Shown piece after piece: positions 1 to 64,000 of a DNA stretch of 64,000 bases (its first letter is position 1; every line of letters begins with the position of its first letter). Origin of the DNA: Ectocarpus siliculosus (lineage: Eukaryota; Sar; Phaeophyceae; Ectocarpales; Ectocarpaceae); assembly GCA_000310025.1 (NCBI GenBank), contig FN647768.1:415248-479247 (forward strand). The letters are read 5' to 3'. The notes beneath the pieces are model-generated. The model was not told the DNA's origin. It ran no database searches and saw only the letters and a list, made by a program, of their open reading frames with translations. The position numbers and the translations under genes are program-made.

Positions 1-11
1 GGAAAGGGATA

Positions 12-1082
12 GTGCCGATCCCACCTCAGTGTAAGGTGCAGCCGGCGGTGGGGGGGGGGAAGAATGATCCGGCGTTTGTGCGGTTCTTCGTGGACGATGC
101 GATTAGTGTGGAAGTGCAGTGGAAAGACAAGGGGGAGCGGTGTCTGGAGTTGATGAAGGGACTTGCGTCCACTCACCATGTATTATTAGGGGAGAGGGAT
201 GAGCAGGAGGAGCCAGTACTGCCCGCAAAAAAGATGACAGACTGGAGGACGGAACATGTGGTATTAGGGTGGTTGGTGGATACCGAAGCAGGAACGATTT
301 CATTGCCGGAACAGAAAGTGCAGGATTTGAGAGAAAGGTTAGCGGAATGGCCAGAGCACAGGAAGCAGGCTACCGTGCGCGAGGTATTGGTGTTGGCAGG
401 TAAGCTGCACCACGCGGCCTTCGTTATCAGGCCCGGCCGTTACTTCGTACACAGGCTTCTGCAGCTTGCCGGGCTGCATCTAAATGGGGTGGAACGGGCC
501 GGAGGGGGGGACGCGTGGGGCAGACATAGGAAGAAGGCGCAAGCACGCAAGGTAGTGAAGCTGACATGGGAGTTTAGGGCAGAGGTGGGGTGGTGGCGGT
601 GGTATCTAGGGAGAGGGGCGGGGGAGGTGGGCAGTAAGATAACGGCGGCGTCGTTCAGCTTTGCCGAGCAAGTTCCTTCGAGGAGTTGGTTTTCGGATGA
701 GTCAACGAGAGCGTTGGGGGGCGTTTGCATGGAAACGAGGGTGTTCTGGAGGTACGAGTTGCCGGAGGAGGTACAAGGAAGGACGATCAGGGCGAGGCAG
801 AAGGGAGAAGGGGACTTTATATGCATAAACGTGCTAGAACTGATGGCGATGGTAATGACGGCGTATGTGATGGTGATTTCGAGGGGGGATAGGCCGGAGC
901 GGGAAGGAGAGGCGGTGATGATGAGGGCGGACAACAAGAGCGCCGTGTCGTGGGTGAAGAAGTGTGGGGGGGGGGGGAAAAAAAAGGCGAGGGTAGGGGC
1001 CCTGATGAGGATGATGGGAGCTTTGGAGACCATTGGGGGTTGGTGTTTTCAGGCGAGGCATGTACCGGGGCGTGGAGAATAG
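12..1082 (+). pseudogene. DIRS reverse transcriptase (C-terminal part) and RNase H
   Basis: The open frame starts at the window edge with a GTG that is not a true start, so the N-terminal two thirds of RT lie outside. The FVDD box at residues 26-29 corresponds to the YxDD catalytic motif of RT. The following thumb-like region (REVLVLAGKLHHAAF) and the RNase H-like segment with DNKSAVSWVKK at about residue 307 match the DIRS arrangement. The typical end of this domain (RHVPG...NRLADGITRW) is split: RHVPG is in this frame, NRLADGITRW continues in the next frame from 1033. A one-base change in a G-rich stretch near 1070 explains the break. There is no intact product. Confidence 0.72.
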
Positions 1083-1157
1083 GCTAGCAGATGGCATAAC
1101 AAGATGGAAGGAAGGAGAGATCGCTGACAAATTGCAATCGGAATCGCCCGGAACACG

Positions 1158-2351
1158 TTGGCAGGTGCAGGAGCTGAAGGTCGAGGAGCAGCAGCTATGT
1201 GCAGAGATTTTGCGCGAAGCTACGCACTTGGGAGAGGTGCAGCGTCGACTAGAAAAACTTACACGGGGGCTTGGAACATGTGGATAAAGTGGAGGGAACG
1301 AGTGCAGAAGAGCCCATGGATTGCGAAGGGGTCGGAGGAAGGGGAGATAGTGGAGGAGCTGGCGTAGTACATGGCTTACTGTAGTGCGTTCCTAGGAAAT
1401 AGGGATTCGACGATAATGGGGAAGCTCGTGGCGGTAAACTTCTATCATCAACAGTTTCAGAACATGTCTTTGCCGTTGAGTAACCCGTACATCAAAAGGG
1501 GTAGCGCAAGGTATTAAGAGAGGGCACGTGGAGAAAGGCACACAAGCTAGGGTGAGGAGACCTTTGACATGGGGAATGTTGAGTGCAATGCAGCAGAGTG
1601 TTGGCGGTGAGGGTGCAGGGGGAAGAGTGCTATGGATCGGATTGGCCTTGACATATCTGCTGATGTTGAGGGCGTCAGAGTTGTTTGCGGAAAAGGATGG
1701 GAAAATCCACGAAGTGTACTGCCTGTGCAGGGGGGATGTGGCATTCTTCGAGGGCGATAAGCAGCTGGAAGGACCGGAGAGGTTAAGGGCAGATAAGATA
1801 CAAGTGCAGATGAGAGGCTCGAAGGGAGATCAAGGGAGGAAAGGAGCGGTGCTGGTCAGGGAGAGGGGGAGGGCGAATGGAGCGGTGGAATTGATGTTGG
1901 AACTATTCGGGATTATGGAAGTGAAGGACTAAGTGCAACGGCACCATTGATGGTACACAGAAGGGAAGGGAAGTGGGAGGTATGGCAGAGAAGGAAGGCG
2001 ACAGAGCAGATGAGGAAGGGGATAAGAGCGGTGTCAAAGATGTGGTCGAAGGAAGGAAAAGGGGCAGGGGCGAAGCTGAAACCGGAAGAGTTCGCGTTAC
2101 ATTCGGGAAGGATAGGTGGGGCGACGAGGCTGGCCGCGAAAGGGGTACCGGAGGCTGTGATAAAGAAGGAAGGGAGGTGGTCGTCGAACGCATTCATGGC
2201 ATACGTAAGGGCGAATATGCAAGACCCAGCATGGGTGTCGGCGGTGTTGGAAGAAGGGGAAGGGGTATTGGAGAGACAGCCGGGGCAAGGGACGGAATGG
2301 GGAAGAAATAAGGAAGAGGGATCCAGAAGTAAGAAGAACAAGACTTCGTGA
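1158..2351 (+). pseudogene. DIRS tyrosine recombinase (YR), fragmented
   Basis: Three open pieces in different frames make up one recombinase. 1158-1367 carries the N-terminal core-binding helix region (STRKTYTGAWNMWIKWR) and ends in TAG. 1528-1932 carries the first catalytic arginine in LRASELF. 1947-2351 carries HSGRIGG (the HxxR pair), GRWSSNAF and the likely nucleophilic tyrosine in AYVR. All of the R-H-R-Y set can be seen, but stops and frame changes near 1365, 1500 and 1910-1932 separate them. The enzyme would have inserted the circular cDNA of the element. The upstream RT/RNase H lies in the same orientation. Confidence 0.72.
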
Positions 2352-2542
2352 TGGGAGGTTTGTGTCCAAGCTGGGCGACCAGCGGAATGTCGTCAGCCTG
2401 GTTCTTATTACTTAAGGAAGCGTGTGGATTCCTTAGTAGGCTAAGGGCCGGGAAGGAGGGAGAGAGTTCTACCTCCAAGACCCGGCCTTTGCGCGGCGAC
2501 ACAATAATAAAAATGGCATTTTTCGGGAAGTGAGAGACAAAA

Positions 2543-4014
2543 CCCGTTCGACTGTGGGTATATCTCGAATGGGTAGTCTTTCTGTGTGTGTTTATATTAT
2601 TCCTTAAAACTGTCAGTGTGGGAGATTGACAGCATGCGGCGACGACTGTCTCTGCCGTTGGTCGTACCATATGCCATACTCCTACAATGTACAACAGGCG
2701 TTGAACACATCATCAACTCATTCACCGTAAGGCAGCCCGCACATGAAACATACGGCACAACGCACAAACGGCAACGACACAACAAGCTGGGTGGTGGTGA
2801 CAGTCTCGCGGAATTCTAGCCGCGGAAATTTCGTGAATCTTTCCTCGCGCTGATATATGGTGCACAAGTTCGCGAAAGATTGGCATCCTTGAAACCAAAC
2901 CTCGCGGCCACCATTTGGCGTTGATGTCGATGTATGTGTGTGTACGTACGCATAGTGCTCATCGTGTGTGTGTTTTTATCATTAGCATCGATCGCGTACG
3001 GCTGACCAGTGAAAAGACGTGTTTCAGCGAATGCAAATAGTCTTATGACTCTCTCTAAGAATATATATTCTTTCACAGAGACACTAGCCACAGCTCCACA
3101 CATGCCCTCGCCCGAACCTATTTAGGAAGCCACTATGCAAAGAGCGGAGGACAGCAAAAAATGTTGTTTCAAGCCCAGTCTAGTAAGTAAGGCAGGATAT
3201 GGTGGTCCCATTTGGAAATCGTACACTCCAGCAGCCGTGGGTGCACGTGCGTGCAACGAAAAGGCAGGGATGTAAACACGACAATCGCATAACAGTCGTG
3301 GTGGGTCTTAACCGGAATTGGGCGCCCCGCGTTCCCGCCCCGACCCCGAGTTAGAATAGAGGTCATCCATAGAACCCTCGTGTTGATTGGGTGCAGCCCT
3401 GCAGTCCCAGCACGCTGAACTTGAGGTCACCGAACAGCATTCTATTTGCTTCTCTTCTCACCTGCCCACGGCCGCCTTGATCGGCGGTGCGCAGGCTGCC
3501 TCGCCATCGCCGGGCCACTGCTGCTGACGTTTTGAAGCGGTTCTTGCAGAGAAGTTGGTGGCAATACTTCTGCTTGCTGTCGTCGCTGTTGGAGTAGCAG
3601 GGGAGAGCAGCAGCCAGCAGGCGCAGAGCTATTCATCATGATCGCGAGTCAGTGTGTGAAGCCACCCTCACGCGTCGTTTCTCAACCAGCAACAACAACG
3701 CAAACAAGAGAGGGGCAGCGAGCGGCGGTTGTGCGTGGACTCCCGACAGAGCAATCCCCCCTCCGATGAGGTGCTGTTGCCAACCACTGGACGGACACCC
3801 AGCACTTCGTTGCTCTTGTCGAAAGCGGCGAGAAATTGCCACGCTAACTGGATGTGGCGTGACGGAATGCGAGACGTTGGACAACTCCAATAGGTGTCCG
3901 CCAATTGCAAGATCCAACAAACTGTCGCATGGCGGGAAATAAATTTTCTCGGAGATAAAAACACACACACAGAAAGACTACCCATTCGAGATATACCCAC
4001 AGCAGTCGAACGGG
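2543..4014. repeat. Repeat R1, copy A, bounded by about 50-bp inverted repeats
   Basis: The first 50 bases (2543-2592) return as the reverse complement at 3956-4014, including GGGTATATCTCGAATGGG and its complement. The interior (about 2630-3945) is homologous to 16845-17770 and 34715-35700, so this is one of three dispersed copies. No target duplication is evident. Minus-strand open frames inside (3442-3639 and 3636-3968) are partly shared with the other copies and one ends at a GTGAGA donor-like site, but they have no recognisable domain. The repeat lies next to the FG-GAP block in its other two copies. Confidence 0.6.
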
Positions 4015-5046
4015 ATGTGGTGGAGTCTTTTCAGTGAGTGGAGGGAAACCGGCTGGGTACTGGACTTATTTCGAGTATTTTTTAAGTCTATACACTGATG
4101 ATTTATACCAGTGATGCCAGTACAAAAACATCTGTATAGGTAACTTACATTTTACAATACATCCCCTGTAGTTCTCTACTGGGTCAACGACAAAATATCG
4201 GGGAGAATCCCTCCGTTGTGTCGTGTATTGTAAAATGTAAACTTCACAGGGGACAGGGCGCAGTGTCTATTGACAGCTTGCTGGTTTATTAGACACATTA
4301 TTAGGAATGATGCGAGTGATGCGGTATATCCGGCGTACATAACAAAAGGTTCTTCTTGCGTACAACTCTTGAACCAAAAATGAATAACATTAGCCTGTTG
4401 TTCTCATCTAGTCTATCTATCTGTCCGTGTACACCTTCGCGGTTAATCTAGGATGCTGGGGGTCTATAACCGGATTTATTTGTGCGCCCCGAGTTCCGAG
4501 TGCACACGTGCAGACCCGACCCGAGTTAGGTACGAGTTAGGTACAGGAAATACTCCACACAGACGAACGAGTGGCGGGTCTTTCAACCGTTTTTCCCGAA
4601 AACAGACCGAGTTGGACCGAGTTGGAGTTGAGGGTGCGGCAAAACAACGAATAGACTCTGTGTGTGCTTGATTGAGGTTGCGAGGTTGCGCTGGTTGCAG
4701 CGGTCTGTGTCGAGATGTGGACATGGGGCTGCGGCCAGTGAGCTCCCTGAGCTGCGCGGGCCGGGAGCACTCTCTGGTGTGGGAGCACCCTCCGGCACAA
4801 AGGTCGGAGGAAGGGGGGCAAAACCACATAACAAATTGAATACTCGGCGGAGATCACGGACCTCGCTGAAAACCTCGTGAATCGAGCAGGCGACGTTTAT
4901 TTCTTCTCCATCGCGCGAACATGGCGTTGCTCAAGCCTCACGATGGTTTGGATCCCTTCAATAAAGGCATACTGTATTAGTACCCAACCGGTTTCCCTCC
5001 ACTCACTGCAAAAACTTCAATATAACCATCCATCCCCTTTCGACTG
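4003..5046. repeat. About 1-kb inverted-repeat (MITE-like) element
   Basis: The segment 4035-4066 (starting CAGTGAGTGGAGGGAAACCG) is repeated inverted at 4972-5010, and weaker complementarity extends outward to 4003 and 5046. Nothing inside looks like a transposase. The arrangement fits a non-autonomous DNA element, but no clear target duplication was found and its left arm overlaps the right arm of R1 copy A, so the boundaries are uncertain. No gene is visible in this stretch. Confidence 0.45.
4145..4240. repeat. Small perfect 16-bp inverted repeat, 96 bp overall
   Basis: TTACATTTTACAATAC at 4145-4160 is exactly complementary to 4225-4240, with a 64-base interior. It may be a tiny MITE nested in the larger inverted-repeat element or simply a hairpin. 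Confidence 0.45.
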
Positions 5047-5105
5047 CGGTTACATCTATCTATCGAACGCGTAGTGTTTCTGTGATTTCATGTACGTATA
5101 TTTTT

Positions 5106-5360
5106 CGGTGTGTCTAAATCCCCCCCCGTCTGTATCTCCGCCCACGAGGCACCAATCGAGCCCGGACACGCAAGGCTGTGTTGCCGTGATGTAGGGCTAT
5201 CGCGAGATACCTCGTACAGTGGAAGGGGTGCAGGTTTAGTGCAGCCATATGGCTGATGGTCACAGTATGTCTGTTGCCTCAACCTGCCCCCCGGGGGGGG
5301 ATTAGTGTCTAAATCCCCCCCCGTCTGTTTCTCCGCCCCCAGGGCACCAATCGACTGACG
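5106..5360. repeat. Left terminal inverted repeat of the MULE
   Basis: It is the reverse complement of the right terminal repeat. The motif GTGTCTAAATC occurs at 5110 and again at 5305, showing one full tandem unit plus the start of a second. Runs of eight C bases and a C/G block form a strong potential hairpin. Confidence 0.75.
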
Positions 5361-6119
5361 AACACCGGTAGAAGTGTGTGAAAACATGCACGTACAGCGC
5401 ACAGCAGCGGGCAGCAGGTGAGGCGACCATCACATCAAGTATTCCTGCCCACAGTTTTACACACACCCAGTGGGATGCGAACACCGCCGTCTCACTGGTG
5501 GGGTACATTATAGCCTTGTTTACCCCCCCCAGCGGTATGTCGTCACACAAGACTTCAGTCGACACAGGACATGTCAACTGTGTTTCTTCGATGTAGGGCT
5601 ACCGTCCACCGTATGACCCATCGTTAGCCCAAACGACGTAGCCCGAAGGGTTCCGTTCAGGTGGTAACACCGCCGGTGGGGTAAACTACGGATGTGCTGC
5701 TGCAGGGGGAGGGGGGGGGGGTATGTCTAATACCCCACCATGAACCTCGCACCTCTGTACAAGGCTCTGATGGCCGCACAAGACCCGAGGTAGAACTGTA
5801 AAAGATGATGAACGCACAACACACAGCACGCAGCAGCACTGCACCCCTGCTGTGATCGCTATGTCTATACATTGTACCGTGCCCAAATGTAACGTTCCTC
5901 ACATCAGGGATTGATGACTCATTCGTTTGGTGTCGCTCTCCAAAAAAAAACAACGAAGAAAAAACAACGACAACGCAAATACTCGCAAACGATCGAAAAC
6001 AATCCCAAACATGTTGAGACATAGGTGATGAACGTATGTTCGCCGCCACCAACGTGTTGCCTCCCGGTCGTCAATGCGACGTGAAAGTCAGACTAAGGTA
6101 CACACGCAAGGGCAGCTGG

Positions 6120-7123
6120 TTAGGTGCTGGTATTAGCACCTTTCAGCTTTCTCCTCTTGTTCGTCCGTGGCACGTCGCTGAAGTCCTTCATTCTCCTAGT
6201 CTGACGGGATTTTCCTCTCTGGCCCGCAGGGTTGCCAGCTCCCTCTTTGCCGTCCTTCTTAGGTCTCCCTTTCTTGGGTGCTTGCCCAGGATTTTGGGGT
6301 CCTCCTGTGCCTCCCGCGGCCTCCTTCAGCAGATACCCGAGGAAATCGTCAATCTTGACCTGGACAGACAGTGCTTGGTGAAGGGGTACGGACCTCATAA
6401 TGTCTCCTACGTTCTCCTTGTTCTTCGCCATGAGATGGGCGTAGACGCGACGTTTGTCGGCAGCGCTTCTATCCTGCGCGGCCCGCACCGCGCGTTCAGC
6501 GGGGTGTGCGCCATCGAACGATTCATCGCATGTCGGTCCCCAGCAGTGGTCATCGCTTCCTTGGTGATGCCCGTCCCATCCTTCGCCGTGGCCTGACGAC
6601 GACAGCACGGCTGAGACGCTCCATGGCAAAACCTTTCCGTCGTCTGATTGACGCCAACGGTTGTGGACACACGCACCGTCGAAGGCATGCGTAAAGCTCA
6701 ACTCGTCCTCCCCGCCAGTTCTCCCGATGAGGTTGACAAGAACCGCGAAGTAGTGCCTGCAAGGCAGTCCGCGCCGCAAAAGCTGTAAACAGGAACACAA
6801 ATGGAAGTTGTGAGGCCCGAATGCGACGAGGTGGCTAGGATTGTTCGCCGAAATCGAACGGCCGCGACCAGTTCGATAGGGAAGCCGGCGATCAATTCCA
6901 AGAAAGCTGGCAGCGATGTACGAGCCCACATGGTGTTGTCCTCTGCAGGTTCTTCAGCTAACGAGTCTCTCTCCAGATCGGTATCAGGTGGTGCGACCTG
7001 GAGAATGTTGAGCTTGAGGCGCAAATTGCGTATCTGGTCAAAGTCGTCGTCGTGTAGAGGAAGCGGTTGTCCGTCTTCGTCCACATTTCCGGCGGAGATA
7101 CAGACGGGGGGGGATTTAGACAC
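6120..7123 (-). pseudogene. MULE transposase, C-terminal remnant with SWIM zinc finger
   Basis: The frame 6120-6929 contains CSCLQLLRRGLPCRH, the CxC...CxH signature of a SWIM zinc finger, which follows the DDE core in Mutator-like transposases. It is followed by HNRW, also usual at this place, and by a basic tail with GRPKK, an AT-hook-like core. An overlapping frame 6698-7123 carries the sequence upstream of the finger, so a frame change near 6840 is likely. The catalytic DDE domain is missing altogether. There is no ATG for the long frame (it opens with GTG). The remnant lies between the two terminal repeats, in the expected place. Confidence 0.7.
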
Positions 7124-7541
7124 TAATCCCCCCCCGGGGGGCAGGTTGGGACAACAGATATGTTTTGCCCATCAGCCATGGCTGCACCAAACCTGCACCG
7201 TTTCCGCTGTACGAGGTATGTCGTGATAGCCCTACCTCAGAGCAACACAGCCGTGCGTGTCTTGGCTCGATTGGTGCCTCGTGGGCGGAGATACAGACGG
7301 GGGGGGATTTAGACACTAATCCCCCCCCGGGGGGCAGGTTGGGACAACAGATATATTTTGCCCATCAGCCATGGCTCCACCAAACCTGCACCGTTTCCGC
7401 TGTACGAAGTATGTCGTGATTGCCCTACCTCACAGCAACACAGCTGTGCATGTCCCGGCTCGATAGGTGCTGTTTGGGCGGAGATACAGACGGGGGGGGA
7501 TTTACGATAATCCCCCCCCGGGGGGGGGTTTAGACACACCG
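7091..7541. repeat. Right terminal inverted repeat of the MULE, 193-bp tandem units
   Basis: GGCGGAGATACAGAC begins at 7091, 7284 and 7477, giving an exact 193-bp period over about 2.3 copies. Each unit contains G8-ATT, a short loop and AAT-C8 followed by a G run, so it can fold into a very GC-rich hairpin. It is the inverted partner of 5106-5360. Confidence 0.8.
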
Positions 7542-8478
7542 TATATTTTTCCTATAAAATAGTCAAGCTGCTGTTTCTGTCTGCTTCGGCGAACAGGAAA
7601 GCTCTTAATTAAGCTACCCAACACACACTAGTTCTCCCCATCCATCCATGCCCCCCACAGGCGGCAAGGAAAACTCTGTGTTTCAAAAATTGGTTCACTA
7701 ACTAACAACACGGATGGGTACGGGGGTACTTACTTACATTAATTGCTGGGAGTCCGTATGGGATATCCCATGGGACAGCCATGGGACGTCCCATGTTTCC
7801 CATGGGATACGACCAGGCCCGCGAGGCAAAATATGTAGCCCTCCGAAGCTACGGCTGAGCAACCAAAATGGTTCACGGAAGCGAAGTCGGTTTCTTAACG
7901 AGTCACTCACATCGTCACCCGGTCTTGTCTGTGGGTCTAGACGACAATTACGACGGAACCTCAATGAAACCAAAAGACCAAACAATCTCAAAGCCCTACA
8001 TTCCGTGGAGGACGTTCTTCAGGAACAGTCATCATCATGCAACATTCATGCGCCATCTCTTACGGTATCATCGTGAAGCCAGAAACCTTCCAGCCTAAAA
8101 GAGGCCCCGACCCTAAAACCCTTACCCAACCTCTCGATTCGACGAGACACGTCCGGAAACAAGGGGAACATGAAACAAGCAAACTTACCTCTACACTTTC
8201 ACCTCGCCGTGAAGAAAATCTCCTCATAAATACGCGGAACAACCACACAACAGCAACCAACCAATCACCGGCGAGAATGAGCGAACGGACTTTCGAACTC
8301 GCTTCTCTACGACTTTTACAAGAAACCCCGTATGGGTGCACGCACTCCTCTCCCCCGTAGAAGAGCGCTCCCACTCGACAACAGCGCAGTGAAGAACTTC
8401 ATGCCCAAAAACTAATTCAAACATACCACTCAGAACTTGAGCACCATTGTGAGACAGGCTAAGAACCCCTACCCTATA

Positions 8479-9201
8479 CAGTGGGGCGCCCTCTATAGTG
8501 CCGGTTTCCGGTACAAGTGCCCGTGTTTTCGGCTCGCACACACTGAAAAACCAAGTCGTTCTGTACTCTGAATAGTGCCGGCGCCGCGGTATAGCGTCGG
8601 TAAAATCTCGGGCCACACCCCGGTACAATAGAAGCCCCCCCCACTGCCGCCCCTCCCCGGTGTTTGCCATCGGGGTTGGGTTTTCGTCGCTTGGCAGAGA
8701 TGTTGTAAAACAAGCCGATCACTTCGTGAGCTCGGCAACTAAGTTCCCGCTTTTTTTTTTTGCCTTTTTTGTTGTTTTTTTAGGTAACCATGAATGGTGG
8801 CCGAGTAGATTATGTTGTGCGGGGTCGAGAACCCTCACTCCGCGCAAAGCGGATAATCGCACCACGTTGTGTTAAATTGGTCAAACACTCGAGGCAGTTA
8901 CACAGTGCTTACAACTGTCTCTGGAAGTGAAAGCACCCCAGAAAACAAATTAAGTCATACGCAGCTGTCATCCGTACGCAAGGAAGTAAGCACAAGATGC
9001 CGAACACCCTTAGCAGGAGGCAGATCACCCTTCATGCGACTCGCCGAATACCTCACGGCGCTTCGCGCTTGGTGATGTGAGAGCCTGGTCCGGTGAGAAC
9101 CCGGCGTGCTCCGTCCCGGCTTTGTAGGAATGCGAGGTCATTGGTCAAACGACTACGGCATGCACGACTATGAGTACACCCCCACCCCCCCACCCCTGCT
9201 G
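8479..9201. mobile_element. Insertion of 723 bp absent from the sister block, possible TA-target element
   Basis: Block 2 reads straight through this point near 29085. The insert begins CAGTGGGG and ends with the complement of CAGCAGGGG, and TA flanks both sides (8477-8478 and 9202-9203), as for mariner/Tc1-like elements. The terminal repeats are short and imperfect and no transposase is visible, so the class is tentative. Confidence 0.4.
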
Positions 9202-9389
9202 TAGCGGGAAATTTGTAGCCTAACCCTATGAACCAAGAACCCCAGCCTCGGCGAAAACTAGCGGTTCTCAAGTGCGGGCGCTAACTGTACACCGACGTAT
9301 CCGCGCAAGCGTACCACATCTACCCAACGGCCTGGTGACAACTCTGCAAGCCATTCGAATATTCCACGGCGGTCTCAACGGCCGCCACC

Positions 9390-12300
9390 CTAGATCTTCT
9401 GTTCCGGATATTCTTGGTCAAGCCCAGAACGTTTTCTGTCCCAGAGAATCTTGACCAAGCCCAGAAACATCGCGCTCGCCGCCGTCGACACCACCGCAAT
9501 CAACACCTCGTTCGTCGAAAGGTCATCGGCGCTTTCGCTGTCGCTGCTGCCGGTGTCTTCAACAGCGAAGAAGCGACAGATTTGAGATGTTTTGGGGCGG
9601 GATCAGGGCATTGGTTGGTGGTGAAAATGGGTAGCTATCGCTATCGTGGTGGACAACGATGTGATTTCACCAAGATCGACACGTCATCATATATGCCCTG
9701 CTTACATAGGCGCGTAGGGTGTCGGGATTCTCCCACTCTTTGGGCCCGTTGACTATGTGTAACACCTATAGCAGAGTTTCTCCTCTTCTCTGCCCATCGA
9801 ACTTGCCGGGTCGTTGTTCGGACACCGACCCGTTCGAGCCGTCCTACCACAGAAGTACATTCGTTCTGAAAGCTCGAAAGAACCCCATTCCATCGCCACG
9901 GTGGTCGGTATCTACGAGTTAACCAAACGCCTGTCACCAACTCCCTAATCCCGTTGTAAGAATGACTATTACAGTATCGATTTTGACCGATACATTCGGG
10001 CCAGTCAAGACGCAAAACACATGGAAGGCGTAACTTGCTTGCCTGTCTCTCTCCGCGTGAAACAGTATTTTATTGTTGAGACCGTGTGTATGGGTGGTGG
10101 GACTAAAAGTAAGGACATGTTGTGGAGGCGGAGGCCGTGTGCTGTAACTCGTGTCTCCAAACGTCGTGGGGGATGCTTCCGAACTTGACGTGTTTCACTG
10201 CTTACGGCGGCCCCGTAATGCTTCAACTGACAGAAGTTAACCCCTCCGTGTGGTCAACGGTAGGAGTAGGCCGTGATGTCTTGTCTCCACCTCCACTGGG
10301 AGAGTCAGTCAACTCACGAAACATGACAACGGTGCCAGTCAACCCCTCAAACACAGCGGTAATAGTCCTACCTGCAGCTGGGTCGGCTGTGACGAGGCGA
10401 GAAGTGGGCGAAGAAGTAGGAGGAGAAGGCAGAAGGAGCGAGCCAAGGATGGATGTCCGTCAGTGATGCCGTTGCAGGGTTCAGTTTCGACGCGGGGGGT
10501 GGCGGTGGCGGGGAGAAGCGGGGGGGGGGGGGGGGGCGGGTAGGGTGTGACGTAGCGAAAAATTGCTGCCATGGAGGATCCAATGCCGTTTTGGTCTTAG
10601 ATCAACCAGTGCCATGCAAGGGTCCAATATCGTTTTCGCCTTTGCTGTAGGCCAACTGTAGTACGGGCGGTGAGCGCAGGTTGCGCTCGAGATGATTCAG
10701 CGGTGTATGCCAACATTCGGTGATCGGCAAGCTTCGTGGCACCAAGCATCAGCCAACCGTGCACTGGGCGGGAAACTAGGGCAGGAAGAGGCCTGCCTTG
10801 CGTGGAGAGAGGAAACGAGACCATAATCAATCCACGTCCTGCCCACGATTACCGAAGAATCGCTCCACATGAGCAAGCGTTCCACAAAACAGCCTCACTT
10901 TTTTCAGCGACCCATCTTCTCCCTCTCCCAAATCCCCTAGTTTTGGCTTTTGTCTCACTTGTGACGTCATCTGGAGACGGGGCTACGGCCGGTGTCGGCG
11001 ACGTCGTGGCTGTCGTTCCTGTAGCATCGCCGCCGCCATCGTCATCTTCGATTTCTATCAGGAGGTTCTCGTACCAGGTCACGTGGCCGTCGTCCCGGTT
11101 TGCGGTCGCTATATCGATGTCGCCGTCACCGTCGAGGTCAACAGCGATCAACTAATCGGTAAGAAGCGTTGTTGAGATGGAGGTGGGCAAGGGGCATGCA
11201 TGGCATTGCGTCAGGGGTGCGCGAACAAGGATGAGAGCGGGACCATGCCTGGTACTTCGTCAGGGTTACGCGTGAACGATATTGAGAACGGGATCATGCC
11301 TGGTATTTTGTCAGGGATGTACACGGTCCAGGATGAGAACAGGATCGATCATGCTTGGCATTTCGTCAGGGTTGTGCATGGACAAAATTGAGAACGGGGG
11401 CATATATGGCGATGCGTCAGCTACGAGGGTTCATGATTCCGCGCTCCCTTCGCTCTGCGTGCACTAGGATTTCGCGATTCTCGATGTCGAACCATGGCGA
11501 TATATCTGCTGACAGGGCACACTATGGTGCGAAGCATGAGGTTGCACCTTGTCCAACAACAACAACAACAACAACAACAACGACGCCTTTGCTGTCTGTG
11601 AGAAACCCAGCATATCTCGGCTGTGCCCACTCTTACCACACCCTTTCGAACATTTTTGTCTTAGTGCTATTCGTCGAATGAGTCTCGACATTGCTCCGTT
11701 TGGATGGAGACCGTTGATTTTTGGCTCATTCCTTGTACTGACGTAGGGTGAAAGTCTCGATGTTGCGGCGTTTGGATGGAGGCAACAGCAATAGGGTCCT
11801 TGCGCGCATTATGAGCGCGGCGTCGACAGCAGCAGTGAACAGGAGCCTTCGCAACAACACAGTGCCGGCCTGCTCATAAGAAACACCTATTTTGAGCGAG
11901 GCTCAAATCTTGTTGGTCCCCACCACCGAACAAAGGCTTCTACGTAGGAATTAGTGTAGCGCCGGCCGCAATGCTCAGTTTCGTAGGACATTTTCATAAG
12001 ATTGCCCAAAATCTGACCCTCGGTGTCTCACAAACATATTTCTTACAAGCGGGCTGACACTTGTAGTGCCCGGAACACTCACCGAATGTACCCCAACATC
12101 GGTGGTGATGTCGATGGCCTCAGAGAAATTCCCCGTCCCGTCCGTGTTCTCGTACCACACGATGGACCCCCCCACGCCGTCGCAGGCCACCAGATCGATG
12201 TCCCCGTCGTTGTCTAGGTCCACGGCCACCACGTTCCTCGCAGAATCGAGCAAGCCGACGTCCCTCCCCTCCGCGAAGCTTCCCGAGCCGTCGTTCTCGA

Positions 12301-14548
12301 GCCAGAGAATGCGGCCGTCGGGGAAGCTGCCGGCGGTGTGGTTGCCGTCGAAGGACGCTGAGATGATGTCGATGTCTCCGTCTCCGTCGATGTCCGCCGT
12401 AACGACGTCCCTTTTGTGGAAATGGGAGGCAATACAATGAATCATTTTGACGAAAATCAACCGCGAAAACATACGCCATACTATATTCGCGAAACCATAT
12501 GTCCTGCCGAACCAACGGGCTATCGTACTTACGTAAAGAGGTGCTTTGCAGCCCACCTTTTTTCTTTCTCGTTCTTCTGCTCTGGGAGCAAAGTCGAGAA
12601 TGTAAAAAAACAGACGAACTACCTCAATGTGACCGTACCTAGAACAACACCAGACCTATCAAACGCAGCAATACTACCAACAAACACAAACATTCACTCA
12701 CTTGCCACCAGCAGGGTCGTCGGCCGGTTCCAAACTCACGCCCAGAGAAAACGCCCCACTCCCGTTCGAGTTCTCGTACCACGCCAAGCCGCTGAAAACG
12801 GACGCCGAAATGACGTCGAGGTCGTCGTCGCCGTCCAAGTCCGCCAAAGCCAGCGTGATAGCACCGTCGGCGGTCGTCGAGATATCAACGCCGACCGCAA
12901 ACGTCGCCTCCCCGTCGGTATTTTCGTACCACGTGACTCGATCTGGCGGCGGCGGTGGCGACGGCGCGAATAAATACGGTTCGGAGACGGGATGGGGCGG
13001 AGCACGAACACGGGGTCTGGCGACGACTTGGGGGGGGTTCATGGCGGTGGAACCAAAACCGGCATCAAATAACGATAATACGGGAAGGGCAAAGCACGTG
13101 TGCCGAACAAGGGGTCTGGTGACGACTTGGGAGGCATTCCTGGCGGTGGAACCACACAAACCGCTGATACTGCGAGAAGATACATATTGCCATCCATTGC
13201 CGGGCGTTTGCTTGCTTTGACGGCCTCAAGCTCGTATGCTTGAACCATGTACCGTGTTGCCCACCCTCTGCGCCGGAGTCCACGCTGGCACGTAGGATCA
13301 GGCCCGAAAGCGCCGTGGTCGTTTCGAATCGTCCCTCTGTCGTTGTGCTACACTACTGGGGCCGATTCTTCGTTCTAGCCTAACGAACCCCCCCCAGTGG
13401 GTGCGGGCCTTTTTTGGGGGCCAGTGTGAGATTTTAGGACGGGGCTTCGGGCAACAATTTTCGTGCCTTGGACAGCTGCACCACATCGCAGATGAGCCAT
13501 AGCAACGATACATGAGCAACTAATGCCAAACATTTCCCAACAACAACAACGTTTCCAAGCATGACAGTACAATTCAGACTACTCAACGGCTGTCCAAGTA
13601 CAAGGCACGCTTACCGCCTTGTTTCGATGCCATAATCACGTCCAAGTCCCCATCCCCGTCGAGATCCGCCACCTTGACAGATCGTGACTGATCCCCGTCT
13701 TCATACGTATCGATGTCAGCACCGACCGAAAATTCGCCCAAGCCGTAGAGATTGCTAAACCACGTCAGCTGGAAGGTAGTCTGAAAGGCTACGACGACAT
13801 CAGGGGACCCGTCGCCATTCAGGTCTCCGACGTCAATCGATCTGGTTTGGGCGAACGAAGCGGCGCCGGGAGGTGTTCATAGGGTACGATGTGCATGAGA
13901 TGTGGTACATAACCAGGTTCACGAGATCATTTGTGTCTTGTCTATGGTTGTCAAACTTTGTCGACGGGGGGACGGCAGTGGTAGTATGTCATGTTGTGCG
14001 AGTCAGGAAGTCCAAGCTCTGCGCAGGGTGCGGGGTCGCAACAAACACAAAGATGATGAGGCCAAGGCGGCTTTCCATATGAACACCCCCACGATTGACT
14101 GCGGTCTCAGGAGAAGACGACGCTACCGTACTACGGAGAGCAACAGAAACTCACTTCCCAACTGAACAGCGACGGCATACCACGCGAGAGAGTAAAAAAA
14201 AAAACATGGCCGAGAAAGGTCACACAGCGAGCGAGGCTTTACACGCGTGCCGATCCACTTACGCTGCTCCACCGTAGCCGGACGCGACGTCCACCGCTTC
14301 CGAGAAAGTTCCCTTGCCATCCTCGTTCTCGTACCACCTCACCCAATCCTCAACGTAGGTTCCCACCAACAAGTCCAGGTCCCCGTCATCGTCCAAGTCT
14401 GCCGCGAAGACAACAACGACATCCTCGGCGTCCGAGTCGACCCTCCTCCCGATTTCGAAGGCCGCCGTCCCAGCGCCCTCAACGGAGAGGACCCAAGATG
14501 ATGCAGTCAGGAGGCCCAACAGACAACACGCAGCAGGGAGACACCAGC
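9390..14548 (-). CDS. FG-GAP/VCBS repeat membrane protein, integrin-alpha-like (copy 1)
   Basis: Seven exons can be placed on the minus strand: 14263-14548 (5' end open), 13615-13841, 12702-12942, 12083-12410, 10959-11151, 10318-10386 and 9390-9556. Every intron has a GT donor and AG acceptor and the phases agree (2, 1, 2, 0, 1, 1). The product has seven calcium-loop repeats of the form DxDGDGDxD, each followed by a WYEN or similar beta strand. That is the repeat number of a seven-bladed integrin-alpha propeller. A hydrophobic CLPAACCLLGLL segment precedes the first repeat and looks like a signal peptide, but no ATG lies in its frame, so an upstream exon is missing from this model. The last exon encodes an acidic stretch, a 23-residue hydrophobic helix (VLIAVVSTAASAMFLG and onward) and basic residues, then TAG. 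The protein is therefore probably a type I surface protein of roughly 500 residues. Its ligand is unknown. Confidence 0.75.
11190..11415. repeat. Minisatellite in an FG-GAP intron, units of about 65 bp
   Basis: Phrases such as CGTCAGGG, GATGAGAACGGG and CATGCCTGG recur about four times at roughly 65-bp spacing in the intron between exons 4 and 5. The equivalent intron of copy 2 holds only about two units (30950-31050). Confidence 0.6.
11555..11582. repeat. CAA trinucleotide microsatellite
   Basis: About nine CAA units in an FG-GAP intron. A matching but shorter and interrupted tract lies at 31200-31230 in copy 2. Confidence 0.8.
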
Positions 14549-15365
14549 TTTCCGCTGAGTTTGATTTTGGCGGTGGTTGCGTGTTTATTGCGATTCGCCG
14601 AGGTAACCAGGCGCCGGGAGAGAGGTCGCACGTTGGAGGGAGGCGTGCACGGGGGGGGGGGGGGGGCAGGGAAATGCAAGTGATTTAGGAGAGAGCACTG
14701 TTATTCTTATCCTAGTTCTCCACGAGGTAACCACGAGGTAACCACGAGGGTACTTTCCGACGAAGAATTCAGTGTCGGACTACATACACACACGAGGTGC
14801 AATGTCCTAAGTTAGATCGTCAACTGGTGAGATCGCTGGGGACGAAACGTCGAGAAGACCTCCTCACGCCCACCCCCAGCAACATCCCCACCACAACTTT
14901 CGCAAGGGTGGGGCAACAGTTTCTTCTGCCCCCCCATGTCGGAGTGAATCTGGTCAAGTTACGCTTGCACCATATGGCGGTATTGCCATGACTGGCAATT
15001 TCTATACAGGGGATCGCAGGGAAAACAACCAAGACGAAGACGCGGGAAATACACTCTCTATTACACTCTCGATCATTCTGTTTTCGAATACAGCATACAG
15101 GTACCACCTGTGACCTGAGTTGAGCCTTTTTATGGGTGGTATAATTGTGGGGACATGGCATGGCCGGTGCAAACCGTCGGCGGCGGTGAAATGCACTTGA
15201 TTGGTGAGCTTTGCTTCTGTTGGCTAGTTTGTGTTAATGCTGCTTGACTTCGTGTGTCGAATGTGGGAAATGGGTTCTGTGTGTCGATGTCTATTATTGC
15301 CGATCTTCCTTCTCCGAAGTGTCTCCTGCAAGCTTCGAAGTTTTGGGGCCTGCACATATTTGGGT
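14549..15365. other. Upstream flank of FG-GAP copy 1, no gene seen
   Basis: It is homologous to 33949-34640. It contains a run of about 18 G bases near 14650 and should hold the missing 5' exon or promoter of the FG-GAP gene, but no convincing ATG exon could be placed. Confidence 0.5.
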
Positions 15366-16430
15366 CACGGCATGGAACCCCATTGCGTCTCATGGGCCAA
15401 CGTGAAACCATGCAAATTGCTGGCATATCTCTTCAGAAATCTCATGGTGTCCCATGAGATCCCATGGCATCCCATGAGGCCTCGTTACAAGCGTGTCATG
15501 GGATCTCACGGGATATCGTGGGCCACCACGATATGATCTTTCTCTAATGAGATCTCATGGGGCCCCATGAGACCCTATGACACTTCTCATGGGGTCTCAT
15601 GGAATCTCATGGGACAGCATGTACCAAAAAGAAACCATAACAAATGCCATGTTGGCCCGTCAGATCCCAATGACATGGTCGCCCATGAGATTCCATGAGA
15701 TCCCATGGGGCCCCATTACAATAGCGTTTCACGGTGTCTCATGGGGTCTCATGGGCGACCATGACGCAACATGGTGACCATGGTGCCTCATCGAGTACTA
15801 CGGCGCAAGGTTTGAGAACCTCATGGGTGGGCGTTCATTCTGCCCCATGGGCTTCTTTTGCTCTCTCTTCCGTTTTTCTTGTTTTTTGCTTCTTCATTGT
15901 TCACGCACGCTGCGCCATGGTTCCCATGGGGCGCCATGAGGTGTCATTTTTTTTCTTAATATGACACAACGAATCCATCTCTATCATACAAAAGAGTCAG
16001 AGACAGATTGGCAATGAATTCATAGCGTCAGAAGAAGTTACCTGCATGTCTACGATTTCCCAGACAGCATATAGGGACATCTCCCCTGCGTGTAACAGGC
16101 TCAACAAAACAGTTTGGTAGCTGTCTTGTGTGTCTCATATATGTTATGTTGGGAAGGTGTAGCAGAAAGGTGTTGGGTACTGTTGGGTAGTCGGGGCGTT
16201 TTGTGTGTGGCACCCTGTTAGTCGTAGGGCATGCAATCTCATTTTTTTCCTTTTTTGGTCAGAATGGTGCATGGGATTCCCCATCGGACCCCATCGGGTG
16301 ACATGAAGAAATGATCTCATGGGATGTCATGAGGCCCCATGAGATCCCATGAGATTATTCCCCTGGAGTACCATGAGACCTCATGAAGTCTGATGGCGCC
16401 TCATGGTGCCTCATGCACCATGGTATGCGT
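15366..16430. repeat. Field of CATG motifs at 10-bp spacing (degenerate decamer repeat)
   Basis: Runs of the pattern CATG plus six bases repeat at exactly 10-bp steps, for example CATGAGATCC, CATGGCATCC, CATGAGGCCT near 15450 and CATGGGGTCT, CATGGAATCT, CATGGGACAG near 15590. Clusters are separated by ordinary sequence at roughly 15800-16260. The motif is palindromic at its core and often extends to GGGATCTCATGGG-like palindromes. Block 2 lacks this field, so it expanded after the duplication. A shorter cluster with the same period lies at 7757-7806. No open frame of note is present. Confidence 0.8.
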
Positions 16431-16844
16431 ATGGCCTACTTTGGTATAATATATATTCGTTATGTTTTCATTATTACCCAATGTTTTCATTATTACCCAA
16501 TAACGTTCTTTGTTCGACGGGGAGATTCGACGGGGAGATGTCTGACGTTTTTGTTGTTCGCGGTTGGTTGATTTCGCTGGGTCCTTTAAAACTATTGCTC
16601 ACCGATTCTTCACAATATATACTTAGCCCGCAACCGCGGAAGGCGTCTGCGTGTGTAGGCAGCGACCATGCGCGTACTCTTCGGCAGTCGCAGCATCATC
16701 AGAGGAGGGGGCACACCTTGGCCACCCATAGACATACAGACATACAAATGATGATGCAAATTTATTATATGTGCGCGAACCAACAGCAACATGCCCGCGC
16801 CTCACACACAAATCACGAGCGAGCGCACGTCGTCCACGCATGTG

Positions 16845-17770
16845 CCATGTGGCGACGACTGCTGTCTCTGCCGTCGGTCGTCGCATATACCATATACAAC
16901 AGGCGCCGATAAATATGCAAGGCCCAACGGCCCAAAACAAGGCCCAACGGCCCTGCGAACGGCGGAGACGGTCGCGGAATACTGTAAAAACGGCGGAAAT
17001 TTCGTGAATCATTCCTAGCGCTGTTGTGTGATACAGCAGTTCCCCGAAAGACTTGTATCTGCCCGAGTCCTTTTGAAACCGAACACCTCGCGGCCATCAT
17101 TTCGTGTTGATGTCGATCTGCGTCGCGCTTCGTGTAGGTAATGCTCGTTGTGCGTATGTGCAACGAAAAAGCAGGGCCGGAAGCACAGATGCACACCGCC
17201 ACAAATGCGGATAGGTAGATCAACTCGTCACGGTTTACTGAGTGAAACCGTTCATGTCCGCATGTTCGTTATGTGTTGTGAAAGAACGTCTTTCTTGAAA
17301 GTCTTCTCACCTTCCCATGCCCGCCGCGATCCGGGGGGGCGGGCAGGCTGCCCCGCCATCCTGCTGACTTGAAGCAGTTCTTGCAGAGTAGTTGGTGGGA
17401 ATACGTCTTCTTGCCGTCGTTGGTTGTTGGAGTAACGGGGGAGAGCAGCAGCGAACAGGTGGTGCAGAGCTATTTACTTATCATGAGTCAGTGTGCGGAC
17501 ACGGACTCGACTGAAGGAGTCGACTCGACTGAAGGAGCGATGGCCTCCCCACAGAGCTATTCCTCGTGAGACGAGGTGCTGTTGCCGACCACTCAACGGA
17601 GGCCCCGGTAGTTGCTCTTGTCGAAAGCGGCGAGGAATTGCGACGCGTGACTGGGTGTTGAGCCAGAATGACATTATTCGTTCGGGTGTGTGCTCTAAAA
17701 GGAGTCCGATTGCAAGAAATTGTCGCACGTCGGGGAGTTGTCTTGGTTGTGGTGGATAATGCGCGCCGGT
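16845..17770. repeat. Repeat R1, copy B
   Basis: It begins GTGGCGACGACTGCTG and follows 2630-3945 and 34715-35700 over most of its length, including the conserved stretch around 17310-17500. The minus-strand frame open in copies A and C after its ATG is closed by an early TAG here. It lies upstream of FG-GAP copy 1, as copy C does for copy 2. Confidence 0.7.
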
Positions 17771-18159
17771 TAATACGAGATTATCATGCAGCCCTGTGCC
17801 TACTTGCCCGTGCGTAAACTTGCGCGGATACCATCCACGGATACGCAATAGACAGGGGCTGCGCAGCAAGTGAGTACTCTTCACACTCTATGGAGCGGTA
17901 GCTAATAGACTAGAGTTTTTTTTTGTGAACTCCTGTAAATCGGATGACACCATTCGGATATTGGCCCTTTCTTTGTCTACTGCATACACAGCTGATCCAA
18001 TCATCAGTGATATAAACATCATTCCGATAGTTGCCATTCAACGACAGCTGATCTCAGAGATATGAAGCACATAATCTATACCGTGAAAGAATAGAGCTGG
18101 TCGAATCAAGCACGCTCCTCAAACAAACATACATGCTCAGCACCGAGTCTGTCTATCTT
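17771..18159. other. Intergenic stretch, nothing recognised
   Basis: It lies between R1 copy B and the LTR of the Gypsy relic. No domain, repeat or RNA gene was seen. Confidence 0.5.
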
Positions 18160-18420
18160 TGTAAAGGTATGCACACGTGGTGCGATGTGGGAGACCCATG
18201 AAGAAGAACTCACTTGTTCGTGCGGAACAGCAGCAGCTGTTGCCTTGGGTACGGTAGAGGAGAATGACAACTGGGGGGAACGGTCCTCTGTTCAAGCAGG
18301 GGCTACTAGATCCTGTCCCCTGTTTTATCCTTCCGCGGCGAGTTACTTCTAGCAGGAATCATTGTCTTATTCCATGAATGTTCCACCTACACGTCTGGTA
18401 ATACTACTGTATGTATAACA
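18160..18420 (-). repeat. 3' LTR of the Gypsy relic
   Basis: It is alignable from TGTAAAGGTATGCACACG to GTATAACA with the 268-bp LTRs at 47562-47829 and 60211-60478, including GGGGCTACTAGATCCTGTCC. It has clearly diverged by substitutions and small indels. Confidence 0.8.
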
Positions 18421-19506
18421 CTATAACGAGCTCTGGAGGCTCTCATACGCAGATACTGTAAAACCTCGGAGCTCGACGAATCCCGAAATGAGAGTATCGA
18501 GGATGTGGAGCTCCAAAACAACAGCACAATTAACCCCCCGACACCTCTCACACGATAAGTCGCAAGACCATCGGCCCTTAAGACAAAAGAAGGAACAGGA
18601 AGGAACACACTGGAGGCTAAGGGAAGGCTACAATTGCCGGAATAGGTCGGAACCGAAAAGAAAGGGGAAAAGAGAACACTAAGAAAAGAAGGAAAGACGC
18701 GTCGGGATGATGAAAAAGGAACGTCGTCGGAGCGACGAAAAGGCATGTATGGACAAAACGGTAAGTTACGCCAGGCAATCGCCACAGTGTAGCGTAGGAG
18801 CGACAACAAAGGGTACGAAACCCCTCCAGTCCGCAAACATTAAAGACACAGAGACGAAAAGGGAACGAAAACAAAATCAACGCTAAAAGCAACAGTATAG
18901 GCACAAACAACCAAGCATGCCATCTTTAATTAATGAGTGCGCGCGACGTCATCAGGTAACGAATCGGTCACAAAGCCGCCACGCGACATGTCGGTGTTGC
19001 GAAGAATGCCTTCAAACACGTCGCTGCTGCTTCTGTGAACTTGGAAGCACCAGGATCCGGAGACGGCGGTTTCGATGGTAGAGTAACGGACATCGGGAAG
19101 GGCGAGCTTAACGGATCTAGGGCCGTCCAAGAAGCGGACGGCGAAGAAGTCGGACGGTAGAGGCGGTCCAGAGATCTTGCCCAAACACCAGAGTCCATCG
19201 AGCGTTTCGTACCAGAAGAAGGCGCCTACAGGTGGAGGAGTATTGGCGAAACGACGGTCCCATGGTGAACGAGGTCGAACGAGTAGCCCGAAGGCTAAGC
19301 TTTCTCCTTTAGCGCGCGCCAATTCTCGGATAGCCGCACCATCAATGCGCATCGCACGATATCGGCGATTCGTTTGGCCATGTTGGTGGGCGAACCTGTG
19401 CAGTACCGAAGAATGTGCGGCTTGGAGTGCTGTAGATCCATCTCACGCTCCCAGTAAGGGCGAAGAAGACCTTTCCAATATGTCTGGTATAAGACAGCCA
19501 TACATA

Positions 19507-20246
19507 CAGTTAGCGCCCGCAATTAAGAAACGCTTATTTCAGGTCCAGCCTCGAATTCTTATTGTGGGCTATAAACTCAGCGTATGTCGTTCAGTTTCTT
19601 ATGTCCATGTTTCTTATTTCTTCGTGCAGCCAAATCCTGCTGAGTTTCTTAAATCGGCATTTCTTATTTCTCTGCTTTCCTCGCCTCCCGTACTCAACCC
19701 CGATTCTCACTACCGACGGCTGCACGTAAGGCCACTTCCTAGAGGCGAAATGTATTCAACGGCAACGTCTTGCTATCGCTACAAGGTCTTGTACCCCCCT
19801 CATGAGTGAGGGCTGAAAGTAAACAAATGCATGAACACCGCATGATGCCTCACCCGCACGCTGGCATGCCAACAACGAAAATCAGAGCTTTAGCGCCAGC
19901 AGACCAGAGCGCAGAGCCCGCAGGGGGCCGGAGGGGGCGCCGCAAAAAAAAACACTCCCCCCTCGGCGTACAACTAATAATAATGCACTATGGGAGGGGG
20001 GAGGGGTAGGGGGAGAGGGGGAAAGAGCGAGAGAGCTGTGGGGTTTGTTTCTTATTCGACACACTCCCCCGTAACCCCTCGTTTCTCATGTAGTAGGGCA
20101 GCAGTCGCTGCTGTGTTTCTTATTGAGACATTTCTTACTGTGTGACCCAGATTGAGCCATGTTTCTTAAGCCTGTTTTCTTATTTTTCGTGAAAAAGTGA
20201 GCCTCAATTTCTTAACAAAATATTTCTTAATTGCGGGCGCTAACTG
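19507..20246. mobile_element. MITE of 740 bp with 24-bp inverted ends and TA target duplication
   Basis: The ends are CAGTTAGCGCCCGCAATTAA... and its exact complement, flanked by TA on both sides (19505-19506 and 20247-20248). The uninterrupted Pol sequence of the intact element (near 48950) shows where it entered. It codes for nothing recognisable, so it would depend on a mariner/Tc1-like transposase elsewhere. The interior has many TTTCTTA phrases. Confidence 0.85.
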
Positions 20247-23200
20247 TAGTGTCACCATGGCCACGAACGGACTGGTGTACCATTAATGCTTTCAACCTCG
20301 AGACGTTCGACCGGAGTCGATACGTAGTCTTCCGTAACATAGGAGGGTCGAGATTTGTTCGCGTAAGAGTTCAGCACGTACGGCGTAGGATCGGCCGGCA
20401 GAAATCGTGGCAAGTCATCGGCATCATGCGGATTAGCGAAAGGCTTTCAACGCACAACTGACACGCGACGTTTCCAGTCTTGGTCCAGCAGGTCCAACGG
20501 AAGATCCAAAGTAGAGCAACTTGGAAGCCAAAGGACGGCCGTCGGGTGCGTAAGAACACGGACCCACAGCCAAAAGTTTGAACGGGCCAGTCCAGAGCAA
20601 AGACAACATAGCTTTAAGAACCTTGTCATCCGTGCCTGAACGAACACCTTGGTGGATGGTGGATTCAGAATTGAACACCCAAACCCATCCACCAACAGTG
20701 TAAGAGGGAAGGTTCCGTAAAGCGTCCGGAAGAGCGGAATTCCGACGCTTGATCCGCGAAACGGAGAAGTTGTGCTCTTCGCGCACCAAGCCATAAGAAC
20801 CACGTTGGCGATCAGCAGCAAGATCGCAATACTCAAGTTGATCATGATTCAAGCTTTGGTGGCCGCGAGCATGGGGGTGCTCAAGTACAGTCATCGACAG
20901 ACGCGGCAATCGGTTCATGTGCACCTCGTTGGACGCTGAACCAGTAGGCAAACTAACCGAATTATTGTAGGCAAGCTCGACATTCGGCGGATGAGTGTCC
21001 CAACCATCTTGCCTCTCGTTGACGACCACAGCTAACATCTGGGCCATAGTGCTTTTCGACACGCTCAACACTCCCATTTCCATCGGGATGGTGAGAGCTT
21101 GTAGCCACTTTGCGAATAGCAAGACGGGCGTACACAGCCTGGCAAAACTGGGAGCCGTTTTCAGACAAGAGACTCAACGGGCAACCCCACAAAGGGATAT
21201 ACCGCTTGACAAGGATGTCAGCGGCGCCTTTAGCTGCGAATTCTGCGGCTGCCACCGCGTACATATCAGAACCGCGACTGAAGCGATCGGTGAAAAGCAG
21301 AATGTATGTGTTTCCACGTGATGCCAACGGGACGGGACCGAAACAGTCGACGCTCACCGACACACCAGGGCCCGGTGGCAACGGAAGGCACAAAGTAGGC
21401 CATCGAGAAGTCTGACGACGATTTGCGCGCTTGGCATCGCAAACAACGCCGCACCCACCACTTCGTGCAAACACTCATACCAACCCACCAATAGAAAGGT
21501 TCCAGCATGCAAAGCGTGCGAGCTGCACCGGGGTGGCAGGGCGCGTCAGCGTGGCAGACTTGCATGATCCACGGACGCATGAGCATCGGAACATAGATCC
21601 GAATGGATTCATTAATCATTGAGGAGACGAGTAGCACGTTCGCCAGGACGTGTGGATATGGACGACGGGGTCGCTGTCGGTTTGCGAACAAGCAAGACCA
21701 AACCATCATCGTCAATACGTAACCGGCCTCTGTTAGACAGGTCACGAATCTCCGACAGAGAGGGTCGAAGAGCGGACTGAATATGATCCATGTATTCCGA
21801 AGGGAGGGCCGAGGGCCGACCCAGAAGGATGAAACGAGTTGCTTCATCACACAGGTTTGTTGCGTTGCTCGCGAGCCCAATCAGAATGCGAGAAACGTTC
21901 GACAGACGCCCGGAAGTTAAGATCAGCCGAAGAATGCAGAGCCGCCTCGATAGAAGAGGGGACCGACTCTTGAGGCGTCGACTGCAACCCTTCAAAAGGT
22001 AGAGCAACTGTGGAGACCCAAGGCGAATTCGCGAGCGCAGTCGAAACCAAACTCGGCGGGGACTCCGAAGAGTCGGGGGCTGCAGAAGATTGCAGAGCAG
22101 GAGCAACCGAAGGTGCAGTATGCGTCGGAGACGTAAAATCCACTTCATGAGCCAGAGGCGTGGAGGGGTTAGGGGGTAAATCACCAGTACCAGGAGTCGA
22201 AACCGAACTGGACAAAACTGGTGTCGTCGACGATGCCGAGGGCGCGTTCGGAGACCGTCGAGACGGTCATGGCGAAGCGGAAGTCCGTGTGGGAGGCAGG
22301 GAAGACGGGTCATCCGAGAAACCATAATCAACAGGCGGGAGCGGCTTGCCTGCCACAACTGCCGTACGGCGGCGAGTCTGCGTGGAGATTACTCGGGTAG
22401 GATCGAGAGTTCTATGTGGTGTGGCAGCCGGTAGGACGGTCGACGGAGACTCGGGCTCTAGAGCAAACACATTATTCCAAGACTGATGCAGTGACCCAGA
22501 CCAAACGATGGGAGGCCGATCACGCGTTCTCGAACGAGACAAAACGCCGATCTTCTTGGACGGCCAGGGAGCGATGTTCCAGAGGCCAGACGAAGGCGAG
22601 AGGCCTGACGGCGGGAGACGCGGACCGTGCCGACGAAAATCAACAAAGTCAGTCGTAGAGGGGGAAAGCCCACCCAAGGACCGAACCTGGAGAAGTCGGG
22701 ACGAGGCCACCCAAGCTAACACCCGCGGCTCGATGACCGGAAGGCGTAAGGCCACCAGAACGGATGAAAAACACGGTCTCGTCATCCTCAGCCGGGGTCA
22801 AGCGGCTGCAACCAGATCGGTCACATTCGACCGCATCGATCGGATGACGAGAGAGGAGATCAGCATTTCCATTCCTGGAACCCGTGCGATACTCCAGAGT
22901 AAGTTGTAGGCGGAAAGGGAATCGAGCCAGCGTTTAACACAGGCATTGCTCTCCCCTACCTTGGCAAAATGCTCAAGAGATTTGTGGTCGGTAAAAATGC
23001 GAAATTTCGTACCCCACAAGTAGCCACGAAGGCGTTTGATTCATCATACGACGCTTCCCGTTTCGAAATCAAGGGGAGTCCAATGGCGGTCGGAGTCCAA
23101 AGTAGCCCGACTGACTAAAAAGATGGGGCGAATGGAGCCATCCGATTGTTCTTGTTTGAGAGCCCCTCCGACCCATCGCGACTAGCATCACAACAAAGAT

Positions 23201-25674
23201 GAAGAGGCCGCGAGCCGTCCGAAGCGGCATCCTAATCTGAATAAACCAAAACAGGGGGGGTGGCCAACTCAAACAACAGGACGCGAACGGCTTGCTCCAT
23301 AGGGGTGAAGAGGAACTTCACCTGCTTCTTGACGAGAGTGGTCAGAGGCCGAATGCGTGTAGCCATGTTAGGGAGGAACTTGCGGTAGTAGCTGAGGCCG
23401 CCGAGGAGAGAACGGAGTTACTTGACATCCTTGGGCATGGGCATTTTGGTGAGGGCCGCAACCTTGGCACCGTTTGGCCTAACCCGGCCGGGAGAGATTG
23501 GATGTCCGAGGATGTCCGAGGATGTAGCGCCGATGGTGGCTTTCGGGGGCGTGAGTTTCAAGTTGTGCGTACGCAGACGTTCGAAGAGAGCGCGCATGGA
23601 ACCAACATGAGAAGCAGGAGTGTCGTCAAAGACGATCAAATCATCCAAGTACGATGCGACACCGCGAAGATTTTAGATGACTTCGTTGACAACTTTCTTT
23701 GCAAAACCACCCAGGGGCAGCAGAGTCGCCTTGTGACATCTTCAATCATTCATAGAGCCCGGAAGACGTCACGAATGCCGTCAACGGGATTGTATCGCGG
23801 TGAGCCGTGATTTGGTGGAATGCAGATTTATGTCAAAAAAGGGAATATATTCGCCCTCAAGAACTTGTCCAAAGTATCATCAACTCGAGGAATCGGAAGC
23901 TGGCTCAAGGCACAGAGCTTGTTAAGCTGGCGATAGTTGGAAGTGATGGGAACACCACCAGATTTTTTCGGTATGACAACCAAAGGGCTGCTACGCTTGC
24001 GATAGTTGACAGTGATGCGAACACAACCAGGTTTCTTCGGTATGACGACCAAAGGGCTCGAGTAGGGCGAGGTCGAATGTTGGATCAGACCAGCCGCAAG
24101 ATATTGATCAAGGATCGGGTCAACCTGTGTCGCCACCGGGGGGTTACCGCGGTATGGGCGAGATATGATGGGTACACTGCCAGGAGGAACTGTAGGCTTG
24201 AAAGGGAAGAGTGAACAAAATCCAAAGTCTGTTGGACAACTCGACAACACATCATTTTATTCGCATAAAACGTTGACAAGCTCAGCGATGACATCAGGAG
24301 TCCAACCCGGACCGGGAAAATCAAAAGAAAGCCCAAGGAGATGGCAGGGGAGCTTCTTCCACACCGGGAAAACTCTGACGCTGTTCTGGCGTCAACCGCT
24401 CGAGAAGAGCAGTCGAAGGCGATGAAGGGGAAGCACCGGCTGAACCAGGATCCTCGTTGTCGCTTTGCGACGGTGTGTGTCGCTCATGTACCTTATACAC
24501 GAAGGGGTCAGCTGCAGAGGGCATGACAGACGGATCAATGCCACCTGTCGAAACAGGACCCGGAACCCAGTCGCCCGAAGCAACAGTGGAAGCTTGAGCC
24601 GCAGTTGGAAGACCGTCCCTCAAACTGCGGCGCGACACAGCGCTAAGAGCCACTTTGAGGAGGGGGGCCGAAGCTGTACCAAAATTTCTCCTGGTTCAAG
24701 ATAAGAGATTCCCGCAAGCGGGATTGGTTGGCAACCGTTTTGCACGAAATGTTCCTCGAAAGAAAACATTGCACATTGCGGGAGAATATCCTCTAAGTAG
24801 TTACCACCGCTGCGCACCAAATTGACCGGAACGAGGCTATGCTCGGGGTGAAGTTGGACGGGTTGGACGGAATACTTCCCTGCGTAGCGAAGTTGGTAAC
24901 TGCCATCTGTGGCAGACAGATCGTGAGCCAATGCAGTGCCACCACAGCTGTCATGCTGAGCTAAGGTAAGCTCACCAGAAACACGGTCACCAGGGCGTTT
25001 CGCACGCAAAGCGCGGAAATAGCGGTCGCTAAACTGCATCCAACTATCTCTGCCGAGGAGCACGTTATGATGCATAACACCATCCGGAACAACGTATGCC
25101 CAAACAGCGAGAGAGGAAGTAGGAAAGCTCTCACGGAGAAGCTGCACACTCAACAGGACAATAGTCGAAGTTTGAAGCAGCCCAGATTTGCCGAAACCAC
25201 CCTAACAGCGAGGTTGAGCTTGTTTTTACCAGAGAACGACGAAGCAGCCGAAGCCGCTCCATGGATTCCCACGTGGAAGCACAAACAAGACTGCGGGAAA
25301 CCCATGTCCAAAAGTGCACCACATCCAAACTGAACAGAGGCCGAACCACTGTGAGTGAGGATTTTTGTTGTGAAAGAGTCGTCATCGAGGTAACAACAAC
25401 ACCAACCAATTCCGAACCTTGCTCCGGGAGCGAAGAAGAGGAAGAGGATGGCGGGATGCACCCAGAAGACACGGCCCAAACGGCGGTGTCGTGACGGAAC
25501 ATCCGGATCGTACTGCGAAAATGGCGCGAATCGTTCAGTTAACGGCGGGTGCGGAGCCGTCCGAATGCGCTGGTGCGTGGAAGGGTTAACTTCGTCACGG
25601 TGCTATGGAGAGATGACATCGGAACGTCATCACCAGAAGGCGGCAACGAGATCTGCGCTCGGGAGGCGGCGCAT

Positions 25675-26140
25675 TGCGTCTTAGAAGACTGCGTACTCGC
25701 TGGAGGGCGTTGCCCAACAAATTGAAGCCGCGCCACCGAGAATGGAGATCGAGCGTCGGGGTCATCGGCCTGAAGGCCAATGCCCCAAGCACGGTCCAAG
25801 GGACGGGCTTCGGCAAGGATTTTGTCACCTGATCCGAGAAGATGATCTGGTACTCGGAGTTTAGACTAAAGTTTGCGTAAGAGCCAGAGAACACAATGTC
25901 TTCGCGCTCTCGTTCCCAAAGAGATCGATAGGTCGTCACCTCGGACCTCACGGCCAAAGTTCTTGTGTAAGGCAGGGTCGGACACTCGTATGATGTTCTG
26001 CAAAGCTCTGTGTTCTTCGACAAGACGAGCTTTTTCCGCAGCGAAACGTTTCCCAGCACACAAGTAAACACCTCCATTGACCACAAACGTCGATGGTTTC
26101 CATTGGGACAAAGGAGAGGGTGGTTTCCAAAAGAACCCCA
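25675..26140 (-). other. NADAR domain remnant in the Gypsy relic
   Basis: FFWKPPSPLSQW, AAEKARL and WRGFNLLGNALQRVRSLL are all still readable, but over more than one frame. The motif that reads AEQFF in the intact element is CAGKRF here, so the conserved glutamate is lost. WGIG is not preserved in the same frame. Confidence 0.75.
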
Positions 26141-27382
26141 CGTCTGGAGCAATACTCTGTAGACGGGTCGAAAACAGCCGGAGCTGAGGGGGCGGAGCGC
26201 CGTGAGTGCTGTCAGCCGAAGGTGGGGTCGCAGCCGAAGCTGTGGCGGGCAAAACGCCCGTGTTGTGATTGACGGCATGGGTATCCATAGGGATTGTCCC
26301 GGCAACCGCGGGGACTGGCGAAGAATCGGCCGAAGTCGGATTGTCCGCAATAATTGGGCCAGCAACGTGGTGCTGGGAGCGTCCAAATTCTAGACCTGAA
26401 ATGACGCCTCGTGAGGGGTCCTCCAACAGGCCGCTTTCGCTGGGAACGGCTACCAACACGGAGTCGGTTGATGAACTGGACTGGGCGTGGTGCTCCTGGC
26501 CATTCCCTGACAAGGTAGGCGAGACCACGGCTGTTCGGAGGTCACTCCGGGAGGGTCCTCCCGAAGCGGTGGTGTCAACACGGTCGGCGTCGGTCGCATC
26601 TGCCTGATAGAAGGCGCCTCTGTGCAAGTGTGCGTCGAAAGAGATGAGGCTTGTAAAGACGACCCATGGTCGAAATACCGCGTGGCGAAATCTGATAAAG
26701 GTCGATGGTCGGAACAAGGGGAACACGGTGATTCTAAGCCAGGCGAATTTTGCCCCTAAACCTTGCCGGCCGGAACCAGTCAAGTTAGCTATCGGTGCCA
26801 CGGCCGAGGGCGGACCTTCAACGGAAGCATGAACAGACGAACGAGCGGTTCTCAATGGCCCCGAAGGTCCTACGGGTCTGTTCCCGCACTTCAAGTCAGT
26901 ACTCGCGCCAGGCTGGTTAGCTTCTGACGGAGCATCAATCCGAAGAGGCAAGGGTGCAGAGGTCGCAGATGGCAAGTGTGATGATGAAGGCGGGATGTGA
27001 GCATGTGGCTGAATACCGACCTGATCGATTCTTGAAGAAACACCGTGTACCGGGTATGGTTGTAACTGCATAGCACTGAATGCTAGAGGCAGTAGAGTGT
27101 GTAGGGATCACATTCACCGAAGTATTGTTGTCGTTGCGAAGAACCGAAGTGATAGATGCAACAGGGCACAACGGAACAACAGGTATTATTGTTGGTGTTG
27201 CGTACAACCGAAGTGGTAGAGGCAACAGAGCGAGACACACGTGCGTCTTGTGATGAACGAGACGAAGTTCCCGAATATGCTGGAGGCGGTCCGGGGGAAG
27301 GAGTTGGTCCGGGGGAAGAAGGCGAACCACCGTCGATGAGTCATCCGATGCGAGAACAGCCACCATTTTGGAAATCACCAGG

Positions 27383-28125
27383 ATGACGAGCGTTGTGGTT
27401 GGTCGAAACCAAGATGCCAGACTAAGAACCGGTTTGGGCGTTCGGGTGGGGTCGATAGACTTACAGTAGCTACCCGCAAATTTTTCCGGGGTGTGACCAC
27501 TGACTGTTATTTATGTGACTGCGGCTGGTGATTGCGAGGGGAACTACCACTGTCGGGACGACGATTCCCAGCGTGGTCTCGACGCTGAGAGGAGGAGGAG
27601 GAAGAGCGCTGGTTGCGTCTACCCTGACTGTTGTTGCGGCCGGCCGAAACTTTTCGGCGGAAGGCCTCATGCGGCCTTGCCAGCGCCGAAAAGCAACAGA
27701 ATCGTCGTTGAGATGACCCAACTCGGGATTCAACAACCCACTAGAATCCGTGAACGGCGAAGAGCATTTATTCATGGAATAGCCATCACCCGAGCAGTTC
27801 AGGCAGTGATTTCTGTTTTCGCGAAAGTCTTGCGATCGAGCCTCTTGTGTCAACAAAGAAATCCACAAAAATGGGTCGCCTGTGTTACGAAAAATAGAAG
27901 TAAGGGCGTATACATCAGACCAATCGGCTTGCGAGGCAGAATAAGAATTGTTGTTACGTGTGCAAGGGTCGGCATCGTGAGAAATACCCGCAAAACTACA
28001 GCGTTCGGTGCAGAACCAGATGCCCACAGACCCGAAGGCGCCGGAGCGCGGTGGTTTGACCGCCGAGGCTGCGAGGAGCCACGCGTCGATTACAACGAAA
28101 AATAAGATGGACCACCGATAGCCTT
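27383..28125 (-). pseudogene. Gag C-terminus and nucleocapsid remnant of the relic
   Basis: The frame 27470-28027 contains CLNCSGDGYSMNKC, a CCHC zinc knuckle, after a stretch homologous to the end of Gag in the intact element. The triplet corresponding to the Gag-Pol UGA is still present at 27341-27343, just downstream of this piece, although the local frame is lost. Confidence 0.7.
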
Positions 28126-29193
28126 GGGGTTACGGTTAGGTTACTACCAAGAGAGACATTTCTCCATCGCGGTTAACATTTCGTTGCTCAAGCCTCACGG
28201 TGGTTTGGGTCCCTTCAATAAAAACTCAAGCTGCTGTTTCTGTCTGCTTCGGCGAACAGGAAAGCTTTAAAGTACCCAAAACACTCTCTCCCCATCCATG
28301 CCCCCCAAAGGCGGCAAGGAAAACTTGGTGTTTCCAAAATTGGTTCACTAACTAACACGGATGGATACGAACAGGCCCGCGGGGCTAAGGAGTCAGTCCT
28401 TTTCGAAGCTACGGCTGAGCAACCAAAACGATTCACGGAAGCGAAGTCGGTTTCAGGACGAGTCACTCACATCGTCACCCGGTCTTGTCTGTGGGTCTAG
28501 ACGACAACAACAGCGGAACGTCGCTGAATGAAACCAAAACACAATCTTTCCAAACCCCTACATTCCGTGAAGGACGTTCGTCAGGAACATTCATTCATCA
28601 TGATGCAACATACGCGCCCATCTCTTACCATAAACATATTTGTCTTCGTGAAGCCAGAAACCTTCCAGCCCAAAAGAGGCCCCGACCCTAGAACCGAAAC
28701 CCAACCTCTCGATAACCACTCGCGGCCGGAAACAAGGTAACATGAAACAAGCAAAATAACCCACCATTTCACCTCGCCGCGAAGAAAATCTCTTGACAAA
28801 TGTCAGGAAACAAGTTGTGTTTTCGACGCGGCACAACCATACACATAGCAAGCAACCAAACACCGGCGGGGATGAGCGAACGGACTTTCGAACTCGCTCC
28901 TCTACTACTTTTACAAGAAACCCCGTACGCGTGTGTGCACGCACTCCCCCGTAGAACAGCGCTCCCACTCAAGAACATGCCAGTGAAGAACTTCATGCCC
29001 TAAATCTAGTTAAAACATACCACACAGAACTTGAACACCACTGTGAGACAGGCTAGAACCCCTACCCTAAAAGTATAGCGGGATATTTGAAGCCTAACCC
29101 TATGAACCAAGAACCCCAGCCTCGCCAAAAACTAGCGGTCCTCAAGTGCGGCCGCTAACTGTCCACCGACGTATCCGCGCAAGCGTACCACAT

Positions 29194-32100
29194 CTACCCA
29201 ACGGGCTCTCGATGTCTCCGGGGACCATTCGAATATTCCACGGCCGCCTCAACGGCCGCCACCCTAGGCCTCCTGTCCCAGAGAATCTTGCCCATGCCAA
29301 AAAACATCGCGCTCGACACCGTCGACACCACCGCGATCAACATCTCGTTCGTCCAAAGGTCTTCGGCGCTGTCGCTGTCGCTGTCGCCGGTGTCTTCAAT
29401 AGAGAAGAAGCGACAGATTTGGGATGTTTGGACGTGGGGACAGGGCATCGATTGGTGGTGAAAATGGGCAGCAAGCGCAATCGTGTTGGACTATGATCTC
29501 GTTCCACCAAGAATCGACATGTCGTCGTATATGCGCTGTTTACATAGCCTTGTTGGCTTTTGGGCCTTTCGCGCTTTTTCGGCCCGTTGAGCATGCACGT
29601 GCCTGGAGTTTGTCCTCTTCTCTACTCATCGAACTTTTCGGGTCGTTGCTCGGACACCGAACCGTTCGAGCCATTGTAACCTACCGCAGAAGTACATTCG
29701 TTCGTGCAAGCTCGAAAGAAACCCATTCGAATCGCAACGGTGGTCGGTACCTACGAGTCGACCAAACGCTTGTCACCAACTCCCTATTGCCGTTGTAATA
29801 ATGACTACTTCGAGTTTGACCGATACAATCGGGCCAGTCAAGAAACCACACACATTGAAGACGTAGCTTGCTTCCCTGTCTCTCTCCGCCCCTTCGTTTT
29901 CGCGCTTCACGCGAAAAAATATATATTTTGTTGAAACCCTTTGCATTGGAGGTGAGCCAAAAAGTAAGGACATGTTGTGGAAGCGGAGGCCGTGAGCAAT
30001 AACTCGTGTCTCCAAAGGTCGTAGGGGGTGCTTCCGAAATTGACGTGTTTCACTGCTTACGGCGGCCCCGTAATGCATTACTGACAGAACTTCACTCCTC
30101 CGTGTGGTCAATGGTACGAGTAGACGGTGGTGTCTTGTCTCCACCTCCAATGGGAATCAGTCAACTCACGAAAGAAAGGACAACGGTGCCATTCAACCCC
30201 TCAAACACAGCGGTAATAGTCCTACCTGCAGCTGGGTCGGCTGTGACGAGGCCAGATGTGGGCGAAGAAGTAGGAGGAGCGGGCGACAGGAGCGAGCCAG
30301 GGATGGATGTCCGTCAGCGATGCCGTTGCAGGGTTCAGTTTCGACGCGGGGGTACAGTGGCGGGGAGAAGGGAGAAGGGGGGAGGGTGTGACAAACCGAA
30401 AAATTGTTGCCATGCAAGGGTCCAATATCGTTTTCGTCGTCGTACGGGCGGTGAGCGCACGCAGCGCTCGAGATGATACACCAGCGCATGCCAACATTCG
30501 GTGACCGGCAAGCTTCGTGGCACCAAGCATCAGCCAACCGTGCACTGCCCGGGACACGAGGGTAGGTAGAGGCCTGCCTTGAGTGGAGAGAGGAAACGGG
30601 ACCATCATCAATCCACGTCCTGCCCATCCATACCGAAGAATCGCGCCACACAAGCAAGCGTTCTACAAAAAGACCTCATATTTCCAGCGACCTCTCTTCC
30701 CCCTTCTCCCAAGTCCCCTAGTTTTAGCTCTTGTCTCACATGTGACATCGGTCGGAGAAGGGGCTACGGCCGGCGCCGTCGTACGTGTAGCATCGCTGCC
30801 GCCATCGTCATCTTCGATTTCTATCAGGAGGTTCTCGTACCAGGTCACGTGGCCGTCATCCCGGTTTGCGGTCGCTATATCAAAGTCGCCGTCGCCGTCG
30901 AGGTCAACAGCGATCAACTGAAGCGGCGTTGTTGAGATGGGGGTGGGCAAGGAGCAGGCATGGCAGTACGTCAGGGATGTGCACGGTCAAGCATCATGCT
31001 TGACATTCCGTCAGGGTTGTGCATGGACAAGGATGAGAACCGGGGCATGAACGGCGTTGCGTCGGTTACGAGGGTTCAAAATTCTGCGCTCTCTTCACCC
31101 TGCCTGCACGAGGGTTTCGCGATTCTCGACGTCGAAGCATTGCGATACATCTGCTGACAGGGCACACTATGGTGGGAAGCATGAGGTTGCACCGTGTCCA
31201 AAACAACAACAACAACAACAATAACAACAACGCCTTTGCTGTCTGCGAGAACCCCAGCACACATCGGCTGTGCCCACTCTTGCCAACACCCTTGCGAACA
31301 TTATTCGTCCTTGTACTATTCGTCGAAAGGAACACTGATTTTGAGCGAGGCTCGAACCTTGTTTTGTCCCCAGCACCGAGCAAAGGCTTCTACGTAGGAA
31401 TTACTGTAGCGCCGGCCGCATTGCTCAGTTTCGTAGAGCATTTTCATAAGCTTGCCCAAAATCTGACCCTCGGTTTCTCACGAACACAAGCGGGTCGGCA
31501 CCGCATGGTCTGGAACACTCACCCAATATACCCCAACATCGGTGGTGATGATGACCTCAGAGAAATTCCCCGTCCCGTCCGTGTTCTCGTACCACACGAT
31601 GGACCCCCCCACGCCGTCGCAGGTCACCAGATCTATGTCCCCGTCGTTGTCTAGGTCCACGGCCACCACGTTCCTCGCAGACTCGAGCAAGCCGATATCC
31701 TTCCCCTCCGCGAAGCTTCCCGAGCCGTCGTTCTCGAGCCAGAGAATGCGGCCGTCGGGGAAGCTGCCGGCGGTGTGGTTGCCGTCGAATGACGCTGAGA
31801 TGATGTCCATGTCTCCGTCTCCGTCGATGTCCGCCGTAACGACGTCCCTTTTTTGTGAAAATGGGAGGCAATACAACGAATCATTTCGACGAGAATTAAT
31901 CGTACAAACAGACGTCCTGCCGAGTCAACGAGGGCTATCGTGCTTACGTTGAGAGGTGCTTTGCAGCTAGCGTTTTAATCCCCTTAGTCTTTCCCTTTCC
32001 TCTGCTTTGGGAACAAATCGAGAATCAAAGAAACCAGAAGCACTACCTCAATGTGACCGAACCTAGAACAACACCAGACCTATCAAACGCAGCAATACTA

Positions 32101-33948
32101 CCAACAAACACAAACATTCACTCACTTGCCACTAGCAGGGTCGTCGGCCGGTTCTAAACTCACGCCCAGAGAAAACGCCCCGTTTGAGTTCTCGTACCAC
32201 GCCAAGCCGCTGACAACGGACGCCGAAACGATGTCGAGGTCGTCGTCGCCGTCCAAGTCTGCCAAAGCCAGCGTGAAAGCACCGTCAGCGGTCGTCGAGA
32301 TATCAACGCCGAGCGCAAACGTCGCCTCCCCGTCGGTGTTTTCGTACCACGTGACTCGATCTGGCGACGGCGGCGGCGGCGCGAGTAGTTTGTTTCGGAG
32401 ACGGGATAGGGCGGAGCACATGCGTCGATGGTGACGACTTGGGGGTCATTCATGCGACAAATGGCGGCGGAACCATACCAGCCACCGATAATACGGAAAG
32501 AGCAAAGCACGTGCGTCGAACGAGGGGTCTGGCGACGACTTGGGAGGCATTCATGGCAGTGGAACCACACAAACCGCCGATGATACCAGCAGACTCATGT
32601 CGCCATCCATTACTGGGCGTTTGCTTTGCTTTGACGGCCTCAAGCTCGTATGCTTGAACCATGTACCATGTTGCCCACCCTCTGCGCCGGAGTCCATGCG
32701 GGCACGTAGGATCAGGCTCGCAAGTGCCGCGGTCGTTCACAGCATCCCTCTGTCGTCGTGCTACTACTACTTTGAACCGATTCTTCGTTCTAGCCTAACG
32801 AACCCCCCCTTGTGGTGGGGGCCTTTGGTTGGGGCCAGTGTGAGATTTTAGGACTGGGCTTCGGGCAAGAATTTTCGTGCCTTGGACAGCTGCACCACAT
32901 CGGAGATGAGCTAAAGCAACGACACTTGAGGAAGTAACGGCAAACATTTCCCAACAACAACAAAACATTCCAAGCATGAGAGTACACATCAGACGACTCA
33001 ACGGCTGTCCAAGTACGAGACACGCTTACCGCCTTGTTTCGATGCCATAATCACGTCCAAGTCCCCATCCCCGTCAAGATCCGCCACCTTGACAAAATTT
33101 GAATGATCCCCGTCTTCATACGTATCGATGTCAGTGCCGACCGAAAATTCGCCCAGGCCGTCGAGATTGCTAAACCACGTCAGCTGGAAGGAAGTCTGAA
33201 AGGCTACGACGACATCAGGGGACCCGTCGCCATCCAGATCCCCGACGTCAATCGATCTGGTTTGGGCGGGCGGAGACGGCGCCGGGAGGTGTTCGTAGAG
33301 TACGGTGTGCATGAGATGTGGTAGCTAGGTTTACGAGATCATTTTTGTTTTGTCCATGGTTGTCAATCTTGTCTTTGGAGGGACAGCAGAAGTAGTATGT
33401 CATGTTGTGCGGGTCAGAGAGCCCCAGCTCCGCGCAGGGTGCGTGGTCGCAGCATACGCAGAGATGATGAGGCCAAGGCGGCTTTCCATATGTAGCACCC
33501 CCACGATTGACTGCTGTCTCAGGAGAAGACGAAGCTACCTTACTACGGAGAGCAACAGGAACCAACTTCCCAACTGAACAGCGATGACACACCACGCGAG
33601 AGAGAAAAACAAAAACATGGCCGAGAAAGGTCGTACAGCTAGCGCGCGTCAATCCACTTACCCTGCTCCACCGTAGCCGGACGCGACGTCCATCGCTTCC
33701 GAGAACGCTCCCTTGCCATCCTCGTTCTCGTACCACCTCACCCAATCATTCCAGTAGGATCCCACCAACAAGTCCAGGTCCTCGTCACCGTCCAGGTCTG
33801 CCGCAAAGATAACAACGACATCCTCGGCTTCCGAGTCGATCTCCCACCCGTTTTTGAAGGCCACCGTCCCAGCGCCCTCGACGGGGAGGAGTCGAGATGA
33901 TGCAGTCAGGAGGCCCAACAGACAACACGCAGCAGGAAGACGCCAGCT
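29194..33948 (-). CDS. FG-GAP/VCBS repeat protein (copy 2), C-terminus frameshifted
   Basis: Exons on the minus strand: 33662-33948 (5' end open), 33030-33256, 32126-32360, 31523-31847, 30740-30917, 30161-30240 and the anchor exon 29194-29393. All seven calcium-loop repeats are present, as in copy 1. Introns are GT-AG with the same phases through exon 5. In exon 6 this copy has two extra bases before the donor (CTTTCTTTC against ATGTTTC in copy 1). If spliced at the same site, the transmembrane exon is read out of frame and stops early. If not spliced, the frame ends at 30161. Either way the membrane helix (MLIAVVSTVSSAMFFG) is lost, giving a soluble or non-functional product. A hydrophobic RLPAACCLLGLL segment suggests a signal peptide whose ATG exon was not found. 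Confidence 0.68.
30950..31050. repeat. Short form of the FG-GAP intron minisatellite
   Basis: About two units with CGTCAGGG and GCATGGACAAGGATGAGAAC correspond to the four-unit tract at 11190-11415. Confidence 0.5.
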
Positions 33949-34714
33949 TCCCGCTGAGTTTGATTTTGGGGGTGGTTGCGTGTTTATTGCGATTCGCCGA
34001 GGTAAGCAGGCGCCGAGAGAGAGGTCGCACGTTGGAGGGAGGCGAGCGCGCGGGGTGGGGGCGGGGGCAGGGAGATGCACGTGATTTAGGAAGCATTGAT
34101 GTATCCTCAAGCTATTCTCCACGGGGCAACCAGGAGGCTACTTTTCGACGAAGAATTCATCTTCGAACTACATACACAAACGAGGTGTATCATCCCCAAG
34201 TCAGGTCGTCAACTGGTGAGATCGCTGAGGAGGACGTCGAGAAGGCCTCCCCACGCCCGGACCCAATATATTAATAATAACATGCCCCCTCCACAACTTG
34301 CGCAAGGATGGGGCAACATTCTCTTCTGCTCCCGCATGTCAGAGTGAATCTGGTCAAGTTACGCTTTCACCACATGGCGGTATTGCAATGACTGGTGAAA
34401 ACAAGTCGAAGACGCGGGTATACATGGACTACCTATGGCTTGACGTGAGCCTCCACGTGGGTGGTATAATTGTGGGGGCATGGCATGGCCGGTGCAAACC
34501 TGTGGCGGCGGTGAAATGCACTTGATCGTGGTGACCTTTGCTTCTATTGGCTAGTTTATGTTATTGCTGGTTGGCCTCGCGTGTCGAGTGTGAGAAATGG
34601 CTCTGTGTGTTGACATCCTTTGTCGGTCTTCCATGTCCGACATAGTCTAGCTCCTGCTGCCAAGTTTGACGGGGATGTCTGGGCGGTTTAGAAAAACTGT
34701 CAGTAGTGTAAGAG

Positions 34715-35700
34715 ATTGTGTGGCGACGACTGCTTCTCTCTGTCGTTGGTCGTAACATATGCCATATGGTATACAACAGGCGTTGCACATCATTCATCGT
34801 AAGGGAGCCCGCACATACTTGCTGCATGTAGACACGGCACAAAAAACGCGGCACAACACTGAACGGCGGAGATGGTCGCGGAATTCTAAAGGAGGAAAAT
34901 TCGTGAATCATTCCTTGGCGCGGATGGATGTGTGGTACACCAAAGAGATTAGCATCCACCCGAGTCCTCTTGAAACCAAACCTCGCGGCCATCATTTCGT
35001 GTTGATGTCGTTATGTGTCGCGCTACAAAGTGTAGGTAATGTGCGTGTGTGCGATGAAAAAGCAGGGCCGGAAGCACACGTGCACACCGCCAACATCGCC
35101 AAAAGATTAACCAACGTCACGGTATACTGAGTGGAGTTGAGAACCGTTCGTTGACGTTTATGATGTTTTCACATGTTCGTTCATGTCGTGAAAGAACGTT
35201 CCTGGGTCCGCTTCTTCTCTTCTCATCACCTTCCCATGCCCGCCTCGATCCGCGGCGGCGTGCAGGCTGCCCCGCCATCCTGCTGACTTGAAGCGGTTCT
35301 TGCAGAGTAGTTGGTGGGCATTCGTCTTCTTCCTGTCGTCGCTGTTGGAGTAGCCGGGGAGAGCAGCAGCAGTGCGGAGAGCTATCCATTTTCATGAGTC
35401 AGTGTGCTCACTGCAATCTCGACGGAATGGAGCGATGTGGCCTCCCCACAGAGAGAGCTTTTCCTCGTGCGACGAGGTGCTGCTGCCGACCACTCGACGG
35501 AGGCCCCGGTAGTTGCTCTAGTCGAAAGCGGCGAGGAATTGCGACGTGTGACTGGATAGACGAGTTGGTTGTGTGTGTGAATCGAAATGGGATATGATCG
35601 TCGGACGGGTGTGTGTGTACTCCAAAAATATGGCCTCCAATATCATTGCAAGATCCAACAAGTTGTCGCACGTCGGGGGGTTGTCTTGTTGTAATAATCT
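34715..35700. repeat. Repeat R1, copy C
   Basis: It is homologous to copies A and B and lies upstream of FG-GAP copy 2. The minus-strand frame 35117-35395 starts with ATG, and its residues PPTTLQEPLQVSRMAGQPAR are nearly shared with the other copies. No domain is recognised. It could be a first exon or only conserved repeat DNA. Confidence 0.65.
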
Positions 35701-36235
35701 TCTTCACGTTTGCCCGTTCGGATCTCTCTACCCACAGCAGTATACCTTCATCTTGCTTGGCGGATAATCCCCGCGAGGTGCGCACAAGGTTCAAGAATGA
35801 ACTATTCATATTTGCTTTTGCCTGTGTGCACACATTCGCGGTCATGTGCACCATCGACGGATAGAGGCATCGCAGCGAGTAACTACTATTTATACCAGCT
35901 CTGTCTGGTATTTAGCGGTCTTAATGTGTTTCAATCCGAACTGAAGTATAAGGCTATCTATAGATTAGATTTGTATTTTTTTCCACGGGACTGTGCAAGA
36001 CTGTGAAGAAAATTCGTAGGGCTGTAAGAAGACTTTGCACTGATTCTCAGCAGCTGTCGCGTCGTGCATCGGGCCAGTCGTGACATGTCTCATCGAACAG
36101 CCCGGCAGAAGACGTCAGCTTCAACCAAATACGTACGCAATGACGGCTGTTCGTCACGTTCAACCAACAGTTGATTGGCCACACCAACAAGCACGTCTTC
36201 AGAATAACCAGTGGCGGACCAGCTGGCGCCGCTCG
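35701..36235. other. Intergenic stretch, nothing recognised
   Basis: No repeat, domain or RNA gene was seen here. Confidence 0.45.
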
Positions 36236-36880
36236 ATCAATTCGTCGTTCTGCTGATGATGGCCATGAGGCCATGATTGAGTCCGACTGCTGAATGAACA
36301 ACACACAGCAGTCAGCCCCAAGTTTGTATGTAGTTTCCAGCAGGCGTAGAGCAATAATTAATATACATGTCGTGGCAGTGTCAGCAGAGATGCTGAGCAG
36401 TGCACACATCTCCGTGCAGACCGCCGAGCCCGCGTCAGGAGGCCGGCACGCCGGCACATGCAATGCACATATATTCACATCCATCCGATCGGCTGCGGGC
36501 TTTCAACCCAAAAACTCTAGAAGAAACTCCAGAACTTCTTTTTGCAGCCAAAATCCTCCAGAAGAAGGATCTCTTGTAGAGTATCGATGAGAAAGCTCGC
36601 GCCGACCTCCCAAAAATTGCGCGAACCTATTTTTTCTTGGTGCACAGCTGTGTGTGGTAGAAGAGTAGGATATACGCATGTATCTGTTTCCCTGTGTTTG
36701 CCTTTTGCATGTTCTTGCACCACCCCTTGCCGCGGTACTCTCTTTACCCCAATCCGGAGGAGGGATGCACACACATAACTACATATGGCATACACATCAC
36801 ACATACATCATGCATCATGCATGCGGCATGCGGGGCGTCAACAAAGAAAAATCCAGAAAAAATAACGCCGCACATCATTC
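36236..36880. repeat. Tandem duplicate, unit 1 (uninterrupted)
   Basis: Phrases such as CTGCTGAATGAAC, TTTCCAGCAG and CTGCGGGCTTTCAACC recur in unit 2 (36882-37101). The second half (GCTCGCGCCGACCT, CACCCCTTGCCGC) continues at 46795-46980. Unit 1 therefore shows the target of the plus-strand Gypsy element in a near-empty state around 36495-36545. Confidence 0.7.
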
Positions 36881-36881
36881 G

Positions 36882-37101
36882 TCGTTCGTTCTGCTGTGGC
36901 CATGTCTGACTGCTGAATGAACTACATACGTACGCACAGCAGCAGCAGAGAGCAGCCCCATGTGTGCAGTTTCCAGCAGCGCAGTCTAGCAATGTTTGTC
37001 GTGGCGGTGTCAACAGAGATACAGGGAAGCACACATAGCAGCAGTATACAGTAGCCATCCATCCATCCCCGCGCGTCTGCGGGCTTTCAACCAAACTAAA
37101 T
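36882..37101. repeat. Tandem duplicate, unit 2 left part (split by the Gypsy element)
   Basis: It is homologous to 36236-36510 and ends at the AAAT target duplication (37098-37101). Its right part is 46795-46980. Confidence 0.7.
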
Positions 37102-37407
37102 TGTAATGGAGCAACTACAGTAGTGTATTTGCGTTGTACGAGCGTTTCATGAACGTTGTATGAGCGCTTATTGGATATTTTGAATTTTCTTTGGATATGG
37201 ATATTTGGCGACGTTGAGGGGTATTGAAGTAGCTTGAAGGAAGATCAAAATCCCAGCCCCGCTCCCTCACTCTCCGAGTGGGCGCTGAGCGGACCTGGTC
37301 TAAAGAAGGCTAAACAAGAAGAGATCAAACAACAACTGTGAGTACCCGAAGCCAGGAGCAACGAGCTTGCTCCCTTCCCTCTTTTATTTCTCTGTTCCTC
37401 CATAACA
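37102..37407 (+). repeat. 5' LTR (306 bp), plus-strand Gypsy
   Basis: It starts TGTAATGGAGCAAC and ends CTCCATAACA. It differs from the 3' LTR by a 5-bp insertion (ACAGT region), a 3-bp and a 1-bp indel and a G/A change. Confidence 0.9.
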
Positions 37408-37410
37408 TTG

Positions 37411-37428
37411 TGGCGTCGTCTGGCATTT
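37411..37428 (+). promoter_or_regulatory. Primer-binding site
   Basis: TGGCGTCGTCTGGCAT starts three bases after the 5' LTR and begins with the TGG that pairs with a tRNA CCA end. Its first ten bases equal those of the minus-strand element's site. The tRNA was not identified. Confidence 0.65.
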
Positions 37429-37790
37429 GGACACCGGTCCTTCGCTTCGGTGCTCATCGTTCGCGTGAACGTCTCGCATTTAGGTCTTCTCGATTTTTTT
37501 TAGTTACCTGGTTTTAGAGAGGGCACGGTTTTGCTCTCTCTGACTCACTCGGTGGGGCACTTTTTGTTTTGACGTGTGGGCGTTTGCTCCGGTCGTGTGC
37601 GCGACGGGCGTTTGCTCCGGTTGTGCGCGCGACGGGTAGCCACCGGAATGACGGGGGAGGTAGCCGCCGGAATGCCGGGGGGGGGGAGGCTTCTGACCGT
37701 GGCGGGCACACTCATCTCTCCTACTATGGTCCGACTAATAGCAGGCAAGTACAGTATGGTATCGCAGGACAAAATGTGCCGTTTTTCTAG

Positions 37791-39517
37791 CAGCCGTGGG
37801 CCGTAGATGCGCTTGGAAACCCGTACCCGTTGCAGCCGCCGTTCATGGGTCCTGGGGGTCAACAGTGGCCGGTGACAATGCAGGACCCCATTACTGTCGC
37901 TTCTGCCCAAATGTCTGCGGCCGCCATGCCCCCGGTCAGTTCTTTGCCGTCTCACATCGCTGAAACGTCAGTCACAGCGACCCAACCCATCGTTGACCAC
38001 CCCGAGCCTGAGCTAGAACGTGCACGACAGCTATTGCATCGCATGTCTTTGTCGAGTTTTCCCCAGCAGCGGCAACCGTCGGCGACGGCGTCGCCGTCGG
38101 TAGCGGCTTTTGACGTTCCGTCGTCGAGACTGCCGTCGCCGATGTCGCCGCTGTCGGTGCCGTCGCCGCCGGTACCGCCGTTGCAGATGCCACCGCAGCC
38201 GGTGCTGCAGCCGTCGGTGCCGCAGGTGCCGATGCCGCAGGTACCGCAGCCGTCGGTGTCGCAGCCGCCGGTGCCGCAATCGTCGGTGCCGCCGCCACCG
38301 GTGCCACCGGTGCCGCAGCCGCCGGTGATGCCACAACAGCCCGTGCCGTTAGTAAAGTCAGAGCCACCGTCAGTAGCCTCCGCTTTGCCATCGCATACAT
38401 CATTTGCCGCTGTGAAAACAGAGGTACCGCCCCCCGCCTCCGTTGTGAAAACGGAGACGACACAGGTTTCTGGAGTGGTACCGACGCTCTCCCAACGTGT
38501 TTTTTGCCACAGGAACCACCGCTCTCGGCTATCGCGGTGTCGGTAGCGAGGCCACCGCTGCCGGCCGTGCACGCGGCCGCCAGCGATTCCGCTGATGACC
38601 GGGCACTGCCCCTGTCGTCTGCCGGTGCACGCACCGCGCAGGCACAGCTTGATGCAAACGCCGTTGCCGCCGCAGAGGCGTACGCCCTCAGCGTGCGCAA
38701 AGGATACGGCAAGCTTAAAGTGAACGAATTGTATGCGGTAGTGCCGCTTCCCCCGGCAGAGTTTTCTGCCTTCGCTCGTTCGACCGAAAGTGTATTGGCT
38801 GAAATCCTGTCGGCCGCCGATCCCTCCGGCAAGCAGACCATCAAGTCGCCCTCATGGGTGGCTGGATGGTATGCCCCCTTTCACAAGCGTGTCCTCATGG
38901 CCATTTCGAACCCTCAAGGCGCCAATGCCGCAACCCGCGAATTGGTGGATTCTTCGTTTTCTCAGGTGAAACGTTTCTTGGAGACGAAGGACAAGTCGGG
39001 GCCTTCGGCATACCGTCGGCTGCTCAAACTGCTCGCGGATGAGTGGGAACCGAAAGGTTTCAACCGGGGCATCGACAAGCTGCAGGATTTTGGTGTGCCC
39101 AACGGCACGCCGTACAGCAAATTCGTTACGAAGTTTAAGGCGTTAGCAATGTCGGAGTTGGCCTCGCATAGGGCGTTCGCGCCGGATCNNNNNNNNNNNN
39201 NNNNNNNNNNNNNNNNNNNNNNNNNNNNNNNNNNNNNNNNNNNNNNNNNNNNNNNNNNNNNNNNNNNNNNNNNNNNNNNNNNNNNNNNGCAAAGCCGCAT
39301 GAAGTCGCACCGCCCGCGTGTACACAATAAAAATGGCCCGGGTAAGAGCAGCGGCCATACACAGGGCGACGGCCGCCGCTCTGGGATTCGTAACTCAACT
39401 ACACACGCACCACCTCCGGCGCCGGCCGTAGGCGCCGCCGCGACCCCGGTGCCCGCCGCCGTACCTGGAACTCCGTACACTCGAAGTTCCGGAACCCCGC
39501 ACTCGCGGGGTAACTGA
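37791..39517 (+). pseudogene. Gag of the plus-strand Gypsy
   Basis: The upstream frame (37569-37790) ends in TAG and continues in frame from 37791, so the real start lies further left. The first half is a proline-rich segment with PVPPVPQPPV-like repeats. A one-base change at a T6 run near 38495-38503 moves the frame, and 38504-39517 continues with a helical capsid-like region (KGYGKLKVNELYAVVPLP and onward) homologous in layout to the Gag of the minus-strand element. The 100-N gap falls where the CCHC knuckle is expected. After it comes a basic stretch (SRMKSHRPRVHNKN). The frame ends at a TGA (39515-39517) with Pol in the same frame behind it. Confidence 0.7.
39189..39288. other. Assembly gap (100 N)
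   Basis: Exactly 100 unknown bases lie within gag. The true length is unknown. Confidence 0.99.
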
Positions 39518-42500
39518 CACGCCGGTGACGGCCTTTTGCACACATCGCCGTCAACAGCACCGGGTGTGCGCTGTACGACTAGTTCCCAAGATGTTCGTAT
39601 CACACAGACGCCTTCGGGCTCGCCTATGTTAGTTTCCCAACCTTTTATTTCTCAGATGTCGCCTCACGCCTCATCACAGCCTGTTTTGGATGACCGACGT
39701 GACTCGTCGGCGCCGAATACAGTCTTGTGGTGTGGGCGAGGGGCCGACCAGACTTCGGGTGTCTCACGGACGCTCGCCCCGATGTCTACGCCCCCCGGAG
39801 GCATGGCTCCGGCTTCTCCCACCGTTTCGGCGGCTCCGGGTGGTCTCGTCAACCACGTTGGAGCACAGGAACCTTCGGGACAACCGCAGGCCCGCCGCGG
39901 TGGCTCGAGTACGCTTGTACCCACCGCGCCCCCTCCGGACCCCCCGCGACGTTCCTCTACGGAGCACCAACGTCGCACGGTGCTGACTACACCGCCGTTG
40001 CCGAGCGCAAGTAACGGTTTCCCCAAATCGGAAGGTTCATGTTCTTTGTCACGAAATAGCGGTCCCGAGCCTCCCGCGGTCGCTGACCATGTTGGTCGAG
40101 CGCCCGCGATGAAGGCCGCTTTTAATGAACAGGCCTACGCCGACGTTTTGCGCGAAAACGCCCGCGTAGACCGCTTGGTTTCGCACGCTTCTGCGGCTGG
40201 TTCACCGCTCTTGCCTGCCTCTCCTCGTAACCCACAATCCGGCCCGCCTTCGGGCGGCACCGAGATTGTCCTGCCGGTTGCCGGTGCCATTTCTCTTGAT
40301 GATATTTCTTCGGGGAAGGTAAGCGCACCCGCGCGGCAGGCCCCTGTTTTTGACGGTTGTCAGGAATACTATAACGATGAGGTTTTCCTCTTTTGGAAAC
40401 CGCCGTCCTTTCTGTCTAACTGGACGCCCTGTGAGTTCTCGGTTCATGGCATTCGCTACGTGTGCGGCGAACAGTTCATGATGGCGGAGAAAGCCCGCAT
40501 TTTCGGCGATGATGCCGCTTATGCCAAAATCATGGCTACCTCCGACCCGAGAGAACCCAAGTCCCTTGGTCGCAAGGTACGCGGTTTTGACCATGCTCTA
40601 TGGGAACTCCGGCGTGAGGATGTTGTCTTTTCGCTTTTGTATGCAAAATTCGCCCAAAATGCTGACGCGCGTGAACGTTTGTTGGCTACGGGCGATAGAC
40701 AGATAGCGGAGGCCAGTCCTTATGACGGATTGTGGGGCATTGGTGTTGATGCCTTCGATCCGCGTGCGGCGTCGCCCTCCAAGTGGACTGGTAAAAATCT
40801 TTTGGGCAAAGCGCTTGTTGCGACGCGCACGCTTCTGCGTGTGCGCCCGGTCGAACCCAATAAACCTTTACGCCCTGAACACTCGGGGCAACCTGCCCTT
40901 GTGTGTCCCACTATCCACGAAATTGCGCCCCCGGGTGAGGACTCTTCGGCCAATGATTCCTCGCCCGAGGACACGCGTGGCCCGCTGGACGTGCCAGCCA
41001 CTACGCCCGCGGACCACTCGAAACAGGTGCTGCATATTGCCTCGACTGCTTTTCGCGAAGCCGCCGCTTCCCCACCGCCGCTATTGGCGGAACACGGCCC
41101 AGATTTGGTGAGCGGTGATGTTTTAATTGATTGCGATACCTCTACAACGCGAGTCCGCGTGCATAGTGGTACCGGAGCCGTGTGTACAGCGCCTGGTGTA
41201 GCCCTTTTGGACTCGGGCTCACCTTAATCTTTCATTAGTGATGCTTTCCTTGAAGCCATGGAGGCGTCAGGAGCTGCATCCGTCCGCAGTCGTCGTTCGG
41301 TGCCCGTTCGGCAGTGGGGTGGTTTTGGCTCTGGCAATGCCCTTGAAACCACCTCATCCGTGCGGCTGTCCGTTCAATTTTTTTATGGTGATAGTGCCAC
41401 CGCTTCGTTAGCGGTGTGGGTGTATGTTATCCCAGCTGCCGCCATGGGTCACGCCCTCCTTCTTGGACGTGATAGTTGGATGCGTTTTAACTCTCGTTTG
41501 TCCCCTACTTTGCCCACGCGGTCGGCAAGTGGACGCATTATGGAGAAACTTTCTCTGTCATCGGATTTTGCGGCAGGAGCTTCCGCGTATGTTGCTGGAC
41601 CCTCCGCCCCCGGGCCATCTTACTTCCTGCGGTACGCCGGCAGGAAGGGTGTTTCCCTTTCCGATAAACCCCCTTTGACGAGGGTGAACCTCGTTCGCAA
41701 CTCTGGCACCCCCGCTCTCACCGGCAACTATCTTGTCACATTTTTACCGAAACACGGCGCCCTCTCGGCGTCGGACGCGTTTGTTTCGGACGGGCCTCAA
41801 CACATCCCATTGACAGGGTGCGCCGAGCTGGAGCCAGGTGAGGTGCTTGGAGTGGCGACTGCCCCACTTGTGCAGATTCCGCTTGCGTCGATTGATCCTA
41901 CACCGCAGATGGCCGAGGGTGTTGGGTTGAGTGACCCTCCGCCGCCAGCCCGTTCTGCGGATGGGCCGCCGTCTCGCGTGAATTCTTTGCATTCAAACAT
42001 CCCGGTTGCGGATCCGGAGATCTCGGATTCCCCCGCGGCCTCACTGCCGCCGAAACCGCCGCCACCGGATCTGTTGGAACGCCTCTCAGAAGCGCAGCGA
42101 GGGAGTTTTCGCGAGTTGTGGCAACGTTTGTCTGCACATTTGCACGATGTGACTTTTGATTTACATGACTCGGGTTGGACCCCGGAAGCCATCGACAGCC
42201 TGGCGGATGTGCTGTGTGACTTTTCGGATGTGTTTTCGCGGTCACCGTCCGATTTCGGTTGCTGTTCCGTGAAACCGTTTCGCTTGGAAGTGCCCCCGGG
42301 CACGAAACCGTTGGCCTCGCGTCCCTATAGGCTCAACCATCTGGTGGAGAAAAAGGTTGATGCAATTCTCGATCAATACCTTGCTGCCGGTCTAATTCAG
42401 CACTCGCAATCGCCGTGGGCGAGCCCTCTGGTTGTCATGCCTAAAAAGGACGGCAATCTGCGTTTGACCGTGAACTACACAAAGCTTAACAAATTGTGCA

Positions 42501-45500
42501 GCCTTGGCCAACAACCGCAGCCGCGAGTTGACCACATCATCGATTCCCCGCACAAGGGCAAGGTGTGTTCCATTTTCGATCTTAACTCCGCTTTCCACCA
42601 AATCACCGTCGAAGAGGACACGGTTCAGCTTACGGCGTTTTGTACGCCCACGCAACTTTTCGAGTGGCTCCGTATGCCGCAGGGAAGCTCCGTGGCACCG
42701 TCGTGGTTCACCATGGTCATCAACGAAGTGGTTAAAGGTCTGGACCATGTGCTTGCATACCTGGACGATGTGATTGTGTTTGACGCCGACCCCACCCATC
42801 ATGTCGCCAACATACGGTTGTTTTTGGAGCGTTTGCGCAAGTACAACCTCAAGCTTTCTCCTTTCAAGAGTCGCGTCGGCGCTAAGGAGGCTGTTTACTT
42901 AGGCCGCACAATCTCCCCTGCGGGTGTTAGTCCTCGTGCCGATAAGGTCGAAGCCCTCACAAAAATGCCGCTGCCTAACAACGTCAAAAAGCTGCGTTCC
43001 TTGCTAGGTGGGCTTTCGTATTACCGCAAATTCATCAAGGGTTTGGCCATGCGCGTGAAACCACTCACTGACCTTTTGCGTAAGGACGCGAAGTTTTGTT
43101 TTACGCCGGCTATGGCGGATACCGTCAAAGAACTCTTGGCGAAACTGTCAGAACCTCCGGTTTTGGCTTTCCCGGATTGGGACGTTGTCGCAGATGGCAG
43201 CCGCCCTCTCCGGCTTTGCTGTGATGCCTGTATCGATGGTTTTGGTGCGACCCTTGAACAGGAACAGGCCGATGGTTCCATCCGTCCCATTCTGTTCGTT
43301 AGCCGCACTACGCTCGAATCGGAGCGCAACTGGACAGTGCTCGACTTGGAAGCTGGAAGTATCGTGTGGGCAATTAAACGCTTGCGCGGTTATTTTTGGT
43401 CCACGCACTTTCTGATTTATTCGGATCACAAGGCTTTGGAGAGCATCGTCAAGGTGGGTGAACACAACGCCCGCGTCCAACGTTGGCTCGAGTTCCTTTC
43501 CTCGTTCAATTACACCCTTGTCTACCGCAAAGGCACTGCCAACGCCAATGCGGATTTTCTTTCGCGGTTGCCCTTGCCGGCAACCGACGCGGATAGACAC
43601 GGTGACACCAGTATCGCAGTCGATGACGCCGCGGGCGTGTATCTCATTCGTGCGTGCGGACGGAGTTATCACTCTACTTCGACGCCGAGCATCGGCTTGG
43701 GTGGGCTTGACATTGACGATCAACGAGACGCGTTGGCACACGCGCCTCTGACGGAGGATGACTTTGGGGACTTCCGCCGTTTTGGGCCACAAATGGTCCT
43801 GCCGGCTCTGTCGCCGTCCTCCGTAGTTGATTCGTAGAAATTTTCGCCGCCTGGTGTTTTCGCTGTCGTTTGCGATGCAGCCCCCGAGAGTTCTGTGCCC
43901 GATGGACCTCCTCCGGTTTCCGTTTCTGCGGAGCCAGACGTCGCTCCCTCGTCCACCGTCGGAACCTCCTCAGCTGCCCTGTCGCTTTCGCGTGGCCCTC
44001 TGATTTCTTCTCGTACCCGGGCGAGAACGAATTCGGCCTCGGGCATGGCTCACAGCCGTCCCAATTAATTCCGAAACAACCACGGGCCGTTGTGGTGCCC
44101 AGACCGCCGCGACCTCCTCGAACGCCGGCCCGGTCGAGCCGTGCCGCGCGGTCTACGAGAACCGTGGGTAGCCCTACTTCTGGCCCTCTGCCTTCTTCGG
44201 CGCCGGCTGAATTGCGGCCGCCGCCGCCCGCGCCTGCTGCCGCCACCCCGGCGCCACCGCCGCCCGCGGCGCCCATGCCGCCAGTGTTGTCGCCCGCGGG
44301 TACTAGCCCTGCGACTTCCGTGGTGCCGCCCACGGCCGCGGAGGAAGCCCACCTCCGCGACTGTGTGCATACATTCTCGCATGCCGACTGGGCCCGAGAA
44401 CAGCTGTCAGAAAGTGAGTGTGTAGCGGCTATACATTTTTTGTCTTTGGGATCCCCGGCGGTTTTGCCGGATACATTCTGGGATTGCTTACCCTGTGCGC
44501 GACGGCCGGCGTTGTCTGATGTTGTCGCCCTCGCATCTAAAACATGCCTACATACAGACGATGGTACGCGATTGTTGGTGCGAAATTCTGCCCCACTGCC
44601 TCTCGGTAGTTCGGGCGGGCGTATCACTCGCCTCCCACCTTCGAAGACTCCGCGCATATACGTGCCTATGCTATTGCGACCGTGGGTCCTACAAGCATGT
44701 CACGCCACCGCGTCTTTTCACCTGGGCACCGCTCGGACTTTACGTATGTTGGAGCGATTTTTCTGGTGGATTGGGATGGATTTGTCCGTTCGTTGGTGGC
44801 TTCGGCATTGTTTAATTTGCCAAGCGCGCAAGACTTCCCGGCAAACGTATCGTTCGCCTACGCTCACTCTGCCCCTCCCGAATGGGCCGGGTATTGTAGT
44901 GAGCGTCGATTTTTTTGGGCCATTGCCGGTCACGTCCCGTGGGAATGCATATATACTTTTGTTTACGGACCGTTTCAGTCGACGGGAGGATATGTATGCC
45001 ACTACCAAGGCGGAATTTACCGCTAAGGGAACCGCTAACATATTCGTCAACCGCTACATGGCGTTGTGGGGTTGTCCGGTGACTCTTCGTTCGGATAACG
45101 GTATGCAATTTTGTTCCAAGTTGTCCATGGCTATTTACGGGCTGATGAAGATCAAGAAAGTCACCACCAGTTCGTACCACCCCCAAACTAACGGTGGGGC
45201 CGAGCGTGTTAACCACACCATGGCTCAAATGCTTGCTGGTGGCCCGGCCAAAGCGGAGGATTCCCCGGATGGAAAACCTGTGGAGCGCAAACTTCTCTAC
45301 CTGGACCTGCCGTCAGACATGCTGGGACCAGAATCCCGCAACCGTGTCTCCATCTTGCGGTGCAAATCCTGTACCAACCCATACGACCAAATTACCTGCC
45401 TAAGTATATGCCGGCCAATCTGTCGAAATATGTTTTGCAATCGTATAGTAACAAGTCTCCCCCGTATAATTTGACTGCTGATGATATTTTAGCGGAGTCT

Positions 45501-46022
45501 AGTCGTCTGGATGTTGAGAATATTTCAGGACACCAAATTGTACGTGGACGCGGTGGTGTGGTAGCTGTTTTGTACCTGACTCATTGGATTGGTTTGTTGA
45601 CACCGTCGTGGGAAAGGGAGTCTGATTTGCAGGAATACAGAAAACACATTCTGCTTTACTGGTCTGGTAACGCTAGTCAGCGCGTACAAGGAAACCGAAC
45701 TTATCGCAATGCTCGGATAGCTTCGGCCGACCGAGAACTTGCTCAGAATCAGGCCGAACGTTTCATTGCTCCTGGGTACGAGTTGGTTTCGCGTGACATT
45801 TGGTTGGCTCGCTTCTCTGTTTCTGTTTTGCCTGTCGGAGCCCACATTTGGTACAAAGCTTTGGATGGACTTTGGTGGCTTGGGCAGATTAGTAGTTTCG
45901 TGACAGGCCAGTACATTGTTCGATTTTCGGACACCCCCGGCCCTCGAAAGCTTTCTCTCCCACGGTTTTGGATGCTCCTTGTGGTTCTTGGTGCTTACAA
46001 AAACACCGTACTCGTGGTTTGA
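39518..46022 (+). pseudogene. Pol of the plus-strand Gypsy: NADAR, protease, RT, RNase H, integrase, chromodomain
   Basis: Read directly after the UGA in the Gag frame. A Ser/Pro-rich linker leads to the NADAR domain (40370-40840) and the protease box LLDSGSP at 41208-41226, followed at once by TAA where related copies have CAA. 41228-43837 gives the protease end (LLLGRDSWMRF), RT with YLDDVIVF, and RNase H (CCDACIDGFGATLE, YSDHKALES). TAG follows at 43835-43837. 43870-45474 (another frame) gives the integrase with the HHCC finger (CHATASFHLG, CLICQARK) and DDE residues in VSVDFFGPLP, RSDNGMQF and AERVNH. A deletion of roughly 500 bp follows AQMLA and removes the GPY/F region. 45360-46022 (third frame) gives the chromodomain (THWIGLLTPSWERESDL) and the Tudor-like end. 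The copy cannot make active Pol. Confidence 0.85.
40370..40840 (+). other. NADAR (YbiA/DUF1768-like) domain in Gypsy Pol, intact frame
   Basis: About 155 residues with the family landmarks in order: FLFWKPPSFLSNW, CGEQFMMAEKARIF, KSLGRKVRGF, LLYAKFAQN, LLATGDRQIAEASPYD, LWGIGVD and WTGKNLLGKALVATRTLLR. E. coli YbiA shows the same order (FSNF, SEHYF, AKF, WGDG, GKNRLG). NADAR proteins cleave N-glycosidic bonds in riboflavin intermediates, and some remove ADP-ribose from guanine in DNA. The activity inside this element is unknown. Confidence 0.92.
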
Positions 46023-46483
46023 CCAACCCCTCCACGGATGATGGCGTTACGTCGCGAACACCAGGCGTTGTGGCACAGCTGGCTGTTGCCCCATCTGGAT
46101 CTGTGCTTTGATATAACGCCGCCTACGGGCCGCTACATGTTTTTTTACGTTTTGTTCTACATCGTATGCAGTGGTACGCTAGCGCGTGTTTGGGTGGTGT
46201 GAGCTTCTTCCATTGTTGCAATAGTCACCCCGACCTTTGCGTGCCCAACGCGACCGAACCCCATTTTGATTCAGATTGGTTCCGTCGTTGGCGATGTGAT
46301 TCTCAGTAATCATCACTGCGTGGTGTGGGGATGGTTTGGAGTATTTGTCGGGGATGAACTATTTCCTCCGACCCTAGTTGCTTTTATTTTATCTTATTTT
46401 GTCTGATTTGGAAAGTCGCATCTTCGATCTTTACTTGAGGTTGAGTATTGGATTGAAGATAAAGTATCTGCATCTACGACTTC

Positions 46484-46495
46484 CCAGGGTGGGCT
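46484..46495 (+). promoter_or_regulatory. Polypurine tract
   Basis: CCAGGGTGGGCT stands two bases before the 3' LTR. The same string precedes the 3' LTR of the minus-strand element, which supports it as the plus-strand primer site. Confidence 0.65.
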
Positions 46496-46497
46496 CA

Positions 46498-46794
46498 TGT
46501 AATGGAGCAACTAGTGTATTTGCATTGTACGAGCGTTTCATGAACGTTGTATGAGCGCTTATTGGATATTTTGAATTTTCTTTGGATATGGATATTTGGC
46601 GACGTTGAGGGGTATTGAAGTAGCTTGAAGGAAGATCAAAATCCCAGCCCCGCTCCCTCACTCTCCGAGTGGGCGCTGAGCGGACCTGGTCTAAGAAGGC
46701 TAAACAAGAGATCAAACAACAACTGTGAGTACCCGAAGCCAGGAGCAACGAGCTTGCTCCCTTCCCTCTTTTATTTCTCTGTTCCTCCATAACA
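46498..46794 (+). repeat. 3' LTR (297 bp), plus-strand Gypsy
   Basis: It is nearly identical to 37102-37407 apart from small indels. AAAT follows as the target duplication. Confidence 0.9.
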
Positions 46795-46980
46795 AAATCC
46801 AGAAAACCGTGGAAAATGTTATGAGCTCGCGCCGACCTGCCACGAACCCTTTGATACGAAGCTATCTATGCGTACGTATTTATTTCCTGCTGCCATTTCT
46901 CTGCTGGTAGCTTTTCCCATGTTCTTGCATCACCCCTTGCCGCCGTGCTCTCTTTACCCCACTCCGGATTACGCCTTGTA
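46795..46980. repeat. Tandem duplicate, unit 2 right part
   Basis: It continues 36882-37101 beyond the Gypsy insertion and matches 36530-36770 in unit 1. Confidence 0.65.
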
Positions 46981-47134
46981 AATCTAAAACGTTGTGGCAA
47001 ATGCACGATACCCACACTAAAACCAAGTATTACATCCTAAAACCCTTTCCCACAATCTACCGTTACACTTTACCTAGCAAATATCAATTCAAGGAAGTGG
47101 TGGAGGAAGAAATCATGGATCTAGTGAAAAATTA

Positions 47135-47413
47135 ATGAATGTACTGAACGAAGATTTAAATAGTGAAACTTTTGCTTTTCAATTGGAAAAGACTAGAGAC
47201 ATCGATCATGCTGAAGGACAAAATCTACATTTTCAAGGAGCAGTTAAGATGATGAAGGAAGTCAGGCCGAGTACGCTGGTGTTACTGGCGAACAAGCGCT
47301 TACAGACAAGAAGCTTATTATTCCATGGGGGTTCGCTGGGTTTTCGGCCTCTTTGCGGCGGTTTCTGGCAATCCGAGACTGTTTCAATCCGGTTTAAATC
47401 CGATTTGAAATGA
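47135..47413 (+). CDS. Unrecognised ORF of 92 residues
   Basis: An ATG-initiated frame (MNVLNEDLNSETFAFQLEKT...) follows a short frame with EEEIMDLVKN. Its first two thirds look protein-like and AT-richer than the surroundings, while the end (RFKSDLK) runs into repeat DNA. No family is recognised and no second copy lies in this window. It may be a gene fragment or an exon of a transposon. The rest of 46981-47431 shows nothing. Confidence 0.25.
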   Translation: MNVLNEDLNSETFAFQLEKTRDIDHAEGQNLHFQGAVKMMKEVRPSTLVLLANKRLQTRSLLFHGGSLGFRPLCGGFWQSETVSIRFKSDLK

Positions 47414-47431
47414 CCACACACCCTGTCCAAC

Positions 47432-47561
47432 TTACTCAGCGCCACTCCCTCTCCCCTTTTCTATTCACCCAGTGCCTCACCCTCTCCCCTCTATTTTACT
47501 TACATAGTGCCCTACCCATTCTCCTCTTTGCGAGTAACACGTACACAGCGCCACGCCCTCC
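47432..47561. repeat. Pyrimidine-rich minisatellite, left of the Gypsy insertion
   Basis: Units with CAGCGCCAC/CAGTGCCTC followed by CCTCTCC continue on the other side of the retrotransposon at 60483. The last bases CTCC (47558-47561) are the target duplication. Confidence 0.75.
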
Positions 47562-47829
47562 TGTAGTGGTATGCACGCGTGATGAAGTCTGGTTGACCCG
47601 TGAAGAAGAACTCACTTGTTGTTACTCTTGTAGAACAGCAGCAGCAGTAGCTGTTGCCTTGGGTATCGGCAGGAATGACACCAAGGGGCACAGGATCCTC
47701 TGCACAAGCAGGGGCTACTAGATCCTGTCCCCTGCTTTTTATCCTTCCGCGGAGAGTTACATCTCTCCGCGCCTTCTAGAAGGAACCAAGCTCTTCTATG
47801 TTCCGTCTACACATCTGAATCCTATAACA
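47562..47829 (-). repeat. 3' LTR (268 bp), minus-strand Gypsy
   Basis: In element orientation it starts TGTTATAGG and ends CCACTACA. It is identical to 60211-60478. Confidence 0.92.
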
Positions 47830-47831
47830 CT

Positions 47832-47843
47832 AGCCCACCCTGG
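47832..47843 (-). promoter_or_regulatory. Polypurine tract
   Basis: CCAGGGTGGGCT in element orientation, two bases upstream of the 3' LTR, is the same string as in the plus-strand element. 47844-48381 is the pol 3' non-coding region. Confidence 0.65.
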
Positions 47844-48381
47844 AGGTTCTCATACGCAGATACTATAAAACCTCGGAGTCTTGACAAGCAATTGCCGAGT
47901 CTCTAAATGAAAGTATCGAGGATGTGGAGCTCCACAACAGCACAATGCACCCTCCCACACCTCTCACTCGATGAGTCGCAAGACCATCGTTTGACTTCTA
48001 AAACGACAAAAAGACACAGACAGGAAGGAACTGACGGGGCTAAGAAAAGCCTACGACGACCGGAAGAAGGTCGGAACCAAAGAAAGGAAAACACAAAGAA
48101 GGAAGAAAAACAGAAAAGAAAAACAAAGGTCGTCAAAACGACAAAAAAGAAAGGATCACTGTAGGAACCACAACAAGACCGGTATCGTAAGAAAACGATC
48201 AGATACGCCATTCACGCAGTCGCCACGGCAGTGTAGAAGGGGCAACAATGGGCGCGAAACACCTACACCAAACGCTAAAGGCACAAAATAAAGCGAGGAG
48301 AAAGCGAAAACCAACCAAGGCTAAAAAGCAACCCAAACAACGCTGAAAACAACAGAAAGCCAAGACAACTAGCACGTCGTC

Positions 48382-51300
48382 TTAATGGGGGCGCGCCACG
48401 TTATCAGGCAACGAATCAGCCCCGGGGTCACCACGCGACATGTCGACGTTGCGAAGGATCCCCTTAAAAAGGGCACTACCGCTGTGAACTTGAAGGCACC
48501 AGGATCCGGAGACGGCGGTTTCAGCGGTGGAGTAGCGAACATCAGGAAGAGCGAGCTTGACAGGGCCAGGATCGTCCAAGAAGCGGACGACGTAGAAGTC
48601 GGACGGTAGAGGCGGTCCAGTAATCTTGCCCAACCACCAGAATCCATCGCGAGCTTTGTACCAGAAGAAGGCGCCGGCAGGTAGCGGAGTATTGGCGAAG
48701 CGACGGTCCCAAGTTGAACGAGAGACGAGCGAATAACCCGAAGGCAAAGCTCGCTCCCCTTTAGCGCGCGCCATCTCGCGGGTGGCCGCACCAATACGCA
48801 TCGCCGGATAGCGACGATTCGTTTGGCGATGTTGATCAGGCGAACCCGTCCAGTACCGGAGAATGTGGGGCTTGGAATGCTGGAGGTCCATCTCACGTTC
48901 CCAAGAAGGACGAAGAAGACCTTTCCAATGCGTTTGGTATAAAACAGCGATGGTGCCACCACGGCCACGAACAGACTGATGGCCACTAATGCGGTCAACC
49001 TCGAGACGTTCGACCGGAGTCGACACGTCGTCTTCCGTAACATGGTAGGGAGGAGATTTATTCACATAGGAGTTTAGCACATACGGTGTAAGGCCGGCAG
49101 GCAGGAACCGAGGCAAGTCTTCAGTGTCATGCGGATTAGCGCAAGGCTTGCAACGCGCAACTGACACACGGTTTTTCGAGTCCGGACCCGGCAGATCCGA
49201 TGGAAGGTCCAAATACAGTAATTTGGAAGCCAGAGGACAACCGTCGGGAGCGTCAGGACACGGACCCACGGCCAAGATCTTGAACGGACCAGTCCACAGG
49301 AAAGACAACTTAGCCTTGAGGACCTTGTCATCCGTGCCTGAACGAACACCTTGGCGAATGGTAGATTCGGTGTTGTACACCCAAACCCATCCACCGACGG
49401 TGTATGAGGGGACCTTGCGCAAAGCATCCGATAGGGCGGAGTTACGCCGCTCAATCCTCGAAACGGACAGGTTGTGCTGTTCGCGAACTAAATCGTAAGA
49501 ACGACGTTGGCGATCAGCAGCCAGATCGCAATACTCAAGTTGATCGCCATGCAAGCTTTGGTGGCCTCGAGCATATGGATGCTCAAAAACCGTCATCGGC
49601 ATGTGTGGCAGTCGGTTCATATGCACCTCGTTGGGCGCCAAACCAGTAGCGGCACTAACCGAATTGTTGTAGGCAAACTCAACGTGCGGCAAATGAATGT
49701 CCCAATCATCTTGCCTCTCATTGACGACCATAGCCAACATCTGAGCCATAGTGTGATTGACGCGCTCCACACCCCCATTGCCGTTGGGATGGTAAGAGCT
49801 GGTAGCCACTTTGCGTATAGCCAGACGGGCGTATACAGCCTGCGACAGTTTGGAACAAAACTGAGAGCCATTATCAGACAAGAGACTCAAAGGGCAACCC
49901 CATAAAGGGATATACCGATTGACAAGTACGTCAGCGGTGCCTTCGGCGGTGAATTCTGCAGCCGTAACCGCGTACATGTCAGCACGGCGGCTGAAACGGT
50001 CAGTGAAAAGCAGAATATATGTGTTTCCGCGCGGTGTCAACGGGAGGGGACCGAAATAATCGACGCTCACCGATACACCAGGGCCCGAAGGCAGCGGAAG
50101 GCACAAAGTAGGCCATCGAGGCGTTTGACGAGATGACTTGCGAGCTTGGCATCGCAAACAATGCCGTACCCACCACTTTGTGCAAACACTCATGCCAACC
50201 CACCAATAAAAACGTTCCAGCATGCTAAGCGTGCGAGCGGCACCGAGGTGGCAGGATGCATCAGCGTGACAGGCCTGCATGATCCACGGACGCATGAGCA
50301 TGGGAACATAAATCCTAATGGGTTCGTCGTTGAGAAGGCGAGCAGCACGCCCGCCAGGACGTGTGGTCGTAGACGACGGGGGCGCTGTTTGCTTGCGAAC
50401 AAGCAAGACCAAACCATCATCGTCAACATGTAACCGGCCTTTGTTAGACAGGTCACGAATCTCCGACAGAGGGGGTCGACGAGCGGACGGAAGATGATCC
50501 AGGAAATCCGGAGGGAGAGCCGAAGGCCGACCCAGAAGGATGAAACGAATAGCTGCATCACAAACAGGTTCGTTACGTTGCTCGCGAGCCCAATCAGCAT
50601 GCGAGAAACGTTCGACAGACGCCCGGAAGGCTAAATCTGCCGAGGAATGTAAAGCCGCCTCGATAGAAGAGGGGGCCGATTCCTGAGGCTCCGGCTGCAA
50701 TCCACCCGAAGGCAGAGTAGCAGCGGAAACCGAAGACGAAGGCGTATAAGTGGTCGAAACCAAATGCGTCGAAAATTCCGAAGAATCGGGAGCAGCAGAA
50801 GACTGCTGGGCAGGAGCAACCGAAGTCGCAGGATGCGTCGAAGACGCAAGATCCCTTCCACGAGCCAGAGGCGTATGGAGGTCTGGGATCGAAGTGTCAG
50901 CACCAGGAGCCGAAACCAACCTGGTCAAAACGGGGGGCGTAGTCGATGTTGATTGCGCTGGCGGGGAACGTCGAAACGATCGGGGCGAAGCGGAAATCCG
51001 AGTAGGAGAAGGCGGATCCTCGGAGAAACCATAATCCACGGGCGGGAGGGGCGTGCCTGCCACAACCGCCGTGCGACGGCGAGTTCGCGTGGAAATCAGT
51101 TGAGTAGGGTCGAGAGTCCGTCGTGATGCTGCAGGCGGCGAGACGGCCGACGAAGACTCGGGCTCGAGAGCCAAAATGTCCTCCACCGAAGAATGTAAGG
51201 AGCCAGACCAATCGAGGGTCCTGTCACTCAGGCGTCGTAACGAAGGAGACAACTCGCGGGAGTTGATGGACGGCCAGGGTGCGATGTTCCAGATGCCAGG

Positions 51301-52695
51301 CGGAGAAGAAAGGCCTGACGGCGAGAGACGTGGACCATGCCGACGGAAGTCGACAAAATCATCTGTAGAGGGGGCCAGCCCACCCAAGACCGAAGTCGGG
51401 GAAGTCGGGACGAGCCCACCCAAGCCAACACCCACGGCGCGATGGCCAGAAGGCGTAAGGCCACAAGAACGGATGAAGAATACGCTCTCCTCATCGTCAT
51501 CCGGTGTCAAACGACTGCGACCAGATCGGTCACATTCCGCCGCATCGATCGGAAGGCGAGAGAGGAAATCAGCGTTGCCATTTGCTGAACCCTTGCGGTA
51601 CTCGAGAGTGTAATTGTAGGCGGTAAGAAATTCAAGCCAACGCTGAACGCGGGCATTGTTCTCCCCCACCTTGGCAAAATGCTCAAGAGATTTGTGGTCG
51701 GTAAAAATGCGAAATTTCGTGCCCCACAAATAACCGCGGAGTCGTTTGATGCACCATACGATGCTACCCGCCTCGAGGTCGAGGGGAGTCCAATGACGTT
51801 CGGAGTCCAAAGTAGCTCGGCTGATGAAAACGATGGGCCGGATGGAGCCATCCGGCTGTTCTTGTTCGAGAGTCCCGCCGAACCCATCGCGACTAGCATC
51901 ACAGTAGAGGCGAAAAGGTCGCGAGCCGTCCGTAACGGCATCCCAGTCTGGATAAACCAAGACAGGAGGATTGGCCAACTCAGACAGCAGGACGCGAACA
52001 GCTTGCTCCATGGCAGGGGTGAAGGCAAACGTCGCCTGCTTCTTGAGAAGAGTGGTCAGAGGTCGAATTCGCGTGGCCATGTTGGGAAGGAACTTGCGGT
52101 AGTAGCTGAGGCCGCCGAGAAGAGAGCGAAGTTGTTTAACATCCTTTGGCATGGGCATTTGGGTGAGGGCCGCAACCTTGGCCCCGTTAGGCCGAACACC
52201 GTCCGGGGAGATGGTGTGGCCGAGGAAATCCGCTTCGGTAGCGCCAATGGTGGCCTTCGGTGGGGTGAGTTTCAAGTTGTGTGTGCGCAAGCGTTCAAAC
52301 AGAGCGCGCATGGTATCAACATGAGAAGCAGGGTTGTCGTCGAAAACGATCAAATCATCCAAGTACGATGCAACACCGTGGAGATTTTTGATGACTTCGT
52401 TGACCACCTTGCAAAACCACCCAGGGGCAGCAGAACTGCCCTGAGGCATCTTCAACCACTCAAAAAGCCCGGAAGACGTCACGAATGCCGTCAAAGGGAT
52501 TGTATCACGGTGAACCGTGATTTGGTGGAATGAAGACTTCATGTCGAAAAGGGAATAAATTCGCCCTTTCAACAACTTGTCCAAAGTATCATCAACTCGA
52601 GGAATCGGAAGCTGGCTCAAAGCACAGAGCTTGTTGAGCTTGCGATAGTTGACAGTGATGCGAACACCACCAGATTTCTTCGGTATGACTACCAA
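48382..52695 (-). CDS. Pol, main part: RT, RNase H, integrase, chromodomain, Tudor-like domain
   Basis: A 1437-residue frame with no stop, beginning inside RT. RT has PKKSGGVRITVNYRKLNKL at the start and YLDDLIVF at residues 111-114. RNase H (about 260-390) has LYCDAS, LDLEA and FTDHKSLEH. Integrase has the HHCC finger (HADASCHLGAAR, CLRCQARK), catalytic residues in VSVDYFGPLP, LSDNGSQF and VERVNH, and the GPY/F-like LWTGPFKIL. About residues 1232-1285 form a chromodomain (RISGHQSVRGRGG, THWKGLLRPSWEREMDL). About 1340-1400 (FFWYKARDGFWWLGKI, YVVRFLDDPG) resembles a Tudor/Agenet fold. The real N-terminus is upstream: related copies carry SPYSSPLVVIPKK here, and this copy has an extra A just before. 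Confidence 0.9.
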   Translation of the reverse strand: MVVIPKKSGGVRITVNYRKLNKLCALSQLPIPRVDDTLDKLLKGRIYSLFDMKSSFHQITVHRDTIPLTAFVTSSGLFEWLKMPQGSSAAPGWFCKVVNEVIKNLHGVASYLDDLIVFDDNPASHVDTMRALFERLRTHNLKLTPPKATIGATEADFLGHTISPDGVRPNGAKVAALTQMPMPKDVKQLRSLLGGLSYYRKFLPNMATRIRPLTTLLKKQATFAFTPAMEQAVRVLLSELANPPVLVYPDWDAVTDGSRPFRLYCDASRDGFGGTLEQEQPDGSIRPIVFISRATLDSERHWTPLDLEAGSIVWCIKRLRGYLWGTKFRIFTDHKSLEHFAKVGENNARVQRWLEFLTAYNYTLEYRKGSANGNADFLSRLPIDAAECDRSGRSRLTPDDDEESVFFIRSCGLTPSGHRAVGVGLGGLVPTSPTSVLGGLAPSTDDFVDFRRHGPRLSPSGLSSPPGIWNIAPWPSINSRELSPSLRRLSDRTLDWSGSLHSSVEDILALEPESSSAVSPPAASRRTLDPTQLISTRTRRRTAVVAGTPLPPVDYGFSEDPPSPTRISASPRSFRRSPPAQSTSTTPPVLTRLVSAPGADTSIPDLHTPLARGRDLASSTHPATSVAPAQQSSAAPDSSEFSTHLVSTTYTPSSSVSAATLPSGGLQPEPQESAPSSIEAALHSSADLAFRASVERFSHADWAREQRNEPVCDAAIRFILLGRPSALPPDFLDHLPSARRPPLSEIRDLSNKGRLHVDDDGLVLLVRKQTAPPSSTTTRPGGRAARLLNDEPIRIYVPMLMRPWIMQACHADASCHLGAARTLSMLERFYWWVGMSVCTKWWVRHCLRCQARKSSRQTPRWPTLCLPLPSGPGVSVSVDYFGPLPLTPRGNTYILLFTDRFSRRADMYAVTAAEFTAEGTADVLVNRYIPLWGCPLSLLSDNGSQFCSKLSQAVYARLAIRKVATSSYHPNGNGGVERVNHTMAQMLAMVVNERQDDWDIHLPHVEFAYNNSVSAATGLAPNEVHMNRLPHMPMTVFEHPYARGHQSLHGDQLEYCDLAADRQRRSYDLVREQHNLSVSRIERRNSALSDALRKVPSYTVGGWVWVYNTESTIRQGVRSGTDDKVLKAKLSFLWTGPFKILAVGPCPDAPDGCPLASKLLYLDLPSDLPGPDSKNRVSVARCKPCANPHDTEDLPRFLPAGLTPYVLNSYVNKSPPYHVTEDDVSTPVERLEVDRISGHQSVRGRGGTIAVLYQTHWKGLLRPSWEREMDLQHSKPHILRYWTGSPDQHRQTNRRYPAMRIGAATREMARAKGERALPSGYSLVSRSTWDRRFANTPLPAGAFFWYKARDGFWWLGKITGPPLPSDFYVVRFLDDPGPVKLALPDVRYSTAETAVSGSWCLQVHSGSALFKGILRNVDMSRGDPGADSLPDNVARPH

Positions 52696-55600
52696 AGGAC
52701 TTCGAGTAGGGCGAGGTCGAATGTTGGATCAGACCAGCCGCAAAGATATTGATCAAGGATCGCGTCAACTTGTTTCGCCACCGGGGGGTTAACGCGGTAT
52801 GGACGAGACGTGACGGGTGCACTGCCCGGAGGAACTGTAAGCTTGAAAGGAAAAAGCGAACAAGATCCAAAGTCGGTGGGGGAACTCGAGAAGACATCAT
52901 GATAGTCGCACAGGACGTTACCAAGCTGAGTGATGACATCCGGAGTCCAACCCGGACCATGGAGATCAAAAGAAATCTCCCGGAGATGGCAGGGGAGCTT
53001 ATCCCATACGTGGGAGAAAAACTCTGACGTTGTTCAGACGTCAACCGCTCGAGAAGAGCAGGCGGAGGCGACGAAAGAGAAGCACTGGCAGAACCAGGGT
53101 CCTCTTTGCCGCTTTGCGACGGCGTGGGTCGCTCATGCAAATTATACACGAAGGGGTCATCAATGCGATGCGTGGCAGACGAATCAATGCCATCTGTCGA
53201 AACAGGACCCGGAACCCAGCTGCCCGAAGCAGTGGTGGGATCTTGAGCCGCAGGTTGAAGACCATCGCTCAAACTGTGGCGAGACACAGCACTGAGAGGC
53301 ACGCGAAGAAGGGGAGCCGAAGCTGTACCCAGAACGTCGCCTGGTTCGAGTGAAGAGATACCCGCGAGCGGGAGTCGTTGGCAACCATTTTGCACAAAGT
53401 GTTCCTCGGAAGAAAACATAGCACATTGTGGAAGCATATCCACGAGATAGTTACCCACGAGGGCTGGAGAGCCATCGCTGCGTACCAAATTAACCGGAAC
53501 AAGGCTATGTTCAGGGTGAAGTTGGACGGAATGTTTTCCAGCATAGCGAAGCTGGTAGTTACCATCTGTGGAAGACAAATCGTGAGCAAATGCGGTGGCA
53601 CCGCAACTGCTATGCTGAGCCAGGGTAAGCTCACCAAAAACACGGTCACCAGGGCGTTTGGCACGCAAAGTGCGGTAAGAGCGGTCGCTAAACCGCATCC
53701 AACTGTCTCTCCCAAGGAGCACGTCATGATGCATAACACCATCGGGAACAACGTACGCCCAAACAGCGAGAGAGGAAGTAGGAAGGTGCTTGCGAAGAAA
53801 CTGCACGCTCAAACGGACAATAGTCGAAGTTTGAAGTGGAGCAGATTCGCCGAAACCTCCCCAACAGCGAGGTTGGGTTTGTTTCTCAGACAACGACGAA
53901 GCTGCCGAAGCGGCTTTCATGGATTCCCACGCAGATGCACTAATAAAAGACTGCGGGGAACCCGTGTCTAAAAGAGCAACACATCCAAACTGAACAGAAG
54001 CTGAACCACTGTGAGTGAGGATTTGGGTGGTGAAAGAGTCATCATCGATGGTAACAACACCATCAACCAAATCCGGACCTTGCTCAGGAAGCAAAGAAGA
54101 GGAAGAGGATGGCTGAGGGCACCCGGAAGACACGGCCCAAACAGCGGTGTCATGATCCGATGGAACATTCGCAGCGTATTGTGAAAACGACGCGAATCGT
54201 TCAGTCGACGGAGGGGTTGAGGCCATCCGAAGACGCTGGTGTGTAGAAGGGCTAACTTCATAAACCGCGTTATGTTGAGACGACGTCGAAACGTGGTCGT
54301 TGAGGGGCAGCAAACGAGAGCTGCGCTCGGGCGGCGGGGCATTGCATCGCAAAAGACTGCGTACTCGTTGAAGGGCATTGCCCAACAAATTGAGGCCACG
54401 CCATCGAGAGGTGGATAGAGCGTCGGGATCATCGGCTTGAAGGCCAATGCCCCAAATACGGTCGTAGGGACTAGCTTCGGCAAGGATTTTGTCGCCAGAT
54501 CCGAGAAGATGCTCGCGCAACTCGGAGTTTTGACTAATTTTTGCGTAAGAGCCAGTGAGCACAATATTTTCGCGCTCCTGTTCCCAAAGTGATGGGTCGA
54601 AACCACGGACACCTCGGCCAAACTTCTTGTGTAAGGCAGGATCGGACACGCGCATGATGTTTTGTAAAGCGCAATGGTCTTCGAAAAGACGAGCTTTTTC
54701 CGCAGCGAAAAACTGCTCAGCACACGAGTATACCACTCCATCGACCACAAAAGTCGACGGGGTCCATTGGGAAAAGGGAGAGGGGGGCTGCCAAAAGAAG
54801 ACCATATCAGGAGTACAATACTCGTTAGATGGGTCGAAGACAGCGGGAACTGCAGGAGTCGAAACACCTGGAGTGCGGTCAGCCGAAGCTGAGGTTGCAG
54901 CCGAAGCTGATGTAGTCGAAGCGGAGGCAGCCGAAACGCCCGCATTGTAATTTACGGCGTGAACGTCCATGGGGACGGTCTCGGACATGCCAGAGACCGG
55001 CGAAGAATCGGCCGGAGCCGGATTGGTCGCAATAATTGGGCCAGCGACATGACGTTGGGTGCGCCCCAATTCTAAACCTGAAGAAACGCCTCGTAAGGTG
55101 TCATTCAACAGGTTGCTTTCGCTAGAAACGGCCGCCAAGGCCGGGTCGGTTAAAGAACCAAACCGGGCGTGGTGCTCCTGGCCATTCCCTGACAAGGTAG
55201 GCGAGACCGCCGGCTGTTCGGAGGTCACTCCGGGAGGGTCCTCCCGAAGCGGTGGTGTCAACACTGTCGACGTCGGTCGCGGCGGCCTGGTATCGGGCGC
55301 CGTGGGGCGAGCGTGCGTCGGAAGGGATGGAGCGTCCGAAGACGATCCATGGTCGAAATATCTCGTGGCGGAATCTGATGATGTTCGGCGGTCAGGACCA
55401 AGAGAACAACGCGATTCGAAGCCAGGCGAATTTGACCCTGTAACTTGCCGGTCGGAACCAGTCAAGTTAGCTACCGGTGCAACAATCGAGGGCGAACCCT
55501 CAACGGAAGCGAGCACAGACGAGTTGAGCGTATCCGAAGATTCACCCGAGGTAACCAATTCAGGCGATTCCTCTTCAATCGTCCAAAGCGCATGGCTACG

Positions 55601-56125
55601 GCCGGTCTGATCTGCAGACGACGGGGGGAGCGAACGAGCGGTGCCCGACAAACGAGCGGTACTCGATGGCCCCGAAGGTCCTACGGTTCTGTTCCCGCAC
55701 CTCAAGACAGCACTCGCGCCAGACTGGTTAATTTCTGACGGAGCGCCAGCCCGAAGAGGCAGAGACGCAGAGGTGGCAGATGATAAGTGCGATGTAGAAG
55801 GTGGGACGAGAGCATTTGTCTGGATACCGACCTGATCGACACTGGGGGAAACAACGGGTACCGAAGTATGGTTGTTATTGTGCGGCACCGAAGTACCAGA
55901 AGGGATAACATTCACCGAAGTGTGGTTATCGTTGCGTAGGACCGAAGTGCTAGAGGCAACAGTGTGTGACGGCGCGACAGATACCGAAGTATTGTCGTTG
56001 TTGCATAAAACCGAAGTATTAGGGGCAACAGAGCGTGACACACGAGCGTCTTGTGATGAACGAGATGAGGTCCCCGAAGATGCTGAAGGCGGTCCGGGGG
56101 AAGTAGGCGAACCACCACCGATGAG
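52592..56125 (-). CDS. Pol, N-terminal part: NADAR and aspartic protease
   Basis: The frame continues directly from the UGA at 56126-56128 (first Met at 56041). About 400 Ser/Thr-rich residues, with repeated SVAP/TSVLRNDNHTSV phrases, precede NADAR (54352-54815). The protease follows with LLDTGSPQSF (DTG near 53970) and LLLGRDSWMRF (near 53710). Near 53034 a T5 run replaces what should be T6, and the next 300 bases (including SCSLFPF-like RT N-terminus) are in the neighbouring frame. An extra T near 52752 returns to this frame and an extra A near 52701 moves into the main Pol frame. As it stands the polyprotein is interrupted before RT. Confidence 0.85.
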   Translation of the reverse strand, partial: LIGGGSPTSPGPPSASSGTSSRSSQDARVSRSVAPNTSVLCNNDNTSVSVAPSHTVASSTSVLRNDNHTSVNVIPSGTSVPHNNNHTSVPVVSPSVDQVGIQTNALVPPSTSHLSSATSASLPLRAGAPSEINQSGASAVLRCGNRTVGPSGPSSTARLSGTARSLPPSSADQTGRSHALWTIEEESPELVTSGESSDTLNSSVLASVEGSPSIVAPVANLTGSDRQVTGSNSPGFESRCSLGPDRRTSSDSATRYFDHGSSSDAPSLPTHARPTAPDTRPPRPTSTVLTPPLREDPPGVTSEQPAVSPTLSGNGQEHHARFGSLTDPALAAVSSESNLLNDTLRGVSSGLELGRTQRHVAGPIIATNPAPADSSPVSGMSETVPMDVHAVNYNAGVSAASASTTSASAATSASADRTPGVSTPAVPAVFDPSNEYCTPDMVFFWQPPSPFSQWTPSTFVVDGVVYSCAEQFFAAEKARLFEDHCALQNIMRVSDPALHKKFGRGVRGFDPSLWEQERENIVLTGSYAKISQNSELREHLLGSGDKILAEASPYDRIWGIGLQADDPDALSTSRWRGLNLLGNALQRVRSLLRCNAPPPERSSRLLPLNDHVSTSSQHNAVYEVSPSTHQRLRMASTPPSTERFASFSQYAANVPSDHDTAVWAVSSGCPQPSSSSSLLPEQGPDLVDGVVTIDDDSFTTQILTHSGSASVQFGCVALLDTGSPQSFISASAWESMKAASAASSLSEKQTQPRCWGGFGESAPLQTSTIVRLSVQFLRKHLPTSSLAVWAYVVPDGVMHHDVLLGRDSWMRFSDRSYRTLRAKRPGDRVFGELTLAQHSSCGATAFAHDLSSTDGNYQLRYAGKHSVQLHPEHSLVPVNLVRSDGSPALVGNYLVDMLPQCAMFSSEEHFVQNGCQRLPLAGISSLEPGDVLGTASAPLLRVPLSAVSRHSLSDGLQPAAQDPTTASGSWVPGPVSTDGIDSSATHRIDDPFVYNLHERPTPSQSGKEDPGSASASLSSPPPALLERLTSEQRQSFSPTYGISSPAISGRFLLISMVRVGLRMSSLSLVTSCATIMMSSRVPPPTLDLVRFFLSSLQFLRAVHPSRLVHTALTPRWRNKLTRSLINIFAAGLIQHSTSPYSKSFGSHTEEIWWCSHHCQLSQAQQALCFEPASDSSS
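54352..54815 (-). other. NADAR (YbiA/DUF1768-like) domain in Gypsy Pol, intact frame
   Basis: About 155 residues at roughly positions 408-565 after the first Met. Motifs in order: VFFWQPPSPFSQWTPSTF, CAEQFFAAEKARLF, KFGRGVRGFD, SYAKISQN, LLGSGDKILAEASPYD, IWGIGLQ and WRGLNLLGNALQRVRSLL. All family landmarks are kept, including the glutamate in EQ, the AEKA box and WGIG. About half the residues differ from the plus-strand element's domain, with changes mainly outside the motifs. Confidence 0.93.
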
Positions 56126-56128
56126 TCA
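56126..56128 (-). promoter_or_regulatory. In-frame UGA between nucleocapsid and Pol, possible readthrough codon
   Basis: The frame is open before (RSRSG) and after (LIGGGSPTSPG) the single TGA, with the next codon CTC. The plus-strand element has TGA-CAC in the same place and the relic keeps TGACTC. UGA followed by C is the leakiest stop context. Readthrough itself is inference. Confidence 0.55.
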
Positions 56129-56815
56129 TCCACTGCGAGAACGACCACCATGTTGGAAGTTGCCAGGTTGACGGGCATTGTGATTGGTCGAAACCATAAT
56201 GCCAGACGAAGGACCGGTGTGTGCATGTGTTTGAGGTTGATAGAGGGACAGAGCACCAGTGTGGTTGGTGTTGACCGAAGGGTGTTGCTGAGGGTGAGAG
56301 TTACCGGCAGAATTTCCTGGGGCATACCCACCGTTGTGCGATTGTGGCTGATGAGTGTGAGGGGAACTACCACCGTCGGAACGGCGATTCCCAGCGTGGT
56401 TTCGACGCTGAGAGGACGAAGAGGAAGAGCGCTGGAGGCGTCTACCCTGATTGTTTTGGCGGTTGTCCGCACTTTTTCGTCGAAAAGACCGCATACGGCC
56501 TTGCCAACGTCTAAAAGCAGCAGAATCGTCATTGAGGAGACCCAACTCAGGGTTCAACAACCCACTAGAATTCGTGAACGGTGCAACGCATTGCTTCATG
56601 GAATGGTCTTCACCCGAGCAGTTCAGACAGCGATTCCTGTTTTCGCGGAAGGCTTGCGAACGAGCCTCTTGTGTCAACAAAGGAGTCCACAAAAAAGGAT
56701 CCTCCGTGTTGCGAAAGCTAGAAGTGAGAGCGTATACATCAGACCAATCGGCTTGCGAAGCAGGCCAAGAATTATAGTTGCGTGTGAAAGGGTCAGCATC
56801 GTGCGAATGTACTGG
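56129..56815 (-). CDS. Gag nucleocapsid segment with CCHC zinc knuckle
   Basis: It is in the same frame as Gag and Pol, separated from the Gag body by TAG (56816-56818). CLNCSGEDHSMKQC fits C-x2-C-x4-H-x4-C. A basic and Ser/Asn/His-rich tail follows (RRKSADNRQNNQGRR, SSSSSSQRRNHAG), suited to RNA binding. Compared with the relic there is one extra base just after the TAG, so the stop may come from a local indel and not be a designed boundary. Confidence 0.75.
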
Positions 56816-59800
56816 CTAAACTACAGGGTTCTGAGCTGAACCTGGTGCCCACTGGCCCGAAGGCGCGGGGGCGCGGTGTTGGGACCGCCGAGGCTGCGAA
56901 GAGCCACGCATCGAAGACAACGAAAAATAAGATGAACCGCCGATAGCCGGGGTTTTATTTGTCGCTAGAGGCGCGAACGCCTCCCACATATCCGCAATCG
57001 ACGCAAAGGGGGTGACGGCCGTGGCCAGAGCACCCGGGTACAAAACCGGAGACAAACTCGGAAATTGCTTGCAGACCGAATGCCGCACTATTTCTAGGAC
57101 CATGGATACGCTAGGGGCCAAAGTACGCTCAGAGCCAGTCACAGACGAAACCAACAAACGAAAAGCACGAAGGTAATCCGCGAAAGAAGTACCATCTGCT
57201 ACTCCAAATTGTTGAAGCCTCAAAAACGACTCTTGACGGTCGCCGACATCAAATTGCTCCGCAAGATGGCGCAACAGCAACTGAAAAGCTTCTGGTCCAG
57301 TGGCGCCGCTGTCCAAGCTTCTCTTCACCTGCTGAAAGTAATCAGCAATGGAAAGGACAAGATCGGCAGTGGAGGGCTTGTCAGGGGTGATCGCACCCGA
57401 GTGTTTCTTTTCGAGAGGCCGTTCCCATCCAGGCACGTAATCAGTACTGTCCAACCCTTCGCTTTGGTCATCACACAGCAAAAATATGTCGGACAAGGCC
57501 GTTCGTGTTGTGCGGATGAGCTGTTGGTAGCCGTCCCCAGGCAACAAAGTTGAAGGGAAGGGCATGGTAGCGACATTTCCAACTTTTTTCAAGTTCAGAG
57601 TGATGTACGCCCGTTGGACAGTAACTACGTGAGCCTTGCGAACTGCCGAAGCAGCCGCATCTACTGTGGCTTGACGAGCATGTGCAATGTTGGAGGAAAG
57701 TGGCAAAACACTATCATCCGAAACGACAGGGGGTGCAGCAGCTGCAACCGAAGAAGCAGCAGGCGGAACACGATCCCAAGACGGTACAACATGATGAACA
57801 TCTTGTACGGGCACAAAAGTCGAAGGGGGGGTGGGGTTTGAGAACCCGGGGTTGTGTGCGATTCCTGAGCCTACAGCATAATCAGCGGTAGAAAAAACAG
57901 GAGGGGCAACAGTTTCCGAAGAAACGGGGGGGGCCGAAGCCTGTGGCATGTTCGAAAACGCAGCACGAATTTCCGAAGAAACGGGGGGGGCCGAAGCCGG
58001 AAGGTTCGAAAACGCAACACGAGGTTCCGAAGAAACGGGGGGGGCCGAAGCCGGAAGGTTCGAAAACGCAACACGAGTTTCCGAAGAAACGGGGGGGGCC
58101 GAAGCCGGGGGTACTGCCGAAGCAGGGGTGGCGGCCGAAGCCGAGGGCGCCGCCGAAGCAGCGGTGGTGGCCGAAGCCGAGGGTGCCGCCGAAGCAGCGA
58201 TGGTGGCCGAAGCCGAGGGCGGCGCCGAAGCAGCGATAGTGGCCGAAGTCGCCGACGCCGCGGGGGGTAGAACCATCTGGACAGGCTCGGCCGGCCGGCC
58301 GGTGGCTGCAGACCTTGTTCCGCCGCCGGTGGCGGAATCCCGAAGCTCGGGAGTCGAAAGCCTAACTGAAGATGTCGGCTCGTGCTTGGGGGCCGGAGTC
58401 GTGGTCACCATGGTGCTAAGAAGGCCGTGGAGATGGCGATTGTAGCGCTCTGCGATTTCGAGACGATGAAAAGCCTCAGCCGTAGCAGCACGTTCATGCG
58501 AAGAAGAAAGCATGGGGGGGGGTGGGGGCACGGCGTAAGGGTAAGGGGAAAGGGTAGGGGCAGAGGGTACTGCTGAAACAACCGAGGTCGCAGCTAGGGG
58601 CGCCGAAGCAGGAGCTAGCATGGCAGAGTCGGTCGAAACGGTAGGATCGAAACCCGCCGTGTGAACACGTGAATCTGTGGAAAATGCGAGCAGAGGCGTA
58701 TCTACTGGCATAGAAACAGCGGTGTTTACAGCAGCCGAAGCCGCTGACACAGGGTTCTGTGTGGAAGTAGTGTGGGCGGGGAAAGGGGCAGACGACACTG
58801 TACGCAGGGTCGAAACGGTGCGAATAGGCGGAGCTGCAGGAATATTAGCATCGCCAGCAGTCGAAACTGTGAGCAGGGGCGAAGCTAATGGAATGGGCAA
58901 AAGTACACGTGCAGCAGTCGAAACCGCAGAGACAGGTGCACCAGTAGTGGGAACATGATAGGCATGTGGGGGGGCAGACGTCACAGCAGTACGCAGCGTC
59001 GAAACGGTACGCAAAGGTGGGGCGGCTAAGGCAGCAGCACCGCGAACAGTCGAAACTGTGGGTAGCGGCGGAGCTAAAGGGATGGGGGCAAACACACCTA
59101 CAGCAGTCGAGACCGCAGGGACAGGCACATTAGCAGTCGAAACTGCACGTGTAGTCGAAACTACTGAAGCTAAAGCATCGGAGGCAAACGAAATGGCCTG
59201 TGTGGGCGAAACCACGGGATCAGATGCAGTAGAATCAACCGAAAGAGCTGGGGTAGACGAGGCTACTGTGGGGAGTGTACCAGAGGCAATCGAAATCGCC
59301 CGTGTAGTCGAAACTACTGGAACAGTGGTTGGTAATGCGGCGGAATCTGCAAGCGGTGATGTCACTGAAGCAGATGCACGACGGTCACGAAGCCGTTGAG
59401 CGCGAGCCGCTGCTTGTACACGATCGCTACGAGAAGAAAAAGGGGGAATCGCCGGCACTGTATAGTCGAACTGCAACGTGCTGCGAGAAGCCGAGCGACT
59501 GGACAAGCGTGGTACTACAGGGCCAGCAACATGGTCGAAACCGATGTCGGTCCCAAGAGCAGGGTGCTCAACGGTGGATGGGGCGAGAGGAAAATTCGAG
59601 TCGACATGTGGTTCACGCGGGAATTCAGAAAGCTCATCACCAGCAGCCGTCGAGACGGACTGCTGTTGTACACCCAAAGACACAGAGGCAGGAACCGAAG
59701 TTCCAGGTGTGGGTGCTGGCGGTTTGAGGACAGCACCCACGGGGTTAGCGTCGACCGAAGCCTGCGAGGCGAACCTCTCCCGAATGCGTTGAGCGCGAAG

Positions 59801-60001
59801 CTCTGACAAACGAGCGGCATCGGCAATAGGGTCAGCGGCACGAGCACCGTCCGAAGACAGCAGCAGCTGTGTGGCCTGACGGCCAGCTGCCGGGGACCCG
59901 AAGGTCGCTACGCGAGGCGATGGCACTGGCGAACGCGAACGTTCCGAATGCTCAGGACTCGCCGAAGCAGAGTCCGATGAGCCGACGCTAGATTGAGACA
60001 T
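56816..60001 (-). CDS. Gag, long Ser/Ala/Pro-rich form with capsid-like C-terminus
   Basis: ATG at 60001 (MSQSSVGSSDSASASPEH) is the best start. The frame stays open further upstream only through the leader and LTR. About 1060 residues. The first 750 are low-complexity with many VSTxxA phrases, then AASAPPSASAT repeats, then an 18-residue repeat (54 bp, about 57913-58110). Only the last 250 (AYITLNLKKVGNVATMPFPS, YFQQVKRSLDSG, LRLQQFGVADGTSF) are helical and resemble a Gypsy capsid. Nearly the same arrangement (FLETKDKSG, LQDFGVPNGTPYS) is in the plus-strand Gag. Unusually long for a Gypsy Gag. Confidence 0.82.
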   Translation of the reverse strand: MSQSSVGSSDSASASPEHSERSRSPVPSPRVATFGSPAAGRQATQLLLSSDGARAADPIADAARLSELRAQRIRERFASQASVDANPVGAVLKPPAPTPGTSVPASVSLGVQQQSVSTAAGDELSEFPREPHVDSNFPLAPSTVEHPALGTDIGFDHVAGPVVPRLSSRSASRSTLQFDYTVPAIPPFSSRSDRVQAAARAQRLRDRRASASVTSPLADSAALPTTVPVVSTTRAISIASGTLPTVASSTPALSVDSTASDPVVSPTQAISFASDALASVVSTTRAVSTANVPVPAVSTAVGVFAPIPLAPPLPTVSTVRGAAALAAPPLRTVSTLRTAVTSAPPHAYHVPTTGAPVSAVSTAARVLLPIPLASPLLTVSTAGDANIPAAPPIRTVSTLRTVSSAPFPAHTTSTQNPVSAASAAVNTAVSMPVDTPLLAFSTDSRVHTAGFDPTVSTDSAMLAPASAPLAATSVVSAVPSAPTLSPYPYAVPPPPPMLSSSHERAATAEAFHRLEIAERYNRHLHGLLSTMVTTTPAPKHEPTSSVRLSTPELRDSATGGGTRSAATGRPAEPVQMVLPPAASATSATIAASAPPSASATIAASAAPSASATTAASAAPSASAATPASAVPPASAPPVSSETRVAFSNLPASAPPVSSEPRVAFSNLPASAPPVSSEIRAAFSNMPQASAPPVSSETVAPPVFSTADYAVGSGIAHNPGFSNPTPPSTFVPVQDVHHVVPSWDRVPPAASSVAAAAPPVVSDDSVLPLSSNIAHARQATVDAAASAVRKAHVVTVQRAYITLNLKKVGNVATMPFPSTLLPGDGYQQLIRTTRTALSDIFLLCDDQSEGLDSTDYVPGWERPLEKKHSGAITPDKPSTADLVLSIADYFQQVKRSLDSGATGPEAFQLLLRHLAEQFDVGDRQESFLRLQQFGVADGTSFADYLRAFRLLVSSVTGSERTLAPSVSMVLEIVRHSVCKQFPSLSPVLYPGALATAVTPFASIADMWEAFAPLATNKTPAIGGSSYFSLSSMRGSSQPRRSQHRAPAPSGQWAPGSAQNPVV

Positions 60002-60136
60002 ACCGATAAGCGAGGCAAAGCTAAACTGTGGTTGGGACGAAAGCGCAAAAAACTGCAGCAGCAGCCTAAAGTACCAAACCGCGCCAAAACACAACCAAGC
60101 CAGACAACACCGTACGAATAAGCCGACAACGCCAAG

Positions 60137-60210
60137 TGTAGTGGTATGCACGCGTGATGAAGTCTGGTTGACCCGTGAAGAAGAACTCCTGTCCTGCCGA
60201 CGACGCCAAG
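60137..60210 (-). repeat. Partial duplicate of the LTR end and primer-binding site in the leader
   Basis: Bases 60137-60188 repeat the first 52 bases of the LTR (plus-strand view). The joining CGACAACGCCAAG at 60124-60136 repeats the primer-binding site before 60211. The leader thus contains a second LTR-end/PBS junction. Confidence 0.75.
60191..60208 (-). promoter_or_regulatory. Primer-binding site
   Basis: In element orientation TGGCGTCGTCGGCAGGAC lies two bases after the 5' LTR. The first ten bases are the same as in the plus-strand element, so both families probably use the same tRNA, not identified here. Confidence 0.7.
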
Positions 60211-60478
60211 TGTAGTGGTATGCACGCGTGATGAAGTCTGGTTGACCCGTGAAGAAGAACTCACTTGTTGTTACTCTTGTAGAACAGCAGCAGCAGTAGC
60301 TGTTGCCTTGGGTATCGGCAGGAATGACACCAAGGGGCACAGGATCCTCTGCACAAGCAGGGGCTACTAGATCCTGTCCCCTGCTTTTTATCCTTCCGCG
60401 GAGAGTTACATCTCTCCGCGCCTTCTAGAAGGAACCAAGCTCTTCTATGTTCCGTCTACACATCTGAATCCTATAACA
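60211..60478 (-). repeat. 5' LTR (268 bp), minus-strand Gypsy
   Basis: It is identical to 47562-47829. CTCC follows at 60479 as the target duplication. Confidence 0.92.
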
Positions 60479-60482
60479 CTCC

Positions 60483-61275
60483 CTCCTCTTTCTTACATGG
60501 AGCTCCACACCCTTCCCTGATGGTGGCCCATTTTGTAATCCGGATTGAAAACCGGTCTGAACTTACATAGCGCCCTTGGCGGACCATCTCTATTGACATG
60601 GCACGCCCCCATCCCTCTCTTCTATTTTCTTACCCAGTGCCACACCTCCTCTCCTGTATTATTCTTACACAGCCACACAGCGCCACACCCTCTCTCCTTC
60701 ATTATTCTTACTCAGCGCCACACCCCCTCTCCTTCACTTTTCTTACACAGCCCCACACCCTCTCTCCTTTTTGTTTCACGCAGTGCCTCACCCTCTCCCC
60801 TCTATTTTACTCACATAGTGCCCTACCCATTCTCCTCTTTGCGAGTAACACGTACACAGCGCCACGCCCTCCCCCCTCTTTCTTTCATGGAGCTCCACCC
60901 TTCCCTGATGGTCATCTTGTAATCCGGATTGAAACCCGGTCTGAACTTACATAGCGCCCTTGGCGGACCATCTCTATTGGCATGGCACGCCCCCATCTCT
61001 CTCTTCTATTTTCGTACCTAGCGCCACACCCCCTCTCCTGTATTATTCTCACACAGCCACACAGCGCCACACCCTCTCTCCTTCATTATTCTTACTCAGC
61101 GCCACACCCCCTCTCCTTTATTTTTCTTACACAGCCCCACGCCCTCAATTCCTCTATACTTTTTGCACAGCGCCACACCCCCTCTCCTTCATTTTTCTTG
61201 CACAGCCCCACACCCCCTCTCCTCTATACTTCTTACACAGCGCCACACCCTCCCTTCTCTTTCTTACATGGCGTT
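60483..61275. repeat. Pyrimidine-rich minisatellite with 384-bp higher-order repeat
   Basis: Basic units of about 37 bp (CACAGCGCCACACCC, then TCTCCT and a T-rich end) are organised in a larger unit that begins ACTTACATAGCGCCCTTGG at 60561 and again at 60945, a 384-bp period. Open frames across it are products of the repeat. 61276-61531 between it and the OTU gene shows no feature beyond being the presumed 5' region of that gene. Confidence 0.85.
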
Positions 61276-61531
61276 CCACCCTCTCCTGATGGTTTCCCAT
61301 CGTCCTACAATCTGAATGCTTTTCGTTTTGCATAATGTTTTGGATTATGACGGTTCCGTTCAGAAGGTTGAATAAATCTAACACACTACGGCAAACCTCG
61401 ATTCACACACTGCACCTCATTCGCATAACCTACAACATTATCCCTCTTACATCCTTCTTCGCATACTCTTGAGCTCGCTTGACGCATCGCTCCCTCAAAC
61501 CTCACTCCCCTACATTTATGGCAGGTGAAAC

Positions 61532-63210
61532 ATGGCACGGGAACATGGAAAGAAGGGACGCGGGAAGGGCCACTCGAGCAGGCGGAAGGCGAAGGCGCCG
61601 TCGTGGAGGGATGCGTGGACGGCCCCCGCCAACCCTGCGGACGGTTCGTGCGGGCTCCACAGCATGCTGCAGCTACTCTTGATGAAGGAGCGCGGCATCT
61701 CTGTGTCGGAAGCCGAGGGGGTGATCCGTCGAGCCGCCCGTACACAAGAAATGCGCGAGCTTCTGATCTTGTGCCGCCGGCGCGTCGTGAACTACCTTCG
61801 CGGCTCCCCGGACTTGGCGCTTTTCTTCGAGGACGAGGGAGATGCCGGCTCGGACGTTCTCACCACGGCGGAACTTGGATCTCTGGCCGAGTGGGAAGTG
61901 GCCATCCTCAAGGGAGGGAGCTACATCGACGGCATCGCAGTCTTGGTGCTGGGTCGCATCTTCGGGATCCCAGACGTGAGGATCGCCCACGAGGTCCGCG
62001 GAGTCGGCTTGGTGGATCGTTTCAATCCCAATGATGCAGTGGAGCCGACCGGTCAGCCCACGGTTCTGTGGTCGGGGGGGGAATCACTTTGTTCTCATTG
62101 CTCCCGATGCCAGCACCAAGGCTTCCACTGGAAACGACCTGGGCTCGGTCATGGAGTTCTGCAGGCAGGCGCTCAACCGGACGACGGCGCGTTCGTGAAT
62201 GCCGTGATCTCGTTCGTCCGTCGCATCCCTCGCCGCACCGGAACCGGGAAGACGGTCCACAAAACTTGCGGCATTCGCAAGTGGCCCCGAGGACGCATGC
62301 CGCTCAGGCGCGACCGTGTCTCTCGCTTTCGCGACATTTACCGTAGGCTGCGGAGCATCAGGGGAGGCGGGGACGGTGACGATTCGGGGGCCCCTTCGAG
62401 TGGGGGAGCTACGGCGGACGCAGCCACTCCGGAGGACCAGGACGCCATGGACGTGTCGGAGACTCCTGAGGCTCCTGGGGCTCATGACGCTCCGGTGATT
62501 GCGGGAGCTACGGTGGACGCAGCCACTCCGGAGGACCAGGATGCCATGGACGTGTCGGAGACTCCTGGGGCCTCGGTGAATGCGGGGCTAGGGGACGGAA
62601 AGGTGTGTGTGCGTTTCGAATATTCCTACTGTAGTAGTTATTATGTTGTTGTTCTTGTCACCACCCACACCCGCACACCCGACACGATTTACCACTTCCT
62701 TAGACTTAGAGGTGTGTGTAGACTTAGAGGTGTGTGGTTAGACGTGGCCCCCAAAGCGTCTAGGCGTACGCTAAGGCGCGGCTCGTGCTACCCTCCACGT
62801 GTGTGTTTTCGTGATCCACCCCGTCACCCATCACTCTCCTTTCAATCGTTCAGGCGGGGGAGGTTGCACTTGCACCCGCGTTTGGTGGAGCTATCCCGTC
62901 CGTTTCCGCGTCGAGTGCCCCGTCTTCCACTGATTCCGCGCCTAGCATCCCGTCTTCACCCGATTCCCTGGGCGAACCAGAGGCCAACGAGCAGCAGGTG
63001 AGAGATTGAGCACCTCGAGCGGTTTATTCTCATAGCTGAACAGGATAGCTCATGCCCAACTCCACGTGTAAGTATGTGTTCTCGTTGCCCAACCCGTCGC
63101 CCATCACTCTCGTTTGAATCATTCAGGTGGGGGAGGTTGCACCGGCATTTGGCGGTGCTATCCCGTCCGATTCCTCGTCGAGTGTCTCGTCTTCCACCGT
63201 CTTCAACTGA
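61532..63210 (+). CDS. OTU-type cysteine protease (deubiquitinase-like) gene, frame broken at a G8 run
   Basis: ATG at 61532 opens a basic N-terminus (MAREHGKKGRGKGHSSRRK), then ADGSCGLHSMLQ, the DGxC catalytic box of OTU proteases. GSYIDGIAVLVLGRIFGI corresponds to the family's second conserved strand-helix. The catalytic histidine motif (NHFVLIAPD) is only readable one base out of frame, after G8 at 62074-62081. That shifted frame stops at 62198, while the original frame goes on to a 33-residue repeat (two copies of AATPEDQDAMDVSETP). Exon 1 ends at a GTGTGT donor after 62602. Exon 2 (62854-62997) is 48 codons, phase 0 at both ends. A similar exon from 63127 meets TGA at 63208-63210. OTU enzymes remove ubiquitin from substrates. 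This copy is broken, or the G run is miscounted. Confidence 0.6.
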
Positions 63211-63400
63211 TTCTTGGGGCGGAGAGAATGGTGGTGGGTCGAACGAGGACACTCCGGAGGGCCGAGACGCCGTGAACGTGTCGGAGGCTCCTGAGGCTAA
63301 TCCCGCACCTCCGACCACCGGCAAGGCTTACTATCCTTTGTTCGAATCAAGTCGCATTGGTGCTCTCATTTTTTCGTGTTGTCTTTGTTATTCTTTTTGA
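63127..63400 (+). pseudogene. Repeated exon of the OTU locus, frameshifted
   Basis: It starts after CATTCAG like exon 2 and reads VGEVAPAFGGAIPSDS. A 10-bp duplication around 63196-63206 then shifts the frame, ending at TGA. The following frame resumes the repeat found in exon 1 (EDTPEGRDAVNVSEAPEA). It looks like a decayed tandem exon copy. Confidence 0.5.
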
Positions 63401-63465
63401 ACAAGCAACCCGCGACCTTAGAATAGTACACTCATTCATCCTTTCCAATTTTCCCGACGCACCAG

Positions 63466-63911
63466 GTTTGCGTCGTAACCCCGCCAGGCCAAGGAAGCCA
63501 TACGCAAACAAGGATGGAAATATGCCCGCGGCGCTTGAATCCAAGTGTTTAAATCCTGACAACATCCCCGAGTTGGCATACACCACCAAGGGTACAGTAA
63601 GAGTAACGGGCAGCAACATCCCCAAGAGCAATGGCCACGGCGGTGGCGGCAAACTCACGGCCGGTGGGGCCGGTGGCCGTGGCAGTGACTGCGGGGTCGC
63701 TCCCATGGGAGTGAGCGACGACGACATCGCCGGCGGTGACTTTGGCGGCGGCGGAAGCAGCGACGGGGACGTTGACGATGGCGACGGTTCCGCTGCGAGT
63801 ACTTCGTCTCCGACCAATTCCGCGTCGAGTGCCTCGTCTTCAACTGATTCCGCGTCGAGAAGCCCGTCTTCGCCCGATTCCCCGGGCACACCAGATGCCA
63901 ACGAGCGGCAG
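63466..63911 (+). CDS. Further coding exon of the OTU locus
   Basis: An open stretch after the acceptor CACCAG reads GLRRNPARPRKPYANKDGNM, then glycine-rich sequence, then the same Ser/Pro ending as exon 2 (SASSASSSTDSAS, PDANERQ) and the donor GTGAGAG. It has no ATG and no domain. The shared ending with 62854-62997 shows tandem exon duplication. The gene continues beyond the right edge; 63912-64000 is intron-like. Confidence 0.45.
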
Positions 63912-64000
63912 GTGAGAGATTGTGTACCTCGGGTGGTTTTTCCACAGCTAAACAGGATAGCTCGCGCTCAACTCCACGCGTGTGTGTGTGCTTTCTCTAC

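Follow-up and report, generated by a model that had tools for sequence, protein, structure and literature searches.

A YbiA-family NADAR domain is a conserved and apparently selected part of the Pol polyprotein in a Ty3/Gypsy lineage of Ectocarpus, with a shared in-frame UGA at the Gag/Pol junction

What does a NADAR domain do in the middle of an LTR retrotransposon? The question is raised by a locus of Ectocarpus siliculosus in which such a domain and the element around it both lie on the minus strand of the window (the whole stretch of 64,000 nucleotides that was analysed). A Pfam search of the minus-strand frame 52592-56125 placed NADAR (PF08719) at residues 443-593 and covered the whole 163-position profile, with an E value of 3.8e-44 and a score of 151.2 bits against a curated cut-off of 35.1, which rules out chance or weak homology. 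The sequence-only reading had described a complete NADAR (YbiA/DUF1768) domain here, and all the family motifs that it named are present in the translated frame. The structural comparison that it proposed also bears it out: the domain has the YbiA fold and is 29% identical to E. coli YbiA (2b3w) in the structural alignment. The last strand of its active site (residues 118-121) carries a Glu (E121), neither Asp nor His, the feature by which the YbiA subfamily is defined (PMC11125620), and Glu is found at this place in 65 of 65 copies. A DarT-linked antitoxin of the BC4488 subfamily, for which Asp would be expected, was rejected on this ground and because the partner DarT is missing (no PF14487 match in the genome search).

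The surrounding element has the protease-RT-RNase H-integrase order of Ty3/Gypsy elements and identical 268-nt TG...CA LTRs, flanked by a possible target-site duplication GGAG that at 4 bp is weak (Table 1); the identity extends over the 270-nt stretches 60211-60480 and 47562-47831. The NADAR was said to lie between the Gag-Pol boundary and the protease, and it does, with the Gag zinc knuckle (CX2CX4HX4C) on its 5' side and the DTGS protease on its 3' side. About 435 codons separate it from the UGA. Continuity of the frame with Pol, also claimed, holds from the NADAR through the protease and stops short of the reverse transcriptase in the window copy, in which RT, RNase H and integrase occupy a separate frame (48382-52728). 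An in-frame TAG at 56816 splits the Gag of this copy and is absent from both sister copies read there. The window copy is thus broken despite its identical LTRs, by a private TAG in Gag and a frame change between protease and RT. On the inner side of the 5' LTR, and close to it (60122-60188, minus strand), lies a further copy of 52 nt from the LTR 3' end, and a putative primer-binding-site stretch, CTTGGCGT, adjoins both LTR-end copies.

Table 1. Features of the window element and the UGA junction of a second element (window positions)
Feature	Position	Strand	Basis or remark
5' LTR, TG...CA, 268 nt (identical stretch 270 nt, up to 60480)	60211-60478	-	sequence comparison
3' LTR, identical to 5' LTR	47562-47829	-	sequence comparison
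Possible target-site duplication GGAG, 5' side	60479-60482	-	flanks of both LTRs; 4 bp only, weak
Possible target-site duplication GGAG, 3' side	47558-47561	-	flanks of both LTRs; 4 bp only, weak
Long Gag-side open frame, without Pfam match	56819-60424	-	ends at private TAG 56816-56818
Gag zinc knuckle CX2CX4HX4C (CLNCSGEDHSMKQC)	56588-56629	-	read in translation
In-frame UGA, Gag / NADAR-Pol boundary	56126-56128	-	common to all seven subfamilies
Potential stem-loop 9 nt 3' of UGA	56088-56116	-	arms 56112-56116 and 56088-56092, 19-nt loop
NADAR (YbiA-type) domain	54347-54799	-	Pfam profile match
Retroviral-type aspartic protease, DTGS motif	53705-53980	-	Asp_protease_2 weak (E 0.2); conserved in copies
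Frame-change zone between protease and RT, window copy	52592-52728	-	
Reverse transcriptase, YLDD at 52354-52365	52210-52686	-	Pfam and motif
RNase H	51616-51924	-	Pfam
Integrase, H2C2 zinc domain and core	49786-50307	-	Pfam and motif
Chromodomain-like C-terminus	48850-49002	-	E 0.05, below cut-off
UGA junction of subfamily D element	39515-39517	+	UGA-C and GRYGG motif

The presence of NADAR in Ectocarpus Gypsy Pol is already published. Dinatale et al. 2025 (PMC12477816) describe one Gypsy lineage whose members all have an N-terminal NADAR of the YbiA family in Pol, propose capture from bacteria and leave its role open. The claim that no retrotransposon was known to carry a NADAR therefore fails, and the sequence-only reading as a whole is partly supported, its domain confirmed and its novelty lost. 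The lineage in the window is probably that of Dinatale et al. (Gypsy-12_Ec32 type), the comparison with the elements of Ectocarpus sp. 7 being made by description rather than by sequence; the C-terminal chromodomain of their lineage scores below the cut-off here (E 0.05), and the segment is conserved in 19 of 20 copies. Published Ectocarpus primers (PMC2546422) agree with the host genus in three of four cases: both UBQ primers match exactly at the reported 101-bp spacing and the UBCE forward primer is exact, and for the CYC reverse primer the nearest site has 3 mismatches. Among the matches listed in a literature search on NADAR or DUF1768 and retrotransposons, only PMC12477816 was judged relevant, and the term DUF1768 was not found together with a retrotransposon. 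The words readthrough, stop codon and frameshift are absent from its main text (supplements lying outside that scope). In the literature searched, represented for PMC12477816 by its main text, we found no description of the UGA junction of these elements, nor of the retention of catalytic residues or the constraint on NADAR relative to protease and zinc knuckle.

A profile search of the 189 Mb genome listed 150 NADAR matches, scored from 230 candidates, so that a unique capture event is ruled out by copies genome-wide. A protease and/or RT of the lineage is linked to 138 of the 150: in 136 it is listed on the same strand within 6 kb, and two further NADARs (ranks 15 and 116) were linked by reading the loci. 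The other 12 matches were left unread, and of the 150 protease rows listed, about 125 entered the count, the remaining 25 containing none beside an unlinked NADAR. With 138 of the 150 listed matches tied to the element and 12 unread, a stand-alone host NADAR gene was rejected as an explanation, with the proviso that an intron-split gene would score low and may escape such a search. All 20 copies read over 10 kb have the order NADAR-PR-RT-RNase H-IN, with some domains broken; a zinc-knuckle region lies upstream in 17 of them and the chromodomain segment is present in 19. Single open Pol frames with NADAR, protease and RT elsewhere in the genome span 2,376-2,580 codons, the searches for the three domains giving one frame length at a shared place. 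Clustering of 65 NADAR sequences at 85% identity yields seven subfamilies and three degraded singletons, and the subfamily NADARs are 54-76% identical to that of the window.

Not every related element carries the domain. Among the 150 listed RT rows, 28 have no listed NADAR upstream, and of these seven were read and 21 left unread; two of the seven have a broken NADAR, three are deleted or truncated, and two represent a sister Gypsy lineage (L038 and L039; G000:C384, C60) with 48% RT identity. In the sister lineage, NADAR is undetectable within the 1.67 kb that precede the protease, and the 3 kb read contain no UGA-GRYGG motif. Such deleted copies, together with the sister lineage, indicate that not all related elements need NADAR.

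Several other loci deserve mention in their own right. The window holds a second NADAR-Gypsy element, of subfamily D (39515-45474, plus strand), with NADAR at 40391-40840, RT, RNase H, integrase pieces and unresolved bases (N) on its Gag side, as well as a third, degraded copy (25866-27343, minus strand) whose NADAR fragment within 25866-27107 scores 26.5 bits, below the cut-off. Elsewhere, L035 (G000:C26:254500-257400) lacks NADAR and has, shortly before the protease, sequence resembling the far 3' flank of related copies; this derivative is possibly an internally deleted, non-autonomous form. The open frames around two NADARs, at G000:C3:3913787-3914242 and C489:435177-435536, measure 10,887 and 6,365 residues, well beyond a single Pol, and perhaps reflect runs of N.

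The closest bacterial NADARs found, from Planctomycetota and Myxococcota, are 54-57% identical and sit in open frames of 174-193 residues. By eye, the lists of open frames neighbouring the three closest (L080-L082) contain no clear partner. In the NADAR tree, for which bacteria were sampled only via two shared peptide patterns, the seven element subfamilies form one group with weak support (73/19). The data fit, without proving, the capture from bacteria that Dinatale et al. proposed. A search for NADAR relatives in IMG/VR gave 14 pattern matches, none of them confirmed.

A possible host descendant is Esi0017_0056, a stress-induced Ectocarpus gene that makes Arabidopsis more tolerant of salt and heat. 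Its product of 391 residues carries NADAR at 132-291, its nearest relatives are reported to be two other Ectocarpus proteins and then bacteria, and two introns are predicted (PMC7922944). Since 138 of the 150 listed NADARs are tied to Gypsy Pol (12 unread), this gene may derive from a NADAR-Gypsy element; the two predicted introns could speak against an element copy. A 394-codon open frame (L127), considered as a candidate of the Esi0017_0056 type, proved to be an element copy with a protease.

Is the domain kept as an enzyme? In the NADAR of P. nicotianae, E43, K50 and E125 are needed for guanine-ADP-ribose hydrolysis or contact ADP-ribose (PMC11543638), and their equivalents are retained in 63, 63 and 65 of 65 copies, respectively, which rules out a loss of catalytic residues among these copies (they cover further score ranks and are not a random draw). 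Synonymous divergence is near saturation in all domains and pairs tested (pS 0.69-0.93); because dS has reached saturation for almost every pair, subfamilies are compared by pN and pS instead of dN/dS. For NADAR, pS is 0.76-0.87 (saturated) and pN only 0.23-0.34 in six pairs, subfamily B being without a pair because its copies hold stops. NADAR pN is below that of the protease in six of six shared pairs and below that of the zinc-knuckle region in three of three, and above that of RT in five of six, in a comparison of long copies that are the top 20 by NADAR score and may thus favour a conserved NADAR. RNase H (pN 0.16-0.25) and integrase (pN 0.13-0.26) are tighter than NADAR. Within subfamily A (11 copies), mean dN is 0.0104 and mean dS 0.0150, a ratio of about 0.7, which is what young copies, most of them decaying, should show. 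The low pN against saturated pS indicates that NADAR is under purifying selection in the element. Judged by its sequence record, the YbiA-family NADAR has long belonged to the Pol polyprotein of this Ectocarpus Ty3/Gypsy lineage and has been kept there by selection, and we predict that it is very probably both catalytically competent and selected.

The junction upstream of the domain is conserved as well. Where the NADAR frame is open far upstream, it extends back to a UGA in the copies read, and beyond the UGA the same frame reaches the zinc knuckle in several copies; the linker between UGA and NADAR comprises about 280-435 codons across the lineage. At ten junctions first read without a motif filter, C is the next base after UGA. 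UGA-C was found at the junction in 26 of 31 loci (17 of the 20 long copies, the window element, six of eight loci from two more subfamilies, and both sisters, L078 and L079); the three long copies without it also have no detectable zinc knuckle. A conserved in-frame stop with both sides open, as in a readthrough signal, is present in seven of seven subfamilies, the stop being unseen at five of the 31 loci. UGA-C followed 9 nt on by GRYGG also marks the junctions of both other NADAR copies in the window (39515 and 27341); this motif occurs four times in the 64 kb on both strands, once (36435) away from junctions. At one locus, L121 (G000:C37:267100-268250), one frame is free of stops throughout the 1.15 kb preceding NADAR, and a search there did not turn up the UGA motif.

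When one copy of each subfamily is examined, all seven allow five base pairs between GRYGG and a segment that follows it after 16 or 19 nt. One pair is G-C in five subfamilies, G-U in one and A-U in one, with both sides changed in the last, and a second is C-G in six and U-G in one. All five pairs are possible in 23 of 24 motif-bearing copies, the other (L123) having four; L078, in which the motif is altered, also loses one pair by reading and adjoins one of the longest open Pol frames. A comparable stem occurs at 1.6% of positions in these elements. The conserved Gly/Pro encoded by both arms partly account for the stem, which, given also the common ancestry of the subfamilies, amounts to moderate evidence. 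The loop of the window stem can in addition pair with sequence just downstream, a potential pseudoknot. Against shuffled sequence this loop pairing has p values of 0.013 (window), 0.031 (D), 0.011 (E), 0.37 (C) and 0.87 (F), combined about 0.003; it stands out less when compared with real windows of these elements, of which 164 of 1272, 23 of 1185 and 3 of 62 do as well.

How the stretch after the UGA is translated admits two readings. Readthrough would be the simplest route, and NADAR is probably made only in this way, as part of Gag-Pol. The alternative that Gag and Pol are not joined, with the UGA just ending Gag and Pol arising from internal initiation, an internal promoter or splicing, strikes us as unlikely. 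Its precedent is Tca2, in which a UGA and a potential pseudoknot at the Gag/Pol junction were reported as insufficient for readthrough in yeast and an internal promoter is present (PMC2194720); the result calls for caution, since such junctions may not suffice, and in subfamilies A, B and D the first in-frame Met comes 14-47 codons after the UGA. In the window element, however, there is no Met in the first 379 codons 3' of the UGA (the first is codon 380), and subfamily C has its first at codon 221, although no stop interrupts the frame as far back as the UGA. The 193 codons after the UGA that can be aligned between the window and subfamily E are kept at the protein level (pN 0.325, pS 0.553), and the presence of UGA-C in all seven subfamilies likewise argues against a UGA that only ends Gag.

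These elements, as read from their sequences, have the order Gag zinc knuckle-UGA-linker-NADAR-protease-RT-RNase H-integrase-chromodomain-like tail, with catalytic residues, purifying selection on NADAR and the UGA in seven subfamilies. For their NADAR we propose the following function, at a probability of roughly 40% for the full chain. A minority of ribosome passages would read through the UGA, so that NADAR is made within Gag-Pol, enters the particle and is perhaps released by the adjoining protease; its place behind a stop at the head of Pol would keep its amount low and let it travel with RT. In the particle it would hydrolyse N-glycosidic adducts, most likely (we are less sure of this step) ADP-ribose on guanine, on packaged RNA or nascent cDNA. 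Such adducts, if left in place, would stop reverse transcription or flag the element for restriction. Removal of ADP-ribose from guanine in DNA is documented for four NADAR types of E. coli and phage and for an oomycete NADAR (PMC11125620, PMC11543638), and all NADARs tested removed guanine ADP-ribose on RNA (PMC11833690). They are reported as inactive on ADP-ribose at phosphate ends or on thymidine (PMC11543638, PMC11125620, PMC11833690), and in one family comparison were the only hydrolase family to reverse ADP-ribosylation of the guanosine base in RNA (PMC11833690). NADARs also stand beside the polymerase in RNA-virus polyproteins (PMC9503650).

The same domain might instead act on small molecules in the cytoplasm, on ADP-ribose- or NAD-derived signals or flavin intermediates, and so blunt a host alarm, as already proposed for phage NADARs, or protect the cell. 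We regard this as possible and somewhat doubtful: the domain has long stayed fused to Pol, with a stop before it and the protease after it, an arrangement more in keeping with a particle protein in low copy number than with an enzyme of metabolism, and the NADARs of eukaryotic RNA viruses have been argued to act on macromolecules (PMC9503650). Less probable again is a role in binding, in which the domain would target the element or help it to mature by way of RNA, the cap complex or ADP-ribosylated chromatin proteins, with hydrolysis secondary. Trans-splicing in nematodes depends on SNA-3, which has three NADAR domains and makes contact with the cap-binding complex (PMC9303266), and the element has a chromodomain-like tail besides; however, catalytic residues are kept in nearly every copy, and SNA-3 function is lost also when the homologues of catalytic residues are mutated (PMC9303266). 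It is very improbable that NADAR is a passenger, captured from bacteria and now of no use to the element. Capture itself is plausible, given bacterial relatives at 54-57% identity, and some deleted copies do without the domain, but seven subfamilies have kept catalytic residues intact at 54-76% identity to the window, with synonymous sites saturated in the tested pairs, and neutral sequence would be gone at such saturation.

If the in-particle enzyme proposed above exists, it might serve counter-defence, a de-ADP-ribosylating activity delivered by UGA readthrough against a putative algal ADP-ribosylation of guanine in retroelement RNA or cDNA; we consider this more specific version doubtful. 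The genome has no PF14487 match for a DarT-type writer and only four PARP-like pieces, and no guanine-specific ADP-ribosylating writer was found in it by the DarT and PARP searches. Were it true, it would implicate nucleic-acid ADP-ribosylation in the restriction of retrotransposons by eukaryotes, and NADAR would, to our knowledge, be the first retroelement-encoded eraser of this modification. More generally, retention by a retroelement bears on the physiological role of NADARs: a domain kept intact until synonymous saturation indicates that an N-linked adduct or a derivative of ADP-ribose is of consequence to the lineage, and the conserved UGA junction and catalytic residues make its role testable.

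Of the known NADARs, that of P. nicotianae (8bau; 33% identical to the window NADAR in the structural alignment) and the E. coli YbiA compared above both lie outside any retroelement Pol. The NADARs of nidoviruses, hepe-like and picorna-like viruses (PMC9503650) resemble the present case in sharing a polyprotein with a polymerase. They differ in belonging to RNA viruses with an RNA-dependent RNA polymerase, and polyprotein-length viral chains are about 16-27% identical in structural matches to the window NADAR. The Gag/Pol junction of murine leukaemia virus has an in-frame UAG with a potential pseudoknot downstream. Tca2 has a UGA in the same setting (PMC2194720), as do the elements described here. 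Both belong to other element families, and in Ectocarpus the pseudoknot is partly supported and readthrough putative. An accessory enzyme at this place also has a retroviral counterpart. The betaretroviral dUTPase sits between nucleocapsid and protease, is made by frameshifting and is likewise a nucleotide-directed enzyme at the same place in Gag-Pro-Pol; its fold and chemistry are unrelated to those of NADAR, and by analogy the logic of the NADAR arrangement appears to resemble that of the retroviral dUTPase.
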